From positions 13,025,962 through 13,089,961 of the forward strand of contig NC_134034.1 of assembly GCF_964204645.1 (NCBI RefSeq): a stretch of DNA of 64,000 nucleotides, given 5' to 3'. This document shows positions 1 to 64,000 of this stretch, piece after piece. The notes under the pieces were generated by a model. It was given only the letters and a program-made list of their open reading frames with translations, ran no database searches and had not been told where the DNA came from. Source of the DNA: Tubulanus polymorphus. Lineage: Eukaryota > Nemertea > Palaeonemertea > Tubulaniformes > Tubulanidae. Numbering within the stretch: position 1 is the stretch's first letter; each line of letters starts with the position of its first letter. The position numbers and the translations under genes were made by a program.

Positions 1-84
1 CTAAAATTAATCGAAATATTTACGAATACAAGAAAAAAAAATATATTCAAACCATGAAATCTGAGTAGAATAGCGTAGTGCGTA

Positions 85-260
85 TTAACACGGCGGCCAT
101 ATTGGATCTCGCGAGATTGTGATGAGTTCCTTGCGCGAGAATCAATTAGAGGCAAGATTTCAGTTGCTGAGCGAATAACACGAGCTTCTCACATAAATTC
201 GTCATCAAAATCCAATATGGCCGCTGTGTATATCTCGAAATCCAATATGGCCGCTGTGTT
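85..260. repeat. Short inverted-repeat element in a GPCR intron
   Basis: A GGCGGCCATATTGGAT block near 91-106 is matched in inverted orientation by ATCCAATATGGCCGC near 211-225 and again at 239-253. The arrangement resembles a small foldback element with one arm duplicated. No coding potential is seen. Confidence 0.45.
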
Positions 261-316
261 ATTGACAGTTTATATTGGTAGAGGGCGTGACTGAGTAATT
301 ATGTTGTATATTTCAG

Positions 317-2565
317 GGGTTTACGCAAAGATGAATCGTCGAAGTTCCGAGCTCGTCTTCACTTGAGTTTATTCGGCTCGTTTTTCCTCTTACATTTTGT
401 ATTATCGATTTGGGAACCGGTTTTCTATCTGGACGGATTAATCAATAGTTCGAACGCGAGAATTAATCAAAATACGGTAAGTGGCGCCGTCTAGCGGGTG
501 AATCTGCAATCAGGGACTACCGTTGAGCGTAGTACAACTTACGTATTCTTCTCTGCTTTTGGTATTGATGGGGACGACTTGAAGTGCCCGGCGGCATTCT
601 TTTTTTTTCTTGAAATTAAAACACGAGTGTACGCGCCGATTTTATCGTCTCGTAAAAAATGTGCCTAGTTTTCTAGTTTCGGAATTGAACCTGACGACTA
701 AAAATGTGCCATGAGTTTAACTTAGGCGTTGAAAAAATGGACAACGGCACGAGATTTTCGCGACGGTAGCCTACAGTTCAATCGTCTGCTCTGGGGATAG
801 AATCCGACTCTTATACAGTTGAAACATAGTAGATCGTTAGTAAATGTATCAGAGTCACACTGTGTACAGGCTTGTCCCGAGCTTTATTGAGGGGCAGTTC
901 TATTTCAAGAAAAAGGCACTTTCTTATTGAAAAAGGATATCTATATAAATATGAAGTGTATCTCTACGCAGCTACTGTATCTCTCTTTTCATCTGCGCGC
1001 GCAGGTCGGCTGTCGGTTCCTTCACTCGTTTCTATGGTTCGCTCGTGGCGCCACCTACTGGTGTTTACTGTGCGAGAGTATATATCTACACCAGAAGATC
1101 CACGCCTGGTCGATCAGCAACGTCACTGAATCGATTAAAAAATACGTCATCATCGGCTGGGGTAGGTCACGTGATCGATAGAGAGCGCCGTTTATCGGCC
1201 GCGGCTAGGAGGTCAGTGTGTAACTAATCGTTGGTGGTTATGACTATTTTCAGGAATCCCATTAATTCCGGTGATCACGTGGATCATTGTGAAAGTGCAG
1301 CTCGATAATGAAAAGTGAGTATAGCTTTCCCCATATGACGTCATTGATGACCGCCGTGCCAACTGATCATTATTATTGGTGATATGTTTGTTTTGTAGTT
1401 GTTGGATGCGTTCACACAATGGCAACTCAAACCTTAACTTCATTGTTCAGCTTCCAAACATACTGACATTACTGGTAAGTCCCTTTCCTCTCTACCCCCA
1501 CTCCCCGCATTCCCGCCTTCTGTCCCCCACGCTCTAACTCCCTCAAATAAACATCATCTTTATCTAAACTGATCGTATTTTCAGATTATATTGATTTTAA
1601 TGTGCAATATACAAAGAATACTGTTAACAACAATGCGAGGTCATGGTCAGGATCGTGACGTCATGATACTGAAGTAAGTGTCGATCGAACGGACTGTATA
1701 GTCGATGAATATGTTCGGCGTATAGGTAGCGCTGTATGTATCACTCTATCTCCCTCTCTCTCTCTCTCATATAGACGGGTGCTGCGAGCTACAGTAGCTA
1801 TGGTTCCTATGTGCGGCTTACAGATGTTATTCCTGATGTTCAGACCGGAGAACTGGTGGCCTTATGACATCATAGAGAACGTATTGATCGGCACACAAGG
1901 GATGTTCGTATCGATTTTCTACTGTTTCGTGAATAAAGAGGTAACCGTCTTAAAGTCCGTTCTTCAATATCTGGCTGACAAATCGAACTTTTCGGTTATC
2001 GTAGTTAGTCGACCAAAGTCGAACACTGTGAAAGGCGCGACGACAAAACTATGGCCGCGATCACACAGCGCTTTTGGCCTGTTCACACGGGTGCCGAATA
2101 TGGGCCCCTGGTTTTTTGGCCAAATTTGGCCCGACCAAAAACAAATTTGGTGCGAGCCTCGGCCAAATTATCTCCGTCATGTGATTGCGGCTTATAGTGC
2201 GTTCGGTTAATAGCTCCGACCTTTAGCCCTATAACTACGAAAACCGAAGTTCGCCAAAAATACGTCCCGATTTCTAACCGGTTTGATATCACTATTTGTA
2301 GGTGCGGAACGAGATCCGGGCGTCGCTACGTCACGGACGACGGGGGAGTTTAAACTCGACGTTCAACACGTATTCAACTCGTTTAACGTCGACCGAAACT
2401 CGTAACGGTTCGGTTCAACTCCGTCCTAGTGAGTTTAGTCGCAACTCGTACGCGATGCCCGATCTGCACGGTAGCAACGAGGATTACCTGAACGCCTACA
2501 GCACGACACCTAACGGACAAAATCAGAAGCTTAACGATAACAATACGACGGAATGCGCCACCTAG
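317..2565 (+). CDS. Class B (secretin-family) GPCR, 3' seven exons, 5' part outside the window
   Basis: Seven exons join in one frame: 317-476, 1005-1161, 1254-1314, 1399-1474, 1585-1673, 1775-1940 and 2302-2565, each bounded by AG and GT. They encode about 324 residues from the first intracellular loop onward. Visible landmarks are a TM2 segment (LHLSLFGSFFLLHF), the TM3 cysteine followed by LCESIYLH, a TM4 start at IIGWG, an extracellular NCW motif, and the class signature IFYCFVNKEV at the end of TM7, followed by a serine/threonine-rich cytoplasmic tail. These match the secretin-receptor family, which binds peptide hormones and couples to G proteins at the plasma membrane. TM1 and the hormone-binding ectodomain must lie upstream of base 1. 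I cannot tell which subfamily (CRF/DH44, PDF, calcitonin/DH31 or PTH-like). The first exon begins in phase 1, so it needs an upstream exon. Confidence 0.9.
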
Positions 2566-3266
2566 GCGATCGACTAGACACTAAACTATCGAACGAAGCA
2601 TTTCGATCGGACTGATCGTGTCACGTGACGACTGGGAATGTAAGTGACGACACGCGGTCTGTGATTATGTCACGTGACCTCTGATGTGTATATTAGCAGC
2701 ATTTATAACGTGACCGCGTGAAAGAAATTAAGTACGAGGGACAATAGGTGGCAGCACAAAGCAGGCGCATAGACGTTATAGTCCGAGATCCGGTGAATTA
2801 GGAAATCCATGAAAAACAGTTGTGTATATATTGTGTGCATGTACCCGGAATTCCTAAAAAACAGCCATCTTTATTATCAAAAAACCTCTATTCCATCTAC
2901 TCAGTATTCCAGTAGGTGGCGACAGTGGTCACCCGTATTTCTATGAAGCTCCTGTAGGGGGCGCGTGATGTGTGGTTATTTTGTAAATATTGTAAATAAC
3001 TCATAAAATCCAGACAGGAATTAAATATATATCATTCTTATAACAACATTTACACTTAAGCCTCGTTCTCATCTTTATCGGGGTCAGTAAAACACGCCAT
3101 CTATCGGCATTCGATGAGTGACGTCACAGCTAGAATTCATTGCAGAAATGTTTTTCTTTTGTTTCAAAATCGAAATTTATTGACCAGAAATTGACCAGAG
3201 AAAAAAAGCAGAAATTAAATCAACACGTGATTACTCGTATAAATACGCCAGAAAATAGTACCCTCG
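2566..3266. other. Intergenic, 3' flanks of two convergent genes
   Basis: This stretch lies between the stop codons of the class B GPCR (+) and the membrane protein at 3267-4802 (-). It should hold both 3' UTRs. An ATTAAA-type signal is near 3021. I see no further gene. Confidence 0.6.
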
Positions 3267-4802
3267 TTAGTATTTCGATTTGAAAAGCGTGTATCCCGTC
3301 GCGCGTGAACTAGTGCGAACTGCGAAGTCGTTTAAGCTTTCAGCCGCGTGCTGGACCACTCGTCTAGGACTGGAAGCTTTCGTCCCGGACGACGCCGCAT
3401 CTTTAGCCAGTTTCATCACTTGTGCCATCATCTCTCGTATACCGGTAACGCGGAACACGGCGGCCGAGTGGTCGTTGATATGACCCCCCACGACGATCGA
3501 GTCGTCTGTCTCTAGATGGATACTGACGGGAAAGAAGAACTCGTCTGCTATGTACAAATGTCTGACGATCGGACACGATTTTAAAACTAACGGATGAATA
3601 TTGATCGCTTCTGTCATGTACTCGATTTTAAACACTGGATCCACGGACATCACCAACAAGTGAAATATGTAGTATCGTTTATATTTCGTATCGATTTTTC
3701 TCGTTATCGTAGAATGTACTGCGCTTATATAGAACGGCCATTTATACAGGATAAACGGGGTCCCGCCTCGAACCGATCCGACCCCCGCCAGCGGTATACG
3801 AGCGCCCCCTACGTACGAGCAATGGAACTCGTCTGTAACGTTGCATTGCAGTACCCGCAACGGTTCTAAAGTTTGAACCATGAACAGTTGATTTCTGTCG
3901 ATCAGCGCCATCCAGTGTTTATCCCTGCGCTGATACCCGCTAGCGGTACTCATGTTCAACACGACACTACCGCCCTCTTTTATCTGCGGCGTCATCACAT
4001 ACTGGCGGTGGTAATCCCAGATGAACGTGTAATCGAGGAACGATTGTTTACCGGGTCTGTAAGCCATGTTGTACGATACTAACAGCCGGTTTTTGAACTG
4101 GAACAATCTCGGTTCGATCGGTCCGGCGCCGATCTGACCGCTAGACGGCGACGGGATTCCTATAAAGTGGCCTTTATCGATCGGTTCCAGTTTATCGTTC
4201 GCTCTGACAGTGAAGAATAGATTATCCTGGTAAACGTTTAACGGGGCTTGACGTTGGTTTAAAGACGCGTAAGCTTCCGCTTCCTGCCACATTCGCGCCA
4301 CTATCGTGTAATTACCGTCTCGTTCCTGATAAAACGCGGGACTATTCGCGTACATCAGGTTATCCCCGGGAACTCCCAGGAAGTGACGTATAGCTAGGTT
4401 CTCTAGTTGCGGAGATAGGAATCTTAGCAATGTGACGTTGAGCGGCGTTTTGAAACAGTTTTCGACGGAATCCTCGTAGAACATACAGCCCTCGCTGTTC
4501 TGATATTGCGGATGCGATCCCGATAGTCTCAACTTTGTGTTCATTCGCTTATTCAATTTTCTAAGCGGCCTCGACGATTTTTTGATTTTCTCGGTTTTGA
4601 AATTTCTCAAAATTTTCTCGAAATTTCGTTCGATTTTCGAGTCGATATCCATATTATTCGTCCAAGCTGGTTGTTTGTCGTCTATTTCTGCGTTGTACGT
4701 CATCGATTCTTGCGTTGAGTGCAAATTACTGACGATAACGACGAACGCGAATAATCCTACGAATCCTATAACCGCGCCTTTCAACTGCCGCCCTCTAGGC
4801 AT
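3267..4802 (-). CDS. Type II membrane protein, beta-propeller glycosyltransferase-like
   Basis: A single coding exon of 511 residues. I start at the ATG at 4802 because a good splice acceptor (TTTCTATTTCAG) ends at 4826, so the upstream in-frame ATG at 4856 would lie in an intron. A short basic N-terminus is followed by one hydrophobic segment (about residues 9-27), as in Golgi type II enzymes, then a charged stem and a large lumenal domain with several N-glycosylation sequons. Conserved-looking blocks are IEPRLFQFKNRLLVSYN, RGGTPFILY, YISAVHS and a late histidine-rich HINDHSAAVF. The EPRLF...LLVSYN and TPF...HS pattern recalls five-bladed beta-propeller carbohydrate enzymes such as GH130-type phosphorylases and fungal beta-mannosyltransferases. 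That assignment is from memory of motif shape and is tentative. The gene itself is clear; substrate and reaction are unknown. Confidence 0.85.
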   Translation of the reverse strand: MPRGRQLKGAVIGFVGLFAFVVIVSNLHSTQESMTYNAEIDDKQPAWTNNMDIDSKIERNFEKILRNFKTEKIKKSSRPLRKLNKRMNTKLRLSGSHPQYQNSEGCMFYEDSVENCFKTPLNVTLLRFLSPQLENLAIRHFLGVPGDNLMYANSPAFYQERDGNYTIVARMWQEAEAYASLNQRQAPLNVYQDNLFFTVRANDKLEPIDKGHFIGIPSPSSGQIGAGPIEPRLFQFKNRLLVSYNMAYRPGKQSFLDYTFIWDYHRQYVMTPQIKEGGSVVLNMSTASGYQRRDKHWMALIDRNQLFMVQTLEPLRVLQCNVTDEFHCSYVGGARIPLAGVGSVRGGTPFILYKWPFYISAVHSTITRKIDTKYKRYYIFHLLVMSVDPVFKIEYMTEAINIHPLVLKSCPIVRHLYIADEFFFPVSIHLETDDSIVVGGHINDHSAAVFRVTGIREMMAQVMKLAKDAASSGTKASSPRRVVQHAAESLNDFAVRTSSRATGYTLFKSKY

Positions 4803-4945
4803 CGACAGCGATACTAATCGCTGACCTGAAATAGAAATAGGATTTAATCTTCTCAAAACGCAATTATGAAATAGAGAATCCTATAAGTTCGTTCTTTACC
4901 TGTGAACCACGTTATAACAGATTTCATTAAAACCAGACAAACTCC

Positions 4946-5055
4946 AGGGGCTGCATTTGCTCAAAAATTGGTTATAGTTAACCAGTGGAAATAAAAACTT
5001 CAGTGTAACATCCGTCAGGCGACGTTTATTAACCAACTTTTGAACAACTGGCTCC
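4946..5055. mobile_element. MITE-like element, family M2 (GGGGCCAGTTGCTCAA ends)
   Basis: A degenerate AGGGGC...TTGCTCAAAAATTGGTTA left end is mirrored by TTAACCAACTTTTGAACAACTGG at the right end. The same element recurs at 21766-21889 and 37640-37760. It has no open reading frame and would need a transposase in trans. Confidence 0.65.
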
Positions 5056-5167
5056 TGGACCCAGTTCCACAGTTGTGAGTTTAGAGTTAACCCCGATTTG
5101 AAATTAGTTCATTTGCGATGAGTTAACTCTAAAGTCAAATCGTAATTCACAACTGTGGAACTGGATC
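5055..5167. mobile_element. MITE-like element, family M1 (CCAGTTCCACAGTTGTGA ends)
   Basis: Terminal inverted repeats CCAGTTCCACAGTTGTGA and TCACAACTGTGGAACTGG flank an inner repeat of GAGTTAAC type. Related copies are at 33018-33098, 34869-34978 and 59971-60078. It abuts the M2 element directly. Confidence 0.7.
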
Positions 5168-5461
5168 GTGCGGATCCTGAGTCTGAATCGTTGAGTTTTG
5201 AGATTTTATATGATTCTAAACATTGTTGCTAGTTTACGCGTAGGCCTACAATATCAACCCGGTCAAACGAAGCTAGAATCATTTTTGAATCGAATGAAAC
5301 AAGTCAATCCTATCACTTACTAGTCGAAAAGCCCATGTTCGATATCAACTCGTTCATTCAGCAACGGCTCGAAGCGTAATGAATATAAATTATTAAAAAC
5401 CGGACAAACAATTACAGGCAGAACTCAGTAAATATACGACGGGTTTGTACTGATCTGCTGT

Positions 5462-5492
5462 TGTATGTATGTATGTATGTATGCATGTATGG
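5462..5492. repeat. TGTA microsatellite
   Basis: About seven tandem copies of a TGTA tetranucleotide, the last ones degenerate. Confidence 0.8.
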
Positions 5493-5724
5493 GCGTGTAC
5501 AAGTCTGTGCGCGCTCTACACGCCGAGTGAGTCTATATATGGTTCACTAGTCTCATACTGCGACTAAATCCTCTTTCTTCGCAGACCGGACGTAAATAAA
5601 TCTATTTCATTTTATAACAGATTCGATTCTTTTAAGCTAATAAGATAAAAACCCACTATTTACAAATTAAAAGAATTCTAAACTATCGAGAATTTATTTA
5701 TTGAAACAATCTCAAATATTAGAA

Positions 5725-5762
5725 CACGACGTTTCGATCTCACACTAGAGATCATCGTCAGG
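5725..5762 (-). other. Hairpin with CCTGANGAT...GAAACG frame
   Basis: On the minus strand CCTGACGAT is followed by a perfect six-base stem GATCTC/GAGATC, then GAAACGTCG. The same frame with different but still complementary stems occurs at 28790-29220 (+) and near 31624-31669 (-). The frame resembles the conserved core of hammerhead ribozymes (CUGANGA, stem, GAAA), but it has one extra U before the stem. Confidence 0.45.
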
Positions 5763-5863
5763 GTCTTTTATGCTTGATACGACGAATCTTCGGTCGTTTT
5801 TTATTTACAAAACTAAGGCTAAGACAATAATACATCGTTTCTCCTAATCGGCCGGGTCATTTT

Positions 5864-6218
5864 CAGGGGCGGATCCAGGGGCATGGGTAGACAGTATTGG
5901 AAGAAAATTTAAGGGCACCTTTCTGATCTTAGGGCACACCCAGTATCCAGGTCAATGCGAGTGCCGAAGGCGCAAAGTCCTTCGAAGGGGGTAAAGGGGC
6001 CCTCCCCCAGAAAATTTTGAAAATATGGTACCATTTAAAGGCTTTTAGAGGGCTTCTAGAGACTAATTCAGAGCAATCCAGAATAAACGACCCGGACACG
6101 GAATTAGTGGTTGCTGAAATAATGCCTTTAAAAATATTGCCGGTGAAATTTCGAAGGGCACTTAAAAATTCTAGACCGTATTGGGCAATACGGCTAATAC
6201 GGTCTGGATCCGCCTCTG
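5864..6218. mobile_element. hAT-like MITE (CAGGGGCGGA ends)
   Basis: The element begins CAGGGGCGGATCCAGG and ends GTCTGGATCCGCCTCTG, giving inverted ends of about 16 bases with a few mismatches. A second element with the same outer CAGGGGCGGA ends lies at 49937-50210. Ends of this type are typical of non-autonomous hAT elements. I could not confirm an 8-bp target duplication. Confidence 0.55.
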
Positions 6219-6469
6219 ATTTTGTAAATCGTAATAACACCTGTAATCAGTTCATTTCTATCCGGTCTGTCGGGTCTGTTATTGTCAGCTCGATCACGAT
6301 TTAAAAACAGTTAGTTATGTACAGGGTAGATAGGCGGCCGCGGCCGGGTCGACATTTTTAAGCTCAGCAGAAATGAAAAACAAGGAATCAATCTTTGGCC
6401 TAATTCTTAAAACCGATTTAGAGGATATTTTTCTAATTTGACTAGGTTAGATCGCTAGAGATGGCGGCA

Positions 6470-6723
6470 TTATGTTGGGTACGAGGGCTGTATCGGCGGG
6501 TAAGCAGCACCCGGAGGTGTATAAGCAGGACCCGGAGGTGGATAAGCAGGGCCCGGAGGTGGATAAGCAGGACCCGGAGGTGGATAAGCAGGATCTGATG
6601 ATGATAACTGATGACTCGGATAAGCGGGTGGATAGGCTGGTTGATAACTGTTGAATCCGTTAGATGTCGCCTCGGCGTATGACGGTAGTTTCACTGCTCC
6701 GGGATGTGGTGAGTTGAACTGAT
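6470..6723 (-). CDS. Terminal exon of a proline/tyrosine-rich protein (partial)
   Basis: A splice acceptor (TTACTATTTCTAG) ends at 6724, and the exon then runs in phase 1 to a TAA at 6470, giving about 83 residues. It contains LPSYAEA, then repeated PAYPPPG units (three near-perfect heptads plus degenerate ones) and ends with QPSYPT. Such low-complexity tails occur in LITAF/annexin-like and membrane-scaffold proteins, where PPxY-like and YP-rich tails recruit WW-domain or ESCRT proteins. The heptad repeat alone cannot identify the family. Upstream exons should lie at higher coordinates, perhaps beyond or inside the assembly gap; I could not find them. Reading through the acceptor to an ATG at 6784 is possible but less likely. 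Confidence 0.5.
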
Positions 6724-6798
6724 CTAGAAATAGTAAACACAATTCGAGTAAAGCAGCCATGAACAATTCAGCTCCTTCACACATTTATTCAGCCCCCC

Positions 6799-7000
6799 AC
6801 AAGTATTCAGCCCAATACTCCCCAAATACACAAGTATTCAGCCCAATACTCCCCAAATACACAAGTATTCAGCCCAATACTCCCCAAATACACAAGTATT
6901 CAGCCCAATACTCCCCAAATACACAAGTATTCAGCCCAATACTCCCCAAATACACAAGTATTCAGCCCAATACTCCCCAAATACACAAGTATTCAGCCCA
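6799..7000. repeat. 31-bp minisatellite running into an assembly gap
   Basis: Six to seven near-identical 31-bp units (ACAAGTATTCAGCCCAATAC followed by TCCCCAAATAC) end exactly at the run of Ns, so the array is probably longer in the genome than in this assembly. Confidence 0.9.
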
Positions 7001-7100
7001 NNNNNNNNNNNNNNNNNNNNNNNNNNNNNNNNNNNNNNNNNNNNNNNNNNNNNNNNNNNNNNNNNNNNNNNNNNNNNNNNNNNNNNNNNNNNNNNNNNNN
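7001..7100. other. Assembly gap (100 N)
   Basis: Exactly 100 Ns, the usual placeholder for a gap of unknown size. The neighbouring minisatellite is the likely cause. Confidence 0.95.
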
Positions 7101-7960
7101 CCAACATAGTAACAATGAGAAACCATGGTTATAACTGACAAATTTCAAAATGTTCCCAGGGATTATCTTTCTTCCACATCTATGAAACCCAGCCCTGGTG
7201 TTCACAGAATACATAATAATTTGCTTCCGAACTGGCAGTTGAGGATTTTAATTTTTGATTCTGTCATTCGCAACACAATTCAAATTGGGTTTTTACGAAT
7301 TGTGATGGTCAGATACTAATTTTCGAGTAGATTTTTTAACCGTCGATACAGTCTATACGAGTCCGGAATGCGAAATACGTATTTGGCGAGTGAACGCATT
7401 CTGATAATATTGTTTGGTACCGGTATGCATTGGCAATATATACAATAGGCACAAATACAAAAAAAGAACTGCATTAGCGCATTATCAAATGTACGCGTCT
7501 CAGTGCACCATTCGGTGTATAATATAATCGTTTTCATACAACTATATATGTAGCCTACAACAAGGCTACTCTACAATATTGATCCATTCGGATATAACTA
7601 CGTAATTTTGCGGATATTCTATAGGCGGAATACATCTAAGGTACGTACAAAACGGGGAGGCTCGAATTAATGAATTTGAGTAAATTGAATTACGTGTGTC
7701 TTACTTGAATCTGAAAAGAAAGGCCTTAGTGCAGATGTATTAAGTGTGGGCTCTCGTTTGTTACAAGTAAAATCCTGTCGATTGGAATTACATCGGGGAA
7801 ATGTCCGGGGAGGAATGATCCAGGGCATGGAACCAACATCCGACTGACATAAGCTAGAAAGAAAGCCAGAAATATAACATACACTAGGAGATAGATTACT
7901 GAGCCCCAGTTCGCGCAGTACCTTCCCCTACTGTATGTATATTTGTCGCATATGATTAAT
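7101..7960. other. Intergenic, no gene recognised
   Basis: Open frames here are short and AT-rich, without family motifs. The last part is probably 5' noncoding sequence and an intron of the PP-loop gene, ending at the acceptor TTAATTTCAG at 7965. Confidence 0.5.
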
Positions 7961-7972
7961 TTCAGTTGGAAA

Positions 7973-9400
7973 ATGGCGACGGTAACTTTGAAAAATTACA
8001 CGCGTTCTAAACATCAGATCAGTATGGTGTACGGTGTGGACGATCTACAGTTCACCACTTCATTCTGGTACAACGACGTCGACTTCTATTTGCTAGAGAA
8101 TCTCTACGGCGAGCGGTTCATGCATTGGTTCTATTTCAACCTGGTCGCCTTCGAGATGAACAAGCTGCAGAGCGTCAGACCGAAGTACGTAGATTTCGGC
8201 GAGTACGAACGATTCCATACGGCCGAATTCGAGCGAATTTGGCGCCGACATTTCCGCGGCGCCTATTCGCAATGGCTGTACCAGAACGACCTTGACACTT
8301 ACACGGGTCCCGAGTTCGTACACGCGGCCGCTGACGAATCGAAATACGACGCGGTCGAAATAAAAACGCCGACATCGGCGAAGACAACGGCGAACGAACG
8401 CGCAGTGTTGGTGCTGAACGGCGGGGGAAAGGATAGTTTAGTCAGTATGAGTATATTCGATAAAATCGGGGTCGATTTCGCCAGTGTAGGGGTCAGCGCG
8501 TGCAGACACGGTGTGTCGAAAAAACAACACAAACTCATACGCGACCTGACCGCCGCTACCAATTCTAAACATCACCACCAAATATGGATGTTCGACGACT
8601 TCTTCGACAGCCCCCTAGCGGAAATTCTAGGCGATAAATACGGTATAAAGACCGTCCACGTCGACGAGGTTTTGAGATTCGTAATGTCGATGTTGCCGAT
8701 AGTTCTACAGTACGGATATAGGTTTATCAGTTTAGGCCACGAGAAAAGCGCCGAAGTACCGAATTTCGTGTGGCAGAAGAACGGCCTAGCGATCAACCAT
8801 CAACACGGTAAAAGCCGCCAACAAATCCTCATGTTGAAAGAATATATCAACGAAAATCTGATCAGAAATTGTCACATATTCAGCGTTCTAAAACCGATCA
8901 ACGACGTCGTTATATTCAGCATGTTGAACAGCTTGAACGCGACTGAAGCCGCCTTGACGCACTCGTGTAACCTGGAAAAACCGTGGTGTAAAAAGTGCCC
9001 GAAATGCGCTTACGTTCTGCTCGGTTTCATGGCGTATTTACCGCGCCCGATCGCCGACGATATAACCGGCGAAAACGTTTTGAATCTACCCGAATTACGG
9101 CTGTTCTATCGACAACTTCTCGGATTCGACGATTTCAAACCGTTCGAATGTGTCGGTCTGATCGAGGAAACCCGTCTGGCGTTCGAAATTTGCCGGCGTC
9201 GCGGGTACACCGGCAAGGCTATGGACGACTACAGCGAACGCGTGGACGCGTTGGATTTCCTAACAATAGCCGATGAATTGACGCGGGTAGATTGCGAATA
9301 CGACCAGTTACCCGACGAGTTTCGAGAAGAGATTCTGAAATTTCTGAACGAACACAAGACGATAGCGAGGCGATATGTCGAAAAGTATTTCCAAGATTAG
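7973..9400 (+). CDS. PP-loop ATPase family protein, MurL-like
   Basis: An uninterrupted frame of 475 residues. I choose the ATG at 7973 because the in-frame ATG at 7943 lies upstream of a good acceptor (TTAATTTCAG, ending 7965). The middle of the protein carries the PP-loop signature LVLNGGGKDSLVSM (about residues 143-156), the mark of ATP pyrophosphatases that adenylate a substrate. Further on are FISLGHEKSAEVPNF, INHQHGKS and a zinc-ribbon-like CNLEKPWCKKCPKCAYVLLG. This combination recalls bacterial MurL-type epimerases (UDP-MurNAc-Ala-Glu epimerase) and related uncharacterised proteins. That comparison is from memory; the animal substrate is unknown, since animals lack peptidoglycan. The protein has no signal peptide and is probably cytosolic. 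The uninterrupted coding region contrasts with the multi-exon genes nearby and is compatible with old horizontal transfer, but intronless GPCRs also occur here. Confidence 0.85.
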   Translation: MATVTLKNYTRSKHQISMVYGVDDLQFTTSFWYNDVDFYLLENLYGERFMHWFYFNLVAFEMNKLQSVRPKYVDFGEYERFHTAEFERIWRRHFRGAYSQWLYQNDLDTYTGPEFVHAAADESKYDAVEIKTPTSAKTTANERAVLVLNGGGKDSLVSMSIFDKIGVDFASVGVSACRHGVSKKQHKLIRDLTAATNSKHHHQIWMFDDFFDSPLAEILGDKYGIKTVHVDEVLRFVMSMLPIVLQYGYRFISLGHEKSAEVPNFVWQKNGLAINHQHGKSRQQILMLKEYINENLIRNCHIFSVLKPINDVVIFSMLNSLNATEAALTHSCNLEKPWCKKCPKCAYVLLGFMAYLPRPIADDITGENVLNLPELRLFYRQLLGFDDFKPFECVGLIEETRLAFEICRRRGYTGKAMDDYSERVDALDFLTIADELTRVDCEYDQLPDEFREEILKFLNEHKTIARRYVEKYFQD

Positions 9401-10551
9401 AGCAAGAAAAAAAACGAAATCAAGTTGTCTGTCGGACAGTTTTAACTGTGACCTTGAGGTTTTGACTTACGTTAACCCAACTCGAGGTTTGTTCCGTGAC
9501 CCATTGGTTGAATAAAAGAGTAAAGGTAAAACTAGTCTATAAAACCGGTTTGACGATGAATTCATCATAAGATTCCTGCTCCCTTCGCCATTTTTTCTGG
9601 GTCAATATCGAAAAATTGAAGGGGGCAAGGCAACACCATTTTATGTAATTTAAAAAAAAATCAAAAGATTTGAACCAGAGCAGCGTCTTAATCTTTCCGT
9701 GATTCTTTGTTCGTCTTGTAAAACTGGAATAATAATATTGTTGTTAACTAACGTTGTCAAATCGAACACAGCTTTTCGAAACTGCATCGTTTCAAACCAG
9801 TGTTAGTAGCCCTTTATGAGTTTAAACAACAACGCTTATATTTCTACTGAATCGGTTTAATGTTCTGAAATTGATATCGAAAAACGAACTAAACAAAATT
9901 ATGACTAGCTGAAGGATATACATTTCACCTGTCAGTAATATAAGTATATAGGCTTTGCGAGGATTATCAAATCTACGAAAAGAAAATATCAGATATGCTT
10001 TGTATGGGGGAAAGTATGAAATATCATTTATATGAAATAATCTCTGTTTTTCCTGTGAGAATTGATCTTTGAATCATCAGTGGTCGAAACGGCAGTTAAA
10101 CAACGAATAAAGTAACTTTAACAAACCCTCCCCGTGGAGATCCGGATGGTTTGGTCGTCGTAATTTCACGGCTCGCGGACTCGTTATAGTCATTAGGACT
10201 TATTTCGCATTGATCTACTGGAGGTAATTGCGGTGATTACTGCCATTTATTTCCGATCCATAGTCGTCGGTTCATCGAATTATTGCGTTGACAATTGAGA
10301 TGGATTATCAAATTGTGTTTTCGAAGCGAGAGTATAATAATATCCGGCGCAGTTGGATATTGTTTCTAGTTATCGATCGCAGACAATTCAAAAATTGTTT
10401 CGTTCGCAAAATAAAACAGACTTTGCTTTTTTTTCGATGTCGAAATCAAGATTGCCAGTAACCAATCAGAGCTGAGTCGATCGAGTACTATAGAAACCGG
10501 GAGCGAAAATATTTCTGAATTATTCGGGATTCGAACCCGCGTTGGTGAACG
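9401..10551. other. Intergenic, no gene recognised
   Basis: AT-rich sequence between two plus-strand genes. It should contain the 3' UTR of the PP-loop gene and the promoter of the next receptor. No repeat or RNA gene is evident. Confidence 0.5.
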
Positions 10552-11595
10552 ATGTCGTCGCACGACGATCAGACGAACCGGAACTCCACCTCCGTCGCGA
10601 CCGTCTGTCGCGTCGATTCGAAAACCTACTTACGCATAGTGGTTAACGTTTACGCCACGTTACCGGTTTGTACCGTAGGATTCGTGTTGAACGTAGTGAC
10701 GTTTTACGTTCTAGCGCGTTACAAAAACGACGTAGCCACCTATTCGATATTGCGCATGTTGGCCGTGTCGGATAACGTCTACCTGGCGATATCGATGACC
10801 TGTTTTCCGGTGCGGTATCTGGTCGGTTTGGCGCAGTACGGCCGGTTGACGTTCCTATTCAAAGAAGACGAAATCTGCCCGATGATCTACCACTACACGG
10901 TCGCCGCTAGAAACATGGCTAAAATGGTCAGGAACTGGATTACGGCTTTGATCAGCCTGGAGCGCACGTCGGTGATCGTGTTTCCGCTACAGGCGCGAAT
11001 CTACGTCACTACCAGGGTTTGTAATCTAGCCGTTGTCGGTATTGTCGGTTTCACGTTCGCCACGCAAGTTTGGCGTTACAATTACAGACAGTTTCAAATG
11101 AGGTCGATCGTCTGCCCGTTCGAAACGGAAGTGATGATCACGGCCGATATTCCCGTGCCAGGGGTGGCTTCGGGTTTCAAACGAACGATGCATATTTTGT
11201 TCATAACGTTTTTGCCGTTTATCGTCATGTTCGCGGCCAACCTGATTTTTGTAGTGTTTCTCACGCGAGCCGCTAAAGCTCGTAAAGCGATGTCCGCTTC
11301 GAAATCTTCGTCAGGCGGTGGTGGCGGCGGCGACCAGTCTAACAACTCGCTCGCCCAACACCAGGCGTCGATTCTCGCCTTCTCCGTAATCGTCGTCTAT
11401 TTGATTTTCGAATTTCCGGTCGCGATCCGGAAGTTGATTTACGTCATAGTGTCCGGTAAAGCGATCGATCCTCGATACGCATTCGAGACGGTTAGCACGT
11501 TCCTCACTCAACTCGATTCCTGCGTTAACTTCCTCGTTTACTGTTTGTCCAGTAGGAAATTTAGGGATCAAGTTCGAAAAAGTTTCGGCGGATGA
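10552..11595 (+). CDS. Rhodopsin-family GPCR, intronless (neuropeptide-receptor-like)
   Basis: One frame of 347 residues with seven hydrophobic segments. The N-terminus has the sequon NST. TM1 contains GFVLNVVTFYVLARY and TM2 LRMLAVSDNVYLAIS. TM3 ends in LERT, a variant of the DRY motif. The third intracellular loop has a poly-glycine stretch, and TM7 ends NFLVYC in place of NPxxY, followed by KFRDQVRKSF, the usual amphipathic helix 8. These traits resemble the FMRFamide/SIFamide-like peptide receptors that are expanded in spiralians, but the ligand cannot be read from sequence. Single-exon structure is common in such expansions. It should act at the plasma membrane. Confidence 0.88.
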   Translation: MSSHDDQTNRNSTSVATVCRVDSKTYLRIVVNVYATLPVCTVGFVLNVVTFYVLARYKNDVATYSILRMLAVSDNVYLAISMTCFPVRYLVGLAQYGRLTFLFKEDEICPMIYHYTVAARNMAKMVRNWITALISLERTSVIVFPLQARIYVTTRVCNLAVVGIVGFTFATQVWRYNYRQFQMRSIVCPFETEVMITADIPVPGVASGFKRTMHILFITFLPFIVMFAANLIFVVFLTRAAKARKAMSASKSSSGGGGGGDQSNNSLAQHQASILAFSVIVVYLIFEFPVAIRKLIYVIVSGKAIDPRYAFETVSTFLTQLDSCVNFLVYCLSSRKFRDQVRKSFGG

Positions 11596-12879
11596 TCCCG
11601 ACGTTACTTCCAGTGAAAAATGCACAAACCTTATGAGATTACGTTAAAAAGGTACCCGTTCCGTGAGGTAAAGTTTCGGTTGGAAAGTTGTGAGTTAGAT
11701 TTGACTCTACAAATGGCCAAAATGTAATTGAAAATTAAACGATCTATCTTGTGGAATGAAAATGGAAACGAACCGATTTTCATCTCAAAGTCAAATCAAA
11801 CTCACCACTTTCACAAAAGCTTCCAAACGTTACCAGTCCCAAACTTTCTATCGACTATTCCTTGCAAAACATTTATAAACCTGTCTCTCATTTTAAAAGG
11901 AAAAGCCCAGGTCCCCAGACTCCGTCAAATCGCTCGATATAGATTAACGAAATCACCCCTAACAGAGAAATCGTTCTTACCACAATTAGGAAAGAGATAC
12001 GATGGATTTGAAATAACTGATCACCCTGCCATCGTTAGTAGAATGTATGCTGGGATTAATCTTTGTGAAACGAGGCCTTAAAGAATTTCCACTCAAATTG
12101 CACAACTTCACCTACGAACGATTCATAAAGGTGTCCTATCTATTTTTTGGGGTTTATGTTTTCTATGATATTGTAACCGCCTATCTGATTTCAAACGCGA
12201 TGTTATGAGAAAATAAAGTTTTTATACCACAAAATAACTACAAATTGATAAAATGCACGTTCCGTTTATTGTACCACATTTAAACGTAAATCATAGATGA
12301 AATGTAACTCAGCAAAATATAATCAATTTAGATATTCTAAAATACATTATGTTTCTTACAAGGGAATGCAACATTGTTACCGACAAAAGATCACAACAAA
12401 AATTCGAAATAAAGACATTAATACACAGATATACATCTTTCTTGGCCGATTTTACCAAGAGCCGTGATAAGGTTTCGGGCGTTCTGCCGCAAGTGTAACG
12501 GGGCTCTGTAAGGCTACCTGTTAGGGGTGGTTATGAACGGATGGGAAGCCGTTCTAATCACGAACTATCGCCGCAGTCGTGAAGGGTTTACCAAGAAGCC
12601 GCCATGCGTCCCCACAGTTCACAGCTGTGATCGGTAGGAGTTCACGAAGAACGAACGTATTCCCCCCGTGAAGTTCGTCATGAAACCATAGCACTTCTAG
12701 TCACTGCTCTCCCAGTACACAGCTGCACAAGGAAAGCGTTCACAACATCTTTCTTATCACTCTCCAGTCCACTTACGCTGTGAGGGAAGTTCGCCAAGCC
12801 GTTTTGTTGTCACTGGTAGCTCTAGTCACTGCATGACCGCAGCTGCGATCCGAACCGAGGGAAACAGTAACGAACCGAT
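11596..12879. other. 3' UTRs of convergent genes
   Basis: The receptor (+) and opsin (-) converge here. AATAAA lies at about 12211 for the receptor. An open frame at 11728-12081 has no recognisable features and is treated as noncoding. Confidence 0.5.
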
Positions 12880-15800
12880 TTAAACAATCTCGATTTCTTC
12901 GGCGTCCGTTCCTTTCGACTGCAGTTGAACAGATTCCGGTTTCAAATCGTCCGCCGTTTCGACGGTGACGTCAGTGACATCTACCGTCGAATCGCGGCGT
13001 ATGCGCAAAATATGTAAAATCACGACGCGCAATTTACTGTTACAAGCAGCGTAGATGATCGGATTGGCGATCGTACAGGATTTGGCGAGTAACGGAGCCA
13101 GGGCGGTTATCTCGGCCGATAGGTTGTCAATCTGGAACGCGCCCAGAACGCCCATGAGTGAGAAAATAGCGTACGGAGTCCAACAGATGAAGTAGGACGC
13201 TACCATTAGCAGTGACATCTGAAGAACGAGAATAATTTGGATTCATTAAGCGAGGCTTCGAGAAAGGCGTTATAGAAGTGGCTTTAGGAGTGGTCAAACG
13301 TTTATAACAGGGGTTCGAATAGGTTATCGGTAATCATGTATAGCGTGTTAACTTGTAGGGGATAATAGCAAGCTGTAGTGGTTGGGGCGGGATGTGCTTC
13401 GTTGATGCATGGATATAATGTAGTTTGAAAAAAAGTTTGTTGGAGTCTGGTATTTAAGGTCTTGAGTTGAGTTGCGTTTGTGTCTAGGCTTAGGGAGCCT
13501 CTGGTAACGGGTCGATAAAAGTATAAAATATATATATATATCTTTGAAAGATATAGGCCTACCTGCTATGTCCAAATCGAAACCCCGCAGAATTTATGAT
13601 GAGGTGAAGTTCAAGATTCAAAAGGTCGAAAGCAACCACGAGAAAGCGTTGTTCTGATCAACTTACCCTTGACATCCTCGATTGAATTGCCTTCCATTTT
13701 TTGTAAGCAGTCGATTCCGGTTGTCGGTTGTTTTTGGCCCGTTGCCTGATCTTCAGGAATATACTGGTATAAAAGAAAACCAACACGGAAAACGGCACCA
13801 GGAAACAACCGACGAACATGACGGCTATGAACGATAGATTGACCGGGTTTGGGTTGAACCAGTCAACCGAACAGGCCGTCTAAAAGTAAAAACAACGAAA
13901 TAATGAGTTATTTGTCTTCGTGGGAGCAAAATGCAAACAATGTTGGGAAAAAATTACTCCGAAGTCTCAGAAGAATGAATAAAATCATTTTTGTTTTGTC
14001 CACGCGACCTCTGCGGGTCAACGATGATAGTAATGGTAATAATTTTTCGTCGCTCCACTACGTTTCGGAGTATCACGATAGAACATAGATTAATAAGTTA
14101 TCATGTTACTTCATATATATGAAAATTTGTCGCTCCACTACGTTTCGGAGTATCACGATAGAACATAGATTAATAAGTTATCATGTTACTCCATATATAT
14201 GAAAATTTGATAACATGACAGCAGAAAGTGTTTTAAAAGTTTCAACTTGGTTGCAGTTTCTACTAACATTTTTAGTTTAACTATTACTTTAAAAGTGTAC
14301 TGCAAAAATATTAAAAAGGGTATTAACCAGACCAATAGATATTTAACTTATCACATACTATGCTCATTTTACTATCCATCAACTTTGGGACATTATTTTA
14401 GGATACTTGCAAATAAAACGGCGATTGTGGTGTATCAATTAGTAATAAAATATTAAAACCTGAATATTTCCGTGGCTTTGTAATGAGTTAAGACGGCAAA
14501 GCTATAACAGAAAACCGTGCGACGATCAGTCGGTTTGACGTACGTTCAACCAGTTACAGTTCGTCCATTCGTTTCAATCGGACCAATTCATTTGGACCCG
14601 AATCATAAAGATCTCTTACAAAACTGATAAATGAATATATAACCTACTCCCATTGGTTCTATGGCGTATCTACTCCAACCGGAAGCTGGTAAAGCGGCCC
14701 ACACTAACGCGTAAAACCAGATCAGGGCTATGTTCCGATAGATTCTTTTCTTCACCGTTTTCATTCGTCCTCCTGAAAAAAGGCAACATCTCGTTCAGTT
14801 ATTGTGAAGGGGTTTAGGAAGCGAGCGAGGAGAAGATTCCACCAGTCCCGGGGTCGAGTGTTTATATCCACAGTGAACTACGACGATCTACAATCCTTAG
14901 CGTACCCAACTGTGTGCGTGTCTGACACTAATATTCGTAGTGAAAGTGAAAGATGTAGATTTACGTAGTTTTCAAATATGTCGTGTTTATTGAAGTTTTA
15001 AGGTGAATGTCAAATCGTCTGGTTCGACCGGCCTCCACAATTGAGGATTTTTGACTATAGATTCAGGGTTTAATTGTAACACTCCCCAGTTCCACAGATG
15101 TGTGGGTTTGATTTGATTCTGAATACAGTTCCACAGCTGTGTGGGTTTGATTTGACTCTGCACACGGTTCCACAGTTGTGTGGGTTTAATTTGACCCTGA
15201 ACCCAGTTCCACAGTTGTGTGTATTCAATCTGACTCCGGGTCCAGTTCCACAGTTGAGTAAGTTGTATTTTGACCCTGAACCCAGTTCCACAGTTGTGTG
15301 GATTCAATCTGACTCCGGGTCCAGTTCCACAGTTGAGTAAGTTGTATTTTGACACTGGACCCAGTTCCAAAGTCGTAATTTGACACCGGGTCTCTGGCTG
15401 TACAGTTCTAATTTACAACTCTTACTTTTCATATCACCACAAATGACGTCATATCTTTGTTTGCTGATCGCCGCGAGTGTCCATAAACTGGCGATTCCGA
15501 ATAGAAAACCCGAAAACCCATTGATAGTACACCCAGTCTCGCCAAGACTCTTCGGCCAACCATTCTACAAAATATGAGAAAATTAATTGAGTTAATCTCT
15601 GAGATATCATTTAGTCATTACACCGAATGCTGGTCAAAACGGGCTTTATATCGTCGACGAGCGAGGGTATTGTGGTTCGTGTGCGCATCAACATTTAAGA
15701 TTCCATCCCAATTATTGTTAATGGCGGCACTATACTTCAGCACTAGCAGATTCGATTTGTGACGTGTCGATAGTGATGACCAACTAGGTGTCGCTGAAGT

Positions 15801-16864
15801 GCGGTAGGACATTAATTGCTGTCATGGCAATAGAGGATCCCGCTCGTGACAAGTGGGAAACCGCCAGGTGTCGCTGCTGTGCGGTAGGACATTAATTACT
15901 GTCTGGCAATAGAGGATTCCGTTTGTGACAAGTGAGGAATCACCAGGTGTCGATAGTGCCCATTAGGACAACAACTCCTGTGACATTAGAGGATTCCACT
16001 TCTTATGGCAAGTAAGGATCTTCGAGGCGTGCTAGTGCGCTGTAGCATAACAATACCAATGAAACCAATTCAGTCTTAGCTAAGGGTGAAATAGACTTCT
16101 TTTCTAGTTGAAGAATCATAGAGAATTATCACAACTTACGTTGAAAAAGGCGACAACCGCTACGGAATATGAGAACATGGTGACGCAAATATCAGCGACA
16201 GCTAAATTAGCGATCAGCATAAAATCAGGTCCTTTTAACGATCTGTACGAGTAGATAGCTATCAGTATTAAACTATTAGCAACAGTAGATACCAATCCTA
16301 GAAATAATAGAGAATTAGAATATGTTACAGATATCGCGACATCAATTCCAGATAGTTCAACACTTGGGTGCGGGGTTAATTCATACGACTCATTGCAGTA
16401 GCATTGTTGGTTTAATCTCATCCCGAATCTATAGTTTCACAGAATATGTGTTGGTTTGAATTTGACTCTGTCCGGTTAAATTTGACTCTGAACCCAGTTT
16501 CACAGTTGTGCAGTTTTTATTTGACCCTAAACCCAGTTGCACAGGTTGTGTGAATTTAATTTGACTCAGCACCCGGTTCAAAAATTTGGATCCATTTCCA
16601 CGGTGGTTTTGCGAGTTCGTTGCGACGCGAGTTCCACAATTCAACTTCGACAATCCCTTCGGAACACAATAAATAAATGAATAAAACTTTTTGATTCAAC
16701 TCGATAAGAAAAAACTACGAATACTTACCGACTACTAGTAGATAGAACCCACCGATTACATTATAAGGATATGTTAGATGTTTCACTTTAGAACTGTCTC
16801 CATATTGCAACGCGTTGTCCAATTCAACTGATGTAGTATTAGGCGCTGCGTATAATATCTCCAT
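12880..16864 (-). CDS. Opsin, six exons
   Basis: Six exons join in frame: 16864-16729, 16297-16140, 15564-15426, 14772-14648, 13879-13667 and 13218-12880, giving 369 residues. Key residues are visible. Lys303 sits in LAKSCTIANPIIY, exactly six residues before the NPxxY asparagine, as in the retinal Schiff-base lysine 296. Cys110 in GETGC and Cys189 in TACSVDW form the conserved disulfide. Glu183 lies six residues before Cys189, the position of the Glu181 counterion used by bistable opsins. The TM3 counterion position (Glu113 in bovine rhodopsin) is Asn, and the E/DRY motif reads KQRY. TM6 has the opsin CWTPYA motif. The protein should form a light-absorbing receptor. The ACSVDW loop recalls Opn5, peropsin and Go-type groups rather than visual ciliary opsins; subgroup is uncertain. 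Confidence 0.92.
14047..14208. repeat. 80-bp tandem duplication in an opsin intron
   Basis: Two near-identical units beginning CGCTCCACTACGTTTCGGAG lie head to tail between opsin exons 4 and 5. Confidence 0.85.
15080..15372. repeat. About 39-bp minisatellite with CAGTTCCACAG core
   Basis: Seven to eight degenerate units, each with CAGTTCCACAG followed by TTGTGTGGGTTTGATTTGAC-type sequence, lie in the opsin intron between exons 3 and 4. Weaker copies are at 16436-16590 and 22408-22565. The core is shared with the ends of the M1 MITEs. Confidence 0.85.
15778..16035 (-). repeat. Degenerate 77-bp minisatellite in an opsin intron
   Basis: Three to four diverged units contain CAGGTGTCGCT, GGTAGGACAT, GGCAATAGAGGATTCC and GACAAGTG. 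Read in reverse complement, this is the same unit as the array at 58466-59185. Confidence 0.8.
16436..16590. repeat. Degenerate CAGTTCCACAG-type tandem repeat
   Basis: Three or four weak units, with phrases such as CCCAGTTTCACAGTTGTG and TTTGACTCTG, in the first opsin intron. Confidence 0.6.
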
Positions 16865-17084
16865 TCTGAATACAGTTCTGGTCGAAGTACGACAAAAAGA
16901 TTCTTGCTTCGGCTTCGATCAAAGTGTTCATTTCATCGTACGTCCAATTATAAGCGAATTTCCTAATATTTGATCCTGTTCCACTGTTGTTGGTTTAACG
17001 AATTTAAGATATAAAAAGTAAATTTGACCCTGCGAATGGACTTAAACCTTCAGCAACTGTGGAACAGGTGAAATATTTACAGCA

Positions 17085-17345
17085 GTCTCAACGCTACCGA
17101 GTTCCCTGATTCCCAACTCAATGAAATATGTTCAATGGCCCCTCACTGCCGAGTTCCCTGATTCTCAACTCGGTGAAATATTTACAGCAGTCCCAACGCT
17201 ACCGAGTTCCCTGATTCTATATGTTCAATGGCCCGTCACTGCCGAGCTCCCTAACCCTCAACTCGGTGAAATATCTTCAGTTCCAAAGTTACCGCCGAAC
17301 TCTAAATCCTATTTTCGGTCTGACGCCGAGTTGCTGAGATCCTGT
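17085..17345. repeat. Degenerate tandem repeat upstream of the opsin
   Basis: Units around CCGAGTTCCCTGATTC and CTCAACTCGGTGAAATAT are repeated about four times. No gene is seen from 16865 to 18370; the opsin promoter should lie in its right-hand side. Confidence 0.6.
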
Positions 17346-18370
17346 CAACTCACTCAGTACTGGGAACTCTTCGTGTATCAGTATTGATGACGAACTGTCT
17401 TAACGACTATTTATGAGTCCGCGAGAGTGATTTCGTGTATTCACAATAACACGCGTCAGGTAAAGACAGTTAATGCGAATGATGAACTAATTCTAATGGA
17501 GTGATAATTATACCGTCTGTCTGCCTGGACTCGCCCATTAGTGTTTCAGCGTTTCGTGATTGCTACATTAACGGTCTCACCTCGTGTTTAGTTACTGTTG
17601 AACATGTTGCAGGATAACGGCCGTACGGGTCTTAAACAAAAATTCATCTAACGCAGAAACGATAAAACTCGAGAGGTTTCGCGAAGTAAAAGTGGGCTAC
17701 TTTCAAATCAGCCCACTGGTGGTGGTATAGAGCATTTCTATCGTTATTGTACCTGAGTAGTGGATTTGATATAACACATGATTGTTGTGTTAATTAGAAT
17801 ATCAGGTCCAAATGTTAATCAATTCTCCTGTATTCGTAAACATATCTTCTTAGAAACGCGCGTGGCCACCGGTTGAATCAAGCGCACTGCGCGCGCGAGT
17901 GGTTGACCGTCGATTTTCTGCATGCGCAGATTACACTATTTTCATGGAAATTCTAAAAATTTTAAAGATTTTTTTGGGATTAAAATCAAGACTAGGGGTC
18001 AGTTTCATAGACTAGAAGTTAGTTTTATAAACTAGCAGACACTTTCATAAGCTCTGTGAGTTTGCTAATCGTTAAAAGGTATTAATCTATTTCATAAATC
18101 TTCTTTTTTTCAGCGCCGTTTGTTCTTGTGTGAAGATGAAGTTGTTCTTCGCTGTTACAACGAAAAAGAATTAAATCTAACGAATGACGTGTTTTCATAA
18201 TATTCTATTCATTAAAGCACACACTTCTTGTCAATAAACGACGTTCGCGGGGGTATGCACGTTTGATAACACTATGATAAATCGTCCAAATGATACCGTG
18301 CCGTATTCTAGCGAAACCCGAATCAAATCCCCGACAAACCAGTCCGTTTAATCTGGGTGCATGCATATGT

Positions 18371-21300
18371 TTAGATTTTGAGCGAGTACGAGCATAAAGA
18401 AGCGAGTTTCTTGGCGCAATTCACGTCGTTCCATTTTCCGATTTGTCTCAATTCAGTGCAGTCTTCGTCGTGGGAGTTATTCGGTTCATTTGGACTCCAG
18501 TATTTGAAATGACTCTGTAAAATATGTTTTTTTAAAGTTTAAACTTAAGATCGAATTCGACGATGACCGGTTTGGGCGGCAAGCGGCAACGCGCTTTAGT
18601 CGCTTGACGACGCCATTGGAAATGAAACGCGATTAGAATATGACACAGATTCTGGGTAGTTTCCTTTCATTTCAAACACTGTTTTGTTACTTTAAAGGTC
18701 CTAGTAGTTTCTATATTCCCATTTTCTAGCTACATAACACCCTCCAGTAGTTTTTTCATCCCCATTTTCTAATAGGTTTACTATTACTTTACACACTCCA
18801 GTAGTTTCTATATTCCCATTTTCTAGCTACATAACACCCTCCAGTAGTTTTTTCATCCCCATTTTCTAATAGGTTTACTATTACTTTACACACTCCAGTA
18901 GTTTCTATATTCCCATTTTCTAGCTACATAACACCCTCCAGTAGTTTTTTCATCCCCATTTTCTAATAGGTTTACTATTACTTTACACACTCCAGTAGTT
19001 TCTATATTCCCATTTTCTAGCTACATAACACCCTCCAGTAGTTTTTTCATCCCCATTTTCTAATAGGTTTACTATTACTTTACACACTCCAGTAGTTTCT
19101 ATATCACCATAAACGTTACTTTATGAATCACATTTGCCTACATATCCCAATGATTTAGTTTCTAGATCCCAATTGCCATCCGTTTTTCATAATTAGTTAA
19201 AAAGGCGAAGTTTTCATTCTGTCTAAATCTAATTTTTGCCGGAGTCTCTATAGATGAAGATTTAAGCTTATGTGACTCGAAGGATGACTGAATCATCGCT
19301 TATTTTCCGAGATTTTCCTGATACGAAAAAAATGCAAAAGAAAAAAAAGTTTATAAATCAATTGATTGTTACGTACATCGATTATGTGCAAGCCTTCGTG
19401 TTCGACATCTTGGTTGCCGATTCGCAATGCGTTACTGCTCTTGTCCAGTGCTAGATGTAAAGAAAGGAAAACTAAATAATTCGTAGGTGTTTAGATTCGT
19501 GACGTGACGTCCATATGAAGCAAAAATGTTTGACTTCCAACGCTGATAAAATAAATGATGTTATATCTGTCTACGTGAAAAACATCGGCAATTTTTATAC
19601 GTCTTGTTTTTGAAATAATATATCGTCCTCTTACCCCTGACGACTCCATTTTCCTCCAAGCTTTCAATTTCGACCAATCGTCCCAATTGCCTCTTACACT
19701 CGGCTTGGGCCCCGTTGAGAGTTTGACTGTTGGTGAACAATTTCAAGCTTTTAGCGCCATATTGCGTCCATCCGGGTCTTCTACCTAGAATTTCAACGAT
19801 GTGTACAAAATCATAGAATTACCTACTTCCAAGATGGCCGCTAGTCTAGTTTAGTGGGGTACGTTTGGTTATTAGTTCCGCATAGTTGGGACTAACTATA
19901 CCAGGGCCGAAGGGTGCAAGGGAGCAGATGCTCATCAAGAAATTTTCGAAACGTGCACTTTTTGCAAATCCTTTAGAACTGCCCGCTTTCTGGTTTCACT
20001 GCCCCCCCCCCACAAAAAAAAATGAAATTCAAATGCTAGGTACAGCCGTCCTTGATGAAAAACAACGATGACGTCATGTACACTCACCCCAGATCTGGCA
20101 GACGAATCGATATTTCTTATTGACACTGATGTCGTTCCATTTAGAGTTTTTGTACATGTGCACGCTGTCTTCGTTGCGAGCGTTGTTCGGTTCACCTCTA
20201 TTCCAGTTGGTGAATATGTTACCCTAGAAAATAACAGCGTTTCATCATGAAATCAGCCCCATCATTTTCACAAAGATCGATTATCGAAACGCAACAAATA
20301 CAGAGGTTATTTTCACTCATGCGCGTCATATTGGACGCCTTTATGTGAGTTTTTGCACCGTACTTCAGCGTTTAATAGCCACTTAGGCGCTCGGCAGCCA
20401 ATATAGAAGTCTTGTTGCCATTAGTTTTATCCACTGAACTCCGTCATTATTGGTTGGCAAATACAATAAGTGTTTTATTAAATTAATGACAGACCCTCGG
20501 CGTTAGTAAATCCCTTTTCTAGTTAAAGGCAAGTCTTCGGCACTTGTTGGCAAACAAACACCAAGTGCAAAACCTCTTATATTTCGCTCATTTTCTCCAA
20601 TTAAATACACAAACCCGTCCCCATCCCGTACACTGGGGGAGAAGGGTGGCGGGGCGTGGATAACAGGTAATATACAGATTGAGATCCACTTTTATACGTC
20701 GGTACCTGATTGATTAGAATACGAACTCGATTTATCAAATCAAAACTGACGAGGTTTTGAACTACCCCTAAAGTCGTCGGACAGAGTGGACGAGCCCCGG
20801 TGACTATGAAAAGAATGATGACAATGATACAAATGTCAATATCATAAGGCTTATCCATCGAAAGCTATTTTCGAAACAACATACAATGGTTACTACAATA
20901 ACTATTATATAACATAAACATACCATGATAGAACATTTTAGGAAAACTGACTACCCCTTAAGTCGTCAGTACTGACTGGTAATCGAATAAACGTCTTGCC
21001 CATCCAAATAGAACACGACTCTATAGGTCCCATGGTAAATAACCTCAAGCTAATACGTACTTCGTTTGAGTGGGCGCCTTCGATGCGTTTGTCATTGTAA
21101 ACAATCCACGCGTTGCCGGCGTTAGAAGTGACGAGCGTGGCTGAAATACATTATCAAAGTTAAGTAAAATCACCTGGAAATCATGTAATTTAGACTATAT
21201 TGTCGCGGTATATGTAGTGTGTACAAAAATCCCACGGATATACTCAACTAGTTTTAAACTAGTTTATTTAGGGTAACACCCTAGAAATAATTCATATGTG

Positions 21301-22753
21301 ATACTTTAACCGGAACCACAATATTCGGGTCTACATTGACAATAGCATTGCTTGTTTTTCCTACATATTGTTATCGTTATTCAAAATACCAAAAGTACAT
21401 TTACTAAGGTAAAGGATGTTCTATTCTGCTATCAAAACTAATGACGCCTAGCTTCGTTAGCGTTCATTCAAAACATTAGTAAGTTTAGATACTATCAGTA
21501 TACGATCGTACTATTAAATCTTCGTTTGGTAATATAGCGTAATGGTTTTTTGCAATGAGAACAGGACATAGTTTGAAATACCCCGAGTATTGTGCGAACG
21601 AGCCGTTTTATTAACCTTGCATTGAAACAGTAAAAGACTTTGAAGTGCTTGCTTTCGCTACGATATCTTTAGATACGATAGCAGCGAAAGCTCGCACTGC
21701 AAATAAATCTAGTTAATCGACAAAGTACTATCCATCTTTTACTGATTCAATGCAAGGTTAACACCAGGGGCCAGTTGCTCAAAGGTTGGTTAGAATTAAC
21801 CAGTAGATTGTTGGGGATTAAAAGTTCATTGTTACTATGGTATTTATCCACTGGTTATCTTTAACCAATTTTTGAGCAACTGGGCCCCGGTGGCTCCATT
21901 GCATAACACTCAGGGCGTTTCAACCCATAACTGTTCTCTCCGCAAAAAGCAAAAACCATAAAGCTGTATTACCAAACAAAATAGATACAGTCAAAGCTCG
22001 TTATAATAAGATAAGCTAAGACCTTGACGCTTCTTAAAATTGAGTATAATTGATGTCGAGTCAGTTAATAGTCCTGTTTTGTATACTATGTCAACTCTCA
22101 TGATGCCCCATTCGTTATACCGCCTAAATTCTGACAGTCCCAGGACTGGCGCTATAACGAGCTATCTATCAGTGTAGCGTTGTTCATACCTTGGACTGCC
22201 TCCTGTTCTATCAAGCTGCTAATACGAGCAAGTTTACCGCCCTTAGCCGCGCAATTCTTAGCAGCGTCCGCGTTCGTTTTCTTCGCCTTTTCCAGGTAGA
22301 AGCATTTGTTACCAGCGTGGAACCATCTACCCTTACAGCCGGCTGGAAATTTAATAAAAAAACATTTCCGAGGTTATATGTGGTTTTGAAATTTGAAGGT
22401 TGGTTCAGGACCGAGTTCCGCAGTTGTAATTCGACTGTGGATCTAGTTCCACAGTTGAGTGGGTTTCATTTCACTCAGGATTCAGTTCCACAGTTGTGTG
22501 GATTTGATTTGACTCCGGACCCAAATCAACAGCTGTGTGGGAGCACAGTTTTACATTTGTGTCGATTTTATTTGATATTGCAGACACTTCTGCCACGGTT
22601 TGCGGTAGTTGTTTGGCCTGAACATTTGCTTACGGGACGAATAAAAATGAAGGCGTTGCCTAGACTCAGATATTGAATACCGATACTATAAAAATACCGA
22701 CCTTGAGCCGCAGCGGCGAAGCCGATAACCAATAAGGCAACGGCAATTTTCAT
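18371..22753 (-). CDS. Secreted lectin with two C-type lectin domains
   Basis: Seven coding exons join in frame: 22753-22702, 22342-22190, 21140-21061, 20223-20088, 19784-19635, 19450-19377 and 18514-18371, giving 262 residues. The start follows a splice acceptor, and the first residues form a signal peptide (MKIAVALLVIGFAAAAQ). Domain 1 spans exons 2-4 (KCFYLEK, NCAAKGGKL, FTNWNRGEPNN, SKWNDIS, FVCQ) and domain 2 exons 5-7 (AECKRQLGRL, YWSPNEPNNSHDEDC, KWNDVNC, LC). The two halves share a three-exon plan, so they arose by internal duplication. Both carry EPN and WND motifs, associated with calcium-dependent mannose-type binding. Domain 1 lacks both cysteines of the inner disulfide (EDSV and WNDISV). 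Domain 2 has RPGW where the usual N-terminal cysteine would be. Function in innate recognition or adhesion is inference. Confidence 0.92.
18699..19100. repeat. 97-bp minisatellite in the last lectin intron
   Basis: About four nearly identical 97-bp units, each with two half-units CTCCAGTAGTTTCTATATTC and CTCCAGTAGTTTTTTCATCC, suggesting an older duplication of a half-length unit. Confidence 0.9.
21611..21761. mobile_element. MITE-like element with TTAACCTTGCATTGAA ends
   Basis: TTAACCTTGCATTGAAACAG at the left end is mirrored by CTGATTCAATGCAAGGTTAA at the right, with one mismatch in about 27 bases. The interior holds a second inverted stretch around GCTTTCGCT/AGCGAAAGC. It lies in a lectin intron, beside an M2 element. 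Confidence 0.75.
21766..21889. mobile_element. MITE-like element, family M2
   Basis: AGGGGCCAGTTGCTCAAAGG at the left is mirrored by TTGAGCAACTGGGCCCC at the right, with inner TTAACCAG/CTGGTTA repeats. This is the best preserved of the three copies in the window. Confidence 0.75.
22408..22565. repeat. CAGTTCCACAG-type tandem repeat in a lectin intron
   Basis: Four units of about 38-40 bp with AGTTCCACAGTTG and GATTTGACTC phrases, matching the array at 15080-15372. It lies between lectin coding exons 1 and 2. Confidence 0.75.
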
Positions 22754-23135
22754 TTTCAGCTGAAAAAGAGAGAATTTCAAAGTTCGGACGAAATCTCGAC
22801 GCGCATGACAAAGTGATACGCTAATTATCTTGTGTTGTGTACGAGAAACTGGAAACACGATTTTGTGAAACATGTTTGTGTGTCCTGCGTTTCCCTGCAC
22901 GTCGCGTTCGTAGTGCTTTCATCACGAGGGAAATACGGTCTCGATCCCGTTAATCTCCTATGATTAAACCGGTAGGATTCAAACGCCGATTGGAAGTGAT
23001 TAATCCGATTGACTTCGCCAGAAATCGCCCACAAGAATAGTACGAAACCAGTAGCGCCACAAGAAAAGTACGAAATCAGTAACGCCCCACAAGAATACGC
23101 CCCACAAGAATGATATATCAAAATCGGTTACTTAC

Positions 23136-23175
23136 GCGATACTCGTCTCGATGGAGCGACGTTCTGCGGAACAGA
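23136..23175 (-). other. Predicted 5' noncoding exon of the lectin gene
   Basis: A GTAAGTAA donor begins at 23135 (minus strand) and a TATA box lies about 30 bases upstream of the left limit given here. The downstream acceptor CTTTTTCAG just before the lectin ATG would join it. The transcription start is an estimate. Confidence 0.5.
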
Positions 23176-23200
23176 TGTATCCGCCAGCGATGAAAAGCAT

Positions 23201-23207
23201 TTTTATA
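23201..23207 (-). promoter_or_regulatory. TATA box of the lectin gene
   Basis: TATAAAA on the minus strand within GGGTATAAAAATGC, about 65 bases upstream of a strong splice donor and aligned with the lectin gene downstream. Confidence 0.55.
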
Positions 23208-23209
23208 CC

Positions 23210-24900
23210 CTGAGTTTTGAAATGAATAAACCATGTCGCCGCAGGTAAACCGGGTCGTGCGATAATAAACCAGCAATTATATTTCATTAATATTTACTCT
23301 CATATTTATTGTGTAGATAAATCGCTAATAAAATAGCGATCGAGTTTTTTTTCAAAATTTTGGCTTATTAATTTTCTCAGTAAACCCGACCAACGGCGAC
23401 GATTCGAATTCGAAAAAAAGGAGTTCTCGGGACCGCCATATATGACTGATCAATTATAGTAATATAATTTGACTATCGAATTAGAGCGCTGTTGCATTTC
23501 GCTTTATTGAACTTGATTGCAACGAATGTATTTTTTTTCAAAATATTTTCTGGTGCTCAGTGCAATGCCATTGACTTGTGGAGTTAAATAAACTAAACTG
23601 AAAGTACGAAATCCCATTATTTGTAATTTTGTCTCGCAGTTACAAGCGTAAAACCGTCACATAATACGTCAGCATAACCTGAAAATAATGGCAATTATTC
23701 AAACACATGTTGAAACTTCTAGCTTTATTGGCTAAAAACTGTAAATTCGATAGCGGTAGAAAATTGTGTGGAATTATGTATTCATCAGGAAATCTACATT
23801 TCATGTAGAGAAATATGTTGGTTAACGTGTTTTGAAAAAAATTGAAATTTTTGTCACAACTCTTCAGTCAGTTTTTTTTTCCAGTTGAGAGCTATGAAAA
23901 TGTCTTAGCAGCTGATGTAACTGTAACAGTCTGTTAAGTTTGACGAGTTAGTTCATCAACAATTATCGAAACCTCACAAATCGACAAAGAATGGTGAAAC
24001 TTGGTCGTGTTCAATGAAAATCGAATCACAAATTCAATGAATCAATTATCAAACTATTTAATTTTCAATCAAAAATGTCTCATTTCGAACATTTTCACAT
24101 TCTAAAAATCTGGGTTTTTTCCGCGAAATAGCCGTCACATTTAATTTTGAATCAATTCAATAAATAGTCTCGACAATGAATTAAATACATTCATGGTTTC
24201 TATATTTTCCTTGAGTGGAAGTTTTAGTTTAAGCTGAATAAGACCAGGCACTAGGCCGGTTCTACAATTTTCAATACGTGCCCGCCCCCTCACATGATTG
24301 ACAATGACTGAGATTTGGTTTTCCATGTCGAATCGAAGGGTGACGTCCGTCGGTGGCCAAATCTGCCTTATTTAACTCGGGTCCGATCCGGGGCGCCGGT
24401 TTGACGCGGGCTTTATCGCCGCCTTACAATCGTGGCTACAGTGACTTAATTTCAAAATAGAAAATACACAAGGCCCCCGACTGAAAACCTGGGGCGGGCG
24501 CAGGAAAACCCTTTCAAATTCCTTTCAATGCTAAGCTCCTATTTACAGGCATACCTGTCCTGGGATATCGCGACTGGTTCGATCATTACATAAACATGCG
24601 GGGCGAAAAGATGCTGAGACAACTATTAGCAGAATAATCCCGGGAACTACGCATTTCACTCTCGAATTTCTTATTCTTACTAAATGATACATATAGATAG
24701 GATTTTGGAATAGTGGTACCGGCTCCATCACGTAATTGATTATACACGAGTCCGATAGAATAAGATAATTTTTATTTTACTCATAACCGTTGACATGGTA
24801 CTCAGAGGCGTAAGTCAATACACAAAATATGAAATATTTACAAACATACGCATCTTCAAAACAATGGAAAAACAATTTAAGAACATGTGCATTGCATACA
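23210..24900. other. Intergenic, no gene recognised
   Basis: AT-rich spacer between the lectin promoter and the minisatellite at the 3' end of the next receptor. Short open frames show no family motifs. Confidence 0.5.
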
Positions 24901-24917
24901 CTTCACGGTCTAAACCC

Positions 24918-25122
24918 TTGCGCCGCCTGGTATACACATACGTCACGGTATATCCTCGCGCCGCCTGGCATACACATACGTCACGGTAAATCCTCGCGCC
25001 GCCTGGCATACACATACGTCACGGTAATTCCTCGCGCCGCCTGGCATACATACGTCACGGTATATTTCCTCGCGACGCCTGGCATACACATACGTCACGG
25101 TATATTCCCTCGCGCCGCCTGA
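24918..25122. repeat. 39-bp minisatellite overlapping a GPCR stop codon
   Basis: Five to six units of CTCGCGCCGCCTGGCATACA followed by CATACGTCACGGTATAT-type sequence. The right-most unit is the end of the reading frame of the adjacent receptor, including its stop codon. Confidence 0.9.
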
Positions 25123-26360
25123 CGAAAGCGTTTGTTGAAAGCGAATAACAATACGACGTTCATCCAACTCTGCGTGTAGTAGATCAGTTTCGACAGATTG
25201 CCGTACTTCAGTTTATAGTGAACGTCGCGATCAACGTCGAATAGCAGTTCGATCGTCATTACGCATATCCCTAGATTACACAATCCGAACACGATCAACG
25301 AAATCACGCCGGAAATTGTTAAAACACGCCGGAAGTACAATTGCGATTGGACGCCGTTGCTGTTTGCCGTCGTCGAGCCGGTTTCATCCGCGCAGCCGTT
25401 TTTAGAATCGATTATTTTCACGTCACCCGCAAGATCAACGCTTTCGGCGCGGCGGTCGCCGTTTTCAACCCGATTCGACGTCGCGTTTGGGTTCGAATCC
25501 GTAATCGAATAGCGACGACCCGAATTTTTCGTCTCCGACGATTCGGATTCGTCCGCGATTCGTAACTCGAAATCTTTCAGATGCGGGTCTTCGCCGGTGT
25601 CGCCATCTTGCGGTTGTATCCCGGATCCGACCCACTGCCAGTAGAATATCCCGACATACATCGCGAACATTGTCGTAAACGGAATGAAATATAAACAAAT
25701 CGTATCCATAGCAATAATCACTTTGTACGGGTATTTCAATTCGGCAGGCACCTCGCACGTAACCACCGTCCACATTTTAGTGTCGCCCCATCTCATCAGG
25801 ACTTGACGACGGTACAAAACGGCCGCCCAGGTCGCGTACACGAACGAGCACAGCCATATTATCAAAACCGTTATTCGGCCGTTGAATTTCGAAATTTCGA
25901 ATCTGCGACGGAAACGGCTGTGTTGTAGAAAGACGTTGAACGTCAGGGGGACGAGACTAACCACGCCGGCGGTCGAGATCACTTTCTCCATGTACCTGAT
26001 TAATTTGCATACGCCGTCGGTCATGTGATGCACGGGGAAATGGCTGACTATGAACATGGGTAGAATGATACAGCCGACCAGTAGGTGAGCCACGGCCACG
26101 CTGAGAATGAAAATAAAGTTCGGCGAGCGACAAAGCAGATTTCGTTTTATAACGCTAATGACGTAAGCGTTGCCGACGATGCACGCTAGAATGAACAGAC
26201 TGTCTAACGTAACGTACGTTATCAACACGGTTTTATCCATGCGTAAAGTCGGCATCGTCTCGTTGACGTCCGCGGCGGCGGTCAGCGTCGTGTTATTCAT
26301 GGCGTTGTTCGATCGTCCGAAGTTGGAGAAACCAAACGTTGAAAATCTCGTTTTCTTCAA
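25095..26360 (-). CDS. Atypical rhodopsin-family GPCR, intronless
   Basis: One frame of 421 residues. An N-terminus with sequons (NNTT, NET) precedes seven hydrophobic segments. TM1 holds ILACIVGNAYVISVIKR with the family's GN motif, and TM2 IFILSVAVAHLLVG in place of LAxAD. TM3 begins at the conserved cysteine in DGVCKL. Where DRY is expected the sequence reads LQHSRF, and TM7 ends SWMNVVLLFAFNKRFRQ without NPxxY. A third loop of about 100 residues is hydrophilic and serine-rich. The loss of several activation motifs makes ligand and coupling unclear; it could be a divergent peptide or amine receptor. A second ATG at residue 21 (MNNTT) is an equally good start. The last codons (QAARGNIP) and the stop lie inside a minisatellite. 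Confidence 0.8.
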   Translation of the reverse strand: MKKTRFSTFGFSNFGRSNNAMNNTTLTAAADVNETMPTLRMDKTVLITYVTLDSLFILACIVGNAYVISVIKRNLLCRSPNFIFILSVAVAHLLVGCIILPMFIVSHFPVHHMTDGVCKLIRYMEKVISTAGVVSLVPLTFNVFLQHSRFRRRFEISKFNGRITVLIIWLCSFVYATWAAVLYRRQVLMRWGDTKMWTVVTCEVPAELKYPYKVIIAMDTICLYFIPFTTMFAMYVGIFYWQWVGSGIQPQDGDTGEDPHLKDFELRIADESESSETKNSGRRYSITDSNPNATSNRVENGDRRAESVDLAGDVKIIDSKNGCADETGSTTANSNGVQSQLYFRRVLTISGVISLIVFGLCNLGICVMTIELLFDVDRDVHYKLKYGNLSKLIYYTQSWMNVVLLFAFNKRFRQAARGNIP

Positions 26361-26931
26361 AAAGAGTAGTTCTTAAGTATTTTTAGACGCCGGGTATTGA
26401 TTCTTACTATAGTCAAAGCGCGTCATCGAATCTTAATCTTAAACGTGTAAAAACTGGTAGACGTCACCACAGTTCGGTATCGCGCTGTATCTGTCTCGTA
26501 TCTCTCGCTGGACTGGTAAATTCTCTACGAGTTACTCAGCGAATTTCGGGGCAATCGGAACAGGGGCTGGTCCGTTTTTGCGATGAATATTGGACTGAGA
26601 AAATGTGGTATATATCGCCAGGCGGGGCACGCGACAATCAGAGGCAATCAATGACGCTCAGTATGTAGGCGATAACGGTTGTAGATATTTCGATGTCGCC
26701 ACTGCGCGAATTATGGCGATTTCTGGTATAAAATCCAAAGGGAAAATTTATAGTTGACGAATCGATATCGTTAACAACAATTTGCTCTACAATTATTACG
26801 GTAGAGAAAGATTTATGAATGACGTTAACTCCGAAAAGGTATAAATTCCACGTGGAAGGTTTATAATCGTCGATATTCTCCCTGCACATTCCATCTCTCT
26901 TCCGCGACTCGGCTATTCTTCTACCGGCCTA

Positions 26932-27139
26932 GATTCCGAGATTCCGTAGCCTGAAATTCGATTCTCGCGATCACCCCGAATGTTTAGATTGTTTAAAACG
27001 TTCGTTTTTATTGCTAGAGCCAGGCGATAATTCCTGATTCCGAGATTCCGTAGTCTGAAATTCGATTCTCGCGATCACCCCGAATGTTTAGATTGTTTAA
27101 AACGTTCGTTTTTATTGCTAGAGCCAGGCGATAATTCCC
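26932..27139. repeat. 104-bp tandem duplication
   Basis: Two nearly identical units starting GATTCCGAGATTCCGTAG lie head to tail upstream of the receptor. The rest of 26361-28700 shows no supported gene. Confidence 0.85.
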
Positions 27140-28739
27140 GATATTGTCATTTCCCCGGCGCTAATGGCTGAGTATCGGAAACCGATTAATCTTTTCCGTA
27201 CTACTAATTGTTCGTTCTCTCTTCGCCGGTTGTGTACACGCGAGAGCTATCCTATAATACGAGAAAAGAGAATTAGCAAGAGAAATTTGAGAGCTTTTCG
27301 TCCCAGGGGCCTCGAGTGGCGGGTACTTACACCACCCCAGGGGCCTATAATACACGAGTACTAAGAGGGGTCGGTTTCACAGGGGTAATCAAAAAATTAT
27401 TGATATTGCGCTCGTGGTAATCAGTCATCTTTTGAGAATGAGCGGGCATCATTAATGAATTAGAATCGTTGGAAGTCGTCGAGAATGGGAAAGTCGTCAT
27501 TAGTGCCTCATCATAATTTTTCTGAACTGTTGAAGTTATCGAGAATTAAAAAGAAGTCGTTAGTAAATAACTGATCATAATTTTACCGGGTAAAACTCGA
27601 ATTATGTTCTAGACTCGTTCAAACCAGGCTACGACTTGAGACTTATACACGCTAAAATTTGAATTCTTAATTAAGCAGCCAACAAAATTAACTATAATAT
27701 CAGTCGCTTGCCGGAAGATTGTTCGAATGGACCGTAACCGAATTTCCCAATTATGTGCTTCGAGCTATGCAAAAATATTCTGTAAACTCGACCGCCGATC
27801 ACACAACTATATCTGTACTTCGATTTCCGATTTCAGAATCAAATCCCCTGTTTCGCTCCCGGCAGGAGTGGTGGGTTTGTAAGGGACATGCTGAACAGTG
27901 AACCACTTCCTGAACATGGTCACCAGTATTTGTTCATCTTAAAATAGGGGTTGACCCTGTTATCTATTTGATTGGTAGATTTCGTTTGATTTGTTTTGAT
28001 TTGGTGCCCCTCTCAAACCCACCACATCATTTTTATCAGCAATGTTAATGTGTTTTTGCGAGCCTAATGTTTATTATAAACCGCACTGACACGCGATATA
28101 GCGCGGCCTATAAATTTCTATCATAACTATCATTATCGTTAACGTTACGAAACAAACAATGTATTGAAAACAGTTTTGTTTCGTCTGGATGTGGGTTCAT
28201 TACCCCGTGTCGTGCGCGCCATGGGCTAAATAAAACCCGGTGAAGCATTTCGATCAGCCGATAAACAAGAGCTATTTACGAGAATATTTCAATTTCAAAA
28301 TCACAATGAAACAAAAACAGGTTTTTTTCAGATTAGGTTTATTTCATGCGCGCGAGCGCGAAGTGTCTTTTCGAAAAAATAAAAATAAAATCGATACCGA
28401 ATTTAAAATTAATCCATGAACGAGTAGAACTACAGCAGCACTCAATATCGAAAAATATAGCTTCTCCGAGCGCGCTTGAACGAACGCGAATCTTTAATTC
28501 GCTCGGGACTCGTAGGCGGCTAAGAGTGACAGCATGATTCGCGTGGCGCTAAACGTACTTTAAGTGATTTTTTTCTAACAGTTGCATTGTGAAAACAACC
28601 AATCTGCATTCCTCTTACGTTCAAGAAATTCAACAGACTCCTACAGGTAGAAATCATCACATTTTAGAAAAGTAGGAATCCGTTTAGGATCTCTGAGGAT
28701 GACTATTAGATGGCTATTATAGTACATAGTCGAAAGGTC

Positions 28740-29220
28740 GAATGAACTTAAGGTTCAGGGAATACAGTATTCCTGAAGATGACTATTAGAATATATACGA
28801 AACGTTGAATAAACTACACTAGCTCAAGGAATACAGTATTCCTGAAGATGACTATTAGGATATAGTCGAAACGTTGAATAAACTACACTAGCTCAAGGAA
28901 TACAGTATTCCTGAAGATGACTATTAGGATATAGTCGAAACGTTGAATAAACTACACTAGCTCAAGGAATACTGTATTCCTGAAGATGACTATTAGGATA
29001 TAGTCGAAACGTTGAATAAACTACACTAGCTCAAGGAATACTGTATTCCTGAAGATGACTATTAGGATATAGTCGAAACGTTGAATAAACTACACTAGCT
29101 CAAGGAATACAGTATTCCTGAAGATGACTATTAGGATAAAGTCGAAACGTTGAATAAACTACACTAGCTCAAGGAATACAGTATTCCTGAAGATGACTAT
29201 TAGGATATAGTCGAAACGTC
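28740..29220 (+). repeat. 69-bp minisatellite containing a conserved hairpin
   Basis: Seven to eight units. Each holds GGAATAC-A-GTATTCC (a perfect short hairpin), CTGAAGAT, a six-base stem GACTAT/ATAGTC around a TAGGAT loop, then GAAACGTTGAATAAAC. Most substitutions between units avoid the stems, and the first unit is the most diverged. Confidence 0.9.
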
Positions 29221-29224
29221 GTCC

Positions 29225-31930
29225 CCGCAAGCTGCATACGTAGGTGATGGATAAAATCATTGTATAGTTTGTAAAAACAGTGTCAACAACCTCTTTCCCA
29301 GTGGTGATGATTAGCATCTATTTCAAATACGTGTGTGCATTATATATGTATATATTGAATTCGTCTGTTATAGAAATAATGTTTTCATGACCCTAGTAGC
29401 GATTTAATAGTCTATCTTCAGCGATGATAAGGATTGCATGCACAAATAGCAATCAAATCATCAGCGAAATTCTGTTTTTAAATGATTATGATCTCGAATA
29501 AATAATTCAGTCGAAATTAATCCAGTTTTGAAAGGTCGGGGTTCGGTGTCAACGATGTGTATTCGATACGTTCGATTTACTTAGAAACCCCTCTCCCAAA
29601 CCCCTGCGAAAATTACTTAATTGCCCTCGTTTTTTTCGTGCTGAAAAAGTGTTCAGCTGAAACACGTATTGACACAGCAGCGTTATATCTAACTACATGT
29701 AATTATCGTATCTGTTTAATCATGCAGACGTTCGTTACGCGCACGTATCGACGAGAATCGATCAGAGAATCCATACCGCCCAGTACTATCAATATTTTCC
29801 GGGGTAGGATTGCAGAGACCCCCTTTTCGTTCCAACCGAGTTAGAAAACGAACCAAACGGCATATTCCTCACGTTACGGGCCTGAATAATTCAATTAAAG
29901 GCCTACGTGAACCCTTCAGTTCAAACCGAGTTAAAAAACGAACCCACACATATTCCATATAACCTCTGCTGTTAAATCTCAATTTGTCATTTATAACCCT
30001 TATTGATATCGTGCACTAACCATCGAAACAGCTTTTGTCAATGCACATTTTTTTTGTGGACGATAAAATTTCTAATCTAATCCTAACGCTGGGCCTGGGT
30101 GAACCCTCGCCAACGACCGGACCGGAAGACAATTCTTACACATTGAATACATTCATACAAACTATAAAAAAGATATGTACACTTACTTTAATCTCGTGCG
30201 GTGTAACGTCTATTGATTTTTGATATTTTGTTTAACAGAAAAGTACCCAGGTGGCAATATAGATACGTACATACTCATTGGCACACGCGTTCTCTGTCCG
30301 CGCGGGCGCGCGATCCTTCTCGCTACGAGCGCGACGCATTCAATTAAAATTCGCCGAATAGCGCCGACACAAACGTGAATAATTAATAACGAAATATATT
30401 CGAGCGAGCGGATGGAGAAACGGGAGAAAAATTACTCCACGATGTCGAGTTGTGAAAACAATCGAATGAGAGAGAGTGTCTGAGAGAAGTAACGGAATAT
30501 AGTCTGTTGTACGAGTAAACATTGCTGTGTATACTCAAGAGCCATCTAGCTACGGTTCCGCAGCCGCCGCCGCCGCCGCCGCCGTGCTGACGATGGTTTG
30601 GGTCGGGTACTGCTGCGCGCTCTGCAGACGCCGCAGAAAAAGGCTTGTGGAAGTAAACGAGAGACGAGTGGAAGAATATTGATAAAAGCTGAGCGATTCG
30701 AACGCGGGGTCGGATTTCAGCGAAGAACGGGACGGACCGAGTTGAATACGAAAACCTCGGAGCTGCCCGCAAATGTTACAACATTTCTTTAGTTGATAAA
30801 AATTGGGAGGAAGTTAACAAAGATGAAAAATTGCAAAAATACGATGACCTTGGAGAATTGGTATCAAATCTTAAAAATGGTTTTCTTCAGTTGTCAAACG
30901 GACGCAAGAATAAGGATGAAAAGAAAAAAATATTAGAATTTTTGGTATAGGCCTCTATTATTAGAAATTCTGAATATCTACGTATTGAACGGATTTAAAA
31001 TCTGATAGACCTCAGCTTATGTGTGAACCTCATTGGTTATAGAACCAAAATGAGTTCAAACTTGTCTTGAGTTGTAAGAGGTTATAGTAGGTTTAGATTT
31101 AGTGGTTATTGAACCACTGGTGAGTTTAGACTGGGCCTAGACGTTTTCGGACAGATCGGCTGATATCGCTGCTCAGGCCGGAGCCAATAAAAAGCCTTTC
31201 GATATCAGTATCGGTGATGAATTATTTGATAGCACGAACTACTTAAATTTGCGCAAGTGCAAAAACCAATTATGAAAATGAGTGAGTATCGTATCGTATC
31301 GTATTTGAAGATGCGCCACTCACACGTGTGTGAAACGGTTTTTTGAAAGTAGTGTCTATTACGCTCTCAGTCAGTCGATACAAATAAATAATTACACATC
31401 TAGGAATGCTCTTTCGCACGGCCGATCGTGGGTATAAAAAACCATACGATTAATGCCACATTTCAAAATCATATCGGGGAGATTATTTACTAGGCCTATG
31501 TATAATCAGGAATTTATCAAAATGAAACCACGTAGACGAGAAGATACACAATATCCGTGTATGACAATAACAAAGCCAAAAGGCCTGATGATGGCTTTGT
31601 TATCGTGGGATTTCTCTCGGCCTCGAAACCACAACGTTTCGGCTGTTGGCTAACGGCCATCATCAGGTGGAATGACCAAAAAACAAAGCATGTAAATTCA
31701 CAGGACGTTGACATGAATTGATCTAAAAAGTTTTTTTTTTTAAATATTAGAAATATTACGGATGTTTGCGACCACCCTCCTTCAGTCTAGACTAAAATAA
31801 TATATAGAAAAAACATATGACCACGTAAAACATTTCTAGTATTTTATATAAACGTTCTGGATCAATTCATATATTGTGGCATTTTTACTCATCGTTTTAT
31901 CACGGATATTGTGATCCGCAACTGACTCAT
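29225..31930. other. Intergenic, no supported gene
   Basis: Open frames are short. A GC-rich patch with a CCG microsatellite at about 30560-30583 could be a promoter or a coding exon. On plus it reads poly-alanine, then a hydrophobic VLTMVWVGYCCALC run and a basic tail to a stop near 30680, but no clear acceptor precedes it. A block near 31370-31440 resembles sequence at 36335-36400 and 39415-39480 in the peptide-gene cluster. Confidence 0.4.
31579..31670 (-). repeat. Fold-back with CCTGATGAT...GAAACG motif
   Basis: CCTGATGATGGC at 31579-31596 on plus is mirrored by GGCCATCATCAGG near 31656-31668. Read on minus, the right part gives CCTGATGAT, a GGCCGTT/AACAGCC stem with one mismatch, and GAAACGTTG, the same frame as at 5725-5762 and 28740-29220. 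Confidence 0.5.
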
Positions 31931-32125
31931 ACCTTTACATCCCTTTACGAAATAATTACCTCAGTAAAATGTAACAAGATACGTTCGCGCACGCCACGTT
32001 CGTGCTCTCTTGCCCTCTGGGCGATATGAACCGCGGTCGCATCCGATGCAAAATTCGATCCTACGCCGAGATAGGTTACGCTGCGATTTGTAATATACAT
32101 GTATATACTATATACGCTTATGTGC

Positions 32126-32129
<4 letters not shown>

Positions 32130-32180
<51 letters not shown>
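32130..32180. repeat. TA microsatellite
   Basis: An uninterrupted run of about 25 TA dinucleotides. Confidence 0.95.
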
Positions 32181-32181
<1 letters not shown>

Positions 32182-32554
32182 GCGCACGGTACATGCGAAA
32201 TAAAGCCACTAGAAATCATAGATTTTCATTAGTGTAAAACAACTGCTGCTCTAGATCGATTAGAATACTCGCCGATATAAAAAAACCCGTCAGGCGACAG
32301 TTGACACAATACACACGCGCACTGAAATACTTATAATAACAATACATGTATTCGCTGCTATTTTCATGATACATAAATAGATAAACGATGTGAGTTGAAT
32401 ATATGGTTATGCATAAACGGGTTCCATAAACGGGTTATTTGAATCTATGTATTTCTCATGATCAAGTATAGGGATTATGTCAAATTACATTGCAACTGCG
32501 CCGAGGCATGCACAGAGATGGCTAAACATTAAAATACCATTGAAGTTTTTTTAT

Positions 32555-32922
32555 TTATCTTGCATACATTATGATATTATAAAAAAATCTAACTGGAAAA
32601 AAGCGGTCACAATCACCACATTTTGACCGATCGGAGCTGGCTTCTTGGACGAAAGGAAGAAATCGTTTCTCCTTGCCTGACGCTGCCAGCGTAACCGCCC
32701 AGATGGAAACGAGTATTACTCTAATAGCAAACTTGGCTAACTGGTCTGAAAAAATGACGAATGAAACAGTTATGGAAATACGGATAAAGATAGCGCGAAA
32801 TCGAATATGAATTTAGTTTTGAAATGACCTCGATTCGTAATTCTTTTCGTATGCAGATCCCGACCCCAATGCAGTAGCAAGTGGGAAAATTGCGGATATT
32901 AAGAAATCTAATACCTACCCAT
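32555..32922 (-). CDS. Small secreted peptide precursor, copy 1 of 8
   Basis: Coding parts 32922-32919 and 32745-32555 give 64 residues. The start exon (32962-32919) has an acceptor TTTCCATAG and a donor GTAGGT directly after ATGG; the main exon follows TTTTTTCAG. A 5' noncoding exon ends at the GTAAGT donor after 33591. The protein begins MDQLAKFAIRVILVSIW, continues to LAASGKEKR (signal peptide, then basic motif), and has a variable tail with a CGDC pair. The frame across the junction and the shared layout with seven other copies support it. It is probably secreted. Processing after KR is inference, and function is unknown. The tail differs from copy 2 through indels, including 26 bases present here and absent there. 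Confidence 0.6.
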
Positions 32923-33017
32923 TGATTACGACCAAGATGAACGGAATGAATTGAAGTGAATCCTATGGAAATGAAATACAACATTGTTATCAAAATCTAT
33001 TTTCATTCCTTCATATT

Positions 33018-33098
33018 CTGGACCCAGTTCCACAGTTGTGAGTTAGAGTTAACTCTGAGTTAAAGCTAGTTCATTGCTCGGAACTGTGGAACTGGACC
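33018..33098. mobile_element. Internally deleted M1 MITE
   Basis: CTGGACCCAGTTCCACAGTT and its inverted end GAACTGTGGAACTGGACCC are present, but about 30 inner bases seen in the copy at 34869-34978 are missing. Confidence 0.75.
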
Positions 33099-33574
33099 CT
33101 GTAGCTGACATCCGACGAAAATTCAACAAATATAGATATTTAAGGATACACAATTATTGATACCTTGTTTCTCCTTTTTGGGTCTGAGCTTAAAAGTTAG
33201 CCTAACCGGCCGTCTATCTATAACTACGTAAATTACTTGTTTTTTAAATCATGATCAAGCTTACAATAACAGACCCGACAGTTATAGAAATGAACTGATT
33301 ACAAATTTTATTGGAGTTTATTTACAAAAGTGACCCGGCCGATCAGGAAAAACAATGTATCATTTCCTTAGCCTAACAAGTTTGATATGTATCTAGGACG
33401 CTATTAAACGTCAAGTTTTAGTTAGCGTGAGGAATGAGGTTTTCATCCAACTTTGACTGCTAACGCCATCATTGATTACACAATATTCACCAGAACACTT
33501 TGGAATGGCGATCGACTTCGTGTTCAGGACTTCACTGAGACAATTTTTGAATGAACTTCATCAGGCATAGTGTA

Positions 33575-33660
33575 ACGTATAATAACTTACTGCGGGTTGT
33601 CCTGCGAGGTTCCTCGGTTGTTCCTTGTGATCCGATCACTGGAATTAGTGAACTATACGT
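33575..33660 (-). other. 5' noncoding exon region of peptide gene copy 1
   Basis: Minus strand: a conserved CCGAGGAACCTCGCAGGAC block followed by the donor GCA/GTAAGT after 33591. The same block precedes every peptide copy (36850, 39170, 40600, 42200, 44930 and 48170 regions). The transcription start is not defined. Confidence 0.5.
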
Positions 33661-34427
33661 AATGAGAACTAACTATGTATGGGAACTATACAAAGCACTT
33701 CGAAAACGAGACATTATCGATCATCCGATTCATGAAGATGAATTTTTGTCGGAGTCAAATTTCAGTTACCAGAGAGTGCAGAGTGCACGATCGATCACGT
33801 GCCGTATGATATCTGATATGATATTTCTCAATTCTGAATTTGTTCAATAGAATATTCTATCATTATTTGTCTATCATCTAATATAACACATAGGTGAGTC
33901 TTCTGGATCTATCATCATTCTAAAACTACATTGGAATAAGTTTTACCCAGAAACGGGCTCTCTGGTACCACATTTTGGGCCAGCCATTACCACGTGGTCT
34001 CTCAAGCGGTACCATACTAGTTGGATATGGAAAAATGCATCCGAGTCTTACATTATGATTGAATACATGGTTGGAAGATGTAGGTAAATTGGAAAACTGC
34101 CGGGTAAAAAAGAAAAGGAAAGCATCTGATTGGCTAGACGAATAGACTGGTGGCCGCTGAGTGGCATCTTGTCCGGGCGCAACCTGAGGCGGCGTAATAG
34201 ACCAACGAGGGGAGGAGTCTGCGGCCAGGGTTCGGCCATGATACATAAATAGATAAACGATGTGAGTTGAATATATGGTTATACATGAAGCGAGTTCCAT
34301 AAACGGGTTATTTGAATCTACGTATTTCTCATGATCAAGTATAGGGATTATGTCAAATTACATTGCAACTGCGCCGAGGCATGCACAGAGATGGCTAAAC
34401 GTTAAAATACCATTGAAGTTTTTTTAT

Positions 34428-34773
34428 TTATATTGGATACATTATGACATTATAAAAAAATACCACATTTTGACCGATCGGAGCTGGCTTCTGCAGGCCG
34501 AAAGGAAGAAATCGTTTCTCCTTGCCTGACGCTGCCAGCGTAACCGCCCAGATGGAAACCAGTATTACTCTAATAGCAAACTTGGCTAACTGGTCTGAAA
34601 AAAATGACGAATGAAACAGTTATGGAAATACGGATTAAGATAGCGCGAAATTGAATATGAATTTAGTTTTGAAATGATCTCGATTCGTAATTCTTTTCGT
34701 ATGCAGATCCCCGACCCCAATGCAGTAGCAAGTGGGAAAATTGCGGATATTAAGAAATCTAATACCTACCCAT
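34428..34773 (-). CDS. Small secreted peptide precursor, copy 2 of 8
   Basis: Coding parts 34773-34770 and 34594-34428 give 56 residues. Through the signal region and KEKRFLPF the predicted protein is identical to copy 1. It then switches to GLQKPAPIGQNVVFFYN because of small indels and lacks the CGDC pair. The start exon is 34813-34770 and the noncoding exon ends at 35478. The copy lies in unit 2 of the 1.9-kb tandem duplication, so the two genes separated recently. Function is unknown; a secreted peptide is the best inference. Confidence 0.6.
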
Positions 34774-34868
34774 TGATTACGACCAAGATGAACGGAATGA
34801 ATTGAAGTGAATCCTATGGAAATGAAATACAACATTGTTATCAAAATCTATTTTCATTCCTTCATATT

Positions 34869-34978
34869 CTGGACCCAGTTCCACAGTTGTGAGTTAGAGT
34901 TAACTCTGAGTTAAAGCTAGTTCATTTTCGATGAGTTAACTCGGAGTTAAATCTTAACTCGGAACTGTGGAACTGGAC
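34869..34978. mobile_element. M1 MITE, full-length copy
   Basis: CCAGTTCCACAGTTGTGAGT left end with matching inverted right end AACTCGGAACTGTGGAACTGG and inner GAGTTAAC repeats, in the first intron of peptide gene copy 2. Confidence 0.8.
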
Positions 34979-36703
34979 CCTGTAGCTGACATCCGACGAA
35001 AAGTCAACAAATATAGATATTTAAGGATACACAATTATTGATACCTTGTTTCTCCTTTTTGGGTCTGAGCTTAAAAGTTAGCCTAGCTGGCCCGTCTATC
35101 TATAACTACGTAAATTACTTGTTTTTTAAATCATGATCAAGCTTACAATAACAGACCCGACAGTTATAGAAATGAACTGATTACAAATTTTATTGGAGTT
35201 TATTTACAAAAGTGACCCGGCCGATCAGGAAAAACAATGTATCATTTCCTTAGCCTAATAAGTTTGATATGTATCTACTAGGACGCTATTAAACGTCAAG
35301 TTTTAGTTAGCGTGAGGAATGAGGTTTTCATCCAACTTTGACTGCTATAGCGCTATCATAAATTACACAATATTCACCAGAACACTTTGGAATGGCGATC
35401 GACTTCGTATTCAGGACTTCACTGAGACAATTTTTGAATGAACTTCATCAGGCGTAGTGTAACGTATAATAACTTACTGCGGGTTGTCCTGCGAGGTTCC
35501 TCGGTTGTTCCTTGTGATCCGATCACTGGAATTAGTGAACTATACGTAATGAGAACTAACTATGTATGGGAACTATACGAAGCACTTCGAAAACGAGACG
35601 TTATTGATCATCCGATTCGTGAAGATGATTTTTTGTCGGAGTCAAATTTCAGTTACCAGAGTGCAGAGTGCACGATCGATCACGTGCCGTATGATATCTG
35701 ATATGATATTTCTCAATTCTGAATTTGTTCAATAGAATATTCTATCATCATTTGTCTATCATCTAATATAACATATAGGTGAGTCTTCTGGATCTATCAT
35801 CATTCTAAAACTACATTGGAATAAGTTTTACCTCGAAACGGGCTCTCTGGTACCACATTTTGGGCCGGCCATAACCACGGGTCTCCCAGGCGGTACCATA
35901 CTAGTTGGATATGGTAAAATGCATCTAAGTCTAACATTATGATTGAATACATGGTTGGAAGATGTAGGTTAATTGGATAACTGCCGGGTAAAAAAAAAGG
36001 AACGCATCTGATTGGCTAGACGAATAGACTGGTGGCCGCTGAGTGGCATCTTGTCCGGGCGCAACCTTGGGCGGCGTTATAGACCAACGAGGGGGGAGGG
36101 GGGGGTCTGCGGCCAGGGTTTGTGTTCGCATTAGCATTGGCATGCCCGGTCAACTGGAGTTAACTGATCAAATTGTGACAACTGGTCAACTCCAGATATT
36201 TGCTCGCGTTCAAAAGTCCGCTTATGGTTCCGTGCAAAAATCATTTACTGGAAACAAAGTCTATGTAGTACGTATCTTAAAGAGAAACGTTTTTCAAAAT
36301 AGTATTTATTACTCTACCAGAGTATGCAAGTGCTGGAGGTTGATATAAATAATTACACACATTTAGGAATGCTCGTTCGCGCCGCAAAGTGCTGTCTAAA
36401 AGCCCTGAGAGTCCTCTAACGAAATCCGTCTGAAAATATGCAACAAAATATGTTTGTCGATGCCTCTTTCGTCTCACCAGCCCTCTGAGACAATTGACAG
36501 AATTGAGAAATATATATACGATACTGGTTACTGAAATTCGTGCTCGAAAAATCATCTTCGTATTTGATAATAGCGAATTCACTTTCACGCGTTAACCATA
36601 GTTAGATTTATGGAGAGTTATCGATCTACACTCTAGTCCATCCACCCATCAGGTAATTGAGAAATAAATATATATCAAATATCATTCCGGAATCGTGTAC
36701 TTC

Positions 36704-36782
36704 ACACTCGGGTAAATGAAATTTGAAGCCGAAATCGATTTATGAAGATGATTTCGGCTTCAAATTTCATTTACCCGAGTGT
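36704..36782. repeat. Perfect 33-bp palindrome upstream of peptide copy 3
   Basis: Two perfect 33-base arms (36704-36736 and 36750-36782, starting ACACTCGGGTAAATG) are separated by 13 bases. A single arm of similar sequence lies upstream of the other copies (for example near 40715-40745), so here a promoter-proximal stretch has become an inverted duplication. Confidence 0.9.
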
Positions 36783-36983
36783 ACGGGTATAGATATCTCA
36801 TTATACTTTCACTAATCGCATTGAACGGATCGCCGCCGCGCACAGAAGCCGAGGAACCTCGCAAGACCGAACCGTAAGACCACCTTTTTGGCTGTTGTGA
36901 TTTATACTTTTCATCGAAAATGTCTCTGAACATCGTCTGGACGTTCGCTATTTTAGAGTGTTTTCATAAATTGTAAATTCTTT

Positions 36984-36984
36984 G

Positions 36985-37015
<31 letters not shown>

Positions 37016-37041
37016 TGCGAGCATGCGTGCGTGTGTGCGTG
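36984..37041. repeat. GT/GCGT microsatellite
   Basis: An alternating TG and TGCG run in the first intron of peptide copy 3. Confidence 0.9.
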
Positions 37042-37117
37042 TTATATATCGAAATTATATAAATTTATCATCATACCTACACGACATATTTGCATATTTA
37101 GATAAGTGAATTTTCGG

Positions 37118-37490
37118 TTAGGGGCCGTCCATAAAATACCTCCACGCTGTAGGGGGGGGGGGGTTGGTTTAGATTTTTTGGACTTTTGTGGACAAGGGGG
37201 AGGGGTTCCTCTGATATGGATGTCCATCTTGAAAGCGACATCGTTCACTAGTTAGCGACATCTTTTGTGGATAGAAGTATAGGTAAAATCACCTATGACT
37301 AGTTACCAGAACTTTACTAGTTATGATAATGATACCATGCATCAAATCTTTATAATGTGTGGAACTTAAGGTCCACTGTCCGTTGGACAAGGGGAGGGGG
37401 TCAAGCTGATATGGATCTTATGTGGACATAGGGGGAGGGGGTCAGATTTTCCATACTTATGTGTGGACGTCTTTTATTGACAGCCCCTTA
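37118..37490. mobile_element. MITE with TTAGGGGCCGTCCATAAA ends
   Basis: Left end TTAGGGGCCGTCCATAAAAT and right end (reverse complement) TAAGGGGCTGTCAATAAAAG form inverted repeats of roughly 30 bases. A TTA duplication at the borders is possible. The interior holds repeated TGTGGACAAGGGGGAGG motifs. Similar ends are common in animal genomes. Confidence 0.65.
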
Positions 37491-37599
37491 AGTGTCAGTC
37501 ACAAGGACTACGTAAACTTGAATAACAATGTTGTATTGTATTTCATTTCCAGGCTTCACATCTTCTCATTCCCGTACATTTAGTGTCTCATCAAAGAAA

Positions 37600-38220
37600 A
37601 TGAGTAAGTTAAGTATTGTGTTTATCTTTCTAATCGTCCAGGGGCCAGTTGCTGAAAAGTTGGTTAGAGTTAGTCAGCGGATAGATGACATAGTGACAAT
37701 TGAAATATCATTGTTGCTATGATATTCATTCGTCGGTTATCATTAACCAATTTTTGGGGCCAGTTGCACAGTCGAGACTTAAGTCAAAATGTGGTCTTAA
37801 ATCTTAAGAGTGGTCTTAACTTGTTAGATTGGCTATAGAACTTAGTTGGTCTTAGTCTGGTCTTAAGTCTAAGCCATGACTATGCAACCGGCCCCTGAAG
37901 TTTTAATTGATTTGATTTCATTAAGTTCTATATTCTGAAATAATAAGGATGAAATGTCCGCTATTTTACCGCGCGTTTGAGTAGGGCGACCGTGCAGTTG
38001 GTCATGTGACGTGTACAAAAAGACGAGCTGAGCAGTTTCAAATGAAACTTTTAATATATTGACTTTACTGATTTTTCTTTCCTTTTTAGGCTGGTTAGCC
38101 AAAGTCGCTATAAGTCTTTGCGCAATATTCATATCCATCTGGGTGACGCCCGCAACAGGCAAGGAAAAACGGTTGTTCCCTAATAATTTGCCACTGGAAA
38201 CTGAACGGTTCGAAAAATGA
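37600..38220 (+). CDS. Small secreted peptide precursor, copy 3 of 8 (only plus-strand copy)
   Basis: Coding parts 37600-37603 and 38090-38220 give 44 residues. The start exon is 37553-37603 (acceptor TTTCATTTCCAG, donor GTAAGT directly after ATGA). The main exon follows CTTTCCTTTTTAG. A noncoding exon with GAGGAACCTCGC ends at 36873. The protein starts MSWLAKVAISLCAIFIS, runs to GKEKR, and has the short tail LFPNNLPLETERFEK. Downstream sequence (TCAAATAACCCATTAAATAA, about 38309) matches the 3' flank of the other copies, so the whole transcription unit was copied and inverted. Two MITEs, M2 and M3, sit in its second intron. It is predicted to be secreted; function unknown. Confidence 0.65.
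37640..37760. mobile_element. M2 MITE in a peptide gene intron
   Basis: AGGGGCCAGTTGCTGAAAAG at the left and CCAATTTTTGGGGCCAGTTG at the right, with inner TTGGTTAGAGTTA and GGTTATCATTAACC. Its right end is fused to the following M3 element, which may have inserted into it. Confidence 0.65.
37756..37896. mobile_element. M3 MITE (GGGGCCAGTTGCACAG ends)
   Basis: GGGGCCAGTTGCACAGTC at the left mirrors GACTATGCAACCGGCCCC at the right. The interior repeats TCTTAAG and GGTCTTA blocks in both orientations. A truncated relative is at 62693-62805. Confidence 0.75.
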
Positions 38221-38520
38221 TCACTCTCCCTAAATATCAAGATCGCCGCTTTGTGCATACATTCACCTCGCCACAGTTTCCAATACAATTCTCAAAAATA
38301 TACATTCAAATAACCCATTAAATAACTCTTGTTCAATCTGTAACAATGTGTTTAGCGAACAATATTGTATCTATTAAGTTATTAAAAAAGTAATTATCAT
38401 TCCCGTGTATTGTATCGTGTCATCTGTTGACTTGAAGATTTCATATTGGCTAATTAATATTGTAATCGATTTAGCCCAGTCGTTTCAATGAGATTATCTA
38501 GGATTTCTGGTGGCTTTGCT

Positions 38521-38796
38521 TCATATTATGTACTTATGCAGTGAATACGTGGGAGCGATGGTAGATTGCAACCACAAAGAGAAAAGTTTAGCAACTTTAG
38601 CTAACCGGCCTGACGAGGAAAGAAGAATTAGCGAAAATTCTTAAAAAGTTTCATTTGAGAAACTGCTCGATTCGTCATACGTCACATGAACACGGTCTAC
38701 TCAAACGCGCGGTAAAAAAGTGGTCGTTCCATTTTTACAATTTCAGAATATAGAACGCAATGAAATCAAAAATCGATTACAACTTTACTTACTCAT
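38521..38796 (-). CDS. Small secreted peptide precursor, copy 4 of 8 (short, probably decaying)
   Basis: Coding parts 38796-38793 and 38609-38521 give only 30 residues, MSRLAKVAKLFSLWLQ and a short end. The start exon has the usual ATGA/GTAAGT and the main exon the acceptor TTTCCTCGTCAG. The basic KEKR motif is absent, and the donor of the noncoding exon (after 39153) has changed from GTAAGT to GTCAGT. The signal segment is shorter than in the other copies. I read it as a decaying or diverged paralog. Confidence 0.4.
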
Positions 38797-39794
38797 TTTC
38801 TGACGCAGCAAAATGACGCGAGAACGAGTAGGATGTGGAGCCTGGAGATTGAATACGATGTTATCAAAGTCAATGTAATTCTTCATATTCTGTTTTTTAT
38901 ACTGATAACGAATATATTGAAGTTCGATATAGGCTCTTAAAACTACACCCCAAAATTGTGCGATTCCTTAATTGTCATTCGCTAATTTGTCACCTGAAAA
39001 TGAACTGATCAACACTTTGAAATAGACAATTTATTTGACACTCTTTAAAACAGCGACCTCACGTGTGTTCAGAGCTTTGTCATAGACATTTTCTGATTGG
39101 AAATAAACTAAAACAGACATAAGACATAAAGTATCGTCACACATTTACTGACGGTTTTGTCATGCGAGGTTCCTCGGCTGCCGTTCAGTATAAAGTATAC
39201 AAAAATTCATATTGAAAATGAAGCACTTCCGTTGTTCGATCATCGATTCATAAGAATGATTTTTTGGATACAAATTTCAGTAACCCGATTGCAGAATACA
39301 CGATCGCCTGGTACGATATACGATAAGTATCATTCTGTATGACGCGTAATTTCTCTTATTTCACAACAGCAGTGAACTGAACATAACCAGGCTCATAACT
39401 CCCAGTCACAGTCAAGGCGGTTGATATAAATGATTTGACATTTAGGAATGCTATTTAACACGACCCGATCGCCACCGAAAAGGCGACGCTATGAAATATG
39501 TACTGTGAAATAAAAACAATTCCTAGGTTCTCGTTAAGAAGACGTAGATCTTCGCTAGATCGAGTTAAATAGCCGATACAAAAATACCCCAGAGTCAACA
39601 GGCGATACAATATTTACACTGGAATTTCAGACACCTTTATTCGTTATTATAACATATAGATACAGAATGATCGCTAAATACATTGTTACGCATGGAACAA
39701 GTTATTTAATGGGTTATTTGAATCTATATCTTAAATAACTAAAAATTCAGGGCGAGTTATCGATTTTTAACTTGTTGAGAATTCGCTGCCGAAA

Positions 39795-40223
39795 TTATAG
39801 GACCGATCCTCTTTTCCTTACGGTGAGTGGCATCGCCCAGCCGGCTGCGAGCGGCATCACCCAGATGCAAACGAATATTGCGCAGACATTTATAGCGACT
39901 TTGGCTAACCAGCCTAAAAAAGGAAATAAGAATGAGTGAAAATACTATCAAAAATTCGTTTGAGAAACTGCTCAGTTTGTCATTTTGTGCACGTCACATG
40001 AACAGCACGAGCTGTAGTCTATCTTCAGTACTTTATCGAACTGTTAATCCAATGATGTATTTGTTCCACATTGCGGACTAATTAAGTTAATCTGAATTCG
40101 AATTTGGTAAAAAGCGAACATTTCATCTTTACTATTTATAATGGAACTTAATGGAATCAAATTATGTTTATTGAAATTTTTGGCCGAGTAGAGAATAAAA
40201 AACCAAACATTCGACTTACTCAT
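39795..40223 (-). CDS. Small secreted peptide precursor, copy 5 of 8
   Basis: Coding parts 40223-40220 and 39913-39795 give 40 residues. The start exon is a 21-base micro-exon (40240-40220) between TTATTTCAG and GTAAGT. The noncoding exon ends at 40584. The protein starts MSWLAKVAINVCAIFVC and reaches LAAGWAMPLTVRKRGSVL. An internal duplication of about 18 bases (GATGCC...GGCGATGCC) sits where other copies encode AAGKEKR, so the basic site reads VRKR. Likely secreted; the tail is very short. Confidence 0.55.
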
Positions 40224-41194
40224 TTTCTGTGATAACACTCCTGAAATAACGCGGGTATGAATAGGAATTGGAAGCCTGGAAATGGAATACAATGCGAAGA
40301 TGTCATCAAGATCGATGTCGTAATTCTTCATATTCTGTTGCTTATACTTAACAAATAATGAATATGTTGAAGTTCGATATAGGCTCGTGAAAATGTGCCC
40401 AGAATTGTGAGATTTTTTTGTTGAAAGATGACTAATCAACACTTTGAAATAGACATTTCTTGAACACACGTTAAAATATCGTCCCTTTCCTCTAGAGGCT
40501 TCATTAAGTGTTCACAGCTTTATCGGATACATTTTCGATTGAAAATGAACTACAAGACATTCGACTTATTCACATTTGCTTACGGTTTTGTTCCTGCGAG
40601 GTTCCTCGGCTGTTAAAGGCGTTCACTACGATCAGTGAAAGTATGATGGGAAATTCATATCGAAAAACAAAGCACTTCGGTAACGAGACATTGTTTAATC
40701 ATCGATTCGTGAAGTTGATTTTTTCGGATTCAAATTTCAGTTGAAAAAACGCGAATGCAGACGGCACGATCACGTGGCTTGATCGATAAAACACTCGAGA
40801 TCCGGCGAGACCAGAGTGCTGAGTACACGTAGCATGATATCTGATATTTCTGAATTTGTTCAATAAAACACTAAAAATTCTATGCTATCGTCTAAAAACA
40901 TACGTGAGTCGTCTGGATATATCTGCATTCTGAAACTGCATTGGAAGTTTTATTTTTCAGCTACATAGGAACAAGGGTTTTCGGTACAACATCCTTAGGC
41001 CGGCCGCCCCCCCCCCCCCCCATGATCTCCTGTTCCGTACCACAGTTGATGTAGGTTTTCCTGTAATATTTACCGAATGAAACTGTTCTCGAAGAAATCA
41101 ATCATTAATGATAACTAAGCCGATATCTGAATAGGCAAAATGAATTAAATTTATATTTGGCAGGATGACAATCTATAGCATTCAGGACCAGTTA

Positions 41195-41636
41195 TCATTT
41201 TCTGACACGTTGGGAATTCACTGACGGAATGATAGAAAAGATCCTTTTTTCTTTGCCCGCTGCGTGCGTCGTCACCCAGATGGAGATGAATATTGCGCAG
41301 ACATTTATAGCGACTTTGGCTAACCAGCCTAAAAAAGGAAATAAGAATGAGTGAAAATACTATCAAAGTTTCGTTTGAGAAACTGCTCAGTTTGTCAGTT
41401 TGTGCACGTCACATGGACAGCACGAGCTGGAGTCTATATTCTGTACTTTATCGAGCTGTTTATCCAATGATGTATTTGTTCCACATTGCGGACCAAGAAA
41501 GTTGATTTGAATTTGAATTTGGTAAAAAGTGAACATTTCATCTTCACTATTTATTATGGAACTTAATGAAATCAAATTATATCAATTAAAACCTTTGACC
41601 GATTACAAGAAAACACCAAATATTTCACTTACTCAT
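41195..41636 (-). CDS. Small secreted peptide precursor, copy 6 of 8
   Basis: Coding parts 41636-41633 and 41328-41195 give 45 residues. The start exon is again a 21-base micro-exon (41653-41633), and the noncoding exon ends at 42186. The protein reads MSWLAKVAINVCAIFIS, then HAAGKEKR, then the tail IFSIIPSVNSQRVRK. The signal region is nearly identical to copies 3 and 5, while the tails share nothing obvious. A tRNA-derived SINE lies in its first intron. Predicted secreted; function unknown. Confidence 0.62.
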
Positions 41637-41915
41637 TTTCTGTGATAACACTCCTGAAATAACGCGGGAATGAATAGGAATTGTAAGCCTGGAATAAATG
41701 GAATACAATGCGAAGATGTCATCAAGATCGATGTCGTAATTCTTCATGTTCTGTTGCTTATACTTAACAAATAATGAATATGTTGAAGTTCGATATAGGC
41801 TCGTGAGAATGTGCCCAGTGAGATTTCTTATTTGAAAAGACAACAATCAACACTTTGAAATAAAATAGACACTTTATGAACACACGTTGAAATACCGCCC
41901 CGTACAGAGGCTTCA

Positions 41916-42096
41916 ACCCGCTTAGCGCCACGCAGGGCATTATAAGTGGGTTCGATGCTTCTTTTTCCCAATGGGGGAGAGACCAGAGAAGAACCTTCGA
42001 CCAAGGAACTCTGTCGCCACCAGGGTTTGAACCCATAAACCCTGGATTGACGAGACCAGTGACCGGCGGCCTCAACCACGCGGCCACTGCGCGTCG
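41916..42096 (-). mobile_element. tRNA-derived SINE with target-site duplication
   Basis: On the minus strand the element starts with an A-box-like GTGGCCGCGTGGTTGAGG, then a B box GGTTCAAACCC, and ends in a non-tRNA tail with TGGCGCTAAGCGGGTTGAA. It is flanked by the 9-bp direct repeat GAGGCTTCA (41907-41915 and 42097-42105). Paralogous sequence near 40497 shows the uninterrupted site. Confidence 0.8.
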
Positions 42097-42229
42097 GAGG
42101 CTTCATCGAGTGTTCAGAGCTTCATCAGAGACATTTTCAATTGAAAATGAACTTCAAGACATTCGACTTATTCACATTTACTTACGGTTGTGTCCTGCGA
42201 GGTTCTGCGGCTGCTGTGTGTGATCCGTT

Positions 42230-43288
42230 CACAGCGATTCGTGAAAGTACATAATGAGAAATTCATATCGAAAACGAAGCACTTCGGAAGTTAGATCATC
42301 GATTCATGCAGTTGATTTTTTTGGTATCATGTCATGATATCTATTTCTCAATTCTGAATTTGATCGATAAAACATCCGAGATCCGTTTCGGATTACGTGC
42401 CTATCTATTACATAAGTATGATATCTGATATTTCTGAAAACTGAATTTGTTCGATAAAACACTTACAATTCTATCATCCATTATAACATACGTGAGTCGT
42501 CTGGATCATCTGCATTCTGTTTAGTTTCTGAATTGTTGTCCTTATCGAAATCATGATGTCATAAGCAATAATTGAAGCTAAGCTTTAAATGATACTGTTG
42601 ATATTACCTGTTTTATATAGTATCAGCATATAATTGATGAGTAAACTATGTGTGAGAATATGTAAAGAAATGGTTCTAGCAAGGAAATTTAAGCTAAAAA
42701 CGTTACGTATACCACGGGTCTAAAATCGTATCGATGTGGATTATCTTGTAATAATTTACTGAATGAAACTTTTCCTGGGATAAATCAGTCATTCATGGAA
42801 ATTATATCGATATCTGGAGTAGAAAAATGAATCAATTTTTTATTCGACAGGTCCTGTGATGATATATGGATTCGGGAGTCGAAAAATCCCGATCTAATTT
42901 TGACAACGTATAAAACCAACACGGCTTATCACGTCATCACGATGTGAATTGCTCACGATACCAGTTACACGGTGATTTCGACGCTTATAGTTTATCAAAA
43001 TGTCATCAAGTAGAACCAGCCTATAAAAGGCTCGCAAAACACAATGTTTCATACAAATATAACATACTCATGTCACCGTTACCTCGTAAGGACGCCCTTT
43101 CAATATAGATGCAAACATATTCAATTGTTTTTCGTTAGAATTTGAGTTACTACCTCGGTACTTGAGAGGGATGTTATATCAACAGTTAATATATCTTCAA
43201 GTCATTTCTTAAATCAGTACAGTAAGAACAGTATACGAAATGCAGCCACTAGAAATCCTAGATTCTCATTAAAACGACTGAGCTAAAT
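42230..43288. other. Spacer in the peptide cluster
   Basis: AT-rich sequence upstream of copy 6 and downstream of the 3.2-kb duplication. Fragments resemble promoter parts of other copies. No intact gene is seen. Confidence 0.4.
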
Positions 43289-43429
43289 CGTTTGTCGCTT
43301 CGTCTTTTGGCTTACTCTGGTCGCTTTAGACAACGGATTCTACAAAGTCTCATTTCATTTTCAGACGAAGTCCCACCATGAGCCCTGGCGAACTTTGGCG
43401 CGCTATATGGTTGACTAGGAAAATCCTGC

Positions 43430-43515
43430 TTAGCTTGCCTCGAGTATTACCATCCAGATGGAAGCAAGTAATACACTGATATGCAGAGTAACTTTGACCG
43501 ACGATTTACCGGCAT
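43430..43515 (-). pseudogene. Decayed peptide-family exon, unit 1
   Basis: The minus strand reads a diverged signal segment SVKVTLHISVLLASIW and LEAS, then a stop where the other copies continue GKEKR. The expected acceptor CAG has become CGG. A frame upstream of it (RMRERILSHIFDEF) stays open but has no clear start. Confidence 0.5.
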
Positions 43516-44024
43516 TGCCGAAAAAATACCGAAACTGCCCTTTACGAAATTCATCGAAAATATGTGACAGAATACGTTCGCGCATGCGCCTCGTCTCGTG
43601 ATCTACTCTCTGGGGAAAATCGTGGTCGAGACCAATAAAAAACTGCTCCTACGATACCACGGTGTGATTTGACATATGTACGCTTTTAAACACGTACCGT
43701 TTATAATTGTATGAAATAAAGCCACAAGAAATCCTAGGATCCCCATTGAAACGACTGGGCTAAATCAATTCGAATCCTAGCCAATATTAAACCTTCAAGA
43801 CAATAGTCGACAAAATATATGCACTGGAATGACAATTACTTTATTCTTTGTTATAACATATAGATACAATTACATCGTTACAGATAGAACAAGATGTTTA
43901 TTGGGTTATTTGAATCTATGTCTTATAAACAAAATTGTATCGCAAACTATGAAGGTAAGCAGTGGTGGCTAATTTACATTAGTATAGCCAATCTAACACT
44001 GTTTAGAAAGAGTTATCATTATGC

Positions 44025-44509
44025 TTAGCCTCGACTCATGACATAACGTCGCAAATAGTTAGAAAAAAAAAACCTATCAAAACGCTTTTCCTTGCCTGCT
44101 GCGAGCGTCACAAACCAGAGGAAAATAAGGAATATCGCGTTAAATTGTGCGGCAAATTTGGTTAACTGTCCTGAAAAGGAAAGAAAATACTACAAGTAGA
44201 TTCATAGAAATAGGATGTCAGAATTTCATTTTGAAATGCTACCGATACGGGACACATAAGCAAAGATACTGCTCATTACGCCCATCCCGTATATGCGCTT
44301 AAAACGATTAAGAGAATTGACAGTGAAAACTGGATTTACTTCATTTTACACGCAAAAACTATATGATAAGATACAGACAGTTTAACGATTAACAAATACA
44401 ATCTATAGATGAAATACGTTCAGCAATTATACATGAATTTCCTATATATCCTCCCCTACTATACTACTCCATATAAGCAAAAACGACTAAATATGTACTT
44501 ACCAAACAT
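44025..44509 (-). CDS. Small secreted peptide precursor, copy 7 of 8
   Basis: Coding parts 44509-44503 and 44170-44025 give 50 residues. The start exon (44516-44503) contributes MFG before the donor GTAAGT; the main exon follows CTTTTCAG. The noncoding exon ends at 44917, with a TATA box upstream. The protein starts MFGQLTKFAAQFNAIFLIF, reaches TLAAGKEKR, and has the tail FDRFFFSNYLRRYVMSRG, rich in aromatic and basic residues. An AATAAA signal follows near 43850 (minus). Predicted secreted; a free C-terminal peptide after KR is inference. Confidence 0.65.
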
Positions 44510-44982
44510 TTTACCTCTGGTAAGACACCCGAAAAGTGAGTCGAATATGGCGAATTGAGGCCTAGGAAGAAAGATAATACAACATTGTATTCAAAGTCTA
44601 TAATACTCCTTCATATTCTATGACTGACACTTCTCAAAAAACACAGTTATCATTCACGTATACGACTCATAAATGTATCAAAGCTTGATATATAGCTAGG
44701 ATTGTGAGTGATGTTTTCACCATCGGAGTTAGATAATTTTGCAATTTCCAATTTGACATTGTTTATTGAAAATGAACTTCGAACAGCATTAAATAGACAT
44801 TTCATGTACACACTTTAAAACAGCGACTAGCGTTCACAGCTTCATCAGAGACATTTTCAATTGGAGATAAACTAAAACAGACATTCTACCTAAAGTATCA
44901 GCGGACATTTACTTACGGATTTGTACTGCGAGGTTCCTCGGCTGCTGCGCGCGATCCGTTCACTGCAATCGAATTATGAGAA

Positions 44983-44989
44983 CTTTATA
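44983..44989 (-). promoter_or_regulatory. TATA box of peptide copy 7
   Basis: TATAAAG on the minus strand within TTTTTCAATATAAAGTTCTC, about 66 bases upstream of the first splice donor. Confidence 0.5.
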
Positions 44990-45099
44990 TTGAAAAACGA
45001 AGCACTTCGGAAACGAGACATTGTTTGATCATCGATTCGTGAAGTTGATTTCAATCGGATTCGAATTTCTGTTAGCCGAGTGCAGAGTGCACGACCACG

Positions 45100-46530
45100 T
45101 AAAGTATGATATACGATATTTCTCAATTCTGAATTTGATCAATAAAACACATATAATTCTATAACCTATTATTACATGAATCATCTACATTCAACATTCT
45201 AAAACTGTAATGGAAGTTTTATTCTAAGCTACACAAAGCATAAACACGTTTTTCGTTGCCATATTTTGGACCGGCCACTATCCCCAGATCTTCCGACCGG
45301 TTCCACAAGTCTTAAATAAAGTAAAACTGATTTGAGGTTAGATATCTTGTAATAGTTGAATGCAGGGGTGGACTATGAAAATTGGAAGACTGCCGGGGTC
45401 TGAAAGACGATCGAGTAAGGACCTGACACGGATAAAGCAGCCATGTTGAAGGTATGGCAGACTGAGGTTGTGTAATCGGGATTAGACATCACTGAAGCCG
45501 CTCCATCCGACGAAGAGATGCAGTTTCCGACAGAATCAGTTTGAAATATATTTATTTTAACAAACTCTGTTTTAATGAAAATGGCATCTCCAAAATCGCT
45601 CCGTATAGCTGCCCCTGGAATTATAGACCATTCTCATATTTTACCATTCTTCGGCTGGCAAATTCTGCTAAGATTATGGTTATTGTGGAGCTAGGGTTAA
45701 GGATATGGCTGCCCAATGAGTAGCAACTGAAGCTGTGGTTGGGACTTATTCTTGGGCTGGTGGCGTGTTTTTGGTAGCTCGAAGTTCTTGGTGATTGATG
45801 AGCCTGGCCATAGGGTTAGTGAGTTGACTGGTCACCATCTGTGAGTGGATTTATCGATTACAATTTTCCAATCAGTTAATTCCCCGGCGCCTGGTTCAGG
45901 TCGAAAACGCACTTCCGTATAATTTTTTCAGTAATAAGAAAATAAGTAACAAAACGTTTTCTCAGAAATTCTTATCAGTGATTATGCTGAAAGATTTTCG
46001 AAAACTTTCATCCAAAAGAATAGCAAATGTCTTCTTGTCTCACAGGCATCAGAGTCGGGTTATTTTCTAAGGTCTTAATTATGCCTCATTGAACTGAGTG
46101 AAATCACTGAGTAAAATCGGATCCCGCCTCGCTTGCCATAGTCTATTATCAAGCCGCTGTTCCTTGAACAAGTAGTGGTAAATGTAACTTAGTCGAATAC
46201 GCGGGCGGACCTAGGAAAATTGGAAGACCGCCGCGTTCAGAGAGAAAAGGAAGGTCATTACTCAAAAGCCGCCAAGCCGAAAGGTAGCAGAAACCTATCA
46301 TCGGGTTAAGACATCTAGTTTTCTAAGATCGGTATAAGATAACAGATTAAGTCAGGATCAACCGACCCAACTGACTGAGGATAGAACCGTTTAATTCGTA
46401 CATGAAAAAAAAAACCAAATGTGAAGAGGATTGTTTTTGAAAAGCCGCGATCGCACGAGCTGCTACTGATAAAGTGAGATATCCTTACCTTGATTAACGT
46501 TACCATCACTACGACTACCATCACAACATT
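45100..46530. other. Spacer in the peptide cluster
   Basis: Upstream flank of copy 7. Most of it is duplicated at 48340-49432. Open frames are short and unconvincing. Confidence 0.4.
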
Positions 46531-46675
46531 TTTGTCGCTTCGTCTTTTGGCTTACTCTGGTCGCTTTAGACAACGGATTCTACAAAGTCTCATTTCATTT
46601 TCAGACGAAGTCCCACCATGAGCCCTGGCGAACTTTGGCGCGCGATATGGTTGACTAGGAAAATCCTGCTTTTCC

Positions 46676-46757
46676 TTAGCTTGCCTCGAGTATTACCATC
46701 CAGATGGAAGCAAGTAATACACTGATATGCAGAGTAACTTTGACCGACGATTTACCG
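46676..46757 (-). pseudogene. Decayed peptide-family exon, unit 2
   Basis: Same diverged signal segment as in unit 1, again ending LEAS and stop. Five extra bases (TTTCC, plus strand) restore part of the GGAAAAG sequence after the stop that unit 1 lacks. Confidence 0.5.
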
Positions 46758-47265
46758 GCATTGCCGAAAAAATACCGAAACTGCCCTTTACGAAATTCAT
46801 CGAAAATATGTGACAGAATACGTTCGCGCATGCGCCTCGTCTCGTGATCTACTCTCTGGGGAAAATCGTGGTCGAGACCAATAAAAAACTGCTCCTACCA
46901 CGGTGTGATTTGACATATGTACGCTTTTAAACACGTACCGTTTATAATTGTATGAAATAAAGCCACAAGAAATCATAGGATACCCATTGAAACGACTGGG
47001 CTAAATCAATTCGAATCCTAGCCAATATTAAACCTTCAAGACAATAGTCGACAAAATATATGCACTGGAATGACAATTACTTTATTTTTTGTTATAACAT
47101 ATAGATACAATTACATCGTTACAGATAGAACAAGATGTTTATTGGGTTATTTGAATCTATGTCTTATAAACAAAATTGTATCGCAAACTATGAAGGTAAG
47201 CAGTGGTGGCTAATTTACATTATTACAGCCAATCTAACACTGTTTAGAAAGAGTTATCATTATGC

Positions 47266-47750
47266 TTAGCCTCGACTCATGAAAAAACGTTGAAAAAAGT
47301 TAGAAAAAAAAAACCTATCAAAACGCTTTTCCTTGCCTGCTGCGAGCGTCACAAACCAGAGGAAAATAAGGAATATCGCGTTAAATTGTGCGGCAAATTT
47401 GGTTAACTGTCCTGAAAAGGAAAGAAAATACTACAAGTAGATTCATAGAAATAGGATGTCAGAATTTCATTTTGAAATACTACCGATACGGGACACATAA
47501 GCAAAGATACTGCTCATTACGCCCATCCCGTATATGCGCTTAAAACGATTAAGAGAATTGACAGTGAAAACTGGATTTACTTCATTTTACACGCAAAAAC
47601 TATATGATAAAATACAGACAGTTTAACGATTAACAAATACAATCTATAGATGAAATACGTTCAGCAATTATACATGAATTTCCTATATATCCTCCCCTAC
47701 TATACTACTCCATATAACCAAAAACGACTAAATATGTACTTACCAAACAT
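47266..47750 (-). CDS. Small secreted peptide precursor, copy 8 of 8
   Basis: Coding parts 47750-47744 and 47411-47266 give 50 residues. The signal and KEKR regions are identical to copy 7. The tail reads FFFSNFFQRFFMSRG where copy 7 has FFFSNYLRRYVMSRG. The acceptor of the start exon has changed from CCAG to CCAA, so splicing probably uses the AAG two bases on, which affects only the leader. The noncoding exon ends at 48159. Confidence 0.63.
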
Positions 47751-48224
47751 TTTACCTTTGGTAAGACACCCGTAAAGTGAGTCGAATATGGCGAATTGAG
47801 GCCTAGGAAGAAAGATAATACAACATTGTATTCAAAGTCTATAATACTCCTTCATATTCTATGACTGACACTTCTCAAAAAACATCAGTTATCATTCACG
47901 TATACGACTCATAAATGTATCAAAGCTTGATATATAGCTAGGATTGTGAGTGATGTTTTCACCATCGGAGTTAGATAATTTTGCAATTTCCAATTTGACA
48001 TTGTTTATTGAAAATGAACTTCGAACAGCATTAAATAGACATTTCATGTACACACTTTAAAACAGCGACTAGCGTTCACAGCTTCATCAGAGACATTTTC
48101 AATTGGAGATAAACTAAAACAGACATTCTACCTAAAGTATCAGCGGACATTTACTTACGGTTTTGTACTGCGAGGTTCCTCGGCTGCTGCGCGTGGTCCG
48201 TTCACTGCAATCGAATTATGAGAA

Positions 48225-48231
48225 CTTTATA
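48225..48231 (-). promoter_or_regulatory. TATA box of peptide copy 8
   Basis: TATAAAG on the minus strand, at the position equivalent to the one of copy 7. Confidence 0.5.
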
Positions 48232-49595
48232 TCGAAAAACGAAGCACTTCGGAAACGAGACATTGTTTGATCATCGATTCGTGAAGTTGATTTCAATCGG
48301 ATTCGAATTTCTGTTAGCCGAGTGCAGAGTGCACGACCACGTAAAGTATGATATACGATATTTCTCAATTCTGAATTTGATCAATAAAACACATATAATT
48401 CTATAACCTATTATTACATGAATCATCTACATCCTAAATTCTAAAACTGTAATGGAAGTTTTATTCTAAGCTACACAAAGCATAAACACGTTTTTCGTTG
48501 CCATATTTTGGACCGGCCACTATCCCCAGATCTTCCGACCGGTTCCACAAGTCTTAAATAAAGTAAAACTGATTTGAGGTTAGATATCTTGTAATAGTTG
48601 AATGCAGGGGTGGACTATGAATATTGGAAGACTGCCGGGGTCTGAAAGACCGAGTAAGGACCTGACACGGATAAAGCAGCCATGTTGAAGGTATGGCAGA
48701 CTGAGGTTGTGTAATCGGGATTCAGACATCACTGAAGCCGCTCCATCCGACGAAGAGATGCAGTTTCCGACAGAATCAGTTTGAAATATATTTATTTTAA
48801 CAAACTCTGAAATGAAAAGGGCATCTTCAAATCGCTCCGTATAGCTGCCCCTGGAATTATAGACCATTCTCATATTTTACCATTCTTCGGCTGGCAAACC
48901 GAATTCTTCTGCTAAGATTATGGTTATTGTGGAGCTAGGGTTAAGGATATGGCTGCCCAATTAGCAACTGAAGCTGTGGTTGGGACTTATTCTTGGGCCG
49001 GTGGCGTGTTTTTGGTAGCTCGAAGTTCCTGGTGATTGATGAGCCTGGTATAGGATTAGTGAGTTGAATGGTCACCATCTGTGAGTGGATTTCGATCGAT
49101 TACAATTTTTCCAATCAGTTTTAATTCCCCGGCGCCTGGTTCAGGTCGAAAACGCACTTCCGTATAATTTTTTCAGTAATAAGAAAATAAGTAACAAAAC
49201 GTTTTCTCAGAAATTCTTATCAGTGATTATGCTGAAAGATTTTCGAAAACTTTCATCCAAAAGAATAGCAAATGTCTTCTTGTCTCACAGGCATCAGAGT
49301 CGGGTTATTTTCTAAGGTCTTAATTATGCCTCATTGAACTGAGTGAAATCACTGAGTGAAATCGGATCCCGCCTCGCTTGCTATAGTCTATTATCAAGCC
49401 GCTGTTCCTTGAACAAGTACTGGTAAATGTAAGAAGGTCTGGTATTCAGACTTCGCTTGCCATGGCACGATGCCGCTGCCGTTAAAGCCACATCCTTTGG
49501 CAAGCGAGTATGACTAATATACGTTCCGACGCGTAACTTTCGGTTCTTAGTACGACCGGGTCGCGCTAGCTTCGATTGAGTCATAACTAGCGAAG

Positions 49596-52500
49596 ATGGC
49601 GGAAGAAAGCGCCGATCGAGTTCAATTGGCGAACGGTAATTACAACTCTACAGGTCAGTGATTATCAATTTACCGAATTTATTTTCATTCGGAGTTTATC
49701 GTCGAACGTCGAGAAAAATTTCCGCTCCGAAATCGCTTTGGAACCCGGAGTTTCCGATGAGAGAACGAAGTATTAGCTTAGTCTGTGTCTACTCCTTCCG
49801 AATATGATTTTTAGCTAATTAGTCGAATTCTTCGATGATTACCCGTTGATAATTTTACCCTTTTCTTCCCGACCCGTTCCTGAATCATTCGAGTACCTAA
49901 ATCTTAGAAATTAATGCCTAAACGTCCTGAGACTTTCAGGGGCGGACAATGAATGGGAATGCCTCATCATTCATGGGAGGGTCCGCCTCCCGACCATCCC
50001 AAAAAAGTCAAGATGCCCTGAAATTTCACGGGAAAATATAAATGATGGATTGATATCTAAAAATGTTGACATTCATAAGCTTGTTCTCTATATTTTCAAA
50101 AGTGAGTTAATATTTTCCGGAGCGAGGTTGCTTTCAGGGTGCCATTTTAATTGATCCCCTATTTTGGGGGGGTTTTACCCTCCCTGATTCGAACCCTAGA
50201 TCCGCCCCTGATAATCAGGCCTAATTACTGAGTGTCATGATATACAAGATCAAAACTGAATCCTGGTTGCTGACTACAATGCAATGCGGTCGATTATTTA
50301 AGTCGTACAGTCCACAGTGTAGTCCGATTACTGACTAAAAACTACGGTCCAGTTACTGACTGAATGATAGTCTGGCTACTGACTAAATTCAATGTCTCTA
50401 GGTTACTGACTCCTGCTTGTTCTAAAGTGCCGTCTCCTATGATACATGTTTCTTTGATTCAGTTGTTTAGAATATGTAGTGGCCAGTCACCCCCCCCCCA
50501 AAAAAAAAAAAATCAAGTGGCTATTCATACGGACACGTATGGATTACTCTGGAATTATTCGTAGGGTTAGGGTTAGGGTAAGGTGAGGCTATATGTAGTT
50601 AAAACATTCGATCGACTGTCAGCGAGCTCGATGGTCTAGTGGTATGATGCTGCGCTAGTAATTTACTGGCGCGGGTTCCAGTCTCGCTCGATCCGCTATT
50701 TTTCTCTAACTATATTCTCCGCGCTTTCCTTGAATTTTCTAAGTCGCGCACCTCTGTACGCATGCGTGGCGTCCAATCAGCGACAGTTATTAGCGTACAG
50801 ATCCTAGTTCCGTACGAGTAGCCTCCTGAGTAATCCCCGTACGGGTAGCTTCCAGAGTAATCCCCGTACGGGTCTGTACGGGTAGGTTCCAGAGTAATCC
50901 CCGTACGAGTAGCCTCCAGAGTAATCCCCGTACCGGTAGCCTCCAGAGTAATCCCCATACGGGTAGCCTCCAGAGTGATCCCCGTACGGGTAGCCACAGC
51001 GTTTAGAATATTATTGATTCTCAGGTTTCAGGAAGGATAGAAAGAGAAATTTTAATGGTAAGTCTCGAAATGTGTTATGGATGATTTTTATTTTGCCATT
51101 AGATCAAACGGATTGATTATTTTTATTTGTTCATTTGTTTGCTTGAACATTTTCATTTACGTTATTTAGTTTAGTTTTGGAGGTTTTTTGTTTTGGATGT
51201 GTTTCATTTCATCTTAATTGCACGTTGTTTATCATAGAATTTTCATATTTGATCTTTTAACGCAATAATTGTAAAACATTAAGAGCTTTGAAATCTGTAG
51301 ATAGCATAGAGACACATCCTATTCAAACCAGGAAGCTGACAGAGTCATGATGTTACCGGGTTCAAATTCCTGTCTGACTCTCATGATGTCAAATCCCTGT
51401 GAGGGAGGATGTGTCTACTAGGACAGGTGTTTGTACTGTGACAGAGTCTCATGATGTCATCAGGTTCAAATCCCTGTGAGGGAGGATGTGTCTAGTAGGA
51501 CAGGGGTTTGTACTGTGACAGAGTCTCATGATGTCATCAGGTTCAAATCCCTGTGAGGGAGGATGTGTCTACTAGGACAGGGGTTTGTACTGTGACAGAG
51601 TCTCATAATGTCATCAGGTTCAAATCCCTGTGAGGGAGGATGTGTCTACTAGGACAGGGGTTTGTACTGTGACAGAGTCTCGTGATGTCATCAGGTTCAA
51701 ATCCCTGTGAGGGAGGATGTGTCTACTAGGACAGTGGTTTGTACTGTGACAGAGTCTCGTGATGTCATCAGGTTCAAATCCCTGTGAGGGAGGATGTGTC
51801 TACTAGGACAGTGGTTTGTACTGTGACAGAGTCTCGTGATGTCATCAGGTTTAAATCCCTGTGAGGGAGGATGTGTCTACTAGGGCAGGGGTTTGTACTG
51901 TGACAGAGTCTCGTGATGTCATCAGGTTCAAATCCCTGTGAGGGAGGATGTGTCTAGTAGGACAGGGGTTTGTACTGTGACAGAGTCTCATGGATGTCAT
52001 CAGGTTCAAATCCCTGTGAGGGAGGATGTGTCTAGTAGGACAGGGGTTTGTACTGTGACAGAGTCTCACGATGTCATCAGGTTCAAATCCCTGTGAGGGA
52101 GGATGTGTCTACTAGGACAGGGGTTTGTACTGTGACAGAGTCTCGCGATGTCATCAGGTTCAAATCCCTGTGAGGGAGGATGTGTCTACTAGGACAGGGG
52201 TTTGTACTGTGACAGAGTCTCGTGATGTCATCAGGTTCAAATCCCTGTGAGGGAGGATGTGTCTACTAGGACAGGGGTTTGTACTGTGACAGAGTCTCGT
52301 GATGTCATCAGGTTCAAATCCTTGTGAGGGAGGATGTGTCTACTAGGACAGTGGTTTGTACTGTGACAGAGTCTCGTGATGTCATCAGGTTCAAATCCTT
52401 GTGAGGGAGGATGTGTCTACTAGGACAGGGGTTTGTACTGTGCCAGAGTCTCGTGATGTCATCAGGTTCAAATCCCTGTGAGGGAGGATGTGTCTACTAG

Positions 52501-53715
52501 GACAGGGGTTTTATCCTGATGAATAACCCTAACAGCCACAAGTTGATGATTGGGTTTGATATAATGAATTGTGATTATTTCATGACTGGGTGTACGTACT
52601 TGAATGTGAATCATCATCAGGTGTTTGAATTAACTATTGATTCAACGTTTTTCAAGTTGTGCGTATATGTAACCTCAATTTAAAGTACTTATGTCACGGG
52701 TTTGTTTGACTGCCAGGAAACGTCAAGTGCGTGTGTGTAATAAATCAGCGTCCCTTGGTTGCTTATAAACTGCTAAACAGAAAATGATTTTAAAGCTGCT
52801 TGAATTTGAGTAAATTGCCCGAAACACTTTCAATTTTGAGAATTAGGCTATTATAAGAAATCTTTTAAATCAGACTGCGCCTAAGTCGGTACAGTTAGGA
52901 CCGGGATATTTTTTTCGTTATAAGGTGGTTACTGAATTGAAAAAACCGAGTTTAGGTCGTGTAAGGGATAAAACTGTGCTCACAAAACCACCGAATTACT
53001 GGTTCGGCACTGATTTTATTATAGTTAACCTAGTACAGCTTAATCAGGATGATTCAGTTCACAGACCGAGTAAGGACGATGTACTTAACAGTTTCATACC
53101 GGAATTAGTCTCGGATAAAAAATGTTTCTGATCCAAAAATACTGGTAAATTGACATAATATATTAGACGCGGTATATTGTCAGTGATGTATTTATAGCCT
53201 GATGCTGAGTGGAGCTTGTCGATTTGATTCTAGTGCTTCTGATGCATTGTAAACGAAAGACTTGCTGTCATTTCTCATGTATAGAGGGAATGCGCAATTT
53301 TTCGCAGTGATAAATTTAAGGATATTCCTATAGAACTAATATGGAAAATACATTAAACTACGAGTTGACAGGTAGGATTTGTTCATGAATTTGATCAGTT
53401 TAAAGGGATGTATTTGTCAGGTGGGGGGTGAACCGATGATCGGAGACAATAGATTCCCGGGGGGGAAGGGGGGATAAACGGAGTCTACTGCGGATGCATA
53501 AAGAACAATTCAAAGATATTCGATATAATTCTTAAGCGTTCGTTCAGACACAGCTGTTGCTGTACGGGATGATGTTCTCTTATTCGATACCGTATTTCAT
53601 GAACGTCAAATCCGCGACATATGTTACACGTATTGTAAAACATGAAATGGCGTCCAATCCTGGTAAGGAGGCGATTTAACATTATCTCTTTTTCACTGTT
53701 CTACTAATGCCTTCA

Positions 53716-53813
<98 letters not shown>

Positions 53814-56800
53814 CATTTCTACCTTACCAGTAGCATGGACGTATAGACGTATAGTCTAGTTAATAATAGTTAGTAGTAACATCCGAGCAGCTACTAATTT
53901 TAGGCACTCAGGAGTTATCGATAATCTTATTGAAATTATTGAAAATTTGCCGTGGAGTTCGTTCGTTCACCGCTACTTGTGGAAGTTTTATTACGTGTGT
54001 TTAGGAATCAAAAGTTCAAGGGGGTTATATATAAACTGTTTATGTCATCGATCGAGTCGTAAATATTTTATTCGTTAGTTTCAGTGCGAATGCACCGAAT
54101 TTGGCAACGGTCTCTTTAATGGCGCATTTACAACTGACCTAAAAGTACTCATCGTAGACTAGATATTGATATTATTGCGGTTGTGGTGTAACAACGCGTT
54201 GCAGGTCAAATCAAACCGGTTTACCATTCATTCGAACTTTATTTATTTTTTTTAAAGAAAAAGTTTTTTTCTCGTTTAGCCTCGTTGAAATATATTACGA
54301 TCCTTTATATGTCCGATGCTATGAATTCTACCGCGTTGATTGTGTCTATAGTCGCGATCACACGAGCGTTTCGGGGCCATAAATGTCGCACCAGGCTTGA
54401 GAGCAAAATTTTCAAACGGCCCCGGTAATGATTCACTTCGCCGCTTTGTGAATGCGCTTTTTAATTAGGTACAGGCTAAAAATCCATGTGGGGGGATGGG
54501 GGTGCTTAACCCAGTGTATGTATTTCATTTAGATTTTAGGCTGAGTGAATTATTAGAAGGTTCATTGACCCAGGCCAAATAGGCGCGGATCAGGCCCGAG
54601 TCATATTTGACCCGTGTCTAATTAGAGAGCGCGTGCGTTCACAGGTAAACCACTTAACAATGATCCAACAAAGTGAAGTGAATCATTTCCAGATTCTATT
54701 TGAAGTAAACAAGTTGCCATTCACGCACAATAATTTGACCAGTCCAATAATTCAGCCTGGTCCGACGTTCGTGGCCGGGCCAAAAACGCTCAACGAGATC
54801 GCTGCTTAAAGATATAGATCAAAAACGAACGCGGTCGTATTTATGAAGATTTCACCGCCGGTTGTTTACGTCCGCTAAATTGCGCGATTATCGCGATTCT
54901 TGATTTCGAATAATGATATCGTCGCGATAATCGATATTCGCCGCCCCCATATCTTATCAGATCGGTGTTTTTCGTTTATCAGAGATTTTAATCGGTGACC
55001 GAGCGCGCGTTTATTGCGTAGTAGTTCTACCACCGGGGGGGTTTTAGTTCTGAAATCCTCTTGTTCGTAAAAAAGAGATAAACGAAAAAAATATCGTCGT
55101 TTGTTTTGTACAGGATCAATTATGCACGCGTGCATGAATGAGCAGGTTTTTTGTCAAGGGACGACGGCTTCGGTAGAGATTTGTATACCTTACTGTAGAG
55201 TGTTGTATCGTCGCGTCGTAAAGCTCGCCTATTCAGGCAGTTCGATAAAATCGGCATTTCTTCTACTGTGATCGGTTGGTATTCGTGATCCGATCAATTG
55301 CGAGTTTCCAAGCGATAAAGATCGCGAGGAATATTGAGATTCCGAGATTCGCGGCGTCTTCGGAAATCAGGCGTCAGGCGTCGCTAGAAACTGTGGAAAA
55401 AATTGCGGCGAGTCTGATAAATTCTGGAAGTTGCTTAAACTTTGTTTCGAAAAATCTACGATAGGCCGTGGTGCTCGCTATTGGGGAGAAATCGCGAATG
55501 GATTTTTCGGACTCAAGTCGTCATCCTGGGAAATTGCTTCGGACTTGTCTCTCCAGTTTCAACTTAGGCTAAATTCAAACAGTTTTGTTTTGTTATCAGA
55601 ATTGATAAAATTTGAGGTACGCGAGTGAACATGAATTTCATGTTAAATGCCTAAATCTTTTGTGAAATAGAAAATGCCGGAAACTCGGTCTTTGATTGCA
55701 GTCGAAAGCGCTGACTTTTAAACTGCGAAAAGTGCTGCTGAATTTTGCCGATTTTCGATGTTTCTATCGCGATTAAATCGCGTACAGTTAACGCCTGATT
55801 GCATGTAGGAATACGAGAGGCGCGTCTCGTTTGTTTTTTCGGCGTAGATTAGAATCATGAAATCGAACGGATATCGGTCGATTTGGTGGCGAAAGATTTC
55901 AGGTCGGTCGCATTTTTACGATTGAAATTTCAATTTAGGAAAAAAATGGGGTCTTTTTCAATACGGGCTTTGGATGTTTCAAGCTCTTTCCGCAATTAAC
56001 TTTAAAATCAATGAAATTCGAAGGTGTTTACTTGTAAGGTTAAAATGGTTGAAATTTGAAATTTTTTTGTTAAATTTTATTTTGAAATTTAGATTTTTAG
56101 AACGAAATTTTTCAAGTTGAAATTTGCAAAACTTTTCTCAGTTAATCGCTGAAAATTTTGTCGACTAAGATTCTCGTTGAAATTTAGAATTGTGAAAAAA
56201 TTGCAATTTACCCTTTGTTGCTTGCAGCAGAAAAGTTTTGAAATGAAACTTCAACCGGGGAAATAAACTAATTTTCTTTTTGTGTGTTCATGCCAAGTTT
56301 GTAATTTCGCAAAAGAAAAAGTGCATGTTTGATCGTGGCTATAGTTTTGGAAAATTTTGTTAGAAAACCCAAATATTTGAAGTAAACTTGCTTTATTTGT
56401 TGTTCCTGTATTATTTCAGATGTGAGTCCGCAAAAACAAGCGTTCATCCGAAAACATAATCTACAACAAATAAAAGAAAAAGCGCAGGTAGGAGGTGTTC
56501 TTAAATCTGGGTCCTACGGGGGATACGTGCGTATACTTCAACAACCGGCAAAGATCACTAATTTTGGATACCAAATCGCACTTTCAACTATCTCAGACAA
56601 AAACGAAATCAGTTTTCTGATTTTCTAATTTCCCATCTTTAGCTCGGACTTTGCTTACCTCTGACTGATTTTGTTGGTCCCAGTTTGTCCGATTTTGGCA
56701 TTATGATTATCAAGACTATTACGATTATTGAATGTCGGCCATCTTGTCCATATGGCTGCCATGCGGCCGTATTGAATTTTTCTAATTTCTTAAATTCGGG

Positions 56801-59800
56801 ACAAACATTGAATTGCTATACTGAATACGTTTTCATAATGAATATCAAAACTACAATTGTCTCGTAATGTCGGCCATCTTACCTATATGGCTGCCATGCG
56901 GCCGTATTGAATTTTGCATTGTCGCGTTCGTATTTCAGAAATGTAGACGAGAACTGTGCGAACAGTTGAGCGGTAATTTCACGGAACTCGTCGACGAGAT
57001 TATCACGCAAGTCGAGGATATCGAAGAGACGCGCGATGCCGCTGGTGCCGAACGACGGCGTAAACGAGGCAAAAACGGCGAACTTCCCGATAAGGAATTC
57101 GTATCGCGGCAATCTATACTGACGTACGTTTTTAGTATTCAATTTTACTTTAAGATTCTACTTGTGTCGCGTCGTTAGACATATTTAATTGAAAATGAAC
57201 TACAAACGTCGGATATTAGACATTTTATCAGCACACTTTCAAAAACTGATCGTCCACACTTCACATGTGTTCAGTGCTTCACCTGAGATATTTTCAATTG
57301 AAAATGAACTACAAACAACAGACATTAGATATTTCATAAGTTTCTTGAATGTGTGCTGATAAAATCTTAGAACTTCGGAACTTTATCCGTAGACATTATC
57401 GCGAATCAACTATCCTACGTGAACTGAATATTTAACGAAGTAACGGTTAATTAGGATTTCGGGTTTTAATTGTTTTCACCCTCGATTAATTGTTTATTTT
57501 ATTAATTGTTTTTTGTTTTTCTATTCTCAGCGAGCTGCTCGAAATTGATCATATACGAACGATATATCACATCTTCGTCGCGATTCTGATCGTTTTCTCT
57601 CTGAACACGGTCGTCTACGACATCTTTGAAAACGGTCTGAAGTAAGTATTCGATGAAACGTCTCGTGTTGCCTCGCCGTGTGACGTGTTTCGTTCCGCGT
57701 GATTTTATCGGTAATCTATAATAATAATAATAATAATGAATTTTTAAATTCGTACAGCTAAGTACAACGCTCATTGAGCAGAACAAAAAAATATACAATA
57801 TACAAATTATAACCTGATGAAAAAGTACATAGCATAAGTATAGTAAATCAGTATAAATATATGATATAAAATTGCCAGCACAGCACTTTTTAGTGAAATG
57901 ATTTCACTGTTCGTAAATTGAAAATTTGGGTCATTCTTAATTTCAAGTAATGGTGGCTGATTCGATAAAACTGTGTTTTATCATGCATTAAACTTTTTTC
58001 GCGTTTTATCGCGGTGATTTTCATTTTTACCCCCCCCCCCCCCTCCGGTCTTTTTTGTTGTGTGGGGCGATACGACGAAAAGAATTCGTAATTTTAGGCG
58101 TTCATTAAAAATTGCAATGCGTGTGACTTTTTTAAGTTTATTTTTACATGGCCCGAATCAGCTACTAAAGTAATCAGTTGATATCGTTATATTAGGGTCA
58201 CCTAACCTGGACAACTCGGAAAACTCTAGAAATCTATCATAAATTTCGATGTTTTCTTGTATTTTTCAGACCGGACCTGTTTAATTTCGAAGTGATTGTT
58301 TGGGGTTTCGGTAAATTGCCGATAGTGATGACGATATGGGTGTGTATGCTTCTGGCTAATACTGTAGTATTGTATCCGCTATTCCAACATTGGGCATGGA
58401 ACCGACCGAAGAAAGTTGGTATGTTCTATTTTTCAAAGGCTCGTAACGTGAATGAATACTATGATTGCACTTGGTTGATCCTCACTTGCTGCAAGTGGAA
58501 TCCTCTATTGCCACGGTAGTTGATGTCCTACAGCATACTAGCGACACCTGGTGGATCCTCACTTGCTGCAAGTGGAATCCTCTATTGCCACGGTAGTTGA
58601 TGTCCTACAGCATACTAGTGCCACCTGGTGGATCCTCACTTGCCGCAAGTGGAATCCTCTATTGCCACGGTAGTTGATGTCCTACAGCACACTAGCGACA
58701 CCTGGTGGATCCTCACTTGCCGCAAGTGGCATCCTCTATTGCCACAGTAGTTGATGTCCTACAGCACACTAGCGACACTTGGTGGATCCTCACTTGCTGC
58801 AAGTGGAATCCTCTATTGCCACGGTAGTTGATGTCCTACAGCATACTAGCGACACCTGGTGGATCCTCACTTGCTGCAAGTGGAATCCTCTATTGCCACG
58901 GTAGTTGATGTCCTACAGCACACTAGCGACACCTGGTGGATCCTCACTTGCCGCAAGTGGAATCCTCTATTGCCACGGTAGTTGATGTCCTACAGCACAC
59001 TAGCGACACCTGGTGGATCCTCACTTGCCACAAGTGGAATCCTCTATTGCCACGGTAGTTGATGTCCTACAGCACACTAGCGACACCTGGATCCTCACTT
59101 GCTGCAAGTGGCATCCTCTATTGCCACGGTAGTTGTATCCTACTGCTCTCCTCGCTAGCGACACCTGGTGGATCCTCACTTGCCACGCGAGAGATACCCT
59201 CGCTTGCCGCAGTGTTGTTGCCAATTCCTCTCCGAGTTTGGGAAGGAACTGCAACCCTATCACCCCTGGCGTTGGTGCCTCAGAGAGGGTATCATTGATA
59301 CTGATTTCTGAAGAAACGATGTGCATTGTTATATTTTAGGTTACTATGACTACGTGTATTTGGCTCTTTACATCGCGTATATTTTGGCGTTTTTGATTCT
59401 TCCCGTGATCACGTCATTTCAACATCAACTGCCGATTGCGTCGAAACTGATCGCCATTCTTGAACAGGTTAGCTAGAGTGGATACTAATCAAGCATTCTA
59501 AAAATTCTGAAAACTATGACCGGTGATGTGTGTCGAGAAGTGTCCGTCAAAATAGCTGAGAATTTATGCACAAACTTTGTTCAAGTATAAGAAAGTTTAT
59601 TTTCATCTGTTATTTTGTCGTGAAAAATGCCGATATTGTCAGGATAGGAAAAAGTGAAAATTCCAGAGTTCATCAATCTGGCCCCTGGGTCGAGTTAAGT
59701 TATTGGTAAAGTTTCTCTAATGCGCTGCTTTAATGATTTAATGTTTCATTCGTAGGTTCGTTTGATAATGAAAGCTCACGCGTTCGTAAGATACAACATT

Positions 59801-62800
59801 CCACGAGCGATCAACTATAAACCAAAATCTGGTACGTATTCCCGTGGGCCGAGCTGCGCTTTTTCTAACGCGATGTATTCTGCAGAATTAATAGAATTTC
59901 GACAAAAAATGACTAAGTAAAAACTGGGTTTTATAACTGAGTTTGATAAACTATCGGTTAGATTTTCCGGTGCCCAGTTCCACAGTTTTGAGTTAGAGTT
60001 TACTCTGAGTTAGATTTAGTTCATTTTCGATGGGTTAACTCAGAGTTAAATCTGAACTCTGAACTGCGGAACTGGATCCTGAAGTTTGTCGTAACCAGGT
60101 TCCTGTGTATATTAAGAACTATATTGAACTATCGGTTATAATGAACAGATTTTCTGGTCTCTTGAAGCTCGTTGTAATGAGGGTCCACTGAATCAGTTAT
60201 ATCGCGAACAGATTTCCTAGTGCACTGAAGTTTCTAGTGGATTAAAACTGTAAAGTGCTGTTTTATTTGTAGATGACGATGTTGAAGATGTCGGTGGACC
60301 GTGTCCAGATTTCTCGAAATATCTCTATTTCCTGTTCGCGCCGACTTTAGTCTACAGAAACAGTTACCCGAGGTTCGTTTTTCAATCAAAATTTGATTAT
60401 TAAAATCAAAATTTAATTCATTCAATGATTCATATTTTTTTTGATTTTCAAATTTCCAAAACATCTTTTATTCGATTTCAAATTATATCTCAGATTTTAG
60501 AAATGAAATACGAACTTACCTCTTACTTTGTATCTACATTTTCAAAATTTCTAATTTTCCGATTCTAAATTTAATTAATTTTTTTTTTAAGATTTGAATT
60601 TTTTTATCTCCGATTCTTTTTCTCACTCGTAGAACTCCGACGGTACGATGGAACTACGTGATCAGTAATCTGTTGCAAGTCGTCGCGTGTCTGTTCTACA
60701 TTCACTACATATTCGCGCGGTTTTGTATACCAGTGTTCCAGAATTTCAACAGCAGTTCGATCAACGCGCGTAAAATGGTACTCGGCATGTTCGGTTGTAT
60801 GCTTCCCGGGACCCTCGTGCTGTTTACCGGTAATTGAAACCGTTTGTTATTTCACAAACTCTAAATCTTCCTTTTAACCCTTTCAGTGCGGTGTATAAAT
60901 CAGTGACAGATTTTGCTAGTACACCGCAGTGCGGTGTATTGATGTAATTAGTATTAATCTCTCTTCGAACAATGGCAGCACCTGTCAAACATAGTGAAAT
61001 ACTTGTAACTAACGATACACCGCACCGCAGTGTAGACGCACTATAGTGGAATTCCCGTTATTCAACACACGAGGGTGGAATTTCTCAAAATTTTCAAATT
61101 ATCTCCAGCACTATAGGGTATTGATTAGTCAGCACTGAAAGGGAAAAGCTTAAAATGATTCTAAAACAGTGGAATACTAGTAACTAACGATACACCGCGC
61201 CGCAGTGTAGACACACTATAGTGGTATTCCCGTTATTCAACACACGGGTGGAATTTTTGAAAATTTTCAAATTATCACGAGCACTAAAGGGTATTATTAA
61301 GTCAGCACTGAAAGGGTTAATACCAAATTGAAAACATGAATCGTTTACAAATCATCGTCGATCGTATGTTTGCAGGTTTTTTCGCGTTGTTGCACTCGTG
61401 GTTGAACGCGTTCGCCGAGATGTTGAGATTCGGCGATCGTCTGTTTTATAAAGACTGGTGGAATTCGTCGTCGTTCTCGAACTATTACCGAACGTGGAAC
61501 GTCGTCGTTCACGACTGGCTTTACAGCTACGTTTATAAAGACGTCGACTACGTGAGTATGAGTAACCCCCGCTGCGATTCGAACTCGATACAGAGTCGAA
61601 ATGTGACCGGCAGGGTCTAATGTCCATTTATTAATGGATGAGAACTGTCTTTCTGGGATATTTTGCTTACCTTTTGAGGTACATACCTTATTTATGTCTT
61701 AACAGAATGCCAAAAATCGCGGACAACAACTGCATATCCGATATTATTCTACGCCACCCTGATTTAGTTGTTGAAACCCACAAGAAAAATGACTTCATTT
61801 CGTAGGCATGGTGACAATTTTCAAATTCAAGAAATTTCACAAAATGGAGGATTTTCTCTCCTATTCAACTGAATTAAAGGAGACTTTTTGCCAATCCTTC
61901 TAATTGGTACAGAACTGGAATAATATCGGATATTCAGTTGTTGTCCACGATTATTGGCATTCTGTTAAGACCTAAATGAGGTATATACCCTAAAAAGAAA
62001 GTGAAATATCCCAGAGAAACCGGTCTCATCCATTAATAAATGGACATTAGATTTAACTGTTAGAGACTGATATTAATCGCAGTATGTCAGAGTTAATGAA
62101 CAAAACCCACAGTTGCTGATTTAACAATTTGACAGTTTCAAAGTTTTAACAAAACTTCACCGACCCATCAGAGAAATGAAAATAACAAAATAATGACATA
62201 CAGTAATTTAAAGATATCGACTTTTCTAAGGAAGAATAGGGACAGAATATTGACTGTCATGTAGATTATTCTTTATTGTATGGTAGTTACGGTATTGTAT
62301 TTCTATAACTGGTACTGTATTTAAAATGTAGTATATATATATATTTGTAGTTGATGAAAGGCCGATGTCGAGCTTTATCGATGGCTGCTGTATTCGGTTT
62401 ATCGGCATTTGTTCATGAATACGTGATTTGCGTCGCGTGCGGATTTTTCTATCCTATTCTGTTCGTCATGTTTGGTGGAGTCGGGTGTAAGTATTCGAGA
62501 AAAAAAACTCTACCAAGTTCGCCTATTATTTGACCGCGTTGCTGCAAAGTGCTTCAGTTCATGAAGGAATTAGATATTTTCGTAAAAGCGTGCACAGGGG
62601 AAAACGCGTCTAGAAAAGAATGAATTTCTTGAGTTAGGGCTTGTTTTAAAAAAAGGATCAAATTTCTTTGAGTTTAATTCTTGGGGCCAGTTGCATAGTC
62701 ATGACTTAGACTTAAGACCAATCTAAGACCAACTTCGTTCTGTAGCCAATCTAATGACTTAAGACCAGTCTTAAGATTTAAGACCACTTTTGGACTTAGT

Positions 62801-63782
62801 TAGTACGGAAAACTTATTTCATTTTATCCATAAAAGCGATACCAATAGTTACTGTATTACGCATAAGAGTTTTTTATCGGTATCTCTTCTATGCGTACGT
62901 CGATAGCTGAACTCCCTTCCTGAAGATTTATTTCATTTTTATCGTCGTTCTATTGCAGTCGGTTTAGCGTTCATTAGCGATAAAGCTAACAGACGTATCG
63001 GGAACATTATGATGTGGGTAATGTTATTCTCCGGAACCGGAACATTGTTTGCCCTATATTCCATGGAGTGGTACGCTCGGCGGAACTGTCCGGCTATTTC
63101 TGTAAGTAGTGCGTCGTTGTAGGCATTTATTTTCTGCAGGCGACACAATTTAATACTACCCTTTTCAGATATTCAGGATTGTGTGAAATGTGTACGATCA
63201 GTCTTTGAAATTTTGCTGATAAAATGTCAGATGCCTGGGGTTATATCTATCGATAATGTCTCAGATGAAGTACTACTGAACGCATGTTACGCGTAAATGA
63301 TCAGTTTTCCATCAGTAAGCTGATATAATGTCTCATGTCTAGTGTTTCGAGTTCATTTTCAATCAGAAATGTCTCAGATGAAGCACTGAACACATGTGAA
63401 GTGTGGACGATCAGTTTTTGAAAGTGTGCTGATAAAATGTCTAATGTCTGGTGTTTGTAGTTCATTTTCAATCAAAAATGTCTCAGGTGAAGTACTGAAC
63501 ACATGTGAAGTGTGGACGATCAGTTTTTGAAAGTGTGCTGATAAAATGTCTAATGTCTGGTGTTTGCAGTTCATTTTCAATCAAAAATGTCTCGGGTGAA
63601 ATCCCGAACACCTTTGAAATGTGGACGATCAGTTTTTGAAAGTGTTCCGATAAAATGCTTTTTACGGCGTCAGAATACGGAGTTAACGTTGAATGTATTC
63701 GGTATTCTCTTCTTTTCAGGATAATTGGTTATTGAACGAGTTGATTCCGCATTCGTGGTTTTGCGGCGTGAAATTCAACTGA
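49596..63782 (+). CDS. SOAT1: Sterol O-acyltransferase (ACAT), 13 exons, complete
   Basis: Exons 49596-49653, 56420-56487, 56939-57123, 57531-57641, 58270-58418, 59340-59467, 59756-59831, 60273-60372, 60633-60829, 61376-61551, 62351-62486, 62959-63101 and 63720-63782 join in frame to 529 residues, close to the roughly 550 of vertebrate SOAT1. The enzyme esterifies cholesterol with long-chain acyl-CoA in the ER membrane (MBOAT family). Visible marks are [13 protein letters not shown] at the start of the membrane domain, [17 protein letters not shown], the FYKDWWN motif (Asn387), [10 protein letters not shown] (Asn399) and the catalytic His438 in SAFVHEY. At exon 5 the frame requires the GTATGT donor at 58419 and at exon 11 the GTAAGT at 62487. 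Introns 1, 5, 9, 10 and 12 are loaded with repeats. SOAT1 and SOAT2 split within vertebrates, so the symbol means orthologue of the pair. Confidence 0.95.
49937..50210. mobile_element. hAT-like MITE (CAGGGGCGGA ends)
   Basis: Starts CAGGGGCGGACAATGAA and ends CTAGATCCGCCCCTG, sharing the outer ten bases with the element at 5864-6218. It lies in the first SOAT intron. Confidence 0.6.
50562..50581. repeat. Short interstitial telomere-like repeat
   Basis: About three TTAGGG units in GTAGGGTTAGGGTTAGGGTA. Confidence 0.7.
50621..50692 (+). tRNA. Degenerate tRNA-like sequence (pseudogene or SINE head)
   Basis: TGGTCTAGTGGTATGAT matches a D arm with A box, and GCGGGTTCCAGTCTCGC a T arm with B box. 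The acceptor arms pair at only about five of seven positions, and the anticodon arm has no clean five-base stem, so a working tRNA is unlikely. Confidence 0.4.
50810..50995. repeat. 27-bp minisatellite
   Basis: Six to seven units of GTAGCCTCCAGAGTAATCCC followed by CGTACGG in SOAT intron 1. Confidence 0.9.
51365..52512 (+). repeat. 77-bp minisatellite with a B-box-like motif in each unit
   Basis: About fifteen units of 77 bp with very few differences. Each contains GGTTCAAATCC, a match to the RNA polymerase III B box, inside TCAGGTTCAAATCCCTGTGA. It lies in SOAT intron 1. No A box is evident at the normal distance. Confidence 0.93.
52513..56419. other. SOAT intron 1, right part
   Basis: No supported gene. 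It holds the TA microsatellite at 53718-53806 and AT-rich sequence. Short open frames at 52925 and 55276 lack family motifs. Confidence 0.5.
53718..53806. repeat. TA microsatellite
   Basis: Nearly 90 bases of uninterrupted TA dinucleotides. Confidence 0.95.
57180..57370. repeat. Repeat with TTTTCAATTGAAAATGAACT core
   Basis: Nearly two units in SOAT intron 3, inverted relative to the array at 63185-63655. The same core lies between peptide genes, for example near 40530, 42140 and 44860. Confidence 0.7.
58466..59185 (+). repeat. 77-bp minisatellite in SOAT intron 5
   Basis: About nine units of TGGATCCTCACTTGC, AAGTGGAATCCTCTATTGCC, GTAGTTGATGTCCTACAGCA and CTAGCGACACC. Older, inverted units of the same family are in the opsin intron at 15778-16035. 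Confidence 0.93.
59971..60078. mobile_element. M1 MITE in SOAT intron 7
   Basis: GCCCAGTTCCACAGTTTTGA at the left and CTGAACTGCGGAACTGGATC at the right, with GAGTTAGAGTTTAC inside. Confidence 0.7.
60874..61321. mobile_element. Inverted-repeat element with TTAACCCTTTCAGTGC ends
   Basis: TTAACCCTTTCAGTGC at the left is mirrored exactly by GCACTGAAAGGGTTAA at the right. Inside, a block of about 170 bases (ACGATACACCGC to CAGCACTGAAAGGG) occurs twice in the same orientation. The element lies in SOAT intron 9. Confidence 0.75.
61616..62051. mobile_element. Foldback element with about 135-bp inverted arms
   Basis: TCTAATGTCCATTTATTAAT at the left is mirrored by ATTAATAAATGGACATTAGA at the right, and similarity continues for about 135 bases with scattered differences. 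It starts 65 bases after SOAT exon 10. Confidence 0.8.
62693..62805. mobile_element. Truncated M3 MITE in SOAT intron 11
   Basis: GGGGCCAGTTGCATAGTCAT left end and TAAGACC-rich interior match the element at 37756-37896, but the right inverted end is missing. Confidence 0.6.
63185..63655. repeat. About 112-bp minisatellite in SOAT intron 12
   Basis: Four units with GTGTGGACGATCAGTTTTTG, AATGTCTAATGTCTGGTGTT and TTCATTTTCAATCAAAAATG. Inverted relatives are at 57180-57370. Confidence 0.88.
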
Positions 63783-64000
63783 AGTCGAACAACGGATCCT
63801 TTCCCTCCACCATTTTCTACTTCCCGATTCAATCGACTCATCATCTTCATCCTCCTTCTTCTAGTAAATTGAATCGTTGAATTGAATCCGTTTGTGTAAA
63901 TAGAAAATTCAACAGACTGCTGAAAACGTATGATTGATCGTCGTCGAGTCACTAAAATCTGCCGATTTCAATCATGTGCACAAAAAAAAACTCGGGAGCT

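Follow-up and report, generated by a model that had tools for sequence, protein, structure and literature searches.

Eight loci with a common three-exon plan

The window, the whole 64,000-nucleotide stretch of DNA analysed here, contains a cluster of eight small loci, seven on the minus strand and one (g3) on the plus strand (Table 1). The three-exon plan proposed by the first-pass annotation is present in all eight: a noncoding exon 1, an exon 2 that starts the open reading frame, a phase-1 intron and a main exon that is itself open, with the frame uninterrupted across the exon 2/exon 3 junction in every copy, as predicted. The same annotation had described the second exon as ATG plus one to four bases only; this is true of its coding part (ATG plus one base in g1–g6, plus four in g7 and g8) but not of the exon itself, which spans 44–59 bases with the acceptors that we chose and on which these lengths depend. 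The GKEKR motif, said to be usual, is kept in six of the eight genes and missing in g4 and g5, and the signal regions are indeed alike and the tails unlike, a conserved hydrophobic segment and GKEKR preceding variable tails. Signals were called by hydropathy and a small-residue rule, a permissive procedure that even g4 passes with a peak hydropathy of 1.36 vs. 2.5–2.8 for the remaining window genes.

Table 1. Exon coordinates of the eight window genes.
Gene	Span (strand)	Exon 1, 3' part	Exon 2 (coding part)	Exon 3	Product
g1	32555..33618 (-)	33618-33591	32962-32919 (ATG+G)	32745-32555	MDQLAKFAIRVILVSIWAVTLAASGKEKR, then a tail with a single C..C
g2	34428..35505 (-)	35505-35478	34813-34770	34594-34428	
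g3	36848..38220 (+)	36848-36873	37553-37603 (ATG+A)	38090-38220	
g4	38521..39178 (-)		38841-38793	38609-38521	
g5	39795..40610 (-)		40275-40220	39913-39795	
g6	41195..42211 (-)		41688-41633	41328-41195	GKEKR present
g7	44025..44942 (-)		44561-44503 (ATG+4)	44170-44025	
g8	47266..48184 (-)		47802-47744 (ATG+4)	47411-47266	

The exon-1 motif GAGGAACCTCGC occurs in seven of the eight genes and in an altered form in g6 (42208), the copy already singled out as different. The exact 16-mer GCCGAGGAACCTCGCA is found five times in 267.8 Mb, always inside the cluster (g3, g4, g5, g7 and g8), and its reversed control not once in the same 267.8 Mb. In an ungapped comparison of five diverged copies (g2, g3, g4, g5 and g7), 15 of 16 core columns of exon 1 are invariant vs. 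3 of 119 flanking columns, and sharing of the motif goes beyond chance. The proposed common 3' flank was borne out in part: searched for in all eight genes, the element is complete in g1, g7 and g8, partial in g2, g3 and g5, and was not found in g4 or g6. Repeat blocks match at 99–100% (43.3–46.2 kb vs. 46.5–49.4 kb) and at 92–100% (32.4–34.2 kb vs. 34.2–36.1 kb), and because of these matches we take the window copies to be tandem duplicates, with g8 as a recent duplicate of g7. The signal of g2 resembles that of g1, and its tail is read in a different frame; a 20-nt length difference from g6 removes GKEKR from g5. With a GTCAG donor after exon 1, a whole product of 30 aa and no GKEKR, g4 looks like a degenerate copy.

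A repeat or RNA origin of the main exon was considered and rejected. Rfam and tRNA searches over the window returned no matches, and dispersed matches to a DNA query covering 32366-33600 fall on an intron (query 652-1027, window ~33017-33392), away from exons 2 and 3 of g1; 40 of 2638 candidates were scored in this search, and exon 1 lies mostly beyond the query. The outcome that the first-pass annotation would have counted against itself, a main exon belonging to a known repeat or noncoding RNA, did not appear in these searches.

A genome-wide superfamily

Homologous loci lie well beyond the window. About 60 loci make up the superfamily, weak or broken ones included, and they lie on nine of the 12 chromosome-size contigs and two small contigs; an outlying hit, C9:9201174 (E 0.81, two in-frame stops), was left out of this count. 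When a profile of 39 outside members was run against 2131 window ORFs and 2131 reversed decoys, window exons took the top seven places. Four are clearly separated from the first decoy at 0.92 (g3, E 2.8e-6; g6, 7.6e-5; g2, 1.9e-4; g1, 2.5e-4), making g3 the window gene with the strongest superfamily link, and three are weak on their own but above all decoys (g5, 0.13; g7, 0.72; g8, 0.81); g4 is not among the matches of this profile. The reverse profile, built from six window genes and run against ORFs of 30 loci, recovers 12 loci at E<0.001 with the first decoy at 1.8, and one unrelated ORF of L039 reaches E 0.045, outranking some true members. ATG followed by one to four bases and GTAAGT is found at 21 of 31 outside loci, within the upstream 1.5 kb (0.76 expected), a count that is raised by near-copies and includes an L050 match without the usual ATGAT form. 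In an unrooted tree, seven window genes and the outlying copy L022 form one clade (support 95/95). Together, these sequence comparisons support the window cluster as one branch of a genome-wide superfamily.

On the gene strand, a search upstream of 20 outside loci gave no close match to the window exon-1 core: the best had 4–6 mismatches out of 14, as did shuffled sequence. As a separate observation, 7 of 11 groups share the 8-mer CACGTAAG ahead of exon 2; chosen as the commonest 8-mer, without a shuffled control, it may be the exon-1 donor of the outside genes.

Outside members run from a hydrophobic signal through a pro-region and a furin-type RxxR site to a short tail. RxxR precedes the tail cysteines in 34 of 39 members and is present in 29 of the 30 in the main outside set (shuffle mean 6.7, maximum 16), and exactly two cysteines are found in 29 of 39 tails. 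Candidate AxA-like sites were also seen, under a permissive rule. In the window the basic site is KEKR and the tails are cysteine-free, except for one C..C in g1. The two-cysteine tail after RxxR that is common outside is thus not the window pattern, and the window clade, by its sequence, belongs to the superfamily by descent and not to the ring-peptide type.

A Pfam scan of ten precursors (four plus six) gave no family above cut-off (sub-threshold DUF6207 at E 0.075), and a single profile from ten main exons searched against PDB sequences had a best E of 1.7, at chance level. A likeness of GKEKR to the mitochondrial complex I subunit NDUFA1 was considered and dropped, since Pfam found no family for the scanned window precursors. 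Literature searches returned no match for protein strings from the signal and pro-region, and keywords gave analogues at most; the superfamily is apparently undescribed.

Tail divergence and the nature of the predicted products

Across five close pairs, tails have changed at 0.159 per nonsynonymous site vs. 0.013 upstream of the tail. Pooled, tail replacements (26.3 of 165.0 sites) exceed both pre-tail replacements (6.0 of 446.9, p 6e-11) and synonymous changes (5.7 of 171, p 1.3e-4), in five pairs picked from the 14 compared after their results had been viewed. The tail excess is unclear in L033/L035 and L052/L054 and nearly absent in L057/L059. Between g7 and g8 there are five replacements within the 54-nt tail (p 1.3e-4), all toward A or T from g7 to g8, and these could be a single mutational event. 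The first-pass annotation had read the cluster as secreted peptides in rapid diversification, from a family it did not recognise. The superfamily, the cleavage site, the cysteine pair and the pooled excess of tail replacements over synonymous changes all support that view, beyond what the window by itself could show.

For the window cluster itself, relaxed constraint has to be taken seriously as an alternative. Since the tails of g1/g2 and of g5/g6 differ through frame-shifting indels, the tail may be weakly constrained there, and g4, g5 and L022 (whose start codon is ATA) look non-functional. Together with a cysteine ring missing from all copies save for the C..C in g1, this could suggest a decaying side branch that inherited its signal exon from functional ring-peptide genes, carries unselected tails and persists by duplication. 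We consider this unlikely, as the signal and KEKR have no replacements in g1/g2 or g7/g8 and show pN 0.06 vs. pS 0.32 in g3/g6, the exon-1 core is nearly invariant over five copies, and the six remaining copies (g1–g3 and g6–g8) retain start, frame, GT/AG splice sites and KEKR. Defence peptides are typically cationic, and the window tails of g6 (+3), g7 (+3) and g8 (+2) would fit an antimicrobial or host-defence role, in which a conserved prepro-region carries a hypervariable effector as in myticalins or frog-skin peptides. Layout and multigene diversification are alike, and the exon plan of myticalin genes likewise includes a noncoding first exon and a phase-1 intron (PMC5577615). This role is nevertheless doubtful for the family, given that predicted outside tails are mostly near neutral (28 of 40 between -1 and +1, 8 of 40 at +2 or more). 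Uncleaved single-pass membrane microproteins with a functional hydrophobic segment and freely varying tails would account for the conservation of that segment and GKEKR alone in the window, but are very improbable in view of the RxxR sites, cysteine pairs and candidate AxA-like sites outside, and because the pooled tail replacement rate, being above the synonymous one, disfavours free drift as the source of tail change.

The eight loci likely form a divergent branch, expanded by tandem duplication, of a large, lineage-specific superfamily whose genes encode secreted prepropeptides, probably conotoxin-like and hypervariable. The sequence-level elements of this reading (gene plan, homology of about 60 loci, conserved signal, RxxR/KR site, cysteine pair outside the window, tail excess in some close pairs) are established by the comparisons above. 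In each intact gene, exon 2 ends right after the start codon, behind noncoding exon 1 and ahead of the phase-1 intron, and the main exon encodes what remains of the predicted signal peptide, followed by a short pro-region and the putative mature part. After transcription and removal of the signal peptide, furin or a prohormone convertase would cut at RxxR or KEKR, one disulfide ring would close, and amidation would follow where a C-terminal Gly is encoded. The peptides released would be short (8–26 residues), near-neutral for most, and would act extracellularly as ligands, most likely with an exocrine or signalling role in an arms race or in recognition. The ring is absent from the window clade, probably through loss, as judged on an unrooted tree, and a linear peptide of 15–35 residues would be left after KEKR. 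More tentatively, the family may be an undescribed lineage-specific superfamily of at least 50 hypervariable, mostly single-disulfide secreted peptides, built on an all-in-one cassette exon (signal, pro-region, furin site and mature peptide) behind a Met-only coding exon. Its members would form a combinatorial set of exocrine peptides with pheromone, recognition or venom-like roles, and the window clade would have switched to linear products.

Comparison with known peptide families

Provided that its genes are expressed, the family would add a new natural collection of very small peptides, both cyclic and linear; recent duplicates (g7/g8, L034/L037) would offer a stepwise view of diversification, and the Met-only coding exon plus cassette exon would be a simple plan for testing the origin and spread of hypervariable peptide families. 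A near-fixed secretion signal combined with a fast-changing released peptide is best known in venom and defence peptides. Frog-skin dermaseptin-type precursors have a conserved signal, an acidic pro-region ending in KR and a hypervariable C-terminal peptide; unlike these, the outside tails here usually carry a cysteine pair, with sequence compared via Pfam only. Conotoxins, contryphans included, share the conserved signal, the short disulfide peptide and the multigene family with the superfamily predicted here; positive selection is reported for a subset (15.78%) of conotoxin genes, which have 1–6 exons and three in most cases (PMC10561478). In a contryphan gene, the reading frame extends across exons 2–4 with one phase-1 and one phase-2 intron (PMC10501145), whereas here one exon holds all coding sequence past the Met codon region. 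Pfam showed no conotoxin family among the ten precursors scanned. Myticalins, antimicrobial peptides of mussels, have three exons of which the first is noncoding, a phase-1 intron, a conserved signal, a hypervariable mature part and pseudogenes, all features that recur here (PMC5577615). Their mature part is central and cationic, with an anionic extension behind it at the C-terminus, whereas the predicted peptide here is C-terminal, mostly near-neutral and, in most members examined, carries a cysteine pair; the myticalin ATG opens the main exon and the phase-1 intron lies behind the mature part, whereas in the family described here that intron comes after the Met codon region.

Gene plan of the window copies

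The first-pass annotation had proposed eight loci with a shared three-exon plan, and this is borne out: one gene plan occurs eight times within 32.4-49.4 kb of the window (g1-g8; seven copies on the minus strand and g3 on the plus strand), with all copies located and the reading frame open across the junction of exon 2 and the main exon in 8/8. Each copy has a noncoding first exon containing a 16-base core that is nearly constant across the diverged copies (15/16 columns) and whose exact 16-mer has no occurrence elsewhere in the genome; the core is a near-palindrome, CGAGGAACCTCG. The tiny ATG exon holds for the coding end, where ATG is followed by a single base in g1-g6 and by four in g7 and g8, ahead of a GT donor and a phase-1 intron; the whole exon measures 44-59 bases. 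The main exon encodes a hydrophobic segment, with GKEKR and a tail in six of the eight copies, in line with the "usually" of the annotation. Two copies depart from the plan: g5 lacks GKEKR and has a 20-nt stretch different from that of g6, and g4 has a product of just 30 residues and a GTCAG donor. The pairs g1/g2, g5/g6 and g7/g8 are recent duplicates.

The window also holds three receptor genes or fragments and two tandem arrays with the same unit length and a different consensus.

Other features located in the window
Feature	Position	Strand	Detail
Srw-type GPCR	10549-11595	plus	E 9.5e-11
7tm_1 fragment	12880-13242	minus	slightly below cut-off
Rhodopsin-type GPCR	25095-26372	minus	7tm_1, E 1e-17
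Stretch of a g1 intron	33017-33392		dispersed repeats; one stretch with at least 40 matches elsewhere in the genome
Exon-1 cores	33591-48184		near-palindrome
Tandem array	51389-52511		77-base unit, 14.6 copies
Tandem array	58468-59183		77-base unit, 9.3 copies

Related loci across the genome

The genome (267.8 Mb, 77 contigs, 12 of them chromosome-sized; C12 is 11.5 Mb and C13 0.24 Mb) is probably that of an animal, judging by its size, introns and GPCR genes. Protein searches of it revealed a further copy, L022, 9 Mb from the cluster. It has each of the three exons, ATA instead of ATG and a different tail. In total there are 60 distinct loci, 52 outside the window and eight inside, and further ones may exist since the searches score best candidates only. 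The weakest of the 52 had a best E-value over all searches of about 0.1, and all were then read as a main exon; L066 is broken by a stop within the exon, and L063 and L086 are doubtful, with long branches in the tree. The loci lie on contigs C2, C4, C5, C6, C7, C8, C9, C10 (which bears the window, at 13025962-13089961) and C12 and on the small contigs C25 and C55; C7 has 18, nine of these inside about 28 kb (3.137-3.166 Mb). Four near-identical members span 1.4 Mb of C8 (2427852, 2605870, 3601124, 3814154); they may stem from a recent duplication over long distance or be produced by the assembly.

A profile of 39 outside members was run on every window ORF of 20 residues or more, together with the same ORFs reversed. 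Window exons from seven of the eight copies took ranks 1-7; four were significant, g5, g7 and g8 were not on their own, and g4 was absent from the list. The reverse profile (six window genes against ORFs of 30 outside loci) recovered 12 loci at E<0.001, with the first decoy at 1.8 and an unrelated ORF of L039 at 0.045. ATG plus 1-4 bases and GTAAGT occurs within 1.5 kb upstream in 21/31 loci vs 0.76 expected in Markov-resampled sequence, a count that includes each near-copy and, for L050, a match without the usual ATGAT form. In a tree of 53 rows and 52 columns (46/52 outside loci and 7/8 window genes, leaving out g4 and the near-copies or broken loci L065, L066, L070, L071, L088 and L089), the window genes and L022 form one clade with support 95/95; many other forks lack resolution.

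Outside the window, L032, a member with its Met exon located, would be divided as MIGDMFKFVVPLCGIFVSIWAMAAA / DEEKEKELSADALLERLIR / GPPDCGGTGCSG. Candidate AxA-like signal sites are present in 31/31 outside rows under a permissive rule. In 34/39 members RxxR lies ahead of the first cysteine of the tail, and it occurs in 29/30 pro-regions of the main set vs 6.7 expected from shuffles. Tails have exactly two cysteines in 29/39, the first two spaced 3-7 residues apart, and a C-terminal Gly in 8/39. For the predicted mature tails (n=40, of which 29 come from the main 30 and 11 from elsewhere) the median length is 13 (range 8-26), and the net charge is -1 to +1 in 28/40. In several DQ... members (C9, C12) the putative cut falls directly at KR behind the signal, as for GKEKR in the window; this shared position may be convergent, because the tree does not unite the DQ... 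group with the window clade.

Tail change and prepro constraint

Fourteen pairs were compared. In five close pairs (g7/g8, L034/L037, L040/L041, L055/L058, L057/L059), picked after the table was seen and including one gapped tail alignment (L040/L041), nonsynonymous change amounts to 26.3/165.0 sites in the tail vs 6.0/446.9 in the part preceding it (Fisher 6e-11). Synonymous change totals 5.7/171 (tail replacement vs synonymous, p 1.3e-4). The tail excess is not clear in L033/L035 and L052/L054 and is next to none in L057/L059. Between g7 and g8 the 54-nt tail has five replacements and no silent changes, against a 0.9% difference within 1500 columns (p 1.3e-4). Permutation gives 0.00045 for any five changes within 16 columns, and the five could be a single mutational event. 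In g1/g2 and g5/g6 frame-shifting indels separate the tails, so that for the window cluster both relaxed constraint and selection for change are candidate explanations. At longer distance the prepro-region is constrained (pN and pS 0.062 and 0.316 for g3/g6, 0.031 and 0.296 for L031/L032). This is not clear in the five close pairs by themselves (p 0.10). The same holds for L033/L035 and L043/L044, whose prepro-regions also have more replacements than silent changes.

Comparison with known peptide families

Pfam gave no family for ten precursors, no relative was found in the PDB, and six signal or pro-region strings had no printed match in the papers searched. Our best reading is that the window genes belong to a superfamily of secreted prepropeptides in which the secretion cassette is fixed and the product changes; the peptides would be released and act outside the cell. 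The superfamily would work like the conotoxin or defence-peptide families, as described for conotoxin superfamilies (PMC10561478), the contryphan gene (PMC10501145) and myticalins (PMC5577615), a likeness in design that does not by itself make it a member of any of them.
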